Origin: Eutreptiella sp. 'Long Island Sound 2002'
Taxonomy: Eukaryota; Euglenozoa; Euglenophyceae; Eutreptiales; Eutreptiaceae
DNA length: 64,000 nt
Direction: 5' to 3'
NCBI GenBank assembly: GCA_964036045.1
Contig: OZ038382.1
Coordinates: 140,442,961-140,506,960, forward strand
Shown here: piece by piece, positions 1 to 64,000 of the stretch
Layout: each line of letters opens with the position of its first letter
How positions within the stretch are numbered: the first letter of the stretch is position 1
Made by a program: the position numbers and the translations under genes
The notes under the pieces: generated by a model
Told to the model about the DNA's origin: nothing
What the model saw: the letters and a program-made list of their open reading frames with translations, nothing else
Database searches by the model: none

Positions 1-520
1 CTACCTTCTTGGACCTATCTGGCAGGTCCTTATTCGAGATGAACCCTATGCATGGAGTTACCAAAAGCGAGCTGGATGTCCGTGGCCAAACAGGAGGACC
101 ATGGCAGGTCACTGTTGCTTTGACTTTAATCTCACTGTCACCGTTGGTGACACTACACCGTGAACAGGCATTAATGTCATCGAGGCCTGCGCATGCAGCA
201 CCATGAGTTAGCTAGATGTCATTGTCAGAATTGCTGTATAAGAGGAGAGGGGGGTGTGAGCTGCAACCATGCTGCTGTGCAACACGAGGTCAGTATGTTG
301 ATCTCATTGGAGGGGAAGGGCTGTGATTCTTTGGGCGATTGAGGCGTCGCAGGGCATGCGGCGGGGGGGGGGGCAGCAATTGGGTGCCCGTTAGTGAAAG
401 TAATAGGTCAGTTAGCTTGCGCACTCACGGCGCCGCCCATGCGGAAATGGGTAGTACACGCATAGCAGCCAGCCATCTGTTGACAATGGTGTAAGATCAT
501 AAACTTCTCTCACTCAACAC
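1..520. other. Gene-free start of window
   Basis: No ORF with coding character is seen. The stretch holds a run of about 13 G near position 362 and otherwise mixed-composition DNA. Short open frames are chance products. Confidence 0.5.
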
Positions 521-2150
521 TACTTGGACACAATGATCGTCAGAATTGCCTTTAAGTGCATGATCTTTCAATGAAAGATACAGAAAGCCAAGAAGCTATT
601 CGTGCCAATGTATTACTACAACCGCCAGCCACCTGCCACCACGTCAAAGTAACACAAGTTGCAGCCAACTCATAGCCGCCGATGACGATCAACACATTGA
701 AGCGCGGCAGACCACTGCATAGCAGTAAGGCCAATCGCCATGAGAAAAGAAAACTCTCTGTATGTGCGCTTGGCCGTCAGCAACCCAACGGGCTGTTGGT
801 TTTGATATCTGAGGCCCCTTAGAATGACACCAGACAACAATTGACCATCGAAAGGATCTTTTGATCAAAAGTACCAATGGTCAGCAGTGCCATTGTAGTA
901 TAGCAGTTTGGAGTTAGGGCCACGATATCAAAGCAATACCAGTTGCAGCAAACCCATATCCGTGGATAACTAATATACATTGAATCCAAACAGACTCCAT
1001 AATGGTAGCAAGACCCAAACCGCTCTGAGAGACGGTCATGTGCTATGTAGGTGGGTAAGTCTAGCACGGGCAGCAGCAACCAGAGAGCGCCGCGGGAAAT
1101 AATGCCAAATCTCCAGGAATAGTACCGGAAATCATTTAAGTAAGCCAAGTGATGTTTTGTTTGAAAATACAGTAACCATAACCCTGGTGGTGCAGATATC
1201 GTGAAGTAGTCGGGGGCCAGCCGCAACAATTTAAAATCAGTTGCAACCAACTCAGAGCCACCGGTAACCAACAGTTCATCGGAACCCCACACCACACCGA
1301 ATGACAACAAGGCGAATATCGCTCTGAGAGAAGAAACCTGGGTATGCAGTTTGGAAACTCCAGCTAGCAGCCCTCAACACCCATAGCACGGTTCGTATTG
1401 ATTCCCCAAGGCTGCCACAAGTATACCAAAAACCGATTTACAATCAGAATTCCGTGACCTTTTGATCCAAAACTGATAGCCAACAGTTTGCTCCTGTAGA
1501 TGTAGCACAAAAGTCGCATGCCACCGTCGAACGTCCAAATGACACGAGTTGCAGCCAACTCACAGCCGCACAAGATGAACACCAAATCGAGCGACACTGG
1601 ACGCCACAAACGTAGTAAGGCTACAATTGCTCTGATAAAAGAACATTGAGCATGTAAGTCGGAAAATGTGGCACGAAGTTATCTGTAGCCAGAGAGGCAT
1701 AGAGCGCCGTAGTTATTGATGCACCCATCAGCAAGAGTAATATTACACACCGGTTGGACGATCAAATTGATCTTTTGATAAGGATGTCAGTAGCCACTAG
1801 CATGATCGTGCAGCTGTAGAAGAGCAGTCCCGAGGCGGTGACCACGAAGTTCAAAGTACCGTCGGCTGAGCCAACTCAGAGCCACGGATATGGAAGAGGA
1901 CAGTGAAAAAAGCAGACCACCCAATACGCCCTGGTGTCATTTTCTTCTGAGAGCAAAACGCTCCAAGTATGTAGATTGCAAACTTTGGCATGGAGCCACC
2001 AGAAGCCAGGTAGCGCCTTGGTTATCGATGACCAGCGCCTCCAAGCGCATAATTTGACAACATGTTGACCACTTATTTTGTAGCGGTTTAGCACAGTGCG
2101 GCGTGTATTGTTTGGTGAGATGGCCCCACCAATGCGTCATACATTGTAAA
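520..2150. repeat. Diverged ~300-bp tandem repeat, about five copies
   Basis: A landmark reading roughly gttgcagccaactcatagcc recurs near 655, 943, 1,241, 1,548 and 1,866, spaced 288-318 bp apart. Each is followed by similar but degraded text (runs such as gatcaacacattgaa, and tagtaaggcc before it). The copies are too diverged to delimit exactly. Minus-strand ORFs of up to 163 codons here run through the repeat and have no recognisable domain. Confidence 0.6.
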
Positions 2151-4770
2151 GAAGGCCCTAACGCCTGGCTCTTGCCATCGTGCAGTCTCTACCGCCTAAT
2201 CCCGATTTTTGAACCTTCTTCCTCGCGACTTGCATTGTCGATGATCTCACCAAAGCTTCCATGCGCTCCAGTTTTGAATTTCCGAATTCCAAAAATATCC
2301 CGCAAGCTTACCCCTTTGGCAACCCTTGGCAGTGTAATCCAAATACGTGGTCCACCAATGAAAATGGGCTCAACTCCATCAATACATGGGAATCATCTAC
2401 AGGGGAAGATATGGTGACAATGTCGGGCACAGGGAAACAGAAGAGAAGTACAAGTCAAGCCCTGTCATAAGATGTGCGATCCTGGAAGACGATGTTGCAT
2501 CCCTACTCCGAGAGTTGATTTACATACCATGCACACTTGAAGTATACGTTTAATTATGGACATGCTAACACAATCTCGATACAACGGCTTAAGAACAGAA
2601 ATTGGTTCACGAAGGTCATGCATGACATAACGACATCAACACGGTCCGTTCGCTGTATGGTAAAACACAAAGGAATCATATACAACACAATGCCATCATT
2701 GCGTCCCTCATGAAGCTTGGGGTCACACGGCCCATCCTCACCCTTTCCCTCATGACGGCAAAATGGAGTAAGAAACATGGGTTCCAAACATGAGAAATGT
2801 CCTCAATGTGGATCAAGCATGCCACCATGACCTGCATGAGCACAAAGTAGGGCATGGCCACATACATGACCTGTTCACCATCATGAGTCATCAATGTGCA
2901 CATATGAAGAACATGCAATTAGGATCACTAAACATGAGTTCGGAGAGTAACCTCACAGCAATGGCAAACACTACCTGTCACCTGACATGTGTGACACATA
3001 TATCATCATAGCCAATCTCTGGGTACTTCACACCGGACGCCGGTTGCCCGTCACTCAGCAATAACATACACAATAGCCAGCAAGTGAATAAGCTTGGCGG
3101 GTTCACTTGCTGCTTGCAAACAGGTCATCAAGAGAGGGTTAGCCTACCAAACCTCATATGCTTCCTACATACTAATTGCTGGGCTCCCTACGGTTAGAGT
3201 GTCGCGAACAAAGGACATGCATAGAGAAGCAACACACAATGCATGTCTCATGCCCTCACATCCTTCGACATGCCGCTCGGCTCCATCACTTTGTGCCTAA
3301 TTGCTTCGGATCCGATGGCATAGGCATACACAAATCAATCTAGCCTATTCGCATTGTTGTGTGACAGCGAACCGAGTCAACACATGCTACTTGGAGAGAG
3401 ATTGGGTAAGGGGATGCCCCTGAAAGCATGTACAGACCTAGACCCGGCCTGCAGAATGAGTGCACAAAGAGAGATATCCCGGGTCGGATGAGCGCACATG
3501 CTTTTTTGCACTGTGCATCCCCTCTATCCCGGGAGTGCTAGGGGCAAAGAGAGAGAGAGAGAGAGAGAGTGCATATCCATGGTGAGATTGTTCCATCCGA
3601 AAGAGATGTAGTCCCCCCTGGAAGACAGATGGTCCCGCCCCTATCCAGGCCTTGAGAGAGATGGTCCCGCCTCAATCCATGCTTGGAGACAGCACCTAGC
3701 CAATCCATGCCCCAAGACACAGACCCTCACCAATCCATGGCGGAAGAGAGTTAACCTCAACAAAAACCAATCCAGTGATCATGCCCATGGAGACAGAGTT
3801 TTGCCTAACAGTGACACAGGAGAGCATTCATGCACTTGGACTCAGAGTCCTAAACCTTGACCGAGGATGATTCCTGTATCTAATTCCACATTCAGTGAAG
3901 TCATGCCCTACTGCCTGCTGACTAGAAAATGATAGTGGATCACCAACCATGTTTGACCAATCATATGAATTCACCGAACGTCACAGCAGTAAGACAGCAC
4001 ACAAGAGGGCAGCAACCAGGGCATAAGTGCAATTCTTCACCTTTAGCATCTTCACCTACTGCACGTGTACACAACATGTTCAACACACACAATCTCAAAA
4101 GATTGACCCTCTTGAATTGCAAAGAAGATCAGGTTGTTGGGACACATATGCAAAGCAAACTAATGATATTCAAAAGAATGAAGACTTGCTTTGCCTTGCG
4201 GAGCAACGACTGAGTTACTTTCTTCCCGCCCGGTGCACCTACCTTAGCCACCTGCAATTCAACTCCTCTTCCACTAGGGCTCCTCCAGCTTCAAGGGAGT
4301 CCTGATCTCCCATACATGCATGCGTGGCAAAGCCGAAGCAAATGCGCCCATTAATGCGTACCAATCCCTTCTTACGGGGCCTGCCGGTGCAGGCGGAGGC
4401 ACCACACCAGGGTTTAGCAAGTTAATACTTCCGGGCCTCCTATCATCCACTGGAGTTGCCCTAGCTTCCGATTCACATCCATTTCAGCAACAGAATAGCA
4501 TCTAACAATATTGGCACCCGTTGGGAAGAATTTTCAGACCATGGGCCTGCATTGAAGAACAGAGAACACGCGCATGACACCAGGAACACGAGAACGGCAG
4601 GCCTGGTCTGAACCAGAAACCTCTGATTCTCCTGCCTGTGGACTATAAACACTATAAATTTGGAATTCCCCTGAAATTGTACCCAAAACCGCTGAAAGCG
4701 CTGAAATCGCTGAAGTGTATGATAGAGTGCAGCCAAATCGGATCTGAACCGGCCTCACCCCCCTTCCCAG
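2151..4770. other. Gene-poor spacer with GA microsatellite
   Basis: No supported gene. It contains a GA dinucleotide tract at about 3,549-3,570, followed by a loose ~40-bp minisatellite to about 3,740 in which variants of ccaatccatg plus gagaga recur. The ORFs of 60-104 codons here have no domain or codon signature that I recognise. Confidence 0.5.
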
Positions 4771-4886
4771 AGCATTGTCACCTGCTTGGAGAGACATAAA
4801 GAGAACCGGTGGTTGCCAGTTGATCTCGTGGCACTTCCCCCACTGTGGGAGGGTACCACATACACCGTGGCCACCAGCCAAAGTAA

Positions 4887-5235
4887 TCACGTATGATTTT
4901 ACCGGAACCGGACCCCAAAAATCCCGACACGGCCGCGAATCTGTAGGTTTCAGAAACAACAGGAACTTGGTGCAATTTCGCTGAAGGAAAGTGCCGGACT
5001 GCGTCCTATGACTTTGCGGGAAGCCAAAAGTCAGTTCATCCGGGCTGTTCAATCAAGTTGATAATACTCTTGCCTAGGTTTCATCCTCCTGCTGCACCGG
5101 TGCTGCCGGCACCTGCATATCATGCAAGGGTGTGCCCGGCACTCCGCTCAGATGTCACAACTCTCCAGCCAGGACTACATTTGGGCCTCCACAAAGCACT
5201 GCATTACACTGCTCCGAGATTTTCATGGCAAAGTG
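4887..5235. mobile_element. Possible truncated relative of the 11-kb TIR element
   Basis: Inside an array copy, just after gtaat, the text CACGTATGATTTTAC appears. It matches the terminus of the 11-kb element (CACCTATGATTTTAGC) at all but two positions. About 350 bp of non-array sequence follows before the array resumes at tcagggggaggtagg near 5,238. No matching right terminus is present, so this would be a truncated or deleted copy. A chance match within 15 bp cannot be excluded. Confidence 0.4.
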
Positions 5236-6104
5236 ATGGTCAGGGGGAGGTAGGATCAGAACTCACAAAACTCAGGTCCCTCCCGTCACCACTAAATCTA
5301 AAGGCATAGGCTCGGCGGATCAAAGATAGACAAAAGCAACGTCGATGAGTAGTCTACATATAAGACCACGAACAGGTATATGATGCTCGCCATGACCAGC
5401 AATAACCCCTTGCTCGACCCGCACTCCAAGCAACAGACTTGAGAGCATTGGATCACTTCCAGGTATTATTCGCACTGGTGAGAGGGAGATGACACTGCAC
5501 AATTACAATCTTACGCACGAGCAATGAACAATGGAGAACGTTTTTTGTGAACTTTTTTGAAACTTTTTGGTTTCGATTATTTTGTTTTTTTGGGAACCAG
5601 TATTCCGAAACCGGTCCCAGACGCGAGATGAGCTCACACCAACATTGTCATCGCATCCAGCTTGCAAAAATGTGGTCGTCGATCAGGTCCGAATGTCTCA
5701 AGGTGCCCGGAATGTGGAGAATTGCAAAACTCAATGTTCTAGTAAAAATAGTAGCATTTATTACTAAAAATAGCAGATACCAAAAACTGAAATGTCCGAA
5801 TCAAGGGACCCCGGAGAGAAACAGACCTCACTGATGCAACCGTGACACCTATCGAGGGGCTGCAGATTGAGACAGGATGCAAAACGGGGCCGGTGGGAAC
5901 GAGTTCTACAAATAGAAATTTTGCTAGTAAAAAAAGAACACGTGTGCTGAAAATAGAACGTGGTGTATTCAAAACTAAAATTGCACTTGGGAGGGAATCA
6001 GAGCATTGTCACCTGCTCGGAAAGACACAAAGAAGACAGGGGGATCCCGGTTGTTCCCCTGGCCCTTCCCCCACTGTGGGAGGTTACCACATACACCGTG
6101 GCCC

Positions 6105-6870
6105 TTAGCCGGCCGCAACAGGGACACATTTGTACCCGGGTAGTTCAAAAAATGAACAGAAAAATATGGTTGGTAAATCCTACCAAATACCCATTTTTTT
6201 GTCAACGATTGTTCGAAGCGGGAATGGGTCTCAAAAAAGTCAGTTTTTCAACAAGGCTGTACAAAAGGGGTGCCCTTTCACACTTGTTCATCAGGGATTT
6301 GGAGGCCTATCAATCCAAAAATCATTTTTGCGGGAAAATGGAGCTACTTACCACCATTTTGGATTGCGATGCCTCGCAATACACTCAATTGGAATGTGTA
6401 AAAGCACCCCGTTTCACCAATATGTCGTTGCTGCTCAGTGCAGCTATCAATCTACATAGGTGTATTTATCAATATGCATTTTGAAAATCAGGGGTACAAT
6501 AGCCAAATTACCCAGTTTGGAATGCGAGGCCTCGCATTCCAATTCAGCATGTGAGTAATTCAAGGGACTTACCTCCATATTCAATTTGGATTGCAAGGCC
6601 TCGCAAAACAAAATGAAAATGGCGTCATTTACCTACATTTGTCAATCGATGAGCATGAAAAGGGTTAAAGAAACATCACATCAAAACGTTCTGAGGTACG
6701 AACGTAAAAAAGATGGGAACCGGACTCAAAGTACCCATGATTCCGGGCCTCTACCAGAAAAATATAGGTAATTTGTCAAATGCAGCATCTGCTGTTTCTT
6801 GGCGGAGAACAGGCATTTTTGGGGGTAATTGGAACAAAAACCTGACTGCTTAAGTTTTCCCTCGGCTCAG
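6105..6870. other. Non-array segment with three GC-core palindromes
   Basis: This AT-rich segment replaces the expected array text. Three similar palindromic sites lie in it: 6,363-6,380 (ATTGCGA/TCGCAAT arms), 6,519-6,540 (a perfect 22-bp palindrome centred on AGGCCT) and 6,590-6,605. Each is preceded by tttgga. The same core, GCGAGGCCTCGC, recurs in the 44.6-46.3-kb transposon. A 174-codon ORF spans part of it on the plus strand but has no recognisable domain. Confidence 0.55.
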
Positions 6871-9478
6871 TAAGACATAAAGAGGACGGGAGGATCCCGG
6901 TTGTTGCCCTGGCACTTCTGCCACCGTGGGAGCATAGCACATATACCGAGGCCATCTGCACAGGTAATCAGGGGGAGGTAGGATAGGAACTGAAAACAAT
7001 GAGATCCCGCAAGTCACCACTAAACCCAAAGGCATAGGCTCGGCGGATCAAAGATACACAAAAGCAACGCCCTGGACTAGTCTACATATAAGACCACAAA
7101 CAGGTACATGATGCTCGCCATGACCAGTATTAATCCCTTGCTCGACCCGCAGTCCCACCAACAGACTTGAGAGCGTTGGATCACTTCCAGGTAATATTGG
7201 CACTCGTGGGAGGGAGATGACACTGCACTATGACAAGCGTACACACAAACAACGAACAATGAAGAACTTTGTTTTTAACCTTTTGTTTTCAAATAATTAT
7301 TTTATTTGGGGGGGTCCAGTATCCAGGCACCAGATGAGCTCGAACCAATTTTGCCGTCGCTTTTGGTTTGCGATAATATCTTGATGGATGCGGTTGGAAT
7401 GTCCCAAGATGCCCAGAATGCGGAGAAATAAGAAAAACAAGTTCTACTAAAGGTACTAGCATTTGTTAATAAAAAAAGCACATGCGAAATACTGAAATCT
7501 CCAAACTGAGGGACCCTGCAGGGAAACAGACCTCAGCAGTGTAACCGTGACACCTACCGCGTGGCTGCGGGGTGAACTCAAATGCGACACCGGGCTGGTG
7601 GGAAAAAGTTCTAAAAGTACAAAATTTGCTACTAAAAACAGATAAAGTGTGCTAAAAATAGAACGTGCTGTACTACAAATGAGAGTAGCACTTTCGCGGG
7701 GGAATCAGAGCATTGTCACCTGCTCAGGAAGACATAAAGAGCACCGGAGGAACCCGGTTGTTCCCCCATTGTCGGAGGGTACAGCATACTCCTTGGCCAT
7801 CTGCCTAAGTAATCAGGGGGAGGTAGGATAGGAACTGAAAAGAATGAGGTACCCAAAGTCACCATTACACCTACAGGCATAGGCTCGGCAACCAGCATTA
7901 ACCCCTTGCTCGACCCGCACTCCCACCAACAGACTTTAGAGCACTCGATCACTTCGAGGCGATATTAACACTCGTGGGAGGGAGATGACACTGCACGATG
8001 ACAAGCGTACACACGAACAATGAAGAATGTAAAAGGGTTTTTTTTGAACTTTTTGTTTTTGAATATTTTTCGGTTTTTTTGGGTCCAGTATTCGGAATCT
8101 GGTTCCAAGGTTAGCTCAAACAGACGTCGCCATCGTGTCCGGCTTGCGAAAATATGGTCGTGGATCCGGTCAGAACTTCTGTAGGTGCCCACAATGCGGA
8201 GACATGAGGAACAAAACGTAATATACAAAATAGTAACATTTGTTACTAAAGGTAGCAGATGCAAAAAACTGAAATCTCCTAACTGAGGGACCCTGGAGGG
8301 AAAAGGACCTCACCCCTGCAACGGTGACACCTATCGGGTGGCTGTAGATTCAGATGAAATGCCAAACTGGGCCGTTGGGACCGAGTTCTCAAAACAGAAA
8401 ATGTGCTACTAAAAAAAGAACAGTTGTGCTGAAAATAGAACGTGCTGTGCCAAAAATGGAACTAGCACTTGTGGGGGTATTAGGACCATTGTCACCTGCT
8501 CCGAAAGACGCAAAGAGGACGGGAGGATCCCGGTCGCTCTCCTGGCACTTGCACCACTGTTGGAGGGTACCACATACACTGTGGCCCCATGCCCGGGTAA
8601 TCAGGGGAAGGTAGGATGGGAAGTGAAAAGAATGAGGTCCCTCCAGTCACCACTAAACCTAAAGGCATAGGCTCGGCGGATAAAAGATAGACAAAAGCAG
8701 CGCCGTCCACTAGTCTGCATATAGAACCACGAAGAGGTATTTGATGCTCGCGATGACCAGCATTAACCCCTTGCTCAACCAGCACTCCTACCAAAAGACT
8801 TGAGAGCATTCGATCACTTCCAGGCGATGTTGGCACTCGTGGCAGGGAGATGACACTGCACCATGACAAGCGTACAGACGAACAACGGACAATTGAGAGG
8901 GTTTTTTTTGAACTTTTTGATTTCGAATATTTTTGGGTTTTTTTGGCATTCAGTATTCCACATCCGGTTCCAGGCGCAAGAGAAGCTCAAACAGTCATTG
9001 CCATCGCGTCCGCCTTGCAACAAAGTTCTTGTTGACCCGGTCGGAATGGTTGAAGGTGCGCACAATGCTAAGAAATGAGGAACAAATGTTGCAGTAAAAA
9101 CAGCAGCATTTGTTAATAAAAATAGCACATGCAAAAAACTGAAATATCCAAACTGGAGGACCTTGGAGGGAAACGGAACTCACGAATGCAACGGTGACAC
9201 CTATGGGGTGGCTGCGGGTTCAGACCCAATACGAAACAGGGCCAGTGGGTACAAGTGCCCAAAATAGAAATTTTGCTATGAGAAATCGAACAAGTTTGCT
9301 GAAAATAGAACGTGGCGGTTAAAACTGAAATACCACGTGGGGAGGGAATCAGAGCCTTGTTACCTGCTCGGAAAGACATAAGGAGGACGAGAGGATCCCG
9401 GTTGTTGCCCTGGCACTTCTGCCACTGTGAAAGGGTACCACATATACTGTGGCCATCTGCACAGGTAATCAGGGGGAG

Positions 9479-9495
9479 CACCTATGATTTTAGCA
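9479..9495 (+). repeat. Left terminal inverted repeat of the 11-kb element
   Basis: CACCTATGATTTTAGCA is a 17/17 match to the reverse complement of 20,504-20,520. It abuts array sequence at 9,478. Confidence 0.85.
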
Positions 9496-9879
9496 AATGT
9501 TTTATCCGAAAATTCAAAATCATGCCTTTCAAGAACCGCAATATCAAATTATACACAGTAGTACTGTTGGTTTTATGTTTTCTCAAACTTTTGACAAAAT
9601 TATGCTGTCGCTGAACCTGGAGCTGCAGATAAACTGTCAACAACTGCCGCGTACGCGAGTTTCAGACTCCCGAGCGCCGTGCGCAATAGAAAACCGCCAA
9701 AAAGTCCACTTTTTTCGCAGCTGGAAGCAAAACAAAGGCATGAGCGTGTCCACGAGATCAATACCTTGCTGCTGACCCAAAAAGGTCCAGATTGGCAGGC
9801 ACAGATGTTCAGAAATTCACACTTTTCAGGCCAAAAACCACTTTTTTCATGGTTTCAGGGTCTATCTATGGAGGCCATG

Positions 9880-9990
9880 TAGAGGGCCTTACAGGGCTGT
9901 AAGAGGTGGCATAGAGGTGATATATGAACAAACTGTCATCACCATTGGTAGGAGCTTACATGACAAGCAGTGTTTTGCCTTTATTCTAGG
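9880..9990. other. Spacer between left TIR region and satellite
   Basis: From the TIR to about 9,990 I see no gene. The 9,497-9,882 stretch has overlapping ORFs of up to 100 codons without a recognisable domain. Confidence 0.35.
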
Positions 9991-11760
9991 CTATTCATCC
10001 CTTGTCATGCACCATGGGGCCCAATATCCATATGGTTCATAGGTAGGGCTTTGATCACCTATCACCGTCCACACACATGTTTAGGGCTTGGTTCCGTATT
10101 GTATGCATTTGAATGATAAGCACTACATAAAATATGATGCTATGTGTATCAGAATGGGATGAACGTTGAACATTTGAGGGGTTTTTGGCCCTGGTTTGCA
10201 CCGTTTGTGGTCGATTTCCATATGGTTCATAGGTAGGCTTTTGCGTGCCTATCACCGTCCACACACATGTTTGGGGCTTATGTTGTTATTGTAAGCATTT
10301 GTATGATATGTGGCACATATAATATGATAGTATGTGCAAGGAAATGGGATGAACGATGAATATTTGACGTGTTTTTGGCCCTATTTTGCACCGTGTGTGG
10401 TCCAATATCCATATCGTTCATAGGTAGGGTTTTGATCACGTATCACCGTCGGCACACATGTTTGGGACTTGGGTTGGTATGTTATGCACTTGAATGATAT
10501 AAAACTACATAACATATGATGGTATGTGAATAAGAATGGGATGAACGATGAACATTTGAGGTGTTTTTGGCCCTATTTTGCACCGTTTGTGGTCCATTTC
10601 CATATGGTTCATAGGTAGGCTTTTGCGTGCCTATCACTGTCCACACACATGTTTGGGGCTTGGGTTGTTATTGTAAGCATTTGTATGATAAGTGCTACAT
10701 ATAATATGATAGTATGTGCACAAGAATGGGATGACTGATGATCATTTGATGTGTTTTTGGCCCTATTCTGCACCGTTTGTGATCCAATATCAATATGGTT
10801 CACAGGTAGGGCTTTGATCACCTATGATCCTCTACTCACATGTTTGGGGCTTGGCTTGGTATTGTATGCATTTGAACGATAATAACTACATAAAACATGA
10901 TAGTATGTGCACAAGAATGGGATGAACGATGAACATTTGAGGGGTTCTTGGCCCTATTTTGCACCGTTTGTGGTCCATTTCCATATGGTTCATAGGTGGG
11001 CTTTTGCGTGCCTATCACCGTCCACACACATTTGTGGGGCTTAGGTTGTTATTGTAAGCATTTGTATGATAGGTGCTACATAAAATATGATAGTATGTGC
11101 ACAGGAATGGGATGAGTGATGAACATTTGATGTGTTTTTGGCCCTATTCTGCACCGTTTGTGATCCAATATCCATATGGTTCATAGGTAGGGTTTTGATC
11201 ACCGATCACCGTCCACACACATGTTTGGGTCTTGGGTTGGTATTGTATTCATTTGAAGGATAATAACTACATAAAATATGATAGTATGTGCATGAGAATG
11301 GGATGTACGAGGAACATTTGAGGTGTTTTTGGCCTTATTTTGCACCATTTGTGGTCAATTTCCATACGGTTCATAGGTAGGCTTTTGCGTGCCTATCACC
11401 GTCCACACACATGTTTGGGGCTTAGGTTGTTATTGTAAGCATTTGTATGATGGGTGCTACATATGATATGATAGTATGTGCAAGGAAATGGGATGAACGA
11501 TGAATATTTGAGGTGTTTTTGGCCGTATTTTGCACCGTTTGTGGTCCATTTCCATCTGGTTCATAGATAAGCTTTTGCGTGCCTATCACCGTGCACACAC
11601 ATGTTTGGGGCCTAGGATGGTATTGTAAGCATTCGAATGCTGAGTAAGAAAAAAAATATGATACTACGGGCACAAGCATGGGATGAACAATGTAGTCCTG
11701 AGGTGTTTTTGGCCCATTTTTGCACCTTTTGTGGTCCATATCCACGTTGGACAAGTATTG
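9990..11760. repeat. 190-bp satellite in alternating A/B order, about nine units
   Basis: The phrase gtttttggcc recurs at 10,181, 10,371, 10,563, 10,753, 10,944 (variant), 11,134, 11,324, 11,514 and 11,704, a period of 190-192 bp. Two unit types alternate: type A has gttttgatcacctatcacc and type B has cttttgcgtgcctatcacc. The order is A B A B A B A B B, so the higher-order unit is a ~380-bp dimer with one terminal break. Minus-strand ORFs in the block are by-products of the repeat. Confidence 0.92.
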
Positions 11761-12033
11761 CAAATTTCTGGTCATACCTGACGTTGTTCCACACCATGCC
11801 CTTGTTGCGTGCTTTGTGTGCTAAGAGGAGGTATTTCCTTTGTATTACGCCTTCCCGGGTAAGGTGAGCGAAGGGTGAAAAGACGGTGATCGAACATGAG
11901 ATTGCTCCACACCACGTATTCTAATATACAACGATTGTCTTACTGCCTTCATTCCCTTGTTGCGTGCTTTTTGTGCCAAGGGCTAAGCAATGGCTCCTTC
12001 CAAGAAGAAAAAAGGTGGTGATTCTAAAGCCTG

Positions 12034-12630
12034 ACATGCCAGCCTTGGTGCCTGCCGATTGTCATATAGGCAAGGGGGACGTGGAAGAAGGGGCGGAACA
12101 AGGAGAAGGCGGAGCATGGGAAAATTGGGAAAATTTGGACCGGGAGCTAGAAAGGCTCCTTGCAGGGCATTGTGTTAAGGAAGACCAAAGTGTTGAAGTC
12201 GGGACATTCAATTACATCAATTGTGGCGTGTCCACCAATGTGCAAACCGGTGAAAAGCGGGTCTTGCTTTGGTACGGAATGCTGATTATACCGAAAAAAA
12301 TACCGGAACCAAACAAGAACGTCCTATGCATGAGGTGCCAAATAATTACTTCTATTGATTCAAACGCGCTGACGTCTTCTCAACCTTTCCTCCTGGATTG
12401 CCCGCCTTCTTCAAGGATGGGTGTGACGTCCTGAGTGATGGGACATCCGACTACGGCGAGGCACCTTCTGATGAGAGCTCGGAAAACGAAAGTAGTGATG
12501 ATGAGGACGATGGTGACGATGTTGCGAACTCGGAGGATGGCGCAAGTAGCACACCCAAAGCCAAAAAGGAAAAGAAGACGAAAACTAAACCAAAGCCCCC
12601 GAAAGTTGAGGAAGTATACCAAAAAGAGTA
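12034..12630 (+). pseudogene. N-terminal coding part: acidic region plus Lys-rich linker
   Basis: Two frames share this stretch. From 12,034 one frame reads MPALVPADCHIGKGD and continues through a Glu-rich segment and a possible Cys pair (CMRCQ) to 12,434. From about 12,371 another frame encodes a very acidic Ser/Asp/Glu segment followed by a Lys/Pro-rich stretch ending at 12,631. A splice or a frame slip must join them; no clean acceptor was found. The composition suggests a disordered nuclear protein region. An alternative start is the ATG at 11,990, but that frame closes after 14 codons. Confidence 0.45.
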
Positions 12631-12871
12631 GGTCTCTTGATGTGTCTGAGGAGGCGTTGGCATCAAGAAAGGCCGAAGGAACTGACCATATGACGCGTAT
12701 GGAGCTGCCTAAGCAGGCAAGTGCTTACTCAAAACATTATTTGATCAAACTCCGCGAGGTCCTGTGTGTTAGCGGTATGAGTTCCAAAACGATACCAGAG
12801 ATTCTTCGAGCGCTTGGGGACAGAAGTAAGAGTGGAGGCTTCACAATCCAAAAGCTGTTTCCGCCGCACAA
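12630..12871 (+). pseudogene. Exon ending in a GTGAGC donor
   Basis: The frame reads SRSLDVSEEALASRKAEG and continues to KLFPPHKPQ, where a strong donor (GTGAGC) follows at about 12,873. The segment is mixed hydrophobic/charged and coding-like. It includes a possible helical region (HYLIKLREVL) that could be a small DNA-binding or dimerisation domain; this is inference only. Confidence 0.45.
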
Positions 12872-13084
12872 GCCGCAAGTGAGCTTCAAAACCGTGGACA
12901 TATCAATGAGCAGGGTTGGACACGCATCTATTGCTGTTCAATGCTTGCTGCTGTTGTTGCTTGCGGTTCGCCCATTTGTGGTTTCACGGTTACCACATTT
13001 GGACATGCATTGATTGGACACGCTTCATAGGCCAACAGTTCGGTGCTTTGTGTAACTTCTTGTCACTCAGGTTGAGAAGCCAAG

Positions 13085-13192
13085 AAATGCAGAGAACCCC
13101 ACCACAAAGCAAGACAAAGGCCAGAGCAATGGGGAGTGTAGTGGTAATGGACGGGAGCAAATGCAGGCAGATGAGGAAGGACGGCGAAAAGT
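13085..13192 (+). pseudogene. Small exon preceding the duplicated exon array
   Basis: After an AAG acceptor the frame encodes NAENPTTKQDKGQSNG and ends in EEGRRK before a GTACCC donor near 13,193. The composition is charged and Gln-rich, like the array exons that follow. It is flanked by an ~80-bp intron ending in TTACCAG at 13,272. Confidence 0.5.
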
Positions 13193-13272
13193 ACCCTTCA
13201 AATTTTTTCAACTGTTGTTCATTTCGCGCATACCTATCAAACTTTAGGTTTGACGTTTTCGCATGTTACCAG

Positions 13273-14838
13273 GAGCACACAGGGAGGAAGTGGAGAAGTG
13301 AGCCAGAGCAGAAGAGGACAGAAACAAGGCGGAGGCGGCAAACGGCCAAACGCAAGCGGATGAGGAGCGACAGCAGAAGTAACCTTCCAAAGTTCTGCAG
13401 TTCCTCTCTCTCAATTCTGTGCATACATATCGCGTTTATTTCTCTCCGACTGACCGAGATGGGAGTTCTTTTTTTTGCATGTCCCCGAGAGCGCACCGAA
13501 CAAGAGGAGGTGGAGAGGGGAGCTCCAAATACAGTGGAAGGGCGGTACTAGGGTCTAGGTACGCACCGACCAAAGCAAGCGGATGAGGAGCAACAGCAAA
13601 AGGTAACGTTCCAAAGTTATGCAGTTAGGGTCTGTGAATTCTGTGAATACATATCGCGTTAATTCCTCTCCCGATGACGGAGATGGTATTTTCATTTTTG
13701 CATGTCCCCGAGAGCGCACCAAACGAGAGGGGGCAAAGAGGCGAGACAGAGCGGAGTAGGACAGAAAAAAGGCAGAGGCAGTGCACCGACAAACACAAGC
13801 GGATGAGGAGCAACAGCAAAAGGTGACGTTCCAAAGTTGTGCAGTTAGGGTCTTTCAATTCTGTGCATGCATATCGCGTTAATTTCTCTCCGACTGACCG
13901 AGATGGGATTTTGATTTTTGCATGTCCCCAGGAGCGCACCGAACCAAAGGAAGCGGAGACGCGAGACAGAGCAGATGAGGACATACAAAAGGCGGAGGCG
14001 GCAAAGCGTCAAAAGCAACCGGATGAAGATCAAGAGCAAAAGGTAACCTTCCAGGAGACCACACGGAGTTCTGCAGTTACAGTCTGTCGATTCTGTGCAT
14101 ACTTATCGTGTTCATTTCTATCCAATTGACAGAGATCGGATTTTGCATTTTGCTTGTCCCCAGGTGCGCACCGAACGAGAGGAGGCAGACAGAAAGAAGG
14201 CGGAGGCAGCAAAGCGTCAAAAGCAAGTGGATGAGGAGCAACAGCAAACATTAACCATGCAAAATTCTGCAGTACCGCTCTCTCGATTCTGTGCATACGT
14301 ATCTTGTTCATTTCTTTCCAATTGACGGAGATCGGATTTTGTTTTTTGCATGTCCCCAGGAGCGCACCGAAAGAGAGGAGGCGGACAGAAAGAGGGCAGA
14401 GGCGTCAAAGCGTCAAAAGCAAGTGGATGAGGAGAAACAGCAAAACGTAACCATGCAAAAATCTGCAGTACCGGTCTCTCGATTCTGTGCATACGTATCC
14501 TGTTCATTTGTTTCCAATTGACGGAGATCGTTTTTAGTTTTTGGCATGTCCCCACGAGCTCACAGAACAAGAGGAGGCGGACAGAAAGCAGGCGGAGGCA
14601 GCAAAGCGTCAAAAGCAAGTGGATGAGCCGCAACAGCAAAAGGTAACCATCCAAAGTTTTGCAGTAACGCTCTCTCGATTCTGTGCATATGTATCATGTA
14701 CATTTCTTTCCAATTGACGGAGATCGGCTTTTGTTTTTTGCATGTCCCCAGGAGCACACAGAACGGGAGGAAGGGGAGAAGCGACAATAGAACCCGCAAA
14801 CGCAAAACGTCAACACGGCATCAGAACGCAACACCGAA
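13273..14838 (+). repeat. Serial array of about eight duplicated small exons
   Basis: Exon copies start at 13,273, ~13,489, 13,713, 13,932, 14,164, 14,360, 14,556 and 14,752. Spacing is ~220 bp at first and then exactly 196 bp three times. A full copy encodes a charged helix such as ERTEREEADRKRAEASKRQ followed by KQVDEEKQQ. Exon 4 is 111 bp (37 codons) and exons 5-7 are 87 bp (29 codons), so inclusion or skipping keeps the frame. Introns of ~109 bp start GTAACC and end TGTCCCCAG. Decay is visible: exon 1 has TGA, exon 3 TAG, exon 5 has lost its GT donor, exon 7 has CAC for CAG at its acceptor, exon 8 has TAG at 14,788. Exon 2 carries an inserted antisense scrap of the 15.7-kb exon. Confidence 0.85.
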
Positions 14839-14999
14839 AGCGAGGGTCCCGACATTATCGCTCTTCCACCGCCTCCACCATTCAGCTCAAAGCAAACAGA
14901 GCCGCTCAAGCTTTTGGCATTCCTGCCACTGTACCCCTCAGCAAAATGCAGGATGATCCGCCTGTCCAACAGCCACCACACCAGCCACTCTTCAAACGC

Positions 15000-15350
15000 T
15001 TGGCAACAGAGAACAGGATCCATGTGAGGTTTCATTGGTGTCAAAAAAGACGCAGAGTTGCGGGGTTCTGACAGTGTCATGCAGGCAGCCATGTGCTCTT
15101 GTGAGCTCCAAATACAGTGGCACAGCAGTACTTGGATGCAGGCACCAATCAGCGTTGTGGCAACCATTTCGCATACCACGCCACGTTGCTGTAGGCTTTT
15201 TTTTGATTTCATTTGTCCTAAGATGCTAGAACCTTCCAGACCGGCAGCCATGTGCTCTTGCGAGCTCCAAATACAATGGTAGGGCGGTAACAGGGTACAG
15301 GCACGGATCAGCGCTGTAGCAACTATTTCACATACCACTGCACGTTGCTG
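15000..15350 (-). repeat. Two inverted partial copies of the downstream core exon
   Basis: Read on the minus strand, 15,174-14,992 encodes CLHPSTAVPLYLELTRAHGC and then LCVFFDTNE. This parallels the plus-strand core exon at about 15,745-15,860 (PDPSTALPLYLELARAHGC, LCVLFDANE). A second, shorter inverted copy lies at about 15,237-15,340. Both sit in a ~165-bp direct duplication that also repeats the intron end ttgtcctaag/atgct. A further scrap is at about 13,521-13,560. Confidence 0.75.
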
Positions 15351-15381
15351 TAGGCTGTTTTTGGATTTTCCTTTTCCTAAG

Positions 15382-16437
15382 ATGCTACAATCCTCCAGAC
15401 CCGGACGGCCCAAACTGCCTGAATGGCAGCTTTCACAGAGATCTCTGGCCAACAGAAGGAGTCTTGCGAGGTCGTATGCAAAGCAGTTGCATTGCGGGCA
15501 CCTGATTGCGGAGCATGAAGTCAAGCGATCACTCAATCGAGACAGACTGAGGGCAAGACCGGCCACATTTGAGCAATTGAGGGGAACCCTCATTGCAAAG
15601 TCTACGACCCATGATGCATGGGAAGATTCCATTCACGCGGGCAGAAATAATGATGGCAATGGTCAGGGGGTGTATAGGACAGGCGTGACCAATCTCATGC
15701 AGCTTTTGACAGCTGACATGGGGATTGCCACCACACCGGTAGGTGCGTATCCAGATCCAAGTACCGCCCTTCCACTGTATTTGGAGCTCGCAAGAGCACA
15801 TGGCTGCGTGCATGGCGCTGACAGAGGCCCGCAGCTCTGCGTTCTCTTTGACGCCAATGAAATGTACGAGCGCCGCAAATGCCAGGTGCTGAGCGTACAT
15901 CTACCGGAAGCACGTGAGCCACAGCAACTTCGTCTGCAACTTCCCCTCGCGGAGGACCCGGACCAGGACGATCACACGACCACCTCGTCGCAGTTTGAGC
16001 GCATGGACCTGCTTCCTGCCGTTGAAAGGGCGTTAGAGAGCGGCTGCGGTGGTGAAAGCATGGAGCTGGTTTTTTCTCCTGATTATGCAGCCTACTACCG
16101 AACCACAGGGACGCCTCCACCAACAGCAGATTGCTGTTGCGTGGAGTGCTATGGTTCAAAAAAACTGTGGAAGCGCCCTGACTAGATTCGGAAGCCTTTG
16201 CCGGATTTTCACAACTACCCATCACGCTGCGCTCCCTTCTTTCGCCTTATGAAATGTCGCCTCAACAGGGTGTATGATGTACACCACTGCAACCATCACC
16301 TGTTGGCAAACGGGCTGATCCACCTCCTGTGGTTGTGGACCAGAGCAAACCTGCCTGAGGAATACATTGTCCAATTGAAGACAATTTTGGGGGAGCATTT
16401 TACGCGCTTTCCGTACTACCCACGCTTCAAAGAAGCT
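15382..16437 (+). pseudogene. Core exon of the 11-kb element gene
   Basis: After a TTTTCCTAAG acceptor the frame reads MLQSSRPGRPKLPEWQLSQR and stays open to a TAG at 16,183. The same frame then continues (IRKPLPDFHNYPS...) through DVHHCNHHLLANGLIHLLW to about 16,430. Notable parts are a basic start, LCVLFDANEMYERRKCQ in the middle, an acidic patch (EDPDQDDH), a Cys cluster (ADCCCVECYG) and a His-rich helical segment. A Gln codon in place of the TAG would restore one exon of about 350 codons. The layout (a D-containing core followed by a helical His-rich region) recalls large eukaryotic transposase-like proteins, but no catalytic triad can be assigned with confidence. Confidence 0.5.
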
Positions 16438-16438
16438 A

Positions 16439-16999
16439 TTGGCAAAAGGGACTGGTCACCCCCAACACATTGTCACGAAGGATATCCTGAAGGAGGATTC
16501 TTTTTGGAGAGCCCTGGCTGATCTGTTCCCACGAACGGCAAATGGTCTCACAGTCAAACAGAACGGTGAGATTCTGCAGGATCCAATAAACCGATATTTG
16601 AAACTGATGCGCATTCTGATGGTCAAACTGAACAGCTGGAATCCGGAGGTTGTTGACCAGCGTCATGACATGTGCCGTGAAACACACCAGCTCTTTTAAG
16701 ACCTCGGCTTTCACCTGCGCTGGTTTGGAGTCCCAAATTATTATTGTTTGGAGCACTACACCCCCCGGCTGCGCAAACATGGCAACCTCGTGGGCATGTC
16801 ATCGGAGGGGGGCGAGCATGTCGCCCAGCCCCACTCCAAGATTGTGCAAAACCGCCCCTGTCACCCACGAGGGAAATGCCCAGTGGGTCTGTTGGAGATC
16901 ATGAAGCAGGTCAGGCTCTGGTTAGGGCTGTGGAGGCAAGGCTGGCTGTCTCCAACTCTCTCGTACACGCATGAACCGAAATCGCCAGCTGACAATTAG
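16439..16999 (+). pseudogene. Core continuation after a frame slip
   Basis: The frame changes near 16,440 and continues as AKGTGHPQHIVTKDILKED, then ALADLFPRTANGLT, a TAA at 16,697, then DLGFHLRWFGVPNYYCLEHY and RKHGNLVGMSSEGGEHV. The last part resembles a segment found in many uncharacterised transposase-like proteins: a hydrophobic helix, then H...G-x-L...S-x-x-G-x-E. A donor-like GTCAGG near 16,909 or GTATAC at 17,002 may end the exon. Confidence 0.5.
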
Positions 17000-17177
17000 C
17001 GGTATACCACCTTCTTGCCACCACATCCCTTGGCTTGTGATATATATACTACGTTTGGCCATTCTTGCTAATGTTGCTAATGTTTCATTGTTTATGGATT
17101 GGGGTAGATTTTGGAACGTATTCATGCTGATATTTTCAGTACCCCTCTGTATCTCTCTCCCCTTTTGTCGTCCACAG

Positions 17178-18011
17178 GATCCATTGAAGAGAGCCAATGG
17201 GGTGGCGGTGGCGTTGATGAAGCCCCTGATTGACGCAATTCAGAAATTGGGCAGAAGTCTGTGGTACGACGTGACTGGCAGCTCAAGGGACTGTGGAATC
17301 CCCGCTGCTGACATCATCAGGCATCTTGAGCTGATCTGCCCTGTGCTCGGAATGGCTTGCCCCGGTGCTGCCAAAGTGATAACGCTCACAGATGATCCGG
17401 TCCACCGTCAGCTGGTTAACATGGAGAGCGTGCTAATGATTTGTCTTGTGTGCTGGGGCCGAAAGGCCAGTCATTTTTGCGTAATGCATACTCTTGACAC
17501 AATTCAGTACAGCGCAACCCGTCTGTCACTGTCACCAGGTGACACTGTCTTTCTGCTAGTTGAGAAGCACTGGATGCTGCCAGAGTCGTGTCCAGGCATT
17601 AATTTTTTTGCTGCCATACCATTCTCAAATTCGCAAAATGCACCATTCGTGCCCGACGATAGCTGTTGGATCACCAAACATTTACGGCGGTCCAGTGTGA
17701 CCTGGAGTGACCTGCAGCACGGTGACACTGTGCAGATGTATGACGGCCTAAGCAATGCTTCAGTTCTGCTGCACACTCAGTTGTTGTGGAGGTCCACTGT
17801 GTGTTGTTCCGGTCTGTCGCAAAAAGGGCAGTTCCTGTTCCCAGGCAGGTGGACAGTCCAGCTTGAACGGGGCGTCACTGTTTTAGTATTAGCCGTGGTT
17901 ACTACCAATCCAGCTTCCTGGGATGTCATCGGCGTCTGTGCATCCTGCTGTACGGCAGTGCAGGCAGACTTCAGACTCGGAATCCAGCCTCAGAGAAATT
18001 GCCCCGGCTGA
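17178..18011 (+). pseudogene. Second globular exon of the element gene
   Basis: A pyrimidine-rich tract and CAG at 17,175-17,177 precede an open frame starting DPLKRANGVAVALMKPL and running 278 codons to a TGA at 18,009. It is rich in Cys, Trp and hydrophobic residues, with beta-strand-like segments (GDTVFLLVEKHW, HGDTVQMYDGLSNASVLLH). No family is recognised. Another frame takes over near 17,990 and leads into the Lys/Pro-rich region. Confidence 0.5.
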
Positions 18012-18049
18012 CAAGCAGGGCTGCAAAGCAGGGAAGACCTGGATGGAAT

Positions 18050-18618
18050 GTTTGTATTCTGGGCAGTGCATTTATTTACAGGTTTTTCAGAGGTGTCAGT
18101 CCTGCGGTCCGCACCAGGCCAAGCGTGAACTGGCATATGAGGAAAGTCGGCGGAGCACAGGTCTCTCTGAGATCACAAACCTCAGTACCACAGCGGTGAA
18201 GAAGAAATCTGTCACTACGGATGGGAAACCGAAACCGAACCCGAAACAGAATTGAACCACAAAGCCACCACCAAAATAGAAACGAAAACCGAAACCAAAA
18301 CCAAAACCAAAACCAAAAGGCCAGAAGAACGACAGTCCACCAAGCAAAAAGCCGAAGAAGGAAGAGAGCGGCAGTGGGACGGTAAAAGAAAAAGCTGACC
18401 CTGTTCAGCGGCTCTTGGCTGCACTGCAACAAACAACCCAACAACAAAACAACCGAAAAAGCCCCCTGAAGCGCAAACGCGTAAAGGTAAAGGTAAAAAA
18501 AGTGAAAATACGAGAAAAAAAGGAAGGGTTAAATGGGAGTCAGGAGAGCACATGTCTGAGCAGGTGTCTCAGGTGTCTCAACAGGAGTCTTGGAATCCAC
18601 CTGGGCAGGTGTTCCAGC

Positions 18619-18659
<41 letters not shown>

Positions 18660-18929
18660 CGGCTGCAGATGCAGATGCAGACCCAAGTGCAGCAGCAGCA
18701 GCAGCACCAGCAGATGCACCAGCAGGCCCAGCAGCAGCAGCAGCAGCAGCAGAATATGGGTCCTTTGCAAATGAACATGCCAGTTGCCATACCAATGGCC
18801 ATGCCAATACCAGCCATGAACATGCACCACCACCAAATGCCCATGCAGCCCATGCAACCCATGCAGCAGCTTTGTTCGACCATGAACAGCATGCAGCCCT
18901 CTGGTTTTCCAATGCAGCGGCACTATTAG
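18050..18929 (+). pseudogene. Lys/Pro-rich and Gln/Met-rich C-terminal tail
   Basis: One frame gives a KPKPKPKPKG-type stretch (18,240-18,330), a Lys/Ser-rich segment and RLLAALQQTTQQQNN. Near 18,540 the coding frame shifts to EHMSEQVSQVSQQESW, then a CAG-repeat Gln tract (18,617-18,760) with one TAG at 18,630. It ends in a Met/Pro/Gln-rich tail (QMNMPVAIPMAMPIPAMNM) that stops at 18,927-18,929. The CAG microsatellite also produces Ala- and Ser-runs in the other frames. An A8 run near 18,513 is a likely site of the frame slip. Confidence 0.55.
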
Positions 18930-19075
18930 CAGCGCCTGCATATATGTCTTTTCTTTTTTTCCCTTTCCAAAAAAAGACTTTGTGCTCTATAGAGCTTGGA
19001 GACTTAAGTTTATTGCTGTGTTTGTGAATACAGCAGGACTATATCTCTGGAAGTGCAGATGCCTCAGCTCTGTGT

Positions 19076-20075
19076 TCATTATGCACTTTGTGCGATGTTG
19101 AACTGATTGAGAGAACCAGATGCTCAGATGCTCAGAGTGGTGCGGCTTGTTGCGATCGTCCTTTGTTTTCATTACCATTGGTGGTTCCTCTGATTGGAAT
19201 GCACAAACGTTTTGTAGGATAATTGACGACCGCCGAGGTCGGGGACGGACCCACTGAAACGTGTTGGCAGTTGTTTTGGGTCAACTTATCGGGGGTTGCA
19301 GGGACGCCAGCACAAGAAAAGAAATCAGTTTTTGCCCAAAAATGGCCACGAATTGCCAATTTTGTGCCGAAAGCAGTGTTTGTTTTGGTATTCATTACGC
19401 ACTTTGTGCGATGTTGAACTGATTGAGAGAACCAGATGCTCAGACGCTCAGAGTGGTGGGGCTCGTTGCGATTGTCCTTTGTTTTTATTATCATTTGTGG
19501 TTCCTTGGATTTGAATGCACGAACGTTTTGTAGGATGATGGGCAACCGCAGGCGTCGGGGACGGACCCACTGAAACGTGTTTCCAGTTGTATTCGAGCAA
19601 CCTATCGAGCGTTGCAGGGCCGCCAGCACAAAAATAAAACAGTTTTCGTCCCAAAATGGTCTAAAGTTGCCATTTGTTGCCGAAAATAGTGTTCTTCTGG
19701 CCGGGGTCATGAGTTGTAGGGGCCCATACCCTATTGTGAGGGTGCCTGACCCACTGTCGCATGTTTGGAATTGTATTGGAGCAAACCATTGGGGGTTCCA
19801 GGGCCGCCAGCACAAAAAAAACAGTTTTCGCCCAAAAATGGCCAAAAAATGTCACTTTTGTGCCGAAAATAGTGGTTTTTGGCCAGGGCCGTGAGATGTT
19901 GGGCCCCATACCCTATTCTGATGGTGCCCAACCAACCAAAATGTGTTCAGAGTCGTATTGGAGCATTTTATGGGGTGTTGCAGGGCCGCCAGCACCAAAA
20001 GAATCAGCTTTCGTCCAAAAATGGCAAAAAAATCCCAAATTTTGGCTAAAAACAATGTATTTTTGGAGAACAATT
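19076..20075. repeat. Subterminal repeats of the 11-kb element
   Basis: A ~315-bp unit is tandemly duplicated: cactttgtgcgatgttgaac recurs at about 19,084 and 19,399. A shorter block, containing gggccgccagcacaaaa followed by ttttcgcccaaaaatggcc, occurs at about 19,288, 19,606, 19,789 and 19,977; the last three are spaced about 185 bp. Repeats just inside the TIR are common transposase-binding regions in large DNA transposons; that role is inference here. Confidence 0.8.
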
Positions 20076-20199
20076 GGGTAAGAGGAACCCGCCTCTCCTA
20101 TTTGGGGGGTGTATGATTACAAAAAAAAATTTTCTTTGGTCGCATTGGGCACAAAACCTATTTTCATGGTTTTTTTTGTGCCTATACTATACTGTACAA

Positions 20200-20380
20200 G
20201 TACACTGGTGTGCAGCACTGTTCTGCAGCACCACCCCAGAGAAGACAAAAATACTCGGAAATAGGCCAAATTCCAGGGTTTTTGATGGTTTAGAAGAACG
20301 CTGGGGCACTGTTCTGCAGGACCAGCCCAGAGCAGGCAAAAACACCCCAAATAGGTCAAGCTTCAGGGTTTTTGATATTT
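20200..20380. repeat. Short ~92-bp duplication near the right end
   Basis: The text cactgttctgcag...ccagagaagacaaaaa...ccagggtttttgat at about 20,215-20,290 is repeated, with changes, at about 20,307-20,375. Confidence 0.65.
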
Positions 20381-20503
20381 ATGAACAAACCCCGGGTAAG
20401 AGGACCCCCCCCATTTCTTTTTGGGCCGTAGAAACCAAAAAAATAGGTCATTTTACGCGAAAGTCCCCTTTTTGATGACTTTTTGAATTTTGGGAAAAAC
20501 AGC

Positions 20504-20520
20504 TGCTAAAATCATAGGTG
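20504..20520 (-). repeat. Right terminal inverted repeat of the 11-kb element
   Basis: TGCTAAAATCATAGGTG is the perfect reverse complement of 9,479-9,495. It is followed directly by resumed array sequence (ggcaggataggaactg). Confidence 0.85.
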
Positions 20521-22975
20521 GGCAGGATAGGAACTGAGAACAATGAGATCCCTCAACTCACCACTAAACCTAAAGGCATAGGCTCGGCGGATCAAAGATA
20601 CACAAAAGCAACACCGTGGACTAGTCTACATATAAGACCACAAACAGGTATATGTTGTTCGCCATGACCAGTATTAACCCCTTGCTCGACCCGCAATCCC
20701 ACCAACAGACTTTAGAGCGTTGGATCACTTCGAGGTAATATTGGCACTCGTGGGAGGGAGATGACACTGCACCATGACAAGCGTACACAGGAACAATGAA
20801 CAAGGGAGACCTTTGTTTTGAACGTTTTTGGTTTCAAACATTCTTTCTTGTTTTGTGGGGGGTCCGGTATTCAGAATCCGGTTCCAGGCAGGGGATGAGC
20901 TCAAACAATTTTTGCCGTCGCGTCTGGTTTGCGATAATATCTTGATGGATGCGATTGGAATATCCCAAGATGCCCAGAACGAGGAGAAATCAGAAAAACG
21001 ACCTCTAGCAAAAGTAGTAGCATTGGTTAATAAAAATAGCACATGGGAAATACTGAAATCTCCAAACTGAGGGCCCCTGGAGGGAAACACACCTCAGCAA
21101 TGTAACCCTGACACCTATCACGTGGCTGCGGACTGGGGTCAACTGCAAAATGGGGCCGGTGGGCACAAGTTCTGAAAGTAAGAAATTTGCTACCAAAAAA
21201 AGAACAAGTGTGCTAAAAATAGAACCTGCTGTACTAAAAATGAGACTAGCACTTCAGGTGGGAAACAGAGCATTGTCACCTGCTCCGAAAGACATAAAGA
21301 GCACTAGAAGATTCCAGTTGTTCCCCTGGCCCTTCCCCCATTGTCGGAGGGTACCACATACACCTTGGCCATCTGCCCAAGTAATCAGGGGGAGGTAGGA
21401 TAGAGACTGAAAAGAATGAGGTCCCTCCAGTCACCATTAAACCTACAGGCATAGGCTCGGCGACCAGCACTTCCCCCTTGCTCGATCCGCACTTTCACCA
21501 ACAGACTTTGAAGCATTGGATCACTTCCAGGCGATATTAACACTCGTGGAAGGGAGATGACACTGCACCATGACAAGCGTACCCACGAATAATGAAGAAT
21601 TGAGAAAGCTTTTTTTGGAACTTTTTGTTTTTGAATATTCCCTTTTTTTCCTTGGGTCTAGTATTCTGAATCCAGTTCCAATATGAGGTCAATCAGACGT
21701 CGCCATCGTGTCCAGCTTGCGAAAATATGGTCGTGGATCCGGTCAGAATTTCCCAAGGTGCCCAAAATGCAGAGACATGACGAACCAAACGTAATATACA
21801 GAATACTACAATTTGTTACTAAAGGTGGCACATGCAGAAAGCTGAAATCTCCAAAATGAGAGACCTTGGAGGGAAAGGGACCTCACCTATGCAACCTTGA
21901 CACCTATCGGGTGGCTGCAGATTCGAATGAAATGCCAAACGGGCCCAGTGGGAACGAGTTATAAAAAAAGAAAATTTGCTACTAAAAAAACGACAAGTGT
22001 GCTGAAAATCGAACGTGTGGTACTAGAAAAAAATAGCACTTGTGGGGGTACTCAGAGCATTGTCACCTGCTCTGAAATACGCAAAGATCCCGGTCGTTCG
22101 CCTGGCACTTCCACCACTGTGGGAGGGTACCACATACACTGTGGCCCCCTGCACAAGTAATCAGGGGCAGGTAGGATAGGAAGTGAAAAGAATGGGGTCC
22201 CTCCAGTCACCACTAAACCTAAAGGCATAGGCTCCGTTGAACAAAGATAGACAAAAGCAACGTCGTCGACTAGTCTACAAATAAGACCGGGAAAAGATAT
22301 ATGATGCTCACCATGACCAGCGATAACCCCTTGCTGCACCTGCACTCGCCTCAACAGAATTGAGAGCATTGGATCAGTTCCAGCCGATATTAACAGTCGT
22401 GGGAGGCAGATGACACTGCGCCATGACAAGTGTACGCACGAACAATGAATAATGGGGAAGTTGTTTTTTGAACTATTTGTTTAAAATACTTTTTTGGGGG
22501 GTCCAGTATTCCGAATCCGGTTCTAGGCGCAAAATGAGTTCACAAGGATGTCCCCATCGCATCCAGCTTGCAAAAATATGGTCGTCGATCCGGTCACAAT
22601 GTCCCAAGGTGCCCACACTGTGGAGAAATGAGAAGAAAAATGTTCTATTGAAAATGGTAGCATTTGTTACCAAACATTGAACATGCAAAAAAGTGAAATC
22701 CCCATACTGAAGGACGCTGGTAACGAAGGGACCTCACCAATGCAACCGGGATTCCGACGAAATGCGAAACAAGGCCGGTGGGAACGAGTACTAAAAAGCA
22801 TTACTGCTACCAAAAATAGATCAAGTGTGCTGAAAGCAGAATGTGGCGTGCTAAAAGTAGAAATAGAATTTTGGGGGGGAACTCGCACAACCCGTGGTCC
22901 CCAGTGCGTCTCGCAACCTGCAAATAGGCCAAACCGCTCCAAAGAGTGGCAAAAAACAAAGAGATAAAAGAAAGT
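20521..22975. repeat. Tandem array B, continuation of the ~800-bp repeats
   Basis: The array resumes mid-unit at 20,521 and runs through about three units. Landmark cattgtcacctgctc is at 21,272 and 22,060 (788 bp apart); other blocks follow the order seen in array A. The array fades near 22,860-22,975, where new sequence begins. Minus-strand ORFs of ~125 codons recur at the same place in units (8,492-8,869 and 22,052-22,429) but have no recognised domain. Confidence 0.88.
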
Positions 22976-23189
22976 GGGTAAAGAGACCACATCAAATAAT
23001 TATCAACTTCATATCCCCGAAAGACACTGGAATTCCAACTTAGAAGTCTATGAAGGATTCCATATAGCGGGGGTGTCGCTCCCACCGATGCACTTACCAA
23101 AGGCTCCATGCAATACCCTGGGCATCAGACCCACATACCTATTCGACAGCTCCCCCTTAAACACAGAGTCCAGTGGGCTAAAAGAATGA

Positions 23190-24420
23190 CTCTGCCCACC
23201 CCTGCACACATTGGAAACGAAAAGTATGTCCGTACATGCCTACCCGTATTGCCGCAAGCACAACAAGGTCATCACCGCCACAGAAGAGCAAAATGGTATG
23301 AAGGGGCAAAACGGGGGGACACAAAACCAACAAAGGAGAGAAGAACACACGGAGGAAGCCACACACAACCGAGAGGAAGCGCAACACACATAAAAACACA
23401 CAAACAAAAAGTAAACATACACAACATGCACAAGCGGCAACCACCGCACCGGCCGCCCAGACACAGGTGCAAGCATGTTACATGCTGCGCTACGCTACGC
23501 AACGAACACGAGATACGAACGACAACCACGCCAACAATGGTGACCACGAGGTGTAACCGAGACGTGCCCACCCCCCGCCCACATGCCCGCTTACATAGGG
23601 AGCGCAAGGGAGCGAAGGGTATGCTGGCCCGTGCATGCCGCCGCAAGCGCAACAAGACCACCACCGCCGCGAGCAAGCAAAATGGTATGGAGGAATACGG
23701 AGTACGCCAAGAATGACGGGAAAGAGGCGCGTAGGGAACCACACATAACCACAAGGAAGAACAACACGCAAGTGCAAAAACACAAAACACATACGTGCCG
23801 CATGCACACCCACCTGCTTGCATAGGGAAAATAAAGGTATGCCGCCGCACGCCAACGAGTAGTAGGCAAGGAGGGAGCCACACACCGTCACCAAGAGCGC
23901 AGGGAATGAAAGGCTTGCCCGCAGGGGCAAGTCACCGCAAGCACGACACGACCGCCAACGCCTCGGACAAGCAACATGGTATGAAGGGACAAGAAGGGTG
24001 AAGAAAGTGCGCACACACATAAAAACAAGTGCAGGTACGTTACATGCCGCTCTACCCCACGCAACGAGGAGCGCAACGCTAATGGCGCTAACGACGAACA
24101 AAGGTGTGTGACCAACCAAGGAGAATAGTAGTAATAACATGCCCACCCCCGCACGCTCACTTGCATAGGGGGCACAGGGGGGCAACAGGTGTGCTGCCGC
24201 CGCAGCAAGCAAGACAAGATAAGATATGGATAAGGGGGGACAAGTACACGTATGTTACATGCCACGCCGCGGCGCACAAACAGGAAAGGAAACGATGTAA
24301 GGTAACCAACGAGGTATGTAGAGCCGAGCCCACCCCCGCACGCCCGGACCATACCGTGCCGCCGCCCAAAGGCCCACACCCCCATCCATCCCCTGTCTCA
24401 CAGGACCAAGCAGGAGAGAA
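23190..24420. repeat. Degenerate purine-rich tandem repeat, about four copies
   Basis: Blocks recur in order: gcaaaatggtatgaaggg (23,288; 23,676; 23,971; weak at 24,215), a gttacatgc block (about 23,473; 24,035; 24,252) and agccacacac (about 23,357; 23,737; 23,876). Spacing is irregular (250-390 bp). Long ORFs on both strands have repetitive, low-complexity composition and are rejected as genes. Confidence 0.6.
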
Positions 24421-24769
24421 AGAAGAGGACCCGGGAACCGGGACCAAGGAAGCAGGCAAGGAGAGAAACCGAGACAAACACCAGGGCAGAGGCAGGGAAA
24501 AAGTGAATGCCAGGGGGGAGGGTAGGCCAACGGAGGGTAGGGGAAAGGGTAAAGAGCGACGACACCACGAAAGAAACAGGATGTACCCAGCAGCCAAGCG
24601 AGGGACACGCGCGGGGAAGGGGGCACGGCAAGCACACGACAAGCACAACACCGCAACAAAGCACCGGAGGGGGGGGCACCAGGGGGACGGACGAAGGGCA
24701 GCACCACGCACGACGGCACGCACAGCACAGACACCACACACACCGCACACACCCACACCCGCACCCAGA
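24421..24769. other. GC-rich transition before the satellite
   Basis: Purine-rich plus strand (gagagaaagaagaggac and similar) grading into CA-rich text (cacacaccgcacacacccac). No gene is supported. Confidence 0.45.
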
Positions 24770-27700
24770 GCATGTGGCCAGCGGGCCCCGGCTGCCCACC
24801 TGAAGCGTGGGCAGCCGGGGAAGGGAGGGCGCCTGAACCCAGACGCCCCCCGCCACCCCCGCGGCGCGCAGCCCCCAGCAAGGCATGCAAGCAAAGGGAC
24901 CAGTGCTGGGCCCCCACAACCACACACCCACGCCCACAGCACGTGGGTAGCGGACCCCGACAGCCCGCCCACAGGGCGGGCAGCTGGGGGAGGGGGAGCG
25001 CCTGACCTCAGACGCCCCTCACAAGGGCGGAAAGCACCCCCCCGGGGACGCCCTTCCGCCACCCCCGCAGCGCGCAACGACGGGTCGCAAGGGCGCGCAC
25101 TGTGGGGCCCACACCAACCGCATCCGGGACACACGGGCCGCGGAACCCCGGCTTCCCGGCCAGGAGAACGGGCGGCCAGGGGAGGGACAGCGCCTGACAC
25201 CAGATGCCGCTCACAATGGTGGCTGGCCACCCCCCCCGGGGACGGCCTCTGACCTTCCCCGCGGCACGTAGCCCCCAAAAGGGCATGCAAACCAAGGGGA
25301 CAGTGCAGGGCCCCCACATCGGCACACCCGCGCCCACAGCACTTGGGTAGCGGACCCTGACACCCTGCCCAGAGGGCGGGCAGCGGGGGGAGGGGGAGCG
25401 CCTGGCCTCAGACGCCCCTCACAACGGCGAAAGGCACCCCCCCTGGGGACGCCCTTTCGCCACCCCCCCCGCGCGCAACAACTGCTCGCAAGGGCGCACG
25501 CTGTGGGGCTGGTGCTGGGTCCCCACGCCAACACCAACCGCTCCCGGGACGCACGGGTCGCGGAACCCCGGCCGCCCGCCCCAGAGGACAGGAGGCCGGG
25601 GGAGGGACAGCGCCTGACACCAGACGCCCCTCACAACGGTGGAAGGCCACCCCCCCCAGGAACGGCCCATCACCATCCCCGCAGCACGCAGCCCCCACAG
25701 GGCATGCAAGCCACAGGGACAGTGCTGGGCCCCCACACCCGCACACTCGCACCCACAGCACGTGGGCGGCAGACTCCGACAGCCCGCCCTGAGGGCGGGC
25801 AGCCGAGGGAGGGGGAGCGCCTGAACCCAGACGCCCCTCACAACAGTGAAAGGCACCCCCATCGGGGACGCCCTTCCGCCAACCCCATGGCGCGCAACAA
25901 TGGCTCGCAAGGGTGCACACTGTTGGGCCGGAGCTTGGCCCACACGCCCACACCAACCGCACCCAGGACACACGGGTCGTGGAACCCCGGCCGCCCGCCC
26001 CAGCGGACGGGCGTCCGGGGGAGGGACAGCGCCTGACACCAGACGCGGCCCACAACGGTGCAAGGCCGGCCCCCCCGGGGATGGCCCCCCACCACCCCCT
26101 CGGCACGCAGTCCCCACAGGGCATGCAAGCCAAAGGGACAGTGCAGGGCCCCCACACCCGCACACCAGCGCCAACAGCACGTGGGTAGCGGAACCCGACA
26201 GCCCGCACAGAGGGCGGGCAGCCCGGGGAGGGGGAGCGCCTGGCCTCAGACGCCCCTCACAACGGCGCAAGGTAGCCCCTCCGGGGACGCCATTCAGCTA
26301 CCCCGGCAACGCGCAACGACTGCTCGCAAGGGCGCACGCCTCGGGGGCTGGTGCTGGGTCCCCACGCGCACACCAACCGCACCCAGGACACACGGGTCGC
26401 GTACCCCCGGCCGCCCGTCCCAGAGGACGGGCGGCCGGGGGAGCGACAGCGCCTGACACCAAACGCCCCTCGCGACGGTGGAAGGCCAACCCCCCCGAGG
26501 ACGGCCCGCACCAACCCCGCGGCACGCAGCCCCCCACGGGGCATGCGAGCCAAGTGGACAGTGCTGGGCCCCCACACCCGCACACTGGCGCCCACAGCAC
26601 GCGGGTGGCAGGCCCCCACAGCCCGCCCAGAGGGCGGGCAGCCGGTGGAGAGGGAGCGCCTTGCCTCAGACGCCCGTCACAACGGCGCGAGGCACCTTCC
26701 CCGAAAACGCCCTTCCGCGACCCCCCAAACGCGCCCTGACGGCTCGCAAGGGCGCACGCTGTGGGGCCGGTGCTGGGTCCCCACGCCCACACCAACGGCA
26801 CCCGGGACACACGTGTTGCGGAACCCCGGCTGCCCGCTACAGAGGACGGGCGGCCGGGGGAGGGACAGCGCCTGACACCAGACGCCCCTCACAACGGTGA
26901 AAGGCCATCCCCCCCAGGGACGGCCCCCCGCCACCCCCGCGGCACGCAGCCCCCAGAGGGCATACAAGCCAAGGGGACAGTGCTGGGCTCCCACAACCGC
27001 ACACCCGCACCCACAGCACGTTGACGGCGGACCCCGACAGCCCGCTCGGAGGGCGGGCAGCCAGGTGAGGGGAGGCGCCTGAACCCAGACGCCCCTCACA
27101 ACGACGAAAGGCACCCCCCCCAGGGGACGCCCTTCCGCCAGCCCCACGGCGCGCAACAACGGCTCGCAAGGGCGCACGCTTTGGGGTCTGTGCTAGGCCC
27201 CCACCGCCCATACCAACTGCACCCAGGACACACGGGTCGCGGAAACCCGGCCGCCCGCCCCAGAGGACAGGCGGCCGGGGCAGGGACAGCGCCTGACACC
27301 AGACGCCCCTCACAACGGTGGAAGGCCAGCCCCCCCGGGGACGGCCCCCCACCATCCCCGCGGCACGCAGCCCCCACAGGGCATGCAAGCCAAGGGGACA
27401 GTGCAGGGCCCCCCCACCTGCACACCCGCGCCCACAGCACGTGGTTAGCGGACCCCGACAGCCCGCCCAGAGGGCGGGCAGCCAGGGGAGGGGGAGCGCC
27501 TGGCCTCAGACGCCCCTCACAACGGCGCAAGGGAGCCCCCCCGGGGACGCCATTCTGCTACCCCCGCAACGCGCAACAATGGCTCCCAAAAGCGCACGCT
27601 GTGGGGCCGGTGCTGGGTTCCGCACGCCCACATCGACGGCACCCAGGACACACGGGTCGCGGACCCCCGGCCGCCCGTCGCAGAGGACGGGCGGCCGGGG

Positions 27701-29570
27701 GAGCGACAGCGCTACACACCAGACGCCCCTCGCGACGGTGGAAGGCCACCCCTTCCAGAGGACGGCCCCCACGGACCCCGCGGCACGCAGCCCCCCACAG
27801 GGCATGCGAGCCAAGGGGACAGTGCTGGGCGCCCACACCCGCACATCCGCGCCCACAGCACGCGGCTGGCGGGCCCCGACAGCCCGCCCAGAGGGCGGGC
27901 AGCTGGGGGAGGGGGAGCGCCTCGCCTCAGACGCCCCTCACAACGGCGCAAGGCTGCCCTCCCGGAAACGCCCTTCCTCCACCCCCGCAACGCGCCCCTG
28001 TGGGGCTGGTGCTGGGTCCCCACGCAGACACCAACCGCACCCGGGACACACGGGTCGCGGAACCCCGGCTGCCCGCCCCAAAGGACGAGCGGCCGGGGGA
28101 GGGACAGCGCCTGACACCAGACGCACGCCCCTCACAACAGTGGAAGGCTAGGCCCCCCCGGGGACGGCCCCCCACCACCCCCGCGGCAAGCCGCCCCCGA
28201 CAGGGCATGCAAGCCAAGAGGACAGTGCTGGCCCCCCACACCCGCACACCCGCACCCACAGCACATGGGTAGTGGACCCCGACAGCCCGCTCAGAGAACA
28301 GGCAGCCGAGGGACAGGGAGCGCCTGAACTCAGGCGCCCCTCACAACGGTGAACGGCACCCCCCCAGGGGCGCCCTTCCGCCACCCCCACAGCGCGCAGC
28401 GACAGCTCGCAAGGGCGCACGCTGTGGGAATGGTGCTGGATCCCCCCGCCCATACACACGGGTCGCGGAACCCCGGCTGCCCGCCCCAGAGGGCAAGCGG
28501 CCGGGGGAGGGACAGCGCCAGACACCAGACGCCCCTCGCCGCGGTAGAAGGCCACCCCCCCCCGCCCGGAGACGGCCTGCACCACCCACATGGCATACAA
28601 ACCAAGGGGACAGTGCTGGGCCCCCACGCCCGCACACCCGCGCCCACGGCACGCGAGTAGCGGACCCTGACAGCCCGCCCAGAGAGCGGGCAGCCGGGGG
28701 AGGGGGGGCGCCTGAACTCAGACGCCCCCCACAACGGCGAAAAGCACCCCCCCCGGGGATGCCCCCTCGCCACCCCCACAGCGCGCAACGACGGCTCGCA
28801 ATGGCGCATGCTGTGGGACCGCCGCTGGGTCCCCGTGCCCACACTAACCGCACCCCGGACACACGGGTCGCGGAACCCCGGCTGCCCGCATCAGAGGACG
28901 AGCAGCCAGAGGAGGGACAGCGCCTGACGCCAGATGCCCCTCACAAAGGGGGAAAGCCACCCCCTACAGCACCCCCGCGGCACGCAGGGCCCCCCAGGGC
29001 ACACAAGCCAAGGAGACAGGGCGTGCTGACCCCACACCCGCACACCCGTGCCCGCAGCACGTGGGTAGCGGACCCCCACGGCCCACGCGGAGGACGGAAA
29101 GCCGGGGGAGGGGGAGCGCCTGAACTCAGACGCCCCTCGCAGCAGCAGACAGCAACCCCCCCGGGGACGCCCTTTCGCCACCCCCACAGCGTGCAACAAC
29201 GGCTCACAAGGGCACACGCTGTGGGGCCAGTGCTGGGTCCCCAGGCCCACACCAACCGCACCCGGGACACACGGGTCGCGGAACCCTGGCCGCCCACCCC
29301 CCAAAGGACGGGCAACAGGGGGAGGGAGAGCGCCTGACACCAGACGCCCCTCGCAGCAGTGGACTGCCAGCCCCCAGGACAGCCCCCCAGCACCCCAACA
29401 GCACGCGGCCCCCCGCAGAGCATGCACGCCAAGGGGACAGTGCTGTGCCCCCAAGCCCGCGCACCCGCGCCCACAACACGCGGGTGGCGGACCCCGGCAG
29501 CCCCCGAGAGGAGGGCAGCGGGGGGAGGGAGAGCGCCTGACCTCAGACGCCCCTTGCAACGGGGCCACCA
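24770..29570. repeat. GC-rich satellite with a 420-bp dimeric unit, ~11-12 copies
   Basis: The phrase gggacagcgcctgacacc recurs at 25,184, 25,604, 26,023, 26,443, 26,862, 27,283, 27,703, 28,101, 28,509, 28,914 and 29,324. The period is 419-421 bp, then 398-410 bp toward the right end where small deletions accumulate. Each unit has two related halves of ~210 bp: one begins agggacagcgcctgacacc and contains ggcatgcaagccaagggg, the other begins agggggagcgcctgacctc and contains ggctcgcaagggcgcacgc. Each half has a hairpin, for example gcccgcccagagggcgggc. Because 420 is divisible by 3, frames stay open for hundreds of codons on both strands; those ORFs are artefacts. The array ends about 170 bp before the LINE-like ORF. 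Confidence 0.93.
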
Positions 29571-29742
29571 ATGCCACACAGGCGACAGGGGGAGCGGCTA
29601 ATGCCCACATAAGCACGCAAACGCCGGCCCGCGGTGCCAGCGTTCGAGCTCTCCCACCCACGCCCCACCGCGCCCACAACAGGTGCACCAACCACAAGAA
29701 ATCCGCACCCCATCGCCTGCTCTTACTCACAGCGACACAAAA
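29571..29742 (+). other. Leader between satellite and LINE-like ORF
   Basis: A unique ~170-bp stretch lies between the last satellite unit and the ATG at 29,743 (context cacaaaaATGGCGG). If the satellite is the element's 5' UTR, this would be its downstream part. Confidence 0.45.
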
Positions 29743-32700
29743 ATGGCGGAACCCGCAGCCCCACGCAAAACACGCCCCCGGTCTCCGACGCTGGACGCGG
29801 CACACGAGGTCATCAGGGCGCTGGGGCTCAGAGGCGGCGAAAGGGACCCCCCTAAGGGGGCTGCGGGCGCGGACTCCGACCTGGAGATAATCCCAGAGCC
29901 CTCCGCGGGCAGCACACCTGCGGAACCGACGCCGCCGGCAGGCAGCGTGCCCGCCCTCTGCCCCTGCGTGGAAATGGGGCCACTGCACCGGAGAGGACTG
30001 GTGCCCGAAGGAACACCCCCTACCAAGCCCCGATGACGGAGCTTTGTCCGCGGTGGGGCACGCGGCCGCACGCGCCGCCCTGGGCTATGGCGTGGCGCAA
30101 GGCTTGGTTCTGGATGAGACCGCGCGCGGCAGCGTGCACATCCAGGAGGCCGACGATCAGGTCGCCCAGACGGGTCAAACGAAAGTGGCCTTGCACACCC
30201 GGGGCCGCCGCGGCGGACCGGCGGAGAGGATCGTCGTGGAGCCCACGGGAATGGTGCTGGTCCTAGCGGCGGACATGGTCCAGGGGACGCTCCACGCATC
30301 CCGCATGCGGCGCGCGCGCCCACAGTGGACCATCCAGGTGTACACCCCTCCAAGGGCGTGGCCCTTCTCCACATGGGCGGTGCTCGCCGTCATGTGGCAC
30401 CTGGCACTGGAGGACGCCCCAACAGGCACTGCGGAGAAAATCGCCCGGGACCTCCACGCCTGGCCAGCCGACCAGGATTTCCCCTGGCGCAGGTCCCAGG
30501 GCAGCCTGCCAGTGGCGCCCGCGGCAGAGGGGTTCAGCCTCACGGCAACCCTCCAGCGGCACCCCGACAAGGGGGTGCGCCACTTCCTGCAGACGGGCAC
30601 GATCCCGGCTGTCTCGCCAGACTCCGAGTGGCGATGGGACGCGGGGGGGGCGCAACCGCTGCCGGACCCCTGGCTCCTCCCCCTCTGGTACTCACCCACG
30701 GGCACCCTGGCCCATGCCGCCCCAGCCGGGGGCCAAGGGGGCCTTCCCACAGCCACAACTCCCCGGCGTGGCCCTGCTCCGCAGCCTGCAGGCGGGAACG
30801 GCCTGGATACGGTGGAGGGAGGAGGACGGGCGCCCGAGCCCGTATTTCCCCCTGGTGCAGGGCCAGGCGCTACTCCACGCCGAGCGCATGAGGACCTTGG
30901 AGTGGGGGACGATCGTGCCCGACACGGCATGCAGCCGGATCACTGTGGCCGCCTCGGAACCCATGCCATCGCCACCAGCGTGCCACCGCCTCCTACGGGC
31001 GGTCCCCTCCTTGGCCCCCCGCCTCGCGCTCATAAGGGAAGTGTGGAGGGCCATGCTGAGCCACCACAGGGAGTGGAAGAAAAACACGGGTGCACGGTAC
31101 CCGCCAGGGGCCGGTGCTCGAGCAGCTCACGTCCCCCACACCCGGGGTCCGCCAGACCCTGCACAGGGCGTCGGCCCTTACAGAACAGCTCACCGACAAG
31201 GTGCTGGACCTGGCGCTGGAGCCGTCGCGGGTGCTCTACCTGCAGACCCACATCCCGCCTGCAGGCACGTCAAACCGCCTGGGCTGCCCGGGGTTGCAGC
31301 GCCGCGTCGAGGCCGCATACCCGGGAGGCGTGGTGGAACAGTGGTTAACAGTCCACAACCCGTCCACCGCGCAGGACCACTGGTATCTGCACCAACTCCT
31401 CTTCCTCCCCTGGGCGGCCCCAGAGAACCGCCGACAGAACCCGTACGACACGCAGCCGGAGCACCTGGGCGCGCAGAGCTTCCCGCAGCCGGCCCCGCCC
31501 GCCCTCCCGCCGGGGCATAGCCCGGAGGCGCTGCAACAGGGCACCCCGCTCGACACGGCCACGACAGTACAGCAAAGGGGAAGCAACAACGCGGACGGGG
31601 CCAAGCCGGACCGCACGAACTGCGGAGCGGTGGCCTGGACGGCAGCCTGCAGGCACCTCGCCCGGGACACCGCGGGGCTTAGGCAGTACAGGCCAGCGGA
31701 CTGCACGGCGCTGGCGTCCACGGTCGCGGCCGTCATCATGGGCCCTGTGGCAGCATGGCCAGCGCAACTGCTGCCCCACGTCCCCTGTAGAGACACACGG
31801 CCCCGCCGGCCAGCCGCAACGCACACGCCGACGGCACCCCTCACGGCGGATCAGCTGTACGTTCTCACGGCGGCGCTACTGGCAGAAGGCGCGGAGAGTT
31901 TTGTCCACCACCACGGCCCAGTGCAGATCGCGGGAAGCATACAAGGGCCGCAGCGCGACGCGCCCCAGCCGTGGCACGCCACACTCCGCGAGCGCACCTG
32001 CGTCAGGGATGCAGGTGGTCGCGCACCCCCTCACGTGCCTCAGCAGGGGGAAGCGCTGGTGCTGCAGGGGGCGGGCTACCAGGCCATCCTGCACGGCCAC
32101 GCCGGGGGGTACCAGTCGCACATCCTGGCCGAGGGCCGCTGGACTGTCTGACACGGCACCGCCAGGCAGAGGGCATTCCCGCCACAGCCCCATGTCAACT
32201 GGCAGCAGAAGCCCACCCAGGCCTACTATATGACAACGGACCCCTGGCTGCTAGCAGTCCTATTACACACCATCAGCGCCCCAGACAAGAGGCAGAAACC
32301 TTTGGGGGCCAACCCCCCCGCACTGGTCTGGAGCCCCGACCAGGAGGAGCATCTACGGGCCACATGGCAGGGAGACACCATCAGGGCCACGGACGTCCCG
32401 GACCTCCACGAGGGGCCAATCACGCTCGGCCTCCCGGCAGCTACCCTCGCGGTGGCCCAACTGGGACAGCAGAACCCGCAGTGTGTAGTTTGCATGTTCA
32501 GCCTGGCAGACGCGCACATCGCCGTCTGCGACCCTGAGCGCCTGCCGGGGCCCGAGGCCGGGATCTGCGTGGCAGACTGCGCTCGCATCATCCTCAAGGC
32601 GCTGCAGGAGGGCAAACACCACGCCCTCCTGCTCCAAGTCTGCCTGAAGGACAACGCCAAGGCAGTGAAGCCGGGGGTGTGGCCGGCGGCGGCGCACCCC

Positions 32701-33000
32701 GCCGACATAGAGCTCCAGCTGGCGGTCCGGACCACAGTGTACCACTGGCTACAAGCCTCCCATGACCTGCGATGGGGGGGCAAGCCCGACCGCCAAATTG
32801 GCGCCACGCACTGGCAAGAGTGGTTGCAGGCAGACGCGCAGCGCGACGCCGTGCAGAGTCTCGGACCCGCGCCCGCGACGCGAGCCCTCGATGCGGCAGC
32901 CCCGGGCCGCGCGCTGGCGCCACACACCGTTCTGCTGGCCAACCGGCCCTTCGACCCAGCGCCAGAGGGCGCCATCCAAAATTCGGTGCCGCTCCCCCCG
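29743..33000 (+). pseudogene. N-terminal region of the LINE-like polyprotein
   Basis: It starts MAEPAAPRKTRPRSPTLDAA. The frame moves before 30,044 (SAVGHAAARAALGYG...), again near 30,720 (LLRSLQAGTAWIRW) and near 31,090 (VLEQLTSPTPGVRQTL), then stays open to a TGA at 32,149 and beyond (TTDPWLLAVLLHTISAP). A segment reading RTNCGAVAWTAACRHLA (about 31,612-31,662) has the look of an enzyme active-site Cys motif (N-C-G), but no His/Asp partners could be placed, so a protease assignment is only a guess. The region may play the ORF1/gag role. Confidence 0.5.
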
Positions 33001-33027
33001 GCGCGGGGGGCCACGGAGCCAACGAAA

Positions 33028-33100
33028 TGCCCCCCATGTGCAGACAAGTACTACGCAGGCGGGGCAATGCTGGAACACCTGGCGTGGCACGCGGTGCACG
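33028..33100 (+). other. C2H2-type zinc finger before the endonuclease
   Basis: KCPPCADKYYAGGAMLEHL continues AWHAVHA: Cys-x2-Cys then His-x3-His with about 12 residues between pairs. Such fingers occur N-terminal to the catalytic domains in several LINE clades and bind the target DNA or the RNA. Only the spacing supports it here. Confidence 0.55.
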
Positions 33101-33423
33101 CCGCCGCCCCGGTGGAGGGCAAGGAGGCGGCCTCCCACATCCTCCAAGGGATGGCACGGAGGTCCCCGTGGCATGCCTTGTTAGCCCGGCGCCCCCCGCC
33201 CCAGGCGGCCGGCCACGCGGCGGGCGAGGAGCAGGCGCCCGGAGCAGCCCCGGGTGCTGGCGGTGCAGCCCAACAAGGATCCATCCCCGCGGGACTGGCC
33301 CGCCTGGCCCCCCTGTGGGCCCCGCCGGGAGCGGGACCCCGCCACCCCATGGCCCCAGCACACCCAGGAGACCTGGCTGCTCCAGCGGACCCAGCCCCAA
33401 TGTTGATGCAGGACAGCTGACTC

Positions 33424-34270
33424 GGGGAGGACGCGGCGGATGACGCCCTATGGCTCCTCTCATGGAACCTGCGCAACAGCCTCGTCTCACCAGACCGGTT
33501 CTTCCGGGACACGCTCCGGCGGCGCCGGGGGCCGGCGGCCTGTACGGACAAGGAGCACCTCATCACCGGCATGCTACCCCGGTAGGGTGGCTTTGCCATC
33601 ATGCTCCAGGAAACAGGGATCGCCACCCGGGCGCAGGAGATGCACGTGGCCGCGGCGCTCCGGGACAAGGGGTACACCCCCTTCTTCAGGGGCCGGCTGA
33701 CAGAGACAGGGGTAACCTCCACCTCGAGGAGGGGAGGCCTCCTCACCGCGGTCAGCAGCACTTACGTCGAGGAGCACTAGGTCCTCAGTTTCACGGAAAT
33801 CGTCCCCGGTAAGGCCGCGGCCCTGGAGATCCGCACGGACGGGCAAGGCCTCACCCTGATCAATGTCCACGGGCCGCAGGCAGGCTGCTCCCCATGGGCG
33901 GGAAGGGCGGCGTTCAGGGCCGACATACAAATGTATGCCACGGTGCGCAGCCTCGGTGGGAGACACCCGGTGGTCATCGCCGGCGACACCAACATCTACA
34001 GGGATGCGACCACCAACCTGGCCACAGAGCACTTCCGAGCGGGCTGGGAGGCCTGCGGTATTCGGAGGGCCACGTCATGCGACGTGGAGGACATTCTGCC
34101 CACGCTTCACCCCTCCCGGCACAGGGTGGACACCTTCCTGGTCAATGAGCCCCTTTTGTCGTGGTCCCTGCGGGAAAGCGTCTGGGCCCGCGGCATGGCA
34201 CACCCCCAGGTGGTCGGGTCGGACCACTTCCCGGTCCGCCTGGCCCTGCCAGGCCTCCTCAACGCGGCAG
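33424..34270 (+). pseudogene. APE-type endonuclease domain of the LINE
   Basis: Diagnostic motifs appear in order: LLSWNLRNSL (Asn of motif 1), MLQETGI (catalytic Glu), TLINVHGP, VVIAGDTNIYRD (GD-x-N), HRVDTFLV (R-x-D) and GSDHFPV (S-D-H). All expected catalytic residues are present. Two TAG codons (33,583 and 33,778) interrupt it at places where Gln fits. This domain nicks the genomic target to prime reverse transcription. Confidence 0.85.
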
Positions 34271-35035
34271 GGCACGCGGCGATATGCACCCCCTACAGCC
34301 ACAGGGAGCGCCGCCTCCTTCCGTACGACGCCGAGGCTGTGCCTGTCCAGCGCTGCCTGTGGGCAGCAGTCACCGCTGCGCAGAATGAGCCCTCCCTGGC
34401 GCCCTGGCTGGGCCCCTCAGAGCAGCAGGCCTACGGGTCCATGCCCGCGGCCGCAGTGGACAAAGTGTTCGAACACCTCCGTGCGGCGCATGACGCCCTG
34501 GCGCGTGTGATGGGACGCCGGCAGCCGTCCCCGGCGGGGACGGACCCGGCGGGAGGGGACCCCCCTGAGAGCGGGAAACGGCTCCAGGCGGCGATCCTCC
34601 GCTACGACACCGTGGCAGCGTGCGCGCCGGCTGCATACCAGGCGGACGCGGCACGGCATGGCATCCAGTTCGAGGCGGCGCTCCGGCTCGCGGAGGAGCA
34701 GCGAGGTGCGTCCCCCGGATTCCCCCCGGCCATGCAGGGCCAGCTACAGGAGGAGCTGGAGAGGCAAGCAGCCGCCCTCGAAGAGGACGTCCGCCACTTG
34801 CGCGCATTCCTGGCAGCTGACCGCAAGCGCACCATCAAAGACTTCTGACGCCGCCACGCCCAGGACATCGCCCAGCGGTGGAAAGCCGTGTGTGGGGTCA
34901 TAGAGGTAGTGGCCCCGGGCCCGTCGGGCCTCTGAAACATGCGGGTCCCCAACACCCGAACGCTCCTCACAGAGCCCCACGACGTGATGTTCGCGGTTTT
35001 GCGCCTTTTGGCGGGAGCTGTATGACAAACGCCTG

Positions 35036-36490
35036 GTGGACCTCCCCGGCTTCCAAGCGGTCCTCAGCCGCCACGTGCCCGGGGTCCCTGAGAGGGCCTG
35101 GGCCCAGGTCCAGCAGTACTCCATGCAGGACCTGCAGTCCGCCCTGGAACAGGCCGATGGCAAGGCCCCGGGTCCCAACCACGTGGAGGCCCGTTTCATC
35201 AAGGCCCTCCCCGCACCCGTCCAGTGGCTCCTGGTCCACTCATACCGGGCCATCCTCCGCGGTGCCCCGCCGTCGATGCACTGGAGGGAAGCGCACATCC
35301 AGCGCAGCCTCAAGGTACCGGGCTCTGCCAGGTTGGACGACTACAGGCCCATAGCCCTGGGCCAGCTGGACATGAAGCTGCTCACAGGCCCCCTCACGGA
35401 GCGCATCACGGAGGTGCTCACGGGGCACGGAGTGGTAAGGGACTGGCAAAAAGGGGCCCTCCCCGGCTCCAACACCGGCCCTCCCCTGTTCATGGCGCAG
35501 CGGCAGCTCCAACAGGGAAGGCCCGACTACGTCTTCTCCTTCGACGCCCGCAAGGCCTTCGACACCGCCCCGCACGGCGCCCTTCGGCTCATCCTACGCC
35601 ATTTCTCTGTGCCGCCGGAGGTCGTCGACCTTCTGCTCCTCCTCCACACATGCGCCAGGCTGCGCATCATCACCGCGCACGGGCTGACACAGCCCCTCCA
35701 CATGCTGCGCGGCGTCCGGCAGGGCAACCCCGAAAGCCCCCTGCTGTACGCGCTCTTCCTGGAGCCCCTGATCGGGGCCCAGGGGCACCGCCTGTGTCCC
35801 CCCGGAGAGGCCGAAAGGAGCCTCATCCAGGCCTACATAGACGACCTGCTGGTAGTGGCCCACACGCTGCAGCACTTCGCCGAGGGCGTGGAGGCGGTGG
35901 CCGCGTACCTGGGGATGATGGGCATGGAGCTCAACCTTCGCAAGTGCGCCATGGCCACCAGGGAGGGGGTCCCGGGCCTGCAGCTGCGCCTCTGTCGCCA
36001 CCTGAAAACCCATGGCACCTGGTGCCGGCGGCGGACTCTGTCCCCTACCTCGGACGCCAGCTGCAGCCGGACGGGGAGTTATCCCTGCAGCGCAAACACC
36101 GCCTGCGCCTGGCGGCGGTGCACCACTGGTGCCTCAACAACCTCGCGCCGCCGAAAGTGGTACAGGACGGCATCCTGGCGATCTTAGAGGGAGTGACGCA
36201 ACACATTGCCCCCTTCATCGCCGACGACTCCAACACCGCGCGCCACCTGGACGAGATCACCGTCGAGGTCGCGAAGGACAGGGCGCAGTACGCCTTCGAC
36301 GCCTCGCGGGACAGCCTGCAGGATGACCGGACCATGGGGCTTACACGAGTCCCAATGCTGTGCCAGCAGGCTGCGGTGGCCCTTGCGGGCACACTCGTCC
36401 CCCACCGCTCAACCTCCGTGCGCGCCGAGGCCACCAGGATGTTCTGGGAAATCGCCGGTGCGCACGGCATATGCCCCGAGGTGCACTACC
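35036..36490 (+). pseudogene. Reverse transcriptase domain of the LINE
   Basis: Motifs: ALGQLDMKLLTGPL (motif 1/2 region), FSFDARKAFDTAPH (motif A with catalytic Asp, ~35,535), LRGVRQGNPESPLLYALFLE (motif B, ~35,706), AYIDDLLVV (motif C, Y-x-D-D, ~35,833) and GMELNLRKCAM (motif D). The frame slips near 36,005; the thumb continues as VPYLGRQLQPDGELSLQRKH and on to about 36,490. All catalytic aspartates are kept, so decay is by stops and frame slips and not by loss of the active site. Confidence 0.92.
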
Positions 36491-36499
36491 CTGTCCCGG

Positions 36500-37560
36500 G
36501 CCCTGGCCGCCCTGGGAGTGGGGCTGTAGAACCCCATCGTGTGCTCCAGGGCAGCCCACGTCCAACTAGAGTCCCCACCAAGCAACATCGTCACGCTGCG
36601 CACCGCCAAGCTGCGGCACTGCGACACGTGCCGCCTGAGGGTGCCACAAACGACGCTGTTGCATGGGCACCACGGGCGGCACCACTCCTTCTCCGACAAC
36701 GACAGCCCCTTGCCAACGGCGGTGCAGGAATGCCTCAACCAGTGCGCCGATGAACACCTTCACTATTGCTGCCGCAAGCAGGAGCCCACAAACCGACGCG
36801 GGTGGCGCAACGCTTCGGTCCACCTCTTCCACACCACCGGCACGCGGGACCACCGCCTGAGACTCGTCAACCCCAGGATGGCTAGGCAGGACGCCCACAC
36901 GGGCCCAAGGGTGACCCCGACCAGCCTGCACCTTCCCGTTGGGGGCTACCGCCGCCGGGGCAGCCTATCCCCCCCCACGCAGGGGGCGGCATATCACCCA
37001 GTGGCGGCCGTCCTGTACATCCTCCGCGACGTACTCGCGGACGCTGAGCACCAAGAGCCTAACGCGGATGTGGCATGGCCCGAGCCTCTGTGCCCACGGC
37101 CCCACGCGCCGACGCCGGTAGGGTTGGTGACTTTGGACGATCAGTGCACCCGAGAGACGGAACAAGCGCAGCTCCAGGCTGATTGCGTGATAGTGCAGGT
37201 GGGGGCAGGCCAGCCCAGGCCCCTTGGGCTCCCCCGCGGCACCCCCCTGCTGGTAGTTACGGAGGTGCCGCACGACCCACACATGGCAGTGCACGCGCTG
37301 GTGGACCAACCGGAGGACACGGGACACCTGGTGGTACACCAGCGCGGAGGCCCGGCCCGGCTCCGGGAACATGTGATGGCACTCCGGTTTTGTGCAAGCA
37401 CAATCCCTGAAGCAGAGGTCCGACTACACGACCACAAAGCGGTCCGCCCCGGCAAAAACCAGGGCGCTGAGCGGGGACCAACTGACCTGCAGCCACCCCA
37501 ACGTCCAGTGGCACTTCGCCGGCCTCAACGCGGGGTGGCTCAGCCCCAGCGGGTACTACT
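36500..37560 (+). pseudogene. LINE connector region between RT and RNase H
   Basis: After a slip near 36,480 and a TAG at 36,527 the frame reads NPIVCSRAAHVQLESPP and later LRHCDTCRLRVPQTTLLHGH. It includes a Cys/His cluster (HCDTCRL...HGHHGRHH) that may bind zinc and a stretch ADCVIVQVGAGQPRPLG of unknown role. The frame changes again near 37,400-37,480. Confidence 0.5.
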
Positions 37561-37569
37561 GGATCCTGA

Positions 37570-38005
37570 AGGCCTGGGGCCACACCTCCTCCGATGCGTC
37601 GGGGGGTGGGCCCTGCAGGCACACCACCAGCGTCGCTCTCGCCGCCGACCTCACCTGCACGTGGGCAGTGGCCATCTTGGGCAGCGTGCCTGACAGGGAG
37701 GGGGTGGCCGCCTCCCTCCCCCTGCAATACGGCGCCCACCAGCCATGGCTCCATACGGTGACGCCGAGGTCATCCTTCACCTCCTACGACACGCGGATCG
37801 CGAGCAGGCCACGAGGGTCCCCACGGGCGCGGCGAAGGTAATCAACCAGATGCCCCTGCAATGGCTCCGGGACGGCCTGCGCGCGGGAGGGAACACACCG
37901 GGCACCTCTTTTGGTATGCCGGGGCCATATCCCACAACAGCGACGCCCTAGTACGCAAGGCCGACTGGGCGGCATCCCAGGACACCATCCTACGGAACAC
38001 ACCCC
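37570..38005 (+). pseudogene. RNase H domain of the LINE
   Basis: The start HTSSDASGGG matches the first RNase H strand and catalytic Asp (T-D-A-S type). DAEVILHLLRHAD carries the Glu helix. The third position reads TRVPTGAAKVINQMPLQ where related copies are expected to have an Asp (T-D-A/S), so Gly replaces the acidic residue. The end ISHNSDALVRKADWAAS fits the His/Asp end. It crosses two frame changes. The enzyme would remove the RNA strand after first-strand synthesis. Confidence 0.7.
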
Positions 38006-38307
38006 TGGGCCCCAGCCACGCCGAGCTCATAGCCGCCGCTCATGACGGCCAGCTCGACCTACGGCCCCCCACGATGCAGATGCTCGGCGCAGTAGCGCAG
38101 CGGGCACAGACGGACCATGCGCTGACACAGCGAGGACACACACCCCTGGGCGCGGCCCACACCACAGTATATGTCCACGCCCGGGACCTCACCGCGACGG
38201 CCACCAACCACCGGGCGCTGCGGGCCAGGGACGGTCACACGCCGGTGCAACGCAGGCTCCACGTCCGAGAGAAGCGGCTCTCCGGCGTTGCCGTCCTCTC
38301 GCAGCCG

Positions 38308-38361
38308 TGCCTCCTCTGCGGCGGCCCGGAGGAGACCTCGGTGCACATGCACGTGGGATGC
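38308..38361 (+). other. CCHC motif downstream of RNase H
   Basis: CLLCGGPEETSVHMHVGC: Cys-x2-Cys, His and Cys spaced as in the C-terminal zinc motif of many LINE ORF2 proteins. The same type of motif (CPCDHTTPEDWEHFKKC) occurs in the second LINE fragment near 49,700. Confidence 0.65.
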
Positions 38362-38399
38362 GCCCACTCGCGGCTCCTCTGGCCCCACTACCGCCAGGC

Positions 38400-40070
38400 G
38401 GTACAAGAGGCGGCCCGCCGCCTCCTGCCAGGGGACAAGGCTCTATGGGTGGCCTCGTGGCGCTCCGCGGGCGCCGCATGGACAGAAGTCTTCTGCTCTG
38501 GGCTGGTGCCCGAGGAGGCGGAGGCGCGGGCTCGTGCCATAGCCGGATATGACCCGGCGGGAGGGACCTCCGTGGACGATTTCCTCCACCAGTTGCCCCA
38601 GCTGGGGGATTTGGCGTGGGACCTTCGCAATCACCGGCTGGAGCAACTCCTCCGCGAGCCCCTAAGCGCGGCGGCTCGGGTGCACCGATGGCTCACCGCG
38701 GCGGAGGGTAGCTGCCCTTTCCCTCCCCTGCGCCCTGGCAAGGACTTTGTAGCCTCCCTCCGTGTAGTGAATGGCACCCTGGAGTGCACGCCGCAAGAGG
38801 ACCCCCACCCGTACCGGGACCTGCCGGGGGGTTTCTCGAAGCACCTAGAAGACGCCCTCTTCCCGGGGTGGATCATGGGGCGCGGCTCCATGACCGCATG
38901 GGAGGCCCGTATAGTGAACCAGGAGTGGGCGCGCGAATCGGGCCGGTGGTGTGCCGCCACGCGCGGCCCGGAGACCCCCGCACAACGGTACGCCGCAATT
39001 CCGCTCGAGGGGTCGGGGCCGCACACCCGCCCACTGCCCACCATGATCCGCGGGGCGGGCCCCGACCACTGGTGGGATGCGGTGGCAGAGGAATGGCCGC
39101 AGGCGGCCCCGGAGCCACAAGTGGGCCGGAGTGGGGATGTGTCCTCGCTCATCAGAGCGCCCATCCCCCCCCGCATCGTCCTCCACACCGCCAACGTGCT
39201 TCGAGCCACGGAGGTACACACATGGGGACGCAACGCGGTTACCATCTGGTGGCTCCCCCCGGAGGGCGGGGTTTGCCCGGCTCACTGTGGCGCACTTCAA
39301 AACTGGGGGGCCTGTGTACGACAACGCCGTCCCTTGGCTGGGCGACATTCTGGGGCCCCTGCTCCTCATGCTCCCCACCGACCTTGCAGCCGCGCTGCGC
39401 CAGGAGCTAGACAGCTGCCAAGGGCTGCGGGTGGGGTGGGAAGCGGTCACGGACGGCAACCTATTGGCCCTCCTCCACCGGGACTCCGCGGACGAGTGCC
39501 AGTGGAGCGCTCTGGTGCCCCACCCCGCCGGGCGCCACACGTATATGGCAATCCTCACCCCGGGGGCACCCCCGCCCGGCGTGGGAGAACCTCATCGCCA
39601 TCTTCCACGACCACGGGATTCTCCCCGAGGACACGTGGCAGGAGGTCTGGCTGAAGACGCTCGGCAGGTACTACCGGCGCCGTGTCCGCGCCTGCCTGCT
39701 GGAGGTCCAGGAACCCCTTCGCCAGCTGTGGGACGACCTCTGGCTCCGCCGTCTTGGCCCCTGATCGCCGCCCTTTCACCTCCCACAAACCTGCCAGCTC
39801 TGCGGGGAATGAGAGGCGGTATCCTGCGCAGCACTGACGGGCGCCAACAGGTGCGCGCAGTGCTCCCAGGTGGCCGCGTGCCCCTGGCTGGAACCTCCCG
39901 CGGGCCCGCACAGACGCCTGGAAGAGGAGGCTTTGTACCGGCGTATCCGGGGCGCACACGCCCCCTCACACAAAAGCGTGGGCCCCGCGGGCGCCGCCCC
40001 CCTGTGGATCCACGTGCACCTGCGGGACACCACGTCCGTCGCGCACCTGTCGCACGTGTTGGCGCCCTGA
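38400..40070 (+). pseudogene. Long C-terminal extension of the LINE polyprotein
   Basis: The frame from 37,861 stays open to about 39,290 (LGDLAWDLRNHRLEQLLREP, FSKHLEDALFPGWIMGRGS), then changes to LTVAHFKTGGPVYDN and again to LIAIFHDHGILPEDTWQEVW. It ends VHLRDTTSVAHLSHVLAP with TGA at 40,068-40,070. A second LINE in this window also continues past its CCHC motif. No domain is recognised. Confidence 0.55.
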
Positions 40071-40109
40071 CCCCCACCCGCCGCCGCGCTTTGCAGAGCC
40101 CGCAGCACC

Positions 40110-42871
40110 ATGCCTCGCCGACGGGCGGACGGGCCGGAGCACCCCAGTACCCGCCGCCAGGCGCAGGAGGCGGCCGTCCGGGGCCTGGTAGCTGACGCGG
40201 TAACAGAGGTGTACGAGGCGCACGCTGCCGCCCAGCACGACCCAGCGGGCAGCGCGAGGGCTTTCCTCAGCGAGGCCGCCCTCCCGGCTATCCGCGCCCT
40301 GAATAGAGCGGTATGCCCTACGCTGCTGCTGGTGATGCACGGGATCGTGAACGCTGTCCAGCTGGGGCTCATCAGCCCAGAGGCAGCCCTTTACGGGCAC
40401 TGGATGGAGTGGCGCACGTCCAACAGTTCAGGCCGGCCCCTGTCCATGGGAAACACCCCGCGCCTGAGGGGCGCGGGGTCCGCCATGTCCCTCCACAGGA
40501 GCGTTCCAGCCTTGCTTCACGCCCTCAGGACGCGCTGCTTCAGGGACACGGCCCCGTACCTGAACCAGGCGCCGGCGACATACCCAGCAGGAGTGTCCAC
40601 CTTCTACATTCGCCGGACGAGGATCTGGAGGTGGACGAAATCACGGTATTCGTTGAAGGCGCGGATGTGGCGCCCACCAGCCCCCGCCCGACCAACCCAG
40701 TGTACGACAGCGCGAGGCCGACCCCCCCGTACGCCGTCATGTGCAAGGCTTTCCCCAGGGAGCCCACCTGGTGCCCCTTTCTCCCGCCAGCAACGCACGC
40801 ACCCCGCGGCTGGGCCAGCCCGAACCTGTCCCTTCCCCTCTCCAGGACCAGGGGTGCCCACCACAGAAGGCAGGTCCTCTCACAAGAGCGCCCGGGCACC
40901 CCCCTGCTCCTCTTCGTCGTTGCGACCCGCGGGGACCCGGAGTGGGTCCTGGGGATCACTCCCACCCACCTGTATTGGGCAGCGCCCGTACCCCGCCCCC
41001 CCCTCCCGGCGCCCGCAGTGCGGGACGGGCTACACGCCTTCCTGCGAACACAGGAGGTCACCGCCTTTACGGGGGTCCAGCTAGCGCGGCTCCCCTCGGC
41101 ACCACAGACAACCCCCGGGGGCCCAGGGCCCTCAGCCCCGCCCCAGACTGGGAGCTGTGGCGCGACGTGTGGGCCGCGTCGCTCACCCACCCCTCGCCCC
41201 AGTGCCGATGGATGGCCACCGGCCCCGGCCTGCACGGGGCCAACGCCACCGCCCGGCCCCCCCTCCCCTCCCCCCCTCCCCCCTGCCGAGCACTGCACAG
41301 CGCTGCCCACGGCACAACACAGATGCACCAGGAGGTAGTGGAGAGGGCGCGCCTGCCACCAGGCATGCCTACCAGGATCACAGTGATGTTGGACTCCGAG
41401 GGCTCCCCTCAGCGGGACGACCGCCAGCACCGCCGGTCCCGCTCCCGCTCCCCCGTCTCCCCAGGATGTGCGGGGGAGACCCTCGCGGAGTGCGAGGAGC
41501 GGCGGCTGGCGGAGGCAGCGGTGCCGGTCGTGCCGCCGGCTTGGCAGCCCCGGGCAGCCCGTGCCGACACGGAGTTGTTGACGCGCGGACCTGCGCCGGC
41601 GTCGAGGACTGCCCCCGCCGCCCAGGCCGCGAGCCCTGCCGTGCCGTTCCCGGAGGGGGCCCCAGGCGCACAGGGGGCTGAGCCCCAGCAAGCCGCGCCG
41701 CGGCCCCGACCGCGGCAAGCAGCACGCCGCCAGCGCGGGGGGTGGCCTCGGCGCGGGCCCCGGGCGCCTCGCCGGGAGCCGCCGCAGGCGCGGCAGAGGG
41801 CAGGGAGGGCGCGAAGTACAGCGCCCACACAAACCCCAGCCACACCCACACCAGCCCCCCGTAGCCGTACCCCCCCAAAAGGCCGCCTTCCCTACGGGAA
41901 GGCCGCGGCCCCTAAGCCCCCCGGCGCCTGAGCGTACGCCACCAGGCGTCACGCTGCCGCAGGTGCGGCGGCAACAGGACGCCCGGCGCGTGATCCAGGA
42001 GGGGGGGGACAGCGCGCAGGCGGGGCAGGGTGCCGGCCACGGGAGTGCTGAGCGGGAGACGGGAGGCGACAGGGGGGTTGCCCAAGGACAAGCGCAGGGG
42101 GCAGGACTGGGCGCACGCGGCAAGGAGCCAGGGCGAAGGCGGGGGCAGGGCACCGAGGCCAGCGGCAGCGGAGAGGGACAGGGCACGGGCAGCGGACGGA
42201 ACGACGCAGGACAAGGAGCAGGGAAAGGGCAAGGGCATGGGAAGAACACGCAGGGGCGCGAGCAGGGCGCCAAGGCATGCGGCCACGGAGCACACGGAGT
42301 GGAGCGGGGCGCGGTCGGCGAGCGTGGGCGCAGCCAAGGGCATGGGCACGGGCACGGGAAGAATACGGGCGCTGGAGGTGCGGGCCAGGGCGCAGGTGAC
42401 AGTGGGAGGGACCTACGGCGTAGACAGGAAGACAAAGGCGTGGGGGCCGGGAAGGAACCCAAGGGCAAGGGCAAGGGCGTCGTTGGCCCCCGAAGACAGA
42501 CAGGACGGGGCATGGGAGCCGCCAGGGGAAGGCGGGGCGCAGAGAGGGGGACAAGGGGCGCGGCGCCCCCGCAGCCGGACGTGCAGCTGGTGCGGTGCAT
42601 CCCCCCTGGCATGCAACAAATGCCGGCGCACCACACCCACCACCACCACCACCAGCACGCCCACCTCTACAACATCGACCCCGACACCGGAGACCTCATC
42701 CCCTGCCAATTGCCTCGACCCCAGCACCAGCCAGCGCCCCCCGCGCCGAGGGCGGAGCCGGCGCGGGTGGCCGCTGCCCCGGCGGCAAGGGGGCGGGACG
42801 CGGCGCCAGTGCCGCAGGCACCAGTGCCGCAGGGGGAGCCGGCACGGGGGGCAGAGGGGGCCCGGCCCTGA
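40110..42871 (+). pseudogene. Second ORF downstream of the LINE polyprotein
   Basis: An ATG at 40,110, only 40 bp after the LINE stop, opens MPRRRADGPEHPSTRRQAQE with a helical Ala-rich start and a hydrophobic segment (LLLVMHGIVNAVQLGLI). The frame moves near 40,610 (EVDEITVFVEGADVAP) and near 41,120 (DWELWRDVWAASLTHP). Then an Arg/Ser stretch (HRRSRSRSPVS) and Pro/Ala/Gln-rich text run to 41,931; a Gly/Gln/Arg-rich basic region follows from 41,963 with a His cluster (HHTHHHHHQHAH, ~42,630). It stops at 42,869. The basic, low-complexity end suggests nucleic-acid binding. Being downstream of the catalytic ORF is unusual for a LINE; it may be an accessory ORF or a separate gene. Confidence 0.5.
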
Positions 42872-43171
42872 GACCGCAAATGGGACGCGGTCCCAGACCC
42901 CCTGGGGGGTGAGGCCCTCCCCCTGGTGGCAGAGGTGTACGGGTGGCTGAGCTGGGACTGCTTGGGGACCACCAGGGGGATGACGAACCGGCCCTTCGAT
43001 GCCGTGCTCCTGCGGAGGGACGGGGGAAACCAGGGGGTGCCCCCGGGGGGGTGGGCGGCCCCAGAGGACGCGGCGGAGGGGCGCACACCACCTCCAGTAG
43101 GGGAGAGGGCGGAGGCAATGAGCGTGGGAGGGGGCCCACTGCCCTGCAGCCCGCTAACTGCTAAAAGCTGA
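42872..43171 (+). other. Possible coding continuation after the second ORF
   Basis: One frame past the TGA at 42,869 reads DRKWDAVPDPLGGEALPLVA then EVYGWLSWDCLGTTRG and closes at 43,171. The aromatic-rich text looks protein-like against the low-complexity surroundings, so it may belong to the same decayed ORF. Confidence 0.35.
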
Positions 43172-43199
43172 CCTGAACCGCCGCCCCCAGCAGTTGCTG

Positions 43200-44573
43200 G
43201 TCCTCCGCCCCCTCTCTGCCAGCTGGCACCGCGCGGCGACAGCAAGGAGAGCAGGGGGCCCGAGCGAGGGCCTGCAGGAGGGTCTGGCACCCAGAGGGTG
43301 GAGGGGGGCGGGAGAAGAGTGCGCCCCCCCCGTCGGCGGCTGACCCCCGGGACCTGAACGACCAGGCCGCCCCCCCGCGACCGCCGAGGGGCAACGATAG
43401 GAAACCAGGGGCGGACTGCCGGGAACCCCCCCTCCCCCCCCCCCTTCCCCCCCCTTTCCCCCCCCCCGGCCCGCGGACGGCCGGAGGCCGGCCGGGGAGG
43501 CGGCGGCCCTGCGCCCCCCCCGAGAGGGCCGCGGCACCAAGGGGGGGGGGCGCCACAGCCACGGCGAGCGCAGCTGCGCGCCAAGTGCCCCCAGGTCCGC
43601 CGCCCACTCATTCCTGCGGTGCCCGCTGCCGACGGGCAGCTCTGCGCCGGCGCTCAAGGGCGCCCCAAGGGCCGCAGAGGAACAGCAACACCCAGGAATG
43701 CAGCAACGAGGGCAGCGCGCAGATGAAGCGACCCGCCTTGGTGCCCGCGCGGAGAAAACCGGGGGAACAGACCGCGGCTAAGTGACCTCCCCGCCCACCA
43801 CCCTGCAGAGCCCCCCTGGCGAGCCCCCAGGGTTACGGCGCACTCGCACTCTCCCCCCCCCACCAGGCTGACCCACAGACGGCCAACCAGGCCGCCCTCG
43901 GCGCCCGGGGCTACCCAGCAACCCCGACTGAACGCATATGACCCGGGGGGGTGCGCCGGCGAAGAAGGGGGACTGGGCCGGGGGCCACAGACCACCCTCC
44001 CAGGGCAGGGGGGTGGGGAACCACGGCGCGGCCCCCCCTTCCCTCTCCCCCCTACTCCCCCCTCCGACCTGCGGGCCACGGGGGCGCCGGCCCTCCATCC
44101 CCCCTGAGGCAGAGGGGACGCCCCCCCTCCCCCCGAAGCGGCCACGGCGCCCGGGGGGGGACGCAGTTGAGCCCGCACGCCGCGCGCCCCCACACCCCCG
44201 GGCGCCCGCTCCCGCGGGGGCCGCGACAGGCGGGCGAGCCCGCGCCAGCGCACAGGGACGACACACGCACCACGCCCGGGGGCGGTGCGCGACAACAAAC
44301 TGGAGCAGTATGGGGGCCACAGCCCCCATGACCTGAGCGTCGCCAATGACGCCCGCTTTGTTGCCCGCCCAGGGAAGGCAGAGGGACGGACCGAGGCAGA
44401 GCGCCCTCCCGCCCTGCTAGGGCCCCCGGCCAGTCCTCCGGGGAGGGCGGCTCACAGGCTGCCCCCCCCCCCCGCCAGGCTGACCCGCTGGCGCCCGGGA
44501 CTGCCTGACGACCCCGGCCCAACGTGTACACCACGGGGGGATTCCCTGGCGACAAAAGGGGGGACTGGGCAGA
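43200..44573. repeat. GC-rich ~600-bp tandem repeat, left part
   Basis: Matching text recurs about 610 bp apart: ccaggctgaccc at 43,864 and 44,477, and a (c)gacccgccttggtgcccgc block near 43,725 versus gacgcccgctttgttgcccgc near 44,350. Runs of C and G reach about 10-12. The array is cut at 44,573 by the 1,705-bp transposon and continues at 46,279. ORFs on both strands in this block are composition artefacts. Confidence 0.7.
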
Positions 44574-44948
44574 CTTAGGCGGCTCAAGTTGCATGGTCAA
44601 AATTACACCAAATGCACAAAATTTGGACCATGCAAAAAAATAGTTTTTCACAGGCTCTGTTTTTTGAAAAAAATTATAACTCCAAAGAAAGTATCTTTCT
44701 AACTATTTGTGCCATTTTGTACCTTTTTTCGGACAGCCGAAAACAAAAATCAACTATAAAAAAATAAATAAATCTTATGATCTCAGTGGAAAATGATGTG
44801 CTTTTAGCGAAAATTCGCCTACAAATACATTTTGCGTTCCCCTTGTTTTTTGGATGAACATGGTCTGCAGAGAAAATGATTGCAACATCTTTTTCTGTTC
44901 TGCATGCTCATTGCATACCTGAATAAATGCATTATTGATCAAATTCTA

Positions 44949-44966
44949 TGCGCGAGGCCTCGCGCA
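44949..44966. repeat. Palindrome TGCGCGAGGCCTCGCGCA
   Basis: Perfect 18-bp palindrome. Near-identical sites are at 45,055-45,072 (one centre change) and 45,242-45,259, with a larger one at 46,035-46,090. Confidence 0.85.
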
Positions 44967-45369
44967 ATCAAGACTGAGGATCATTAAAAGAGAAGCATGG
45001 CGGATTGAATATCAATGCAAAGCATATGCAACATGTGGTTCAAGGGGTGCTGCATGCGCGAGCCCTCGCGCATAACTTACTAAACCAAAAACCTCATCTG
45101 ATTCATTTTCCTTTGGAAAGACGGCTTCAGGGTCGAGTGGTCTTACCACCCACCCCACGGTTTGATTTTTGATGTGCACTGCCAGAACAAAGAGTTATAG
45201 GTTGTGACTTTCAACTTCTGGGACTGCATTGCAGTCCTCATTGCGCGAGGCCTCGCGCAAAAAAAGGCCAAGAAAATCTATTCTTTTTACCATTATGATA
45301 GGTTCTCATCTGATAGCGCTTGTGCACAACCTTCACTGAAGCAACGAGTACCTAAATTGTCGTTGAGTC

Positions 45370-45890
45370 ATTGGAATTTACCAGAAGCTTGCCCCCTTGG
45401 AGGCGGCAAAACTCTTCTTGTGCTTGGTCAGCGCCTGCGCTTGGCAGACTGCTTCCCCCAGGGCACCTTCTTTCTCCAGGTAGCGAACATCATCTTGATA
45501 ATTGGTGTCGTTTGCACTACATTGCATTTTACTCTCCAAATAATAAGTTTTTTTGGCCCAAACAAACGCTCAAAAAAGTGCCACGCATGGCAAATTCATC
45601 TTTTCTTTACGCACTTTACTTTGATTTATAGTGAACAACAGAAGGATCAATCTTTCCTCAGCCAAAGCTACAAGGAGGGTCCCTGTCCAGCTCAGCGTCA
45701 TCTGTTGAGTGGACATGCTTCATGTGTTACCAGTGATACTTTTTTTTTGCTTGACACTCCGCATAACTTGTGGCAGGTGTGCATCATGAGCAATGCTGAA
45801 GGATGCAGCCTGTGCAACACCTCCAACGTATGTGCTCCTTTTGCTAGGAGTACAACAACATTAGAAATGATTTCTTGAGTCATCAATTAG
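45370..45890 (-). other. Possible captured exons on the minus strand
   Basis: On the minus strand, about 45,490-45,385 reads VRYLEKEGALGEAVCQAQAL and KSFAASKGASF before a GTAAAT donor. About 45,865-45,770 reads VLLAKGAHTLEVLHRLHPSA. Both look more protein-like than the surrounding AT-rich text and could be pieces of a gene picked up by the transposon. No protein is recognised and acceptor sites are ambiguous. Confidence 0.3.
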
Positions 45891-46034
45891 ATTTGCAAGG
45901 CTTGTTTAGAGCGCTGAATGTGCGCCCGCGTAAACATATGGTACAATGTGATCAATTCAAGGGTGCCTGTAATGTCACTCCACTGTAGGCGCCTGCTTGA
46001 TTCCTAAATTCTACCACCATTACCTGGCTTCGGA

Positions 46035-46090
46035 GGGGCAATGGACTGCTCCTTGCGCGAGGCCTCGCGCAAGGGACAGTCCATTGCCCC
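46035..46090. repeat. 56-bp near-perfect palindrome in the 1.7-kb element
   Basis: Two 28-bp arms starting GGGGCAATGGACTG meet at the AGGCCT centre and differ by a two-base CT/TC swap. The inner part repeats the GCGCGAGGCCTCGCGC core. It would form a long cruciform or RNA hairpin, 190 bp from the right TIR. Confidence 0.85.
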
Positions 46091-46278
46091 AAAAAATGCA
46101 TTTTTTGGACCCATCAGGACCAAGAAAAGGCCAAAATTCCTTACACAAGAGTTCTTTTGGTGTTTCAAAAAGGGCTTTATTTTTTGCAAGCCAAAGAGTG
46201 GTGCTTATGGTGTTTTTTGAGGCCCTGTACTTTGGGCACTTTCTGTCGCTTTATACCATGCAACTTGAGCCGCCTAAG

Positions 46279-47660
46279 GCAGAGGGCCACAGGCCGCTCC
46301 CCCCAGAGGAGGGAGGTGGGCAACCAGGGCGCGACGCCGCCCCCCTGTCCCCCCCAGTCCCCCAAACTGACCCGCGGGCCACGGGGGCGCCGGCCCCCCA
46401 CCCCCCCCGGAGGCAGATGGGACAGTCTCTCCTCCCCCGGGCAGGACCGCGGCGTCCGGGAGGTGGGCCGCAGCAGGGCCCGCCTCCACGCCCCTAGCCG
46501 CGTGCTCCCGCAGGAACCGCGATTGACAAGCAAACCCGCGCCAGCACACAAGGGCGCCACACGGACCGCGCCCGGGGACAGCAAGCGAGCACGAACCGCA
46601 GCAGTCTGGGGGCCACGCCCTCTATGGCCACAGCGACGCCAAAGACACCCGCTTTGTTGCCTGCACAGGGAAGGCAGAGGGACGGACCGAAGGCAGGTGA
46701 CCCCCCGCCCTACTGGCCCCACCGGCTGCACCGTCGGCGGGAACGGCGCGCAGGCCGCCCCCCCCCCCCCCAGCCCATCCCCCGGAGCTGGAACGCCCGA
46801 GACGCGCAGACCCAGCCCAAGGAGAGCGCACAGCCGCAAGCCAGGAAGGGGGGAAACAGGAATGGGCCGCCCCTCCCCCCCCCAAGCAGGGCAAGCGGAG
46901 CACGGGACCGTGGCAGGAAACGACGAGGGGCACGGACCGCGTGGAACGGCCCTACCAGCGCCAGGCACGGGGATCGCGCGGAATGCACGCGCCATATCAA
47001 CCAGGGGAGGCGGGGAGGGCGCAAACGCCGCGAGAGCGCGAAGGCACACACACACAAAGGACACACAGGGAGTACCGGAAGGGCAACTGGACCGAGCCCG
47101 CGGAACGCAGAGACCGCATGGAATGGCGTACCAGCGAGCGAGGATAAGGGAGACCCAGACGGGACGGCCCTCCACACACAGCGCGGGAAAAGCGGGGCGG
47201 GAAGTGGGAAACGGGGAAGACACAACACCCGGCTCCGGCCCCGACCGCCCCGAGCCGGCCGCGAACGCCGCGCACACACAACCAGGGCACTGCACCCGCG
47301 GAGGCAGTAGTGGCGCTGCGCGCCACGCACCAGCCCCACGGCTAGGCAACCTCCGTGCCAGCCCACGAGGGTCCCACTGGTGACAAGCCAGTAGCAAGGG
47401 CCCGGCGGCGCCGGCGCCCCGGGCGACCACGCAATAGGGGGGCGACGCGGTGGGTAAGCGCCTGCAGCTACAATTGCTAAGCGATGCGCTGACCGGGGAG
47501 TGGCGAAATGGGGAAGCGCGGGAGGGACAGTGCTCCGAGCCCCGTGAACCCGAGGACTCCGCCACCACGAAGGAGGTGTGTCACGAAGGGCCCCCCACTA
47601 GGTCCCGGTCGGGAGGACCTCACCTGGCACAACCAGGTGGCCCCCCGGGGCCGAAAGGCG
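46279..47660. repeat. GC-rich ~600-bp repeat, right part, and related DNA
   Basis: The text resumes with gggccacaggcc. It repeats blocks of the left part: gcgggccacgggggcgccgg (46,372 versus 44,070), ctttgttgcc...agggaaggcagagggacgg (46,650-46,690 versus 44,355-44,395). After about 46,780 the copies fade into purine-rich low-complexity DNA. The long ORFs on both strands (up to 463 codons) have biased composition and no domain. Confidence 0.65.
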
Positions 47661-47944
47661 TCTAGTACCCGTAAAATCAAACATCAAACATCAAACAGTG
47701 GAGTAAAAGAGTCAGAAACAGGAAACAGAAGCGCAATCAGACAGAGCACGCGCACTCCGAAAGGAAGCACGCGCACGGAGGCAGCACAGGAATTGCGATG
47801 TAGTTGCACAGGTTAAGATCGCATGCAGGCCACGCCTGAAAGATTACATTTTTATCATAGAAGTGTCATGTATATTATTCATGCATAGTTTAGGTTGTGC
47901 ATGGCAGGCACTGCAGTACTTTGTTATGCGGGCATGCTAAATGA
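47661..47944. other. Spacer without a gene
   Basis: A short direct triplication of atcaaac near 47,680 and otherwise AT-rich DNA. Nothing coding is seen. Confidence 0.4.
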
Positions 47945-48284
47945 ACACTCTGTTCGATCCTTGTAACCATGAATGACGCTCATCGTGCTCGCGTTGTGGG
48001 ATACTCAGAAAGGAGTTTCGAATGATAAGGGAACTTTTGGGAAGTTGATTTTGAAAAACTAAGAGAGATCACGGAAAAAGAGCCAGAACCCAAATATACC
48101 CCAACGGTGTATTTACACTCTGTTCGATCCTTGTAACCATGAAAGACGCTCATCGTCCTAGCGTTGTGGGATACTCAGAAAGGAGTTCCGAATGATAAAG
48201 GAACTATCGGGAAGTTGATTTTGAAAAACTAAGAGAGATCACGGAAAAAGAGCCAGAACCCAAATAGACCACAACGGTATATTT
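47945..48284. repeat. 170-bp unit in two tandem copies
   Basis: The unit starting acactctgttcgatccttg and ending caacggtgtatttac occurs at 47,945-48,114 and 48,115-48,284 with only a handful of differences. This is a recent tandem duplication. Confidence 0.92.
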
Positions 48285-48354
48285 ACAGTCGTGGTGCTCT
48301 GAAAAGGACCAGAGCGGACGGGAATTGAGGGATCATGGCATAGCCGAGAGCATT

Positions 48355-48600
48355 CATCAGGATGCGTGCACTGTTGCCAAGAAGGATGCGTTCTCTGTTG
48401 TCAAGCAGGATGCTTGCACTGTTGCCAAGAAGGATGCATGCACTGTTGCCAAGAAGGATGCGTGCCCTGTTGCCATGAAGGATGCGTGCAGTGTTGCCAA
48501 GAACGATGCGTGCACTGCTGACAACAAGGATGTGTGCACTGCTGTCAAGAAAGGTGCGCATGCTGCTCACAAGGAGAATGCGTGTTCTGAGGTCAAGACG
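48355..48600 (+). repeat. 24-bp coding minisatellite (DACTVAKK repeats)
   Basis: About ten copies of a 24-bp unit encode 8-residue repeats such as DACTVAKK, DAFSVVKQ, DACPVAMK and DACSVAKN, degrading to GAHAAHKE and NACSEVKT. The frame has no upstream ATG before the repeats (it opens with TTG at 48,325). It runs without a stop into the LINE RNase H segment, so the join may reflect an insertion or fusion. Confidence 0.8.
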
Positions 48601-48606
48601 GATCAC

Positions 48607-50950
48607 CAATCTGGCGCCAGCGCAACAAGTTCTGCAACTGAAGGCGCTAGTGCAACGGGTTCGCCAGCCAGTAGGCGTGGCAAGCGAGCGGCGAAGGAGG
48701 ATTTTAAGGTGACAGCCCAGAAAGGGACGAAAGAGCCGCAGGAGTACGCCACCCCCATCCTGCAACCCACAACCCCGGTGGCCCACCTCACCACGGGCCT
48801 CGCCATATACGCCCACCTGCGCATGAACCCATGCCGCTTCCCACAACCATCACCGGCGGACCGGCTCTTCTTCACCGACGCCTCAGGAGAATCCGCCCTC
48901 ACGCCCATCACCAGGGGGAGGCACGCTGTAGCTAACCCACACGCGGGGACACTACCAAATGGACCACCACACGGGCCACACCGCCTACCGCGCCTGCTCC
49001 CACGGGGAGCTGGGGGTCATGGCTGACACCATCGCCGAAATTGCGGCCGACCTACCCGCCCACCTCCCGCACATCGTCCGGGTCTGATTCGTGGTAGACG
49101 CCACTGTGGACACACACCTACTCCGGCGCATAGCAAGACAACCACTCCACAAAGCCACTGCGACAAGCCTCAGCACCCAGGCACTGCTACTCTGTAAAGC
49201 CTTTCGCAGCCTTCCCCCCTACGTCCAACTCCACATCGTAAAACAAGAATCCCACAGGCACCAATACGGAAATGGTAAGGTCGACAACCAGGCAGTACAC
49301 CAGCGCACAACGCACCTGCCAACCCTCCAGGTCCCCGACCTCGGCCGGAACCACACACACCTCCAACACATACCCCCCAAACCGGAGCCCCATGAGACCC
49401 CGGACTGGGTAACAGAGGACGCCCCCTATACCTCCCACCACAGAGCATGCCATTACCCCAATCCCATCCAGCATCTCGCCCGCGTGCTCGGCGACACAGA
49501 CAGCCGGGCACACATCCAGGATCTCCAAGAGAAACTGCAAATCCCGCTCTACCACTCGGCACTGCGCACAGCAAACGTCCCAGCCCACCTCCAAAAACGA
49601 CGCATCCAGCTCCTCAGGGAGTAACTGCCATCCCTCACCAGGGTCGCCCGATGGCTCGCCCGCAAGCACATCCACGTCCTGGAAGAACACACTCGTTGCC
49701 CGTGCGACCACACCACCCCAGAGGACTGGGAACATTTCAAGAAATGCCCCCTCCATACAGGCAGGGACACACTAGTGGGCTGGTCCCCGGCAGAAATACT
49801 AAAACAACACAGAGGCTGGCCAACCCACAGCCACACACACCAGGCCACCGAACACCTATTCAGGGATCCCCTGGTCAAGGAAGCCACCATGAGAGGGGCG
49901 GTGACACAGGCCCTACACCGACACCTCGCCAAACACACCAAAAGCCCAATGGAGGCAGCAGCGCACCTCCAGCTAGAAGCAGTCCGCAGAGCAGCGGCCC
50001 AAATGGTACATGGCAAACACCTCCTGTTGACCCACACGGAACAACTCACCGACCCCACCACCAGGGAACACATGCATCCTCTCATTCATTACCATGCCGT
50101 GCATGACCGAGATGTCCACTAACCCACTCCGCGCCCCACATACGCCCATCCCCATCCGCAGGCCTCCAAGACACCACCAAAGCACCCCAGAGCCCACCTC
50201 TCACCCACAAAGCCACCCCGCACCGCCCAGCCCGCGCGAGCCCTACCAGGGTCACCCATACGTCCACGTGGACGTGCAGGACCCCGGCGACCCACCCAGC
50301 CCACCTTGCCTGGACCCGGAGCACCCCGCCCTCACACCGACCACCATCCGCGACCCAAACCTCCTCCGAGCAACCCTCCAAGGCAGGGCCCTGAGCACTC
50401 CCCTCGGCTGGCACCGCCTACAAGAGAGCTGGACCAGGCACACCGTCAAAGCCCTCCGAGACCTGACCACCCCAGGCAATGGTCTCCACGAGACCATCGT
50501 AGACCTCATATACTGGCGAGCCTGCCAACGCGCCTAAGGCGAGCACGTCTGGATCCCCCCCATAGAGTGGGCCAGGCCCTGACACACGACACCAACACCA
50601 ACGTCACACGTTGAGGGACCATACGCCTACGACCAGCCCCAGCGGAGAGGGACCACCCAGCAGACCCGAACCACACGGAGCAATGGGAACAGGCCACCGC
50701 ACCAACCCGCGACACCGCCCTCCGCGCTGCCGGCCTCCGCACCCCAGACGACGACCTCCCTCCCCGGCCTACAGACAGTGACCACCCCCCGCCGGAGGTC
50801 TGGTGTACAGTCCTGGAGCGCGGGCACTACTACGTAGTGGCCGCTACAGCTACGTCCCCCGGCCCGCAATGGCTCGCGAAAGGGACAGACACCATGCTTG
50901 CCGCAGAAACCGCCCCACCAGGGGCAGTAGGGGAGCACACCACCCCGCAC
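48607..50950 (+). pseudogene. 3' part of a second LINE: RNase H, CCHC, C-terminus
   Basis: The frame includes PADRLFFTDASGESALTPIT (RNase H first strand with the TDAS Asp). After a slip near 48,920 and a TAG at 48,929 it reads LTHTRGHYQMDHHTGHTAYR, SHGELGVMADTIAEIAADLP (Glu helix) and, after TGA 49,085, FVVDATVDTHLL (Asp). Then LRTANVPAHLQKRRIQLLRE and a CCHC motif CPCDHTTPEDWEHFKKC. Further text runs through LIHYHAVHDRDVH, STPLGWHRLQESWTRHTVKA and LERGHYYVVAATATSPGPQW to about 50,950, where the inverted repeat cuts in. RT and endonuclease are missing. It is less GC-rich than, and clearly different from, the 30-40-kb LINE. Confidence 0.75.
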
Positions 50951-50956
50951 AGGGTC

Positions 50957-51745
50957 AGTAAGAAAAAGTGCTTTTCCAATGCTTTGGGGTATACTTTAGG
51001 TGTATTAGAGGTGCTCCAAGCACACAGGCATTTCTATCTTAGTATTGGCCCAACCAAAAGTGGTGATAACACATTTTGACCTATGGAACCAAACACTAAA
51101 TGAGGATGTGGTATGGACCCCTTTATCCCCAAGCTATAGGCACTAAAACATCGTTTCCTGGGTTGCTGAAGCACTGATATACTGAAGGCAGAGCCTATGA
51201 ATTTAACTATGGTTTCTCATTAATTCTTAGCTATTCTCGTGGTATGCACCCTAGGGGGCTGGGGCACCTCTTTTTGAGAGGTGCTGGGTTCAATACCCAG
51301 TCAGCCTAGCTAAGTAGGAATATCCCATGTGACATGGCAGTGACCTCATCGCCACATACCATGCCACCTCAGCACCTATGGGACCCAAAAACAAAGAGTG
51401 CACATCTCAAGATGGAACTGTGGATGAAAGTGAGCCCTTTGGGCAGTTTTCCAATCAGCTTTCCTCAAACATGTAAAATATGTCATCCTGAGTTGCAATG
51501 TATGCTAATTGCTGTGGTCTATTGTTGATAGTTTTCTTTATCTAACTCTTTGTGACTGCAGCCCTTCATGCTTTCATCCTCATTTTCTTCTACTTGCTTA
51601 TCTCTGGCTTGGCTTATCCTGGATTGGTTGTATTTCAGCAAATAAAACATTTTTCTCATCAAAAACAAGCAACAGGAAGCCCTACACCAGCAGCAAGCAG
51701 CAGGAGAGGCACAACAAACACACAGTGTTGAAATCACTATAAAGC
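50957..51745 (+). repeat. Left arm of the long inverted repeat
   Basis: Matches 58,029-58,808 in reverse orientation along its whole length with moderate divergence, for example tgcaccctagggggctgg, ggcttatcctggattggttg, and the inner end cagtgttgaaatcactataaa. No coding content is seen. Confidence 0.88.
51230..51306 (+). other. tRNA-like Pol III promoter segment in the left arm
   Basis: A T-arm-like hairpin CTGGGTTCAATACCCAG (5-bp stem, loop TTCAATA) forms a B box, and cgtggtatgcacc upstream resembles an A box. The 3' end TCAGCC can pair with AGCT near the 5' end. Between them gcacctctttttgagaggtgc makes another hairpin. The spacing is not that of a normal tRNA, so this is more likely the tRNA-derived head of a SINE-like repeat than a functional tRNA. 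Confidence 0.5.
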
Positions 51746-51851
51746 TTTCTGGTAGCAAGGGGCAGACTGTCTCTGCGTACCCGCAGCAACCCCGTGCCGT
51801 ACATCCAGTGCGCCGAGATCAGTCATATATGAGCAAGAAGGGCGAACGAAT

Positions 51852-53606
51852 ATGGACACCGAGAAAGAGGACACCGACGTGAAGACAGCGCCTGAGGCAC
51901 CAGCAATGCCAGCACCTGGTGAACCTGGACCTGGACCTAGCGCTGTACCTTCGGAGCCCTTACATGGGCCAGTGGACGTTGCGGAGGATTCGATGGAAAG
52001 ACTTCAGTCGGCCTTCCGGGCCCTCTCAGTCGAGGAGGTGGACACCCATCCTGTGACGAGAAAGAGAGGGAGAGAGAAGGACGCTGGAGAAAGCATAGCA
52101 CACGAAGGAGCAGACCAAGGGCACGACCCGACGAATGATCCTACCTTCGAGGGCGCACCAAGCGCTTCTGGCCTGCACGCATCACCCTCTGCCATAACCA
52201 CCACACTCCCAACTCCAGACCCAGCCGCTGCAACATCCACACCCATAACCAACCCGCCTATGGCTGAGGGCATAGGCTTTACTGGTATGCCTACCTACCC
52301 TGCATATGGTGTGAACCCACCTACCACTGCGTTTCCAGAGGCAACTACTACCAGTGAGCCGGTGACCTCCAGTTCTGCGCCGCGATGGTATGCAGCTGAC
52401 TATCACCATCCTCTACCCGCTACGGGAGCCTATGTGGATGTTCCTGGGTATGCAACCTTGAGTGGGTTGAAGAGAGGACCTGAGTCATGCGGGAGCAGGA
52501 GTAGAGGATCAGGGAGATCCTCCAACAGGTCCCTGACGCGGTCGGAGATTAAAGAGGTGCTCTGAGGAGCCACCTCTAAAATTGTTGGCGACCTCACTCA
52601 AGAGATTCGAGATAAACTGGAGCCCCTGATAACGCCCCAAGCGTCACCTACCACGGTGGGAATGTCATTTCATCGAGTACAGGCCAACCACCTGGTGGCA
52701 GGGCTGACAAACACCCTGGGGAGCCTGAGGAGCTGACCGATGCCGACCCCTGCTTGCATACCTAGAAGCCCTTTCGTGCCGAGCAGGGCCCAGCCACCCT
52801 ACAGTAATGCCGGGAATTCTACGAGAGCCGAGCTGGACCGGCTGGGGCTGACGGCCCTGAGGGCAATGGTGGATGTGGAGCCCTACGGCTCCAGTGACGT
52901 AGACGGAGAGCCCTCCGATGACGAACCGCCGTCCATGACTTCTGCATCGCCCTCGGAGGGGGAAGACCCGGAGGACCCCGAGAACCCAGGTGGGAAGAAG
53001 AAGAAGAAGAAGAAGAAGACCCGACGCCCTGAGGGACGCAAATCTCAGGAGGCTAAGGCTATTGCCACCTCCAAGATCGTGGTGAACCTGCCTGAGTTCA
53101 CAGGCAAGGACCTCAGCGAGTTCGCTGAGATTTTTGGCCGGCTTCTCCGATTGACCGGCCAAACCCACGCTAGTGGACGGGTCAAGTGCGATGTGCTCCT
53201 GCAGTGCTGCAAGACCAAGTACCTGGAGAAGCAGGTCAAACAGATTCTGACTAAGTCCGCCACCTTTGCCGATGTGTTGGTTGCCTCCGAGAGGCAGTAT
53301 CCGACCTATGAAACCGACCTTTCCATCAGGGCCGAGATCCAGAACCTGCCCATGCTGCCGAACAACCCCAAACCTGGCAGGGTCTCTGAGCTATTGGCTG
53401 ACCTGGATCACTGGGCTGGACGATTGACGCCCGGTTCCTACAGCAGCGACGACCTGCTTTTCTGTTTGGTGGCTAAGCTCCCTCGGGAGCTGTGGGACGA
53501 GTGCCGTTCAACGGCAGAGCGCAAGGCTAGAGCCCTCCACTACGAGGATCTATGTGTACTACTCCTGGAGCCGGCGCTGGAGAAAGGAAGCGACCCGCAC
53601 CTGAAC
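51852..53606 (+). pseudogene. Ty3-like gag, N-terminal and capsid part
   Basis: ATG at 51,852 opens MDTEKEDTDVKTAPEAPAMP, a Pro/Ala-rich disordered region. TGA stops at 52,563 and 52,734 lie in an otherwise continuous frame. An acidic segment, a Lys8 run (GGKKKKKKKK, ~52,990) and a helical capsid-like domain follow (VVNLPEFTGKDLSEFAEIFG, LEKQVKQILTKSATFADVLV, LADLDHWAGRLTPGSYSSDD). I recall closely similar text in dinoflagellate retroelements. The frame breaks at 53,607 where an 899-bp insertion begins; it resumes at 54,523. Confidence 0.75.
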
Positions 53607-53608
53607 AA

Positions 53609-54223
53609 CTACCGTCCTGGAGGGGGGTTGAGAGGGTCGGGGGGGTGCGCCCAAAGTATTGCGTCCCAAGGGAGAGGATTCGAACTCAGCCAGTCATGTG
53701 CTTGGTGGACAGCCTTGTCTAGGTGCTTTACGCGTTCCTCTAGGGCTAGGCGAAGCATGGCCTTGTGCTCGGCGCGAGTTGAGCCCGGGATTGGCTGGGA
53801 GAGGCAGGACCATAGAGACTTAGGCATCAGAGTTCTCATGAAGTTCCTGCAGTCAGCCTTTGAGGGTGCAGAGAGCCACCAGTGCAGGACAATGGGGCTG
53901 AAAAGGGGCCCCCAGGAGGAGAAGTAGGCCTGGACGTGCTGGTCTAACGCTTTGCAGAAGGCCAGGCAGGATAGAGGGTCGAAGGGATGGTGCTGTCCGC
54001 ACCTGGAACAGTGGTAGTCGTGAAGCATATTGCTCCACTGGTACCCGTGCACATCGTAGCACCCGGACGCCAGTTTGAAAAACAGGGACGGAAACCAGGA
54101 AGCTTTATTGTACAGGCTGAAGCTGGGGCCGACCGCTATGTTGTTGAGGGAATGCTGCGGCAGTAGGTGGCGGAATTGCTGCGCCTTAAACTTGTGGAGG
54201 ACAGGCAGGTGGTGTACCGCCAC
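53609..54223 (-). CDS. Hypothetical ORF antisense to the retroposed insertion
   Basis: A 204-codon ORF opens MAVHHLPVLHKFKAQQFRHL, with a Cys/His-rich stretch (DYHCSRCGQHHPFDPLSC) and a Trp-rich middle (FSSWGPLFSPIVLHWWL). The composition looks protein-like and the Cys spacing recalls C-terminal zinc motifs of LINE proteins. However, it is antisense to the A-tailed strand, which argues either that the retroposed transcript carried an inverted fragment or that the ORF is chance. No function is assigned. Confidence 0.35.
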   Translation of the reverse strand: MAVHHLPVLHKFKAQQFRHLLPQHSLNNIAVGPSFSLYNKASWFPSLFFKLASGCYDVHGYQWSNMLHDYHCSRCGQHHPFDPLSCLAFCKALDQHVQAYFSSWGPLFSPIVLHWWLSAPSKADCRNFMRTLMPKSLWSCLSQPIPGSTRAEHKAMLRLALEERVKHLDKAVHQAHDWLSSNPLPWDAILWAHPPDPLNPPPGR

Positions 54224-54522
54224 TGAACCCAGGGGGGGGGGGGGGGGCGAGGAGGTCTGGGGTAAAAATCATCACTCCAGCGCCTCCCGGGACATCCAAA
54301 ATTTTCTCCGCCCATCCAGCGACTTTCTGTCCCCTCCTTTCGACCCCTTCAGCCCTCTGCCCCTTCCAGAACCCCCCCCCTGCCCCACAGGGTGAATCAG
54401 CATTCATCTAACCTTACCATGAGAGCAACCGTGTACATATCATAATAGGTTGTTGTAAATACTTTCGTTGGGGGACGTCAGCCCGGGAACAAGTTGATGC
54501 GGTTAAGAACATTCAAAAAAAA
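53624..54522 (+). mobile_element. 899-bp retroposed insertion with A-tail and 17-bp TSD
   Basis: AACTACCGTCCTGGAGG occurs at 53,607-53,623 and again at 54,523-54,539, flanking the insertion. The second copy is preceded by a run of about 10 A. Removing the insertion restores the gag frame (NNYRPGGGGSESHGKGYQG). The A-tail marks the plus strand as the transcript strand. A run of 17 G lies at about 54,231-54,248. These are hallmarks of LINE-mediated retroposition. Confidence 0.9.
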
Positions 54523-55260
54523 AACTACCGTCCTGGAGGTGGAGGCTCTGAAAGCCATGGCAAAGGGTACCAAGGATCCAGACCTGGGCAGGGGACTACC
54601 CCAAAACACGCCCGTATCATGATAAACGTCAAGGAGCTCTTCTGGTGTGATACCAGAGACGAGCAGGGCCACCTGCAGCACGCCCCTGACTGCGAGCAGG
54701 GAGACTGCTTCGTAGTCCAAGGGAAGCAGCAGGAGAAAAACACCGGCGCCAAGGCGAAGCTGCCGGATCACTACAGGTAACCTATCACCTGTGCCTTCTA
54801 TGGGAAGAGGAAGCACTACGAGGATGAGTGCTACCACAGGCAGCGCCTGTCGGCGAAGCTGAAGGGTGAGGATCCTGGCAAAGGCTCTGGCAAAGCTGGA
54901 GGCAAAGGCAAAGGCAACGACTCCGGCCAGGGCCAGTCGAAAGGACGTGGACGAGGGCAAGACAAAAGTCAAGGTTGACGAGGAGGAGGTGCTAACCGCC
55001 AGCCAGACAAGGACAACAAGAACACGGACAAGACTGGAGGCAACCCCGACTCTAATCCAGTGGGGAACTGTGAGCGCTCTGGAGGGCAGTCTGGTCAGAC
55101 CACACGCTCACAAAAGCAGGCCCAGCAAGAACAAGGGGCTAAGCGTGAGCATGAAGGCGGTGATGACGGCAACGCTAAGAAGAGAAGCTGTTTCATGAGG
55201 ATGGCCCGCAGATTGCGGAACAAGGGGTTCGAGGTGACCTGTCCCGCGCAGTTCTGACGG
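54523..55260 (+). pseudogene. Ty3-like gag C-terminus with degraded zinc knuckle
   Basis: The restored frame reads NYRPGGGGSESHGKGYQG, then INVKELFWCDTRDEQGHLQH, a TAA at 54,778 and CAFYGKRKHYEDECYHRQRL. The latter is a CCHC zinc-knuckle-like motif in which one expected Cys is Tyr (C-x2-Y). A Gly/Lys-rich tail has TGA at 54,976 and TGA at 55,255. Nucleocapsid function (RNA binding) would be impaired in this copy. Confidence 0.65.
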
Positions 55261-55299
55261 GGACGCTCCGGTGGGGCCCAGGACCTGGTTTTTTGGGTA

Positions 55300-55560
55300 C
55301 GTATCCGAAAAGGGGGACGTGAATACCGGGGGGTATTGGATACTGGCGCCACCATATCTATAGTGGCCAAGAAAATCTTACCTTGTGGGAGCCTGAAGAA
55401 CACCATGACCACCGCAGCTATACAAATGGGGGATGGAGATGTGGTGCACAGCTGCGGAGACTGTGAAGTGGAGGTACCTATCGGCTCCCGGACTATCGCT
55501 CATCGGTTCTATGTGATGGATACTGAGGCCTCCGACTTTGTATTAGGGACTTACTTCTTT
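55300..55560 (+). pseudogene. Retroviral-type aspartic protease domain
   Basis: YWILDTGATISIVAKKI-type text at about 55,332-55,370 carries the D-T-G-A active site. FYVMDTEASDFVLGTYFF (about 55,510-55,557) is the flap-to-second-hydrophobic-Gly region. It lies between gag and RT as in Ty3-type elements and would cleave the polyprotein. No stop interrupts it. Confidence 0.8.
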
Positions 55561-55699
55561 GTGCAGCAATCCCAGATACAATCCCCGACGCTGCAAGCGC
55601 CCTACCTCCTCTACGTGGACCACGGCAATGGCAGAGAGTCTGTGCCGCTGGAGCAGTCGGAACATACCTCGAGCTACCTGAGGGTATGGAAGGAGGAGC

Positions 55700-56200
55700 C
55701 CTCGAACATGATGGCGGCCTTCAAATCTGAGGACTATCAACTATTGGGGGAAGTCCTAGACCAAGGTCTGAAGGAGTTGGGTTACTCTAGAGAAGACCTG
55801 AGGGTGGAGTTGTTCGCCAGCGACAAGCAGCATGTACTGGAGCTTTACTGCAGCAAGGGGAAGAACTGCAGCTACAAATTTTACTGGCTCTCTTTCGGGA
55901 TAGCCTGCGGGAACCCCAGGTTCGGTGAACTGGGGAAGGTCCTGCCCAAGGTTGCCTTGGAACGTTCCGGTATGGTCCTGTGTTCCCCCGATTGGGGACC
56001 CCATGGGGGCAAAGAGTACTGGCGAAACCTCCTTGACAGGCTGACTATCAGCTCTGTTCGTTTACCTGATGAGGCCATCTACGTGCCTCTGGGGCGTAAG
56101 ACGCCTATGGGGAAACCCAGATGGAGGGGTATGCTCAGCATGGTGGACAGAGGTCTTACCTCCATCCCCTGGGAGGATCTGGACCCGACTCCGGTCCAGG
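55700..56200 (+). pseudogene. Accessory domain between protease and RT
   Basis: A ~130-residue conserved-looking block reads LRVELFASDKQHVLELYCSK, NPRFGELGKVLPKVALE and MVLCSPDWGPHGGKEYWRNL. The order F-A-S...N-P-x-F...L...P-x-W is like the C-terminal RNase H-side domain of DIRS-type RT proteins or an NPPF-type methylase-like fold. It is not normal between protease and RT in a Ty3 element. An acidic linker follows to 56,658. Function unknown. Confidence 0.5.
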
Positions 56201-56619
56201 CTATACAACGAGAGAGCGATGGACTCGCCTTGGGTGACTTGAAGGATCGACTACAACCTCAAGATGCTATTGAGACTACACCCGGAGGAGATGACTACGT
56301 CGTGACTAACACCAACGCCCCCAACTCTCCCTGCCATGTACCTGTTCCTGATGGAGTCTCTGAGTGTGGACTATCCGAGCTACCTAGCTCTATCCACTCG
56401 GATGACGAAACTGAGCACGACGCCTTCTTCGTGCAGACCTGTGTGGAGGAAGTGGAGAATGCCGAGTACGTCGCCCCACTGAAACCCCTACTCTCCATGA
56501 GGGTGGAAGACCTCGTGGACGAAGAGCTGGACCCTCGATCCAGGCTAAGGGAGTATGTGGACTCCAAGTGGAAGTTGGTGGCCAAAAATGCTACCCTAAG
56601 CCTACCCGCAGCTCATGGC

Positions 56620-58028
56620 CACCGAAGCAAGGACGTATGGGAGATCTATACCAATTGAAGGAGGACCTCGAACAAAAGATCACGACCTGGCAAAGGGAGG
56701 TAGATCTTAAGCTCATGAAGAGCGTGTGGGGTGCCCATGTGAGCACCCCAGAGGAGGACGACCTCTTGGAAGAATGTGTATGTGAACCCCATGGAGTGTG
56801 CCTATGTTGCCATCGTCCATCGGAGACGGTTGAACGAGACCTACTATATGCCTACCAAGGGTTGAGGGATACTACCAAGGGCGAAGAGTCGGTGGAGGAT
56901 CACCTCCCGATGTCTATTACTCAGGGGGCAAGGAACTTACACTCTGACGAGGACGTGCAGGAAAAGATCAAGCTACTGGACCCGCGAGTGCAGACACTTA
57001 TAAGGACCTATCTGGAGGTGTTCGGAGAACTACCCCCTCCAGCCTCATGTGACAAGCTGGTACAGATGGACTTCAAGCTGAAACCCGAGTTCGTGGGTCA
57101 CACGATCCGGAGGAGACCCTATCCAGCTCCTAAAGAGCAGGCCGACGAGAGTCAGCGACAGATACAAGAATGTATCGACGCTGGCCTAGTCCTGGAGTAC
57201 AAGGACGGGGACTATCCCCAACACTGCAGCCCCTGTTTCCTGGTGGCTAAACCTGGGTCTACGGCCAAACGGCTGGTAGTGGACTACCGAGAGCTGAACA
57301 AGAAAACGCTGAACCACTCAGGGTCCATTCCTAATATGGAGTCTACCCTTGAGAAGATAGCCTCCTGTCGCTACATGACCAAGATGGACAAGAGGAGCGG
57401 ATTCTGGCAGGTGGACCTGACGCCCAACACTCAGGAGCTACTAGCCTTCATCACCCCTCAGAGGAGGGTGTTCAAGTGACAGGTCATGCCATTTGGCGTG
57501 GCCAATGCACCCGCTCTATTCCAAGGACTGATGAACAAGATCTTGTCCATCCTACGAAGGAGACCTAAGGTGCAGGAGCTTATATCCCGTGGGGCCCAGA
57601 TGAAAGCACACATCGACGATGTATGCCTCGGGACCGATACCCAGGAGGACCACCTAATCCTCTTGGGCGAGTTCTTTGCGGTCTGCCAGGAGAACCACAC
57701 ACGACTCAAGCTGGAGAAGTGTGAGTTCATGCAGGAGACCATGCAGTACCTGGGGTTTGACGCTGGCTATGGGTGGTGGATCTCAGCGGCCTCTAAGGCC
57801 AAACCCCTGATGGACGCTAAGGTACGACACGAAGACCCCAAGAAAGGACTTCATGATGTATGCAGTTTCATTGGGGCGTGCAACTTCTATTGCCGCCATA
57901 TCAAAAGCTTCACCAACACCAGCGCCATTCTGCCAGACTTGATCAAGAAGAGTACTACTTGCCGCGGGGGCCCACAAGAGCAACAAGCGTTTGACGAGCT
58001 CAAAGACAAGGTGGCCAACGAGAAAGTT
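56620..58028 (+). pseudogene. Ty3-like reverse transcriptase, truncated
   Basis: The frame changes near 56,645 (IYTN closes at 56,658; YQLKEDLEQKITTWQREVDL continues). RT motifs: RLVVDYRELNKKT, MTKMDKRSGFWQVDL (motif A), a TGA at 57,477 where Trp is expected (FK-stop-QVMPFGVANAPALFQ), AHIDDVCLG (motif C, I-D-D) and MQYLGFDAGYGWW. The connection domain ends at KDKVANEKVL, where the right inverted repeat begins. RNase H and integrase are absent. Confidence 0.88.
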
Positions 58029-58808
58029 TTATAGTGATTTCAACACTGTGTTTGTGCCTCTCCTGCTGCTTGCTGCTGGTGTAGGGTTTCCGGCTGCTTG
58101 TTTTTGAAGAGGAAAATTTTTTAGTTGCTGAAATACAATCAATCCAGGAGAGCCCAAGCCAGAGATAAGCAAGTAGAAGGGAATCACGATCAAAGCATGA
58201 GGGGCTGCAGTGTAAACAGTGAAAGATGAAAGAGTGTTCACAGAAACTGCAACTCAAGGCACATCTGATTGCATATTCACAAAGATAGCTGAAATGCTTT
58301 GGAAAAAGAGGTGGAAAACTGCCCCATGGTCACCCAATCTCTATAGTGCCATCTCAGGAGATGTGCACTCTTTGTTTTGGGTCCCATATGTGCTGAGGTG
58401 GCAGGGCATGTGGCGATGAGGTCACTGCCATGTCACATGGGATCTTCCTACTTAGCTAGGCTGACCGGGAATTGACCCCAGGACCTCTCAAAAAGAGGTA
58501 CCCAGCCCCCTAGGGTGCATACCACTAGGACAGCTAAGAATTCATGAGAAAATATAGATAAATTCATAGGCTGTGCCCTGGATATGTCAGTTCTCAGTCG
58601 ACTCAGGAAAAGATGAATTGCCTCACATTGATAGGAGATTAAGGGGTCCACTCCATATCCTGATTGGGTGTTTGGCTCCATAGGTCAAAATGTGTTATCA
58701 CCACTTTTTCCCTGGACCAATACTAAGATAGAATTGCCTGTGTGCTCAGTGCATCTCTAATACAACTAGAGTATGCCTCAAAGCATTGCAAAAGCACTTT
58801 CTCTTACT
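58029..58808 (-). repeat. Right arm of the long inverted repeat
   Basis: Reverse complement of the left arm. It starts at ttatagtgatttcaacactg and ends at ctttctcttact (58,808). The junction with the RT is exact: coding text stops at 58,028. Confidence 0.88.
58459..58534 (-). other. tRNA-like Pol III promoter segment in the right arm
   Basis: On the minus strand: TCCTAGTGGTATGC (A-box-like), then a hairpin around tacctctttttgagaggt, then TGGGGTCAATTCCCGGTCAG (B box and T-arm). The 5' GCTGTCC and 3' GGTCAGC pair at 6 of 7 positions. This copy is closer to a real tRNA head than the left one, but the central part is too long. Confidence 0.5.
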
Positions 58809-60990
58809 CCCCCATTGTGCTGTGGTTGCCACCACTGTCACGTTTTAAGGAAAAGGGGATTTTTCTCTTGGCCTTTCCTTGGTTTCCACATCTACTTTAA
58901 AATACCTATAGTTTCCCTCACACAGAAAAATGGGCGCTCACCATGGCTGGCGCCTTTTTGCTTCTGTGTTCGTGACATTTCCTACAGAAAGCTCAGCGCT
59001 CATGGCGCTGCCGGGGTTCCTGTGGCTTGGTTGGGTTAGGTTGGGAGCATGCCAAAACCATGTGCATGTGCATCCCTCCCTCCAAGACGCAGCGCGACAC
59101 TAACCCAACGCCAGACTCTATATGGACATCCGCTCCGGTTGTCAAAACCTGCTGGCGACCTGCTGTTCTGATCTTAGGGCAAAGGGAGTCGTCAAGAAAT
59201 TAAATTCCCCCTTGGTGGGGTCTTGGGTTCTGCTCAGTCTCATGGCTGCTGTTTTTTGGCCCAGAAAGCGACCTACTCAGCCACGCTTTCGCGAGGATAT
59301 TCGCAGAGGTAGGAATGGGAGAATTATGGACGAATCCACGCAAACGGGAAGCGACCAAACCTAAATCCGTCAAATGACGGCCTAGAATTTTTCTAAGACA
59401 ACACACCTGGACAGAATCCAATTGTGCCTCAGAAGCACATTTTTATAAAAATTGTAGTCATCTCTCGCTTTTTTAAATCAAGAAATTCCTACGCAAAAAA
59501 AGGCGGCGCGCAGGAGCGACTCCTAGCGAAGCGCCGGAAAATACAGAAATAATGAGATTATAAACGTATGTCCCACGTAGACTGGAAAATGACGAGACAC
59601 ACATTAATAGCTGAACATACAGATTTCACCCACACGGACAGAAAGAATCAAAAATCCAAGAATTCCAAAAATAAGAATATGACTTCAATGAATCAGGTAT
59701 AAACCTCAGGTGTGCTCGTCTCGTATGCAGCATGCACATTGCTCGTCTCGTGTCTCCCTGAAGGAGTCTTGTAGCAGCGCTAACAAACGATAGAGGTCTA
59801 GATTAGAAAGATTGCAGATGATTAGAGGTCAGATCAGGGTCATTACACATACACACAAGTGCATAGCGACGATTTTGCTTGCGCTTCGTTCTTCTCCTCA
59901 CCTTGCTTCACTCTTCAGCGGTAGGTAAGGTGAGTAAGCCCAGGAGGGGCCACCCCCTGGTGGAGTTCGTGATCGTGGGGTAAGATTAGTAGGAAAAGCA
60001 AGATTTGACAACGGCAGGTCGTTCACTCGTGCATGCTCGTGCATTCACACACGCATTAAAGGGTAGGCCACGCAAAACGCGCACGGTAAACGTTGTTTAG
60101 GTTACCCAGGGGCTCCTCGGTGTGTTCTTTAAGAGAACCTGAGGAGTCTCTTAACGCTTGCTTCCTTGACAGGGCATGTTTGAGGACAGTGTATTATAGG
60201 TCACACTGAGAAGCGTATAATACGTGGAGTGTGGCTTGGTTCCTCAGCCGCAAACACCCCTTCATTGGCCTTTGCTTTACAGGTGGGCAGGTAGGGTGAT
60301 TGGTGCAGCAGCATACCATTTTTTTCTAGCCCTGCTAAACAAGGGCGCTGATCACACAAACAATTGACTGCACCTCCGCCAGGAGTGGCGCGCACAGTTC
60401 GACTCCATTGACATCCACGCTGTGCACGCAACAAGAGCACCCCTTCCTCCCAAGCCCTGGCAGGAGAAACACGTTGTGGCGTCCCCTGTTAGGCCACAGT
60501 TGCTTAGCAGCGCTCTGTTCTCTTGTCTTCTTCACAGGAGGGTCATTAGGACTCACGACTTGACCTTCAACAACACCCAGTACAGCGTGAGTGTAGGAGT
60601 GGTAATCCTGAGTGGGGGCTTGAGCCATTTGCAGAAGTGCTCGCCCACCAGGATGGTGCCACTGTACGTAAGGTGTGTAGTGTAGTGGTGTCTCCGGTCC
60701 CCCGGGCTTTTCCTCGTGGGCAGGGGAGTGCGTTAGCTTTTGGCCTTTAGCAAAAATGGGCGTTTTGTATGCCCTTAGCACAGTTGGCCAATCCTCCCCT
60801 GTAGTAGGTAGGGCTTTTGCCATATACCCCCAACGATGGGCGCCAGCACAGAAATTGGGCGCCATAGGAGTGGTACCAGTACCTGACTAGGACCTTCGGT
60901 CAGACATCAGCGAGGCCCGGTCTCCGGGAGCCACGCCCGGAAGAGAGGTGAGACACACACAGACATATGTAGCACACTTAGGGGTAAGGT
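58809..60990. other. Spacer without a recognisable gene
   Basis: 58,810-60,180 is mixed-composition DNA with no supported gene. 60,200-60,990 is downstream of the chromodomain fragment on the minus strand and may be its 3' UTR or LTR; I could not find a second copy in the window to prove an LTR. A 176-codon minus ORF at 60,335-60,865 has no recognised domain. Confidence 0.4.
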
Positions 60991-61482
60991 TCAGTCCCTA
61001 GCTTTAGTCTTGGAGGAAAGCGTCTCAGCAAGCCTCAATAACTCACCAAGGTTGTTCTGGGACAAGTAGTCAACCAGAACTGAGTTTAGGCGTCCCTCGG
61101 GTAGAACAAACGCAGAAAAGGGCTCCCAGGTGGCCTCTTCGACTCCAAACCCTTCCCAGAGGGTGAGGAAGCGCCAACCCTGGCAATAGCGGTTGCGTAG
61201 GACAGACGTCACCAGGTAGAAGCCCTCCTTAGCCATCTCCCCGGCGTTCATGTCGGGAAGTTCCCCTTCAACTTCCATAGGGCTGGCAGCCCCTTGTAGG
61301 TCTAGGGCGACGATTTCCTCGTCGTTCAGCTCCCACTCCTCCTGACAGAGGTCTTCAGGATCAGAGGTAGGTAGGGTAGGTAGGTGCACTCGGTCGTGGA
61401 GAGGCGCCCCATGGTTCCCCCTGGCGTCGCCCCTGTGACGAACATGAAGAGGCTTTGCGCGTGAAGAGGGGAGGCGGCTCAC
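60991..61482 (-). pseudogene. Chromodomain C-terminus of a Ty3-type (chromovirus-like) pol
   Basis: The ORF of 163 codons ends FYLVTSVLRNRYCQGWRFLT, LWEGFGVEEATWEPFSAFVL and LVDYLSQNNLGELLRLAETL. The aromatic strand pair and the E-E-A-T-W-E-P core match the chromodomain fold that chromoviruses carry at the integrase C-terminus to target chromatin. An acidic linker precedes it (EEWELNDEEIVALDLQG). The integrase itself is missing upstream, where the frame degrades near 61,480, so this is a fragment. Confidence 0.75.
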
Positions 61483-61900
61483 TTCCCGCTAAACCTGACT
61501 GTTGGCCCCCAACAAAGCGGCCCCGGGCTACGTTGGGAGGGCTGATCGCCGCCAGCGTGACATGCTTGTCTCGCCGGGAGGGTCTGCCCCCGTGCTTGCG
61601 CACGTCCCCTCCTTTGGGCGGAACCCTAGGGGTTCACCGGACTTCCTGGCGTATCCCGTTCCCAAGGCGTGCATGCACGTTCTTGGTACTAGGGTTCCGA
61701 GGCGCCTGGGTGTCGCACGCTCCGCCTCGAGTCCCAAAGCAGCGCAGGCCTTAGGATGCAGCCTTACCCCCGGGCTCCGGATCTCGTTTGGCCGGGTCAC
61801 CTGCATGGCACGGGCTGCCTCAGTGCCCGGGCTGTGGGCACTGGGTTTCCTACTGTTGTGTGGCGTTTGTGTTTTGGTCCGGTTGGCGGTTGGGTGCGGG
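61483..61900. other. Spacer between chromodomain fragment and G/T-rich block
   Basis: GC-rich DNA with short overlapping ORFs on both strands and no domain. It may be decayed upstream integrase sequence of the chromovirus fragment. Confidence 0.35.
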
Positions 61901-63040
61901 TTTTGTTAACCCCGCCAGTCCTGGCTGGGGTCTTTGGTGGGTGTGTTTGGGCACGGTTTGTGGTGTTGTCCCTCTAGTGTCGGCTGTTTGTGGTGTTCGT
62001 GGTTGGACTTCGGTTTCGGCCTGCTTTTGGGACGTGTGTGGTTTCGTGGGCGCCCTGCTTGCCCCCCGCCGTTTCCGGTTCCGGCGCGCAGTGTGGGCGT
62101 GTGTGCTTGGCCCGGATCTCGCCTGTGCCCAGCCTTTCTTGGCTGGGTTGTCGGGGTGTGTTTTTTTTTTGCGCTTTGGTTTTTTCTTTTCTTTTTTTTT
62201 TTCCCGGGCTTTGTGGTCCCTGTCCCTCCATCCCCTTTCTTTCGGGCTGGGCTGGTGGCTCTCTTTTTTTTTTTTTTTTTTTCCCGTGTCCCTTTTCCCC
62301 GTGGTCCGCTGTTACTGGCTTGGTGTTGCCAGTTTTGGGTGGGTGGTCCCCCTGTGCCTCTGTGGGGGTCCTTTTTTTTTCTTTTTCGGTTGCCTTCTGG
62401 GGGGGGGGGCTTGGCCGCCTGTGGTGGTGTTGGCGGGCGGTTTGGCGGCTGTGGGCTGTTTTCGTGCCTTTTCCCCTTCCCCCCTCCTTTTTTTCTTTCG
62501 GGGGGGGGGCTTGCCTGTTCCTCCCTCTGCCTTCCCTGGGCTGGCGCACGCACTGGCCTGCATTCAGTGTTGTCTTCCGGGCTGCTGTCTTCAGTTGCGT
62601 TCTGTGTGGCCTCGTTCTGGCCCCATGGGTTGGGTGGGCTTTGTACACGGTGGGCTCGGCGCCCCTTCTTGCTGGGTTAGGTCCTGGCTCTGCCGGCTGG
62701 GCGGCTGCGCCAGGCGGCTGCTTGTGGTTTTGGGTTAGGGGGCTGGGGTTGTTCGTGTCCTTACCCCTCTGCGGTGCCGGCTGTAATCTTCTGGGTGGTC
62801 CGTCACCGTTGTCGCCTGGCGCGCTGTGGCCCCGTGTGTGGCCTGCGGTGCTGGTGTGTGGCGTGGTGGCGCGACGCCTTTCAGGGTGTGCGGTGGCTGG
62901 GTTCGGTTAGTCCCTCAGGTCAGGGTCAGTTGTGTCGTGCTGTGCCGCTCTGTGCCGCGTCGCGTCGCGTCGTGCTGTGGTGCGTTGCTCTGTGGCGCGC
63001 TGTGGTGCGGTGTGCCGTGGTCTCGCGTGGTGCCGCGGTG
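61901..63040. repeat. G/T-rich low-complexity block with T-runs
   Basis: The plus strand is strongly T/G-biased: T-runs at about 62,160-62,205 and 62,262-62,282, G-runs at about 62,400 and 62,500, and many gtgtgg and gcgtcg repeats after 62,930. ORFs of up to 316 codons exist in all three plus frames and on the minus strand (Lys/Pro-rich), as expected from the bias. No gene is supported. Confidence 0.7.
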
Positions 63041-63042
63041 GG

Positions 63043-63730
63043 TCAGTGGAGGTCAGCCTGGCCTGTGTGGGTCGGGTAGGTCTTCGGGAAATTCTGCTGA
63101 ATGATCACGGTGTCCTTGGGGCGTGCACGCTGACTCTCACCCATGGACTCAATCTTCACCGGGCCTCGCAGACAGGCAGGCGTACTCGGGGTGTAGGAAG
63201 GGCGTTCCTTCTCAAAGGCAGACAAACAGAAATCAGGAGTCGGACGGTGGAGGTGGCTTCCGAACGCTGTTTGAGTGGCGAAAGGCTTGCACTGCAGCTC
63301 GGCTGCGCTGGCAGGGACATGAGGGTCCGGGTCGGTGACGCCGGCAGGGATGAGCTCATACTTCAGGGTCAGGGGGATGTCCATATCTCCGGTGCTGAAC
63401 TGCAGGGGTCCGGGGCACCAGTAGTAATCTTGGCACTTCCAGTCTTCACGGCGCTCGGAGATGGCCTTGAAGGGGGCACCGTCCAGCAGCACCAAGGTCT
63501 TCGCGATCGATCACAGCCTTTCACCTCCCCTTGCGGCGTTCGAAATTCATCATGGACGGGATCGGCGTGCCGCCGCAGTGCCATTCCTCCACTGGACGCA
63601 ACAGGTTGGTGACGGAAGCCCTCACGGACGTGGGACCAGCCGAGATCAAGCCCCCGGCCGTCAATCCAAGTGCAGAGCAATACTCTGTGTCAAACCGCGA
63701 CGGTAACGCAGCCCGGCCCTTATTGCCCAT
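63043..63730 (-). pseudogene. C-terminal fragment of PPi-dependent 6-phosphofructokinase
   Basis: From 63,730 the minus strand reads MGNKGRAALPSRFDTEYCSA, VTNLLRPVEEWHCGGTPIPS and MMNFERRKGR, then a TGA at 63,521. After a 4-bp GATC duplication (63,508-63,515 region) it continues VLLDGAPFKAISERREDW, YYWCPGPLQF and PLTLKYELIPAGVTDPDP. The segments match the order and spacing of the C-terminal third of pyrophosphate-fructose 6-phosphate phosphotransferase (LPS-x-FD...NL-x-x-PVE-x-W-x-CGG-x-PI...MM...ERR-x-G...PGP-x-Q-F), a cytosolic glycolytic enzyme. The upstream catalytic part is absent. Stop plus frame slip suggest a pseudogene, though an intron at the break is possible. The tail to 63,043 is of doubtful status. 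Confidence 0.75.
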
Positions 63731-64000
63731 GGTGTGGTCGCGTGACGGTCTGTTGGGTTGCCCTCCCTGGGGGCCTGTGCCTTGGTCCCGTGTCCTCTGG
63801 GGGTTTCGGTCCGTAGTCGTGGGTGCCGCGGCCGTGCCTTCGTCCTCTTCCGGTGCCTGTGAGGTGGCCTTTGTGGTGGTCGGGGTCGTCGCCTGGCGGT
63901 GAGGGCGTGGTGGTGCGCCGTGCGGCGGCGTTCCCTGCGGCTTCCTCTGTGGGTGTGGCCCGTTCTCCCCGTGTAGGTGTGCCCTCCGTTCTCCGTGTGG
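63731..64000. other. G/T-rich end of window
   Basis: Plus-strand G/T-rich DNA with no supported gene. If the phosphofructokinase fragment were a real gene, its upstream exons would lie beyond or in this stretch; no coding text for it is visible here. Confidence 0.4.

Follow-up and report, generated by a model that had tools for sequence, protein, structure and literature searches.

What kind of mobile DNA has split a tandem array in the euglenophyte Eutreptiella sp. 'Long Island Sound 2002', and how was it joined to its target? The stretch analysed here (the window; 64,000 nt, positions 140442961–140506960 of contig C5) contains an 11,042-bp element at 9479–20520, delimited by its terminal inverted repeat (TIR) ends and by landmarks in the array. 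With a probability of roughly 0.87, we read it as a once-autonomous, now decayed member of a high-copy family of cut-and-paste DNA transposons whose DDE transposase has RAG1/Transib architecture and would act with a 1-nt stagger. Where RAG1-type enzymes came from and how diverse they are has long been asked, and such a family would be directly relevant to both questions.

Results

The sequence 5'-CACCTATGATTTTAGCA occurs once in the window, at 9479, where it opens the left TIR (9479..9519, plus strand), and its reverse complement occurs once, at 20504–20520, within the right TIR (20480..20520, minus strand). The perfect 17-bp inverted termini named in the original prediction are therefore each unique in the window; beyond them, the arms of this copy retain 80% complementarity across 41 nt. 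The target array occupies 7000..9478 and continues to the right of the insertion at 20521..22856. It is built from dimeric units of ~1.64 kb in which landmark spacing alternates between ~777 and ~870 bp. Landmarks on either side of the element lie 11,911–11,916 bp apart, and subtracting 11,042 bp leaves 869–874 bp, in agreement with the predicted return to an 873-bp period. In the assembly, the array runs on across 9,478/20,521 as an interrupted array should, and its empty units are preserved and alignable to the joined flanks. Relative to four other array units, the joined flanks are longer by a single G at the junction and otherwise align across it without a gap, which marks the G at 9478..9478 and the G at 20521..20521 as the left and right copies of a 1-bp target site duplication (TSD).

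The genome (2.28 Gb, 2205 contigs) was scanned for the TIR with up to one mismatch allowed, giving 872 forward and 832 reverse matches (1,704 in total). The reversed pattern, used as a control, gave none in either direction, which excludes chance. Among the matches listed (the first 100, which all fall on contig C1), at least 28 head-to-head pairs lie less than 15 kb apart, spanning 330 bp to 12,687 bp. We sampled 28 copies, namely the 28 C1 pairs minus L033, which has three reverse TIRs, plus the window copy; the 27 further pairs supply the additional copies sharing both ends whose existence the original prediction had left to be checked. The perfect part of the TIR measures 26–41 bp in 20 of these copies and 17–23 bp in the other eight, including the window copy, and the end consensus holds for ~40 bp across the sample. 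Judged by eye beyond the TIR, 27/28 copies pair one end resembling the left of the window copy with one resembling its right; in L015, one end diverges after ~32 bp. CAC..GTG termini are present at 56/56 ends, a count that is not independent since ends were picked by the TIR pattern (≤1 mismatch), and the terminal boundary is supported because the 1-bp TSD directly adjoins them.

Long copies measure ~9–12.7 kb and carry satellite arms. A second kind of copy (L028, L029, L031 and L032) combines the same arms with a different middle of ~5.4 kb that lacks the transposase and is 99% alike between L028 and L029; these four are presumably non-autonomous passengers. The core exon of the window copy is 91–92% identical to those of other copies, whereas L055, L059, L061 and L067 are mutually 96.7–98.8% alike (longest pairwise alignments), so that the window copy looks older than these four. 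Pattern scans of phage records, viral contigs and GTDB species contigs, which reach relatives keeping the peptide patterns used, returned none. Exact TIR matches in five stretches of the viral contig collection (L001–L005) were set aside as being, by our own estimate, about what chance yields in a collection of that size.

The 1-bp TSD recurs across the family. The base preceding the left TIR equals the base following the right TIR in 24 of the 28 copies and differs in four, compared with a mean of 7.4 and a maximum of 15 when flanks were re-paired 2000 times. Two exact bases are shared in 8/28 copies (re-paired mean 2.3, maximum 9), three in one, four in one, and five or more in none. Comparison of copies, the route by which the original prediction proposed to define the duplication, thus gives 1 bp. 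Paralogous empty sites could be aligned for four insertions, and the joined flanks were one base longer than 4/4 units for the window array, 7/9 for L032, 6/8 for L042 and 1/1 for L031. The units departing from this (2/9 for L032 and 2/8 for L042) differ by two bases or by none and belong to a 419-bp GC-rich repeat, the target of both copies, which is also found at 24.9–29.3 kb of the window; the two insertions occupy the identical position of the unit in opposite orientation. The empty site of L031 matches window positions 49311–49524. Two of the four cases sit in homopolymer runs, and L042, one of these, requires an extra substitution. The alignments use 4 of 5 junction-spanning local matches for the window, 9 of 16 window matches for L032, 8 of 17 for L042 and 1 of 1 for L031; matches to L033 (eight for L032, three for L042), the L023 match in L010 and the matches of L044 to its own right flank were left out. 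Target sites show a tendency towards C on their left side and G on their right; single target sites show no palindromy beyond chance, leaving a compositional preference. No 1-bp target duplication by a eukaryotic DDE transposon was described in the literature searched, which excludes most subscription papers; the one paper that turned up, on LINE-1, is unrelated. The TIR letters gave no match in the same literature, and given that scope the family may still be published.

The transposase core exon (15382..16999, plus strand) runs from GRPKLPEW... to the stop that follows LPADN in the database protein P0001; P0001, P0010 and P0024 share the same C-terminal endpoint. One relative derives from a marine microbial transcriptome set. 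The window core is disrupted by a TAG at 16183–16185, a frameshift near 16440–16470 and a TAA at 16697–16699. An alternative genetic code was dropped as the source of the in-frame stops because P0001 has Trp at both places. The core is therefore a pseudogene here, and we take the element to be an autonomous copy that has decayed. Among the long copies examined, the majority are disrupted or have no transposase. Using tblastn, we found the whole 437-aa core free of stops in one of the 13 other long copies, L059, as it is in P0001, and L030 is stop-free over core residues 48–437. The core aligns in a single gap-free piece with stops in L055 (two), L061 (one) and L067 (one), is split into two pieces in L053 and L057, and has no match in L028, L029, L031, L032, L063 and L065.

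Three acidic residues are predicted to be catalytic. The first Asp (P0001 D56, motif FDANEMY; codon 15850..15852, plus strand) lies on the first strand of the model, the second (D133, SPDYAAY; 16081..16083, plus strand) precedes a CxxC motif by 19 residues, and the Glu (E377, SSEGGEH; 16814..16816, plus strand) follows the second His of an HxxxxH motif by 20 residues. These putative zinc motifs read CVEC and HYFLEH in P0001, and their spacing to the Asp and Glu is constant wherever both motifs were found. A first structural model, built from 14 sequences, was of low quality (pLDDT 50), and Foldseek with it returned nothing below E 0.001. The model of the P0001 core is predicted to adopt the RAG1/Transib fold over nearly its entire length, with RAG1 topping the fold search. 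At the sequence level, hmmscan, phmmer and hmmsearch detected no similarity to RAG1 or Transib, no Pfam transposase model matched any scanned member at E≤10, and a PDB sequence search returned nothing relevant. Pfam queries with the exon pieces, the read-through core, family members and L061 ORFs identified no known family; MdcG_N (E 0.0062 in 2/14 members), DUF5447 (E 0.0038 in P0025, below its cut-off) and the remaining weak matches above 0.01 were discarded as unrelated. Of the profile searches that had been suggested for placing the core among transposase families, none gave a Pfam match, and it is the predicted structure, together with motif spacing, that points to relatedness with RAG1.

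Outside the core, the dimeric satellite foreseen on the left is real (10021..11744, period 190/381 bp) and belongs to an arm common to long and deleted copies; so are the subterminal direct repeats of the right arm (19072..20063, spacing 182–316 bp). A first coding region (MAPSKKK..., acidic and Ser-rich; 11990..12970, plus strand) is broken in the window copy and open as a single 328-codon frame in copy L061/L062. Duplicated exon- and intron-like units of 196/220 bp follow (13284..14786, plus strand), coding for a charged peptide and partly decayed in the window copy. Tandem 111- and 87-bp exon-like stretches between AG and GT were present in all six other long copies examined (L053, L055, L057, L059, L061 and L067; one L053 unit is 86 bp). 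The proposed multi-exon gene is borne out in part: by sequence, its exon-like units recur and the gene is apparently multi-exon, but its transposase core is no longer intact here. The second coding region (17178..18929, plus strand), with a poly-Gln C-terminus, is also broken in the window copy and consists in L061 of two long frames with one stop between them. The L061 region had no Pfam match, its first part had no PDB sequence match, and sequence searches with it recognized no RAG2-like ORF in the element. Searching the window against Rfam and for tRNAs returned nothing, and the dinoflagellate spliced-leader motif is absent from it. Together, the data support a large DNA transposon that is bounded by TIRs, has satellite arms and carries a gene of its own, apparently with introns.

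Discussion

In the mechanism we propose, a transposase with an RNase-H fold, into which a helical zinc-binding segment (CxxC ... HxxxxH) is inserted after the second Asp and before the Glu, would bind the ~40-bp TIRs. It would catalyze cleavage beside the 5'-CAC at each end, as in Transib/RAG, excise the element in cut-and-paste fashion and attach its two ends to opposite target strands at positions a single nucleotide apart; repair of the gaps would then duplicate one base. Copies that are internally deleted or differently filled share the arms and presumably moved in trans. The family may still be active today, and the stop-free cores of L059 and P0001 make its chemistry directly testable.

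An alternative is that the element belongs to EnSpm/CACTA, Chapaev, Plavaka or a similar lineage of the CMCT clade, with RAG1 ranking first only for want of PDB structures of these lineages and the 1-bp TSD a local peculiarity. To our knowledge, the PDB holds no structure of EnSpm, Chapaev, Plavaka or similar CMCT lineages, and they were absent from the structure comparison, so that RAG1 may not be the nearest named relative. The CMCT clade (EnSpm-Mirage-Chapaev-Transib and relatives) is characterized by C(2)C and H(3–4)H motifs, mostly CA..TG ends and 2–5 bp TSDs, and fungal EnSpm families by CAC..GTG ends and 3-bp TSDs (PMC12730594). The Eutreptiella family has both motifs between the second Asp and the Glu, 5'-CAC..GTG-3' ends that conform to 5'-CA..TG-3', and subterminal repeats, and in motifs and ends it resembles EnSpm/CACTA, Chapaev, Mirage, Plavaka and ESTA. 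However, its TSD is 1 bp rather than 3 bp (EnSpm) or 2–5 bp (CMCT), and Pfam transposase models are silent on every member scanned. We therefore regard membership in one of these lineages as possible but rather unlikely.

Three more alternatives were considered. A divergent Transib or RAG-like element with a normal 5-bp TSD would suit the predicted fold, and the window flanks GGGAG (left) and GGCAG (right), agreeing at four of five positions, could then be a TSD that has undergone one substitution and lost 4 bp by slippage. Against this, five exact bases are shared in 0/28 copies versus one base in 24/28, and the four empty-site comparisons indicate +1, not +5, making this account very improbable. 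The same judgment applies to a blunt insertion that duplicated no target and carried one donor base at one end: a net gain of one base is expected here too, yet flanking bases should then agree by chance in ~7 copies, not in the 24 observed. Least credible of all is an artefact of assembly or segmental duplication. Tandem arrays are indeed where assemblies err, but the 27 other same-ended TIR pairs nearly all have different flanks (L032 and L042 both sit in the same kind of repeat), and the empty units are preserved.

Returning to the RAG-fold transposon that we favour, we lean, with somewhat better than even confidence, towards a new superfamily-level DDE lineage with RAG1/Transib catalytic architecture, from a presumed non-animal eukaryote, whose synaptic complex would join the two ends one nucleotide apart. 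If so, its target duplication would set the lower limit among those reported for RAG-fold transposases. Among known systems, Transib elements duplicate 5 bp of target, EnSpm/CACTA elements 2–3 bp and P elements 8 bp, and CACTA elements share the feature of subterminal repeats. None of these TSD lengths fits the Eutreptiella family, nor do the 2–5 bp of CMCT, the 5 bp of RAG-like elements or the 8 bp of Zisupton (KDZ) and hAT; for this reason, we assign it to none of Transib, RAG-like and EnSpm. PMC12730594 gives 8 bp for KDZ and usually 8 bp for hAT; KDZ, our first guess from the TIR, was dropped on account of the TSD (8 bp in 0/28 copies) and the fold. We also drew on PMC4914335 and PMC8226300.

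Transib-like proteins are known from bacteria, fungi and plants, according to PMC9435367. The same source describes AanRAGL of the microalga Aureococcus: its TIR element begins CACACCC, its TSD is 5 bp long, its TIRs are of the asymmetric spacer type and it is accompanied by a RAG2-like partner. The family described here has, by contrast, a 1-bp TSD and ~40-bp TIRs. Relative to Transib (HzTransib), the family differs in TSD length and in its ~9–12.7-kb, satellite-armed long copies, and has no sequence match. The strand-transfer stagger used to characterize superfamilies, 5 bp in the algal RAG-like element, can, as this family indicates, be 1 bp on a scaffold of this predicted fold. Judging from the model, the family probably works like a RAG-fold DDE transposon and is set apart from Transib, RAG-like and EnSpm elements by TSD length. 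It resembles RAG1 and its relatives (ProtoRAG/BbRAGL; AanRAGL) in predicted fold, DDE residues, CxxC/HxxxxH zinc-ligand spacing and CAC ends. In RAG1, the D708–C727 spacing equals that from D133 to CxxC in P0001, and H942–E962 equals that from HxxxxH to E377, despite the lack of detectable sequence similarity. The family would accordingly add a deep branch to RAG1-type enzymes, one that shares the predicted fold and active-site spacing of RAG1.

Parts of the catalytic exon of the transposase recur as inverted copies within the adjoining upstream intron-like region of the window copy. Window positions 15030-15137 and 15755-15862 form an inverted repeat of 108 nt (85% complementary), and a second inverted pair joins 13520-13571 to 15738-15789. 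Inverted exon copies are also present in other genomic copies of the transposon (L053, L055, L057, L059, L061, and L067), as tblastn matches on the opposite strand. The active-site exon could be covered by a hairpin that these copies form in the pre-mRNA. Immediately 5′ of this core exon lies a 159-bp in-frame duplication (window 15084-15401), which contains a splice-acceptor-like stretch. The transposase family protein P0009 has one such unit and P0021 has two, and unit number seems to differ among family members.

Four further copies (L028, L029, L031, and L032) share the TIRs and satellite arm of the transposase-bearing copies around an unrelated, repeat-rich middle of ~5.4 kb, spanning about 2.5-7.9 kb of the element in L028. 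They represent a second, apparently non-autonomous element type. The shortest derivative, L018, is a MITE-like copy of 330 bp built from both arms, with further short copies among L014-L027.

At 24946-29562 of the window, units of ~419 bp are repeated in tandem, and this array is GC-rich (~73%). Elsewhere in the genome, the transposon copies L032 and L042 each reside inside a unit of the ~419-bp type, at an identical position. Retroelements in the window include ORFs of a LINE-like retrotransposon (33781-36184; RVT_1, E 2e-21), with a weak, below-cut-off match to Exo_endo_phos, and Gypsy-like protease and reverse transcriptase frames (55258-58031), the former matching below the cut-off and the latter interrupted by TGA.
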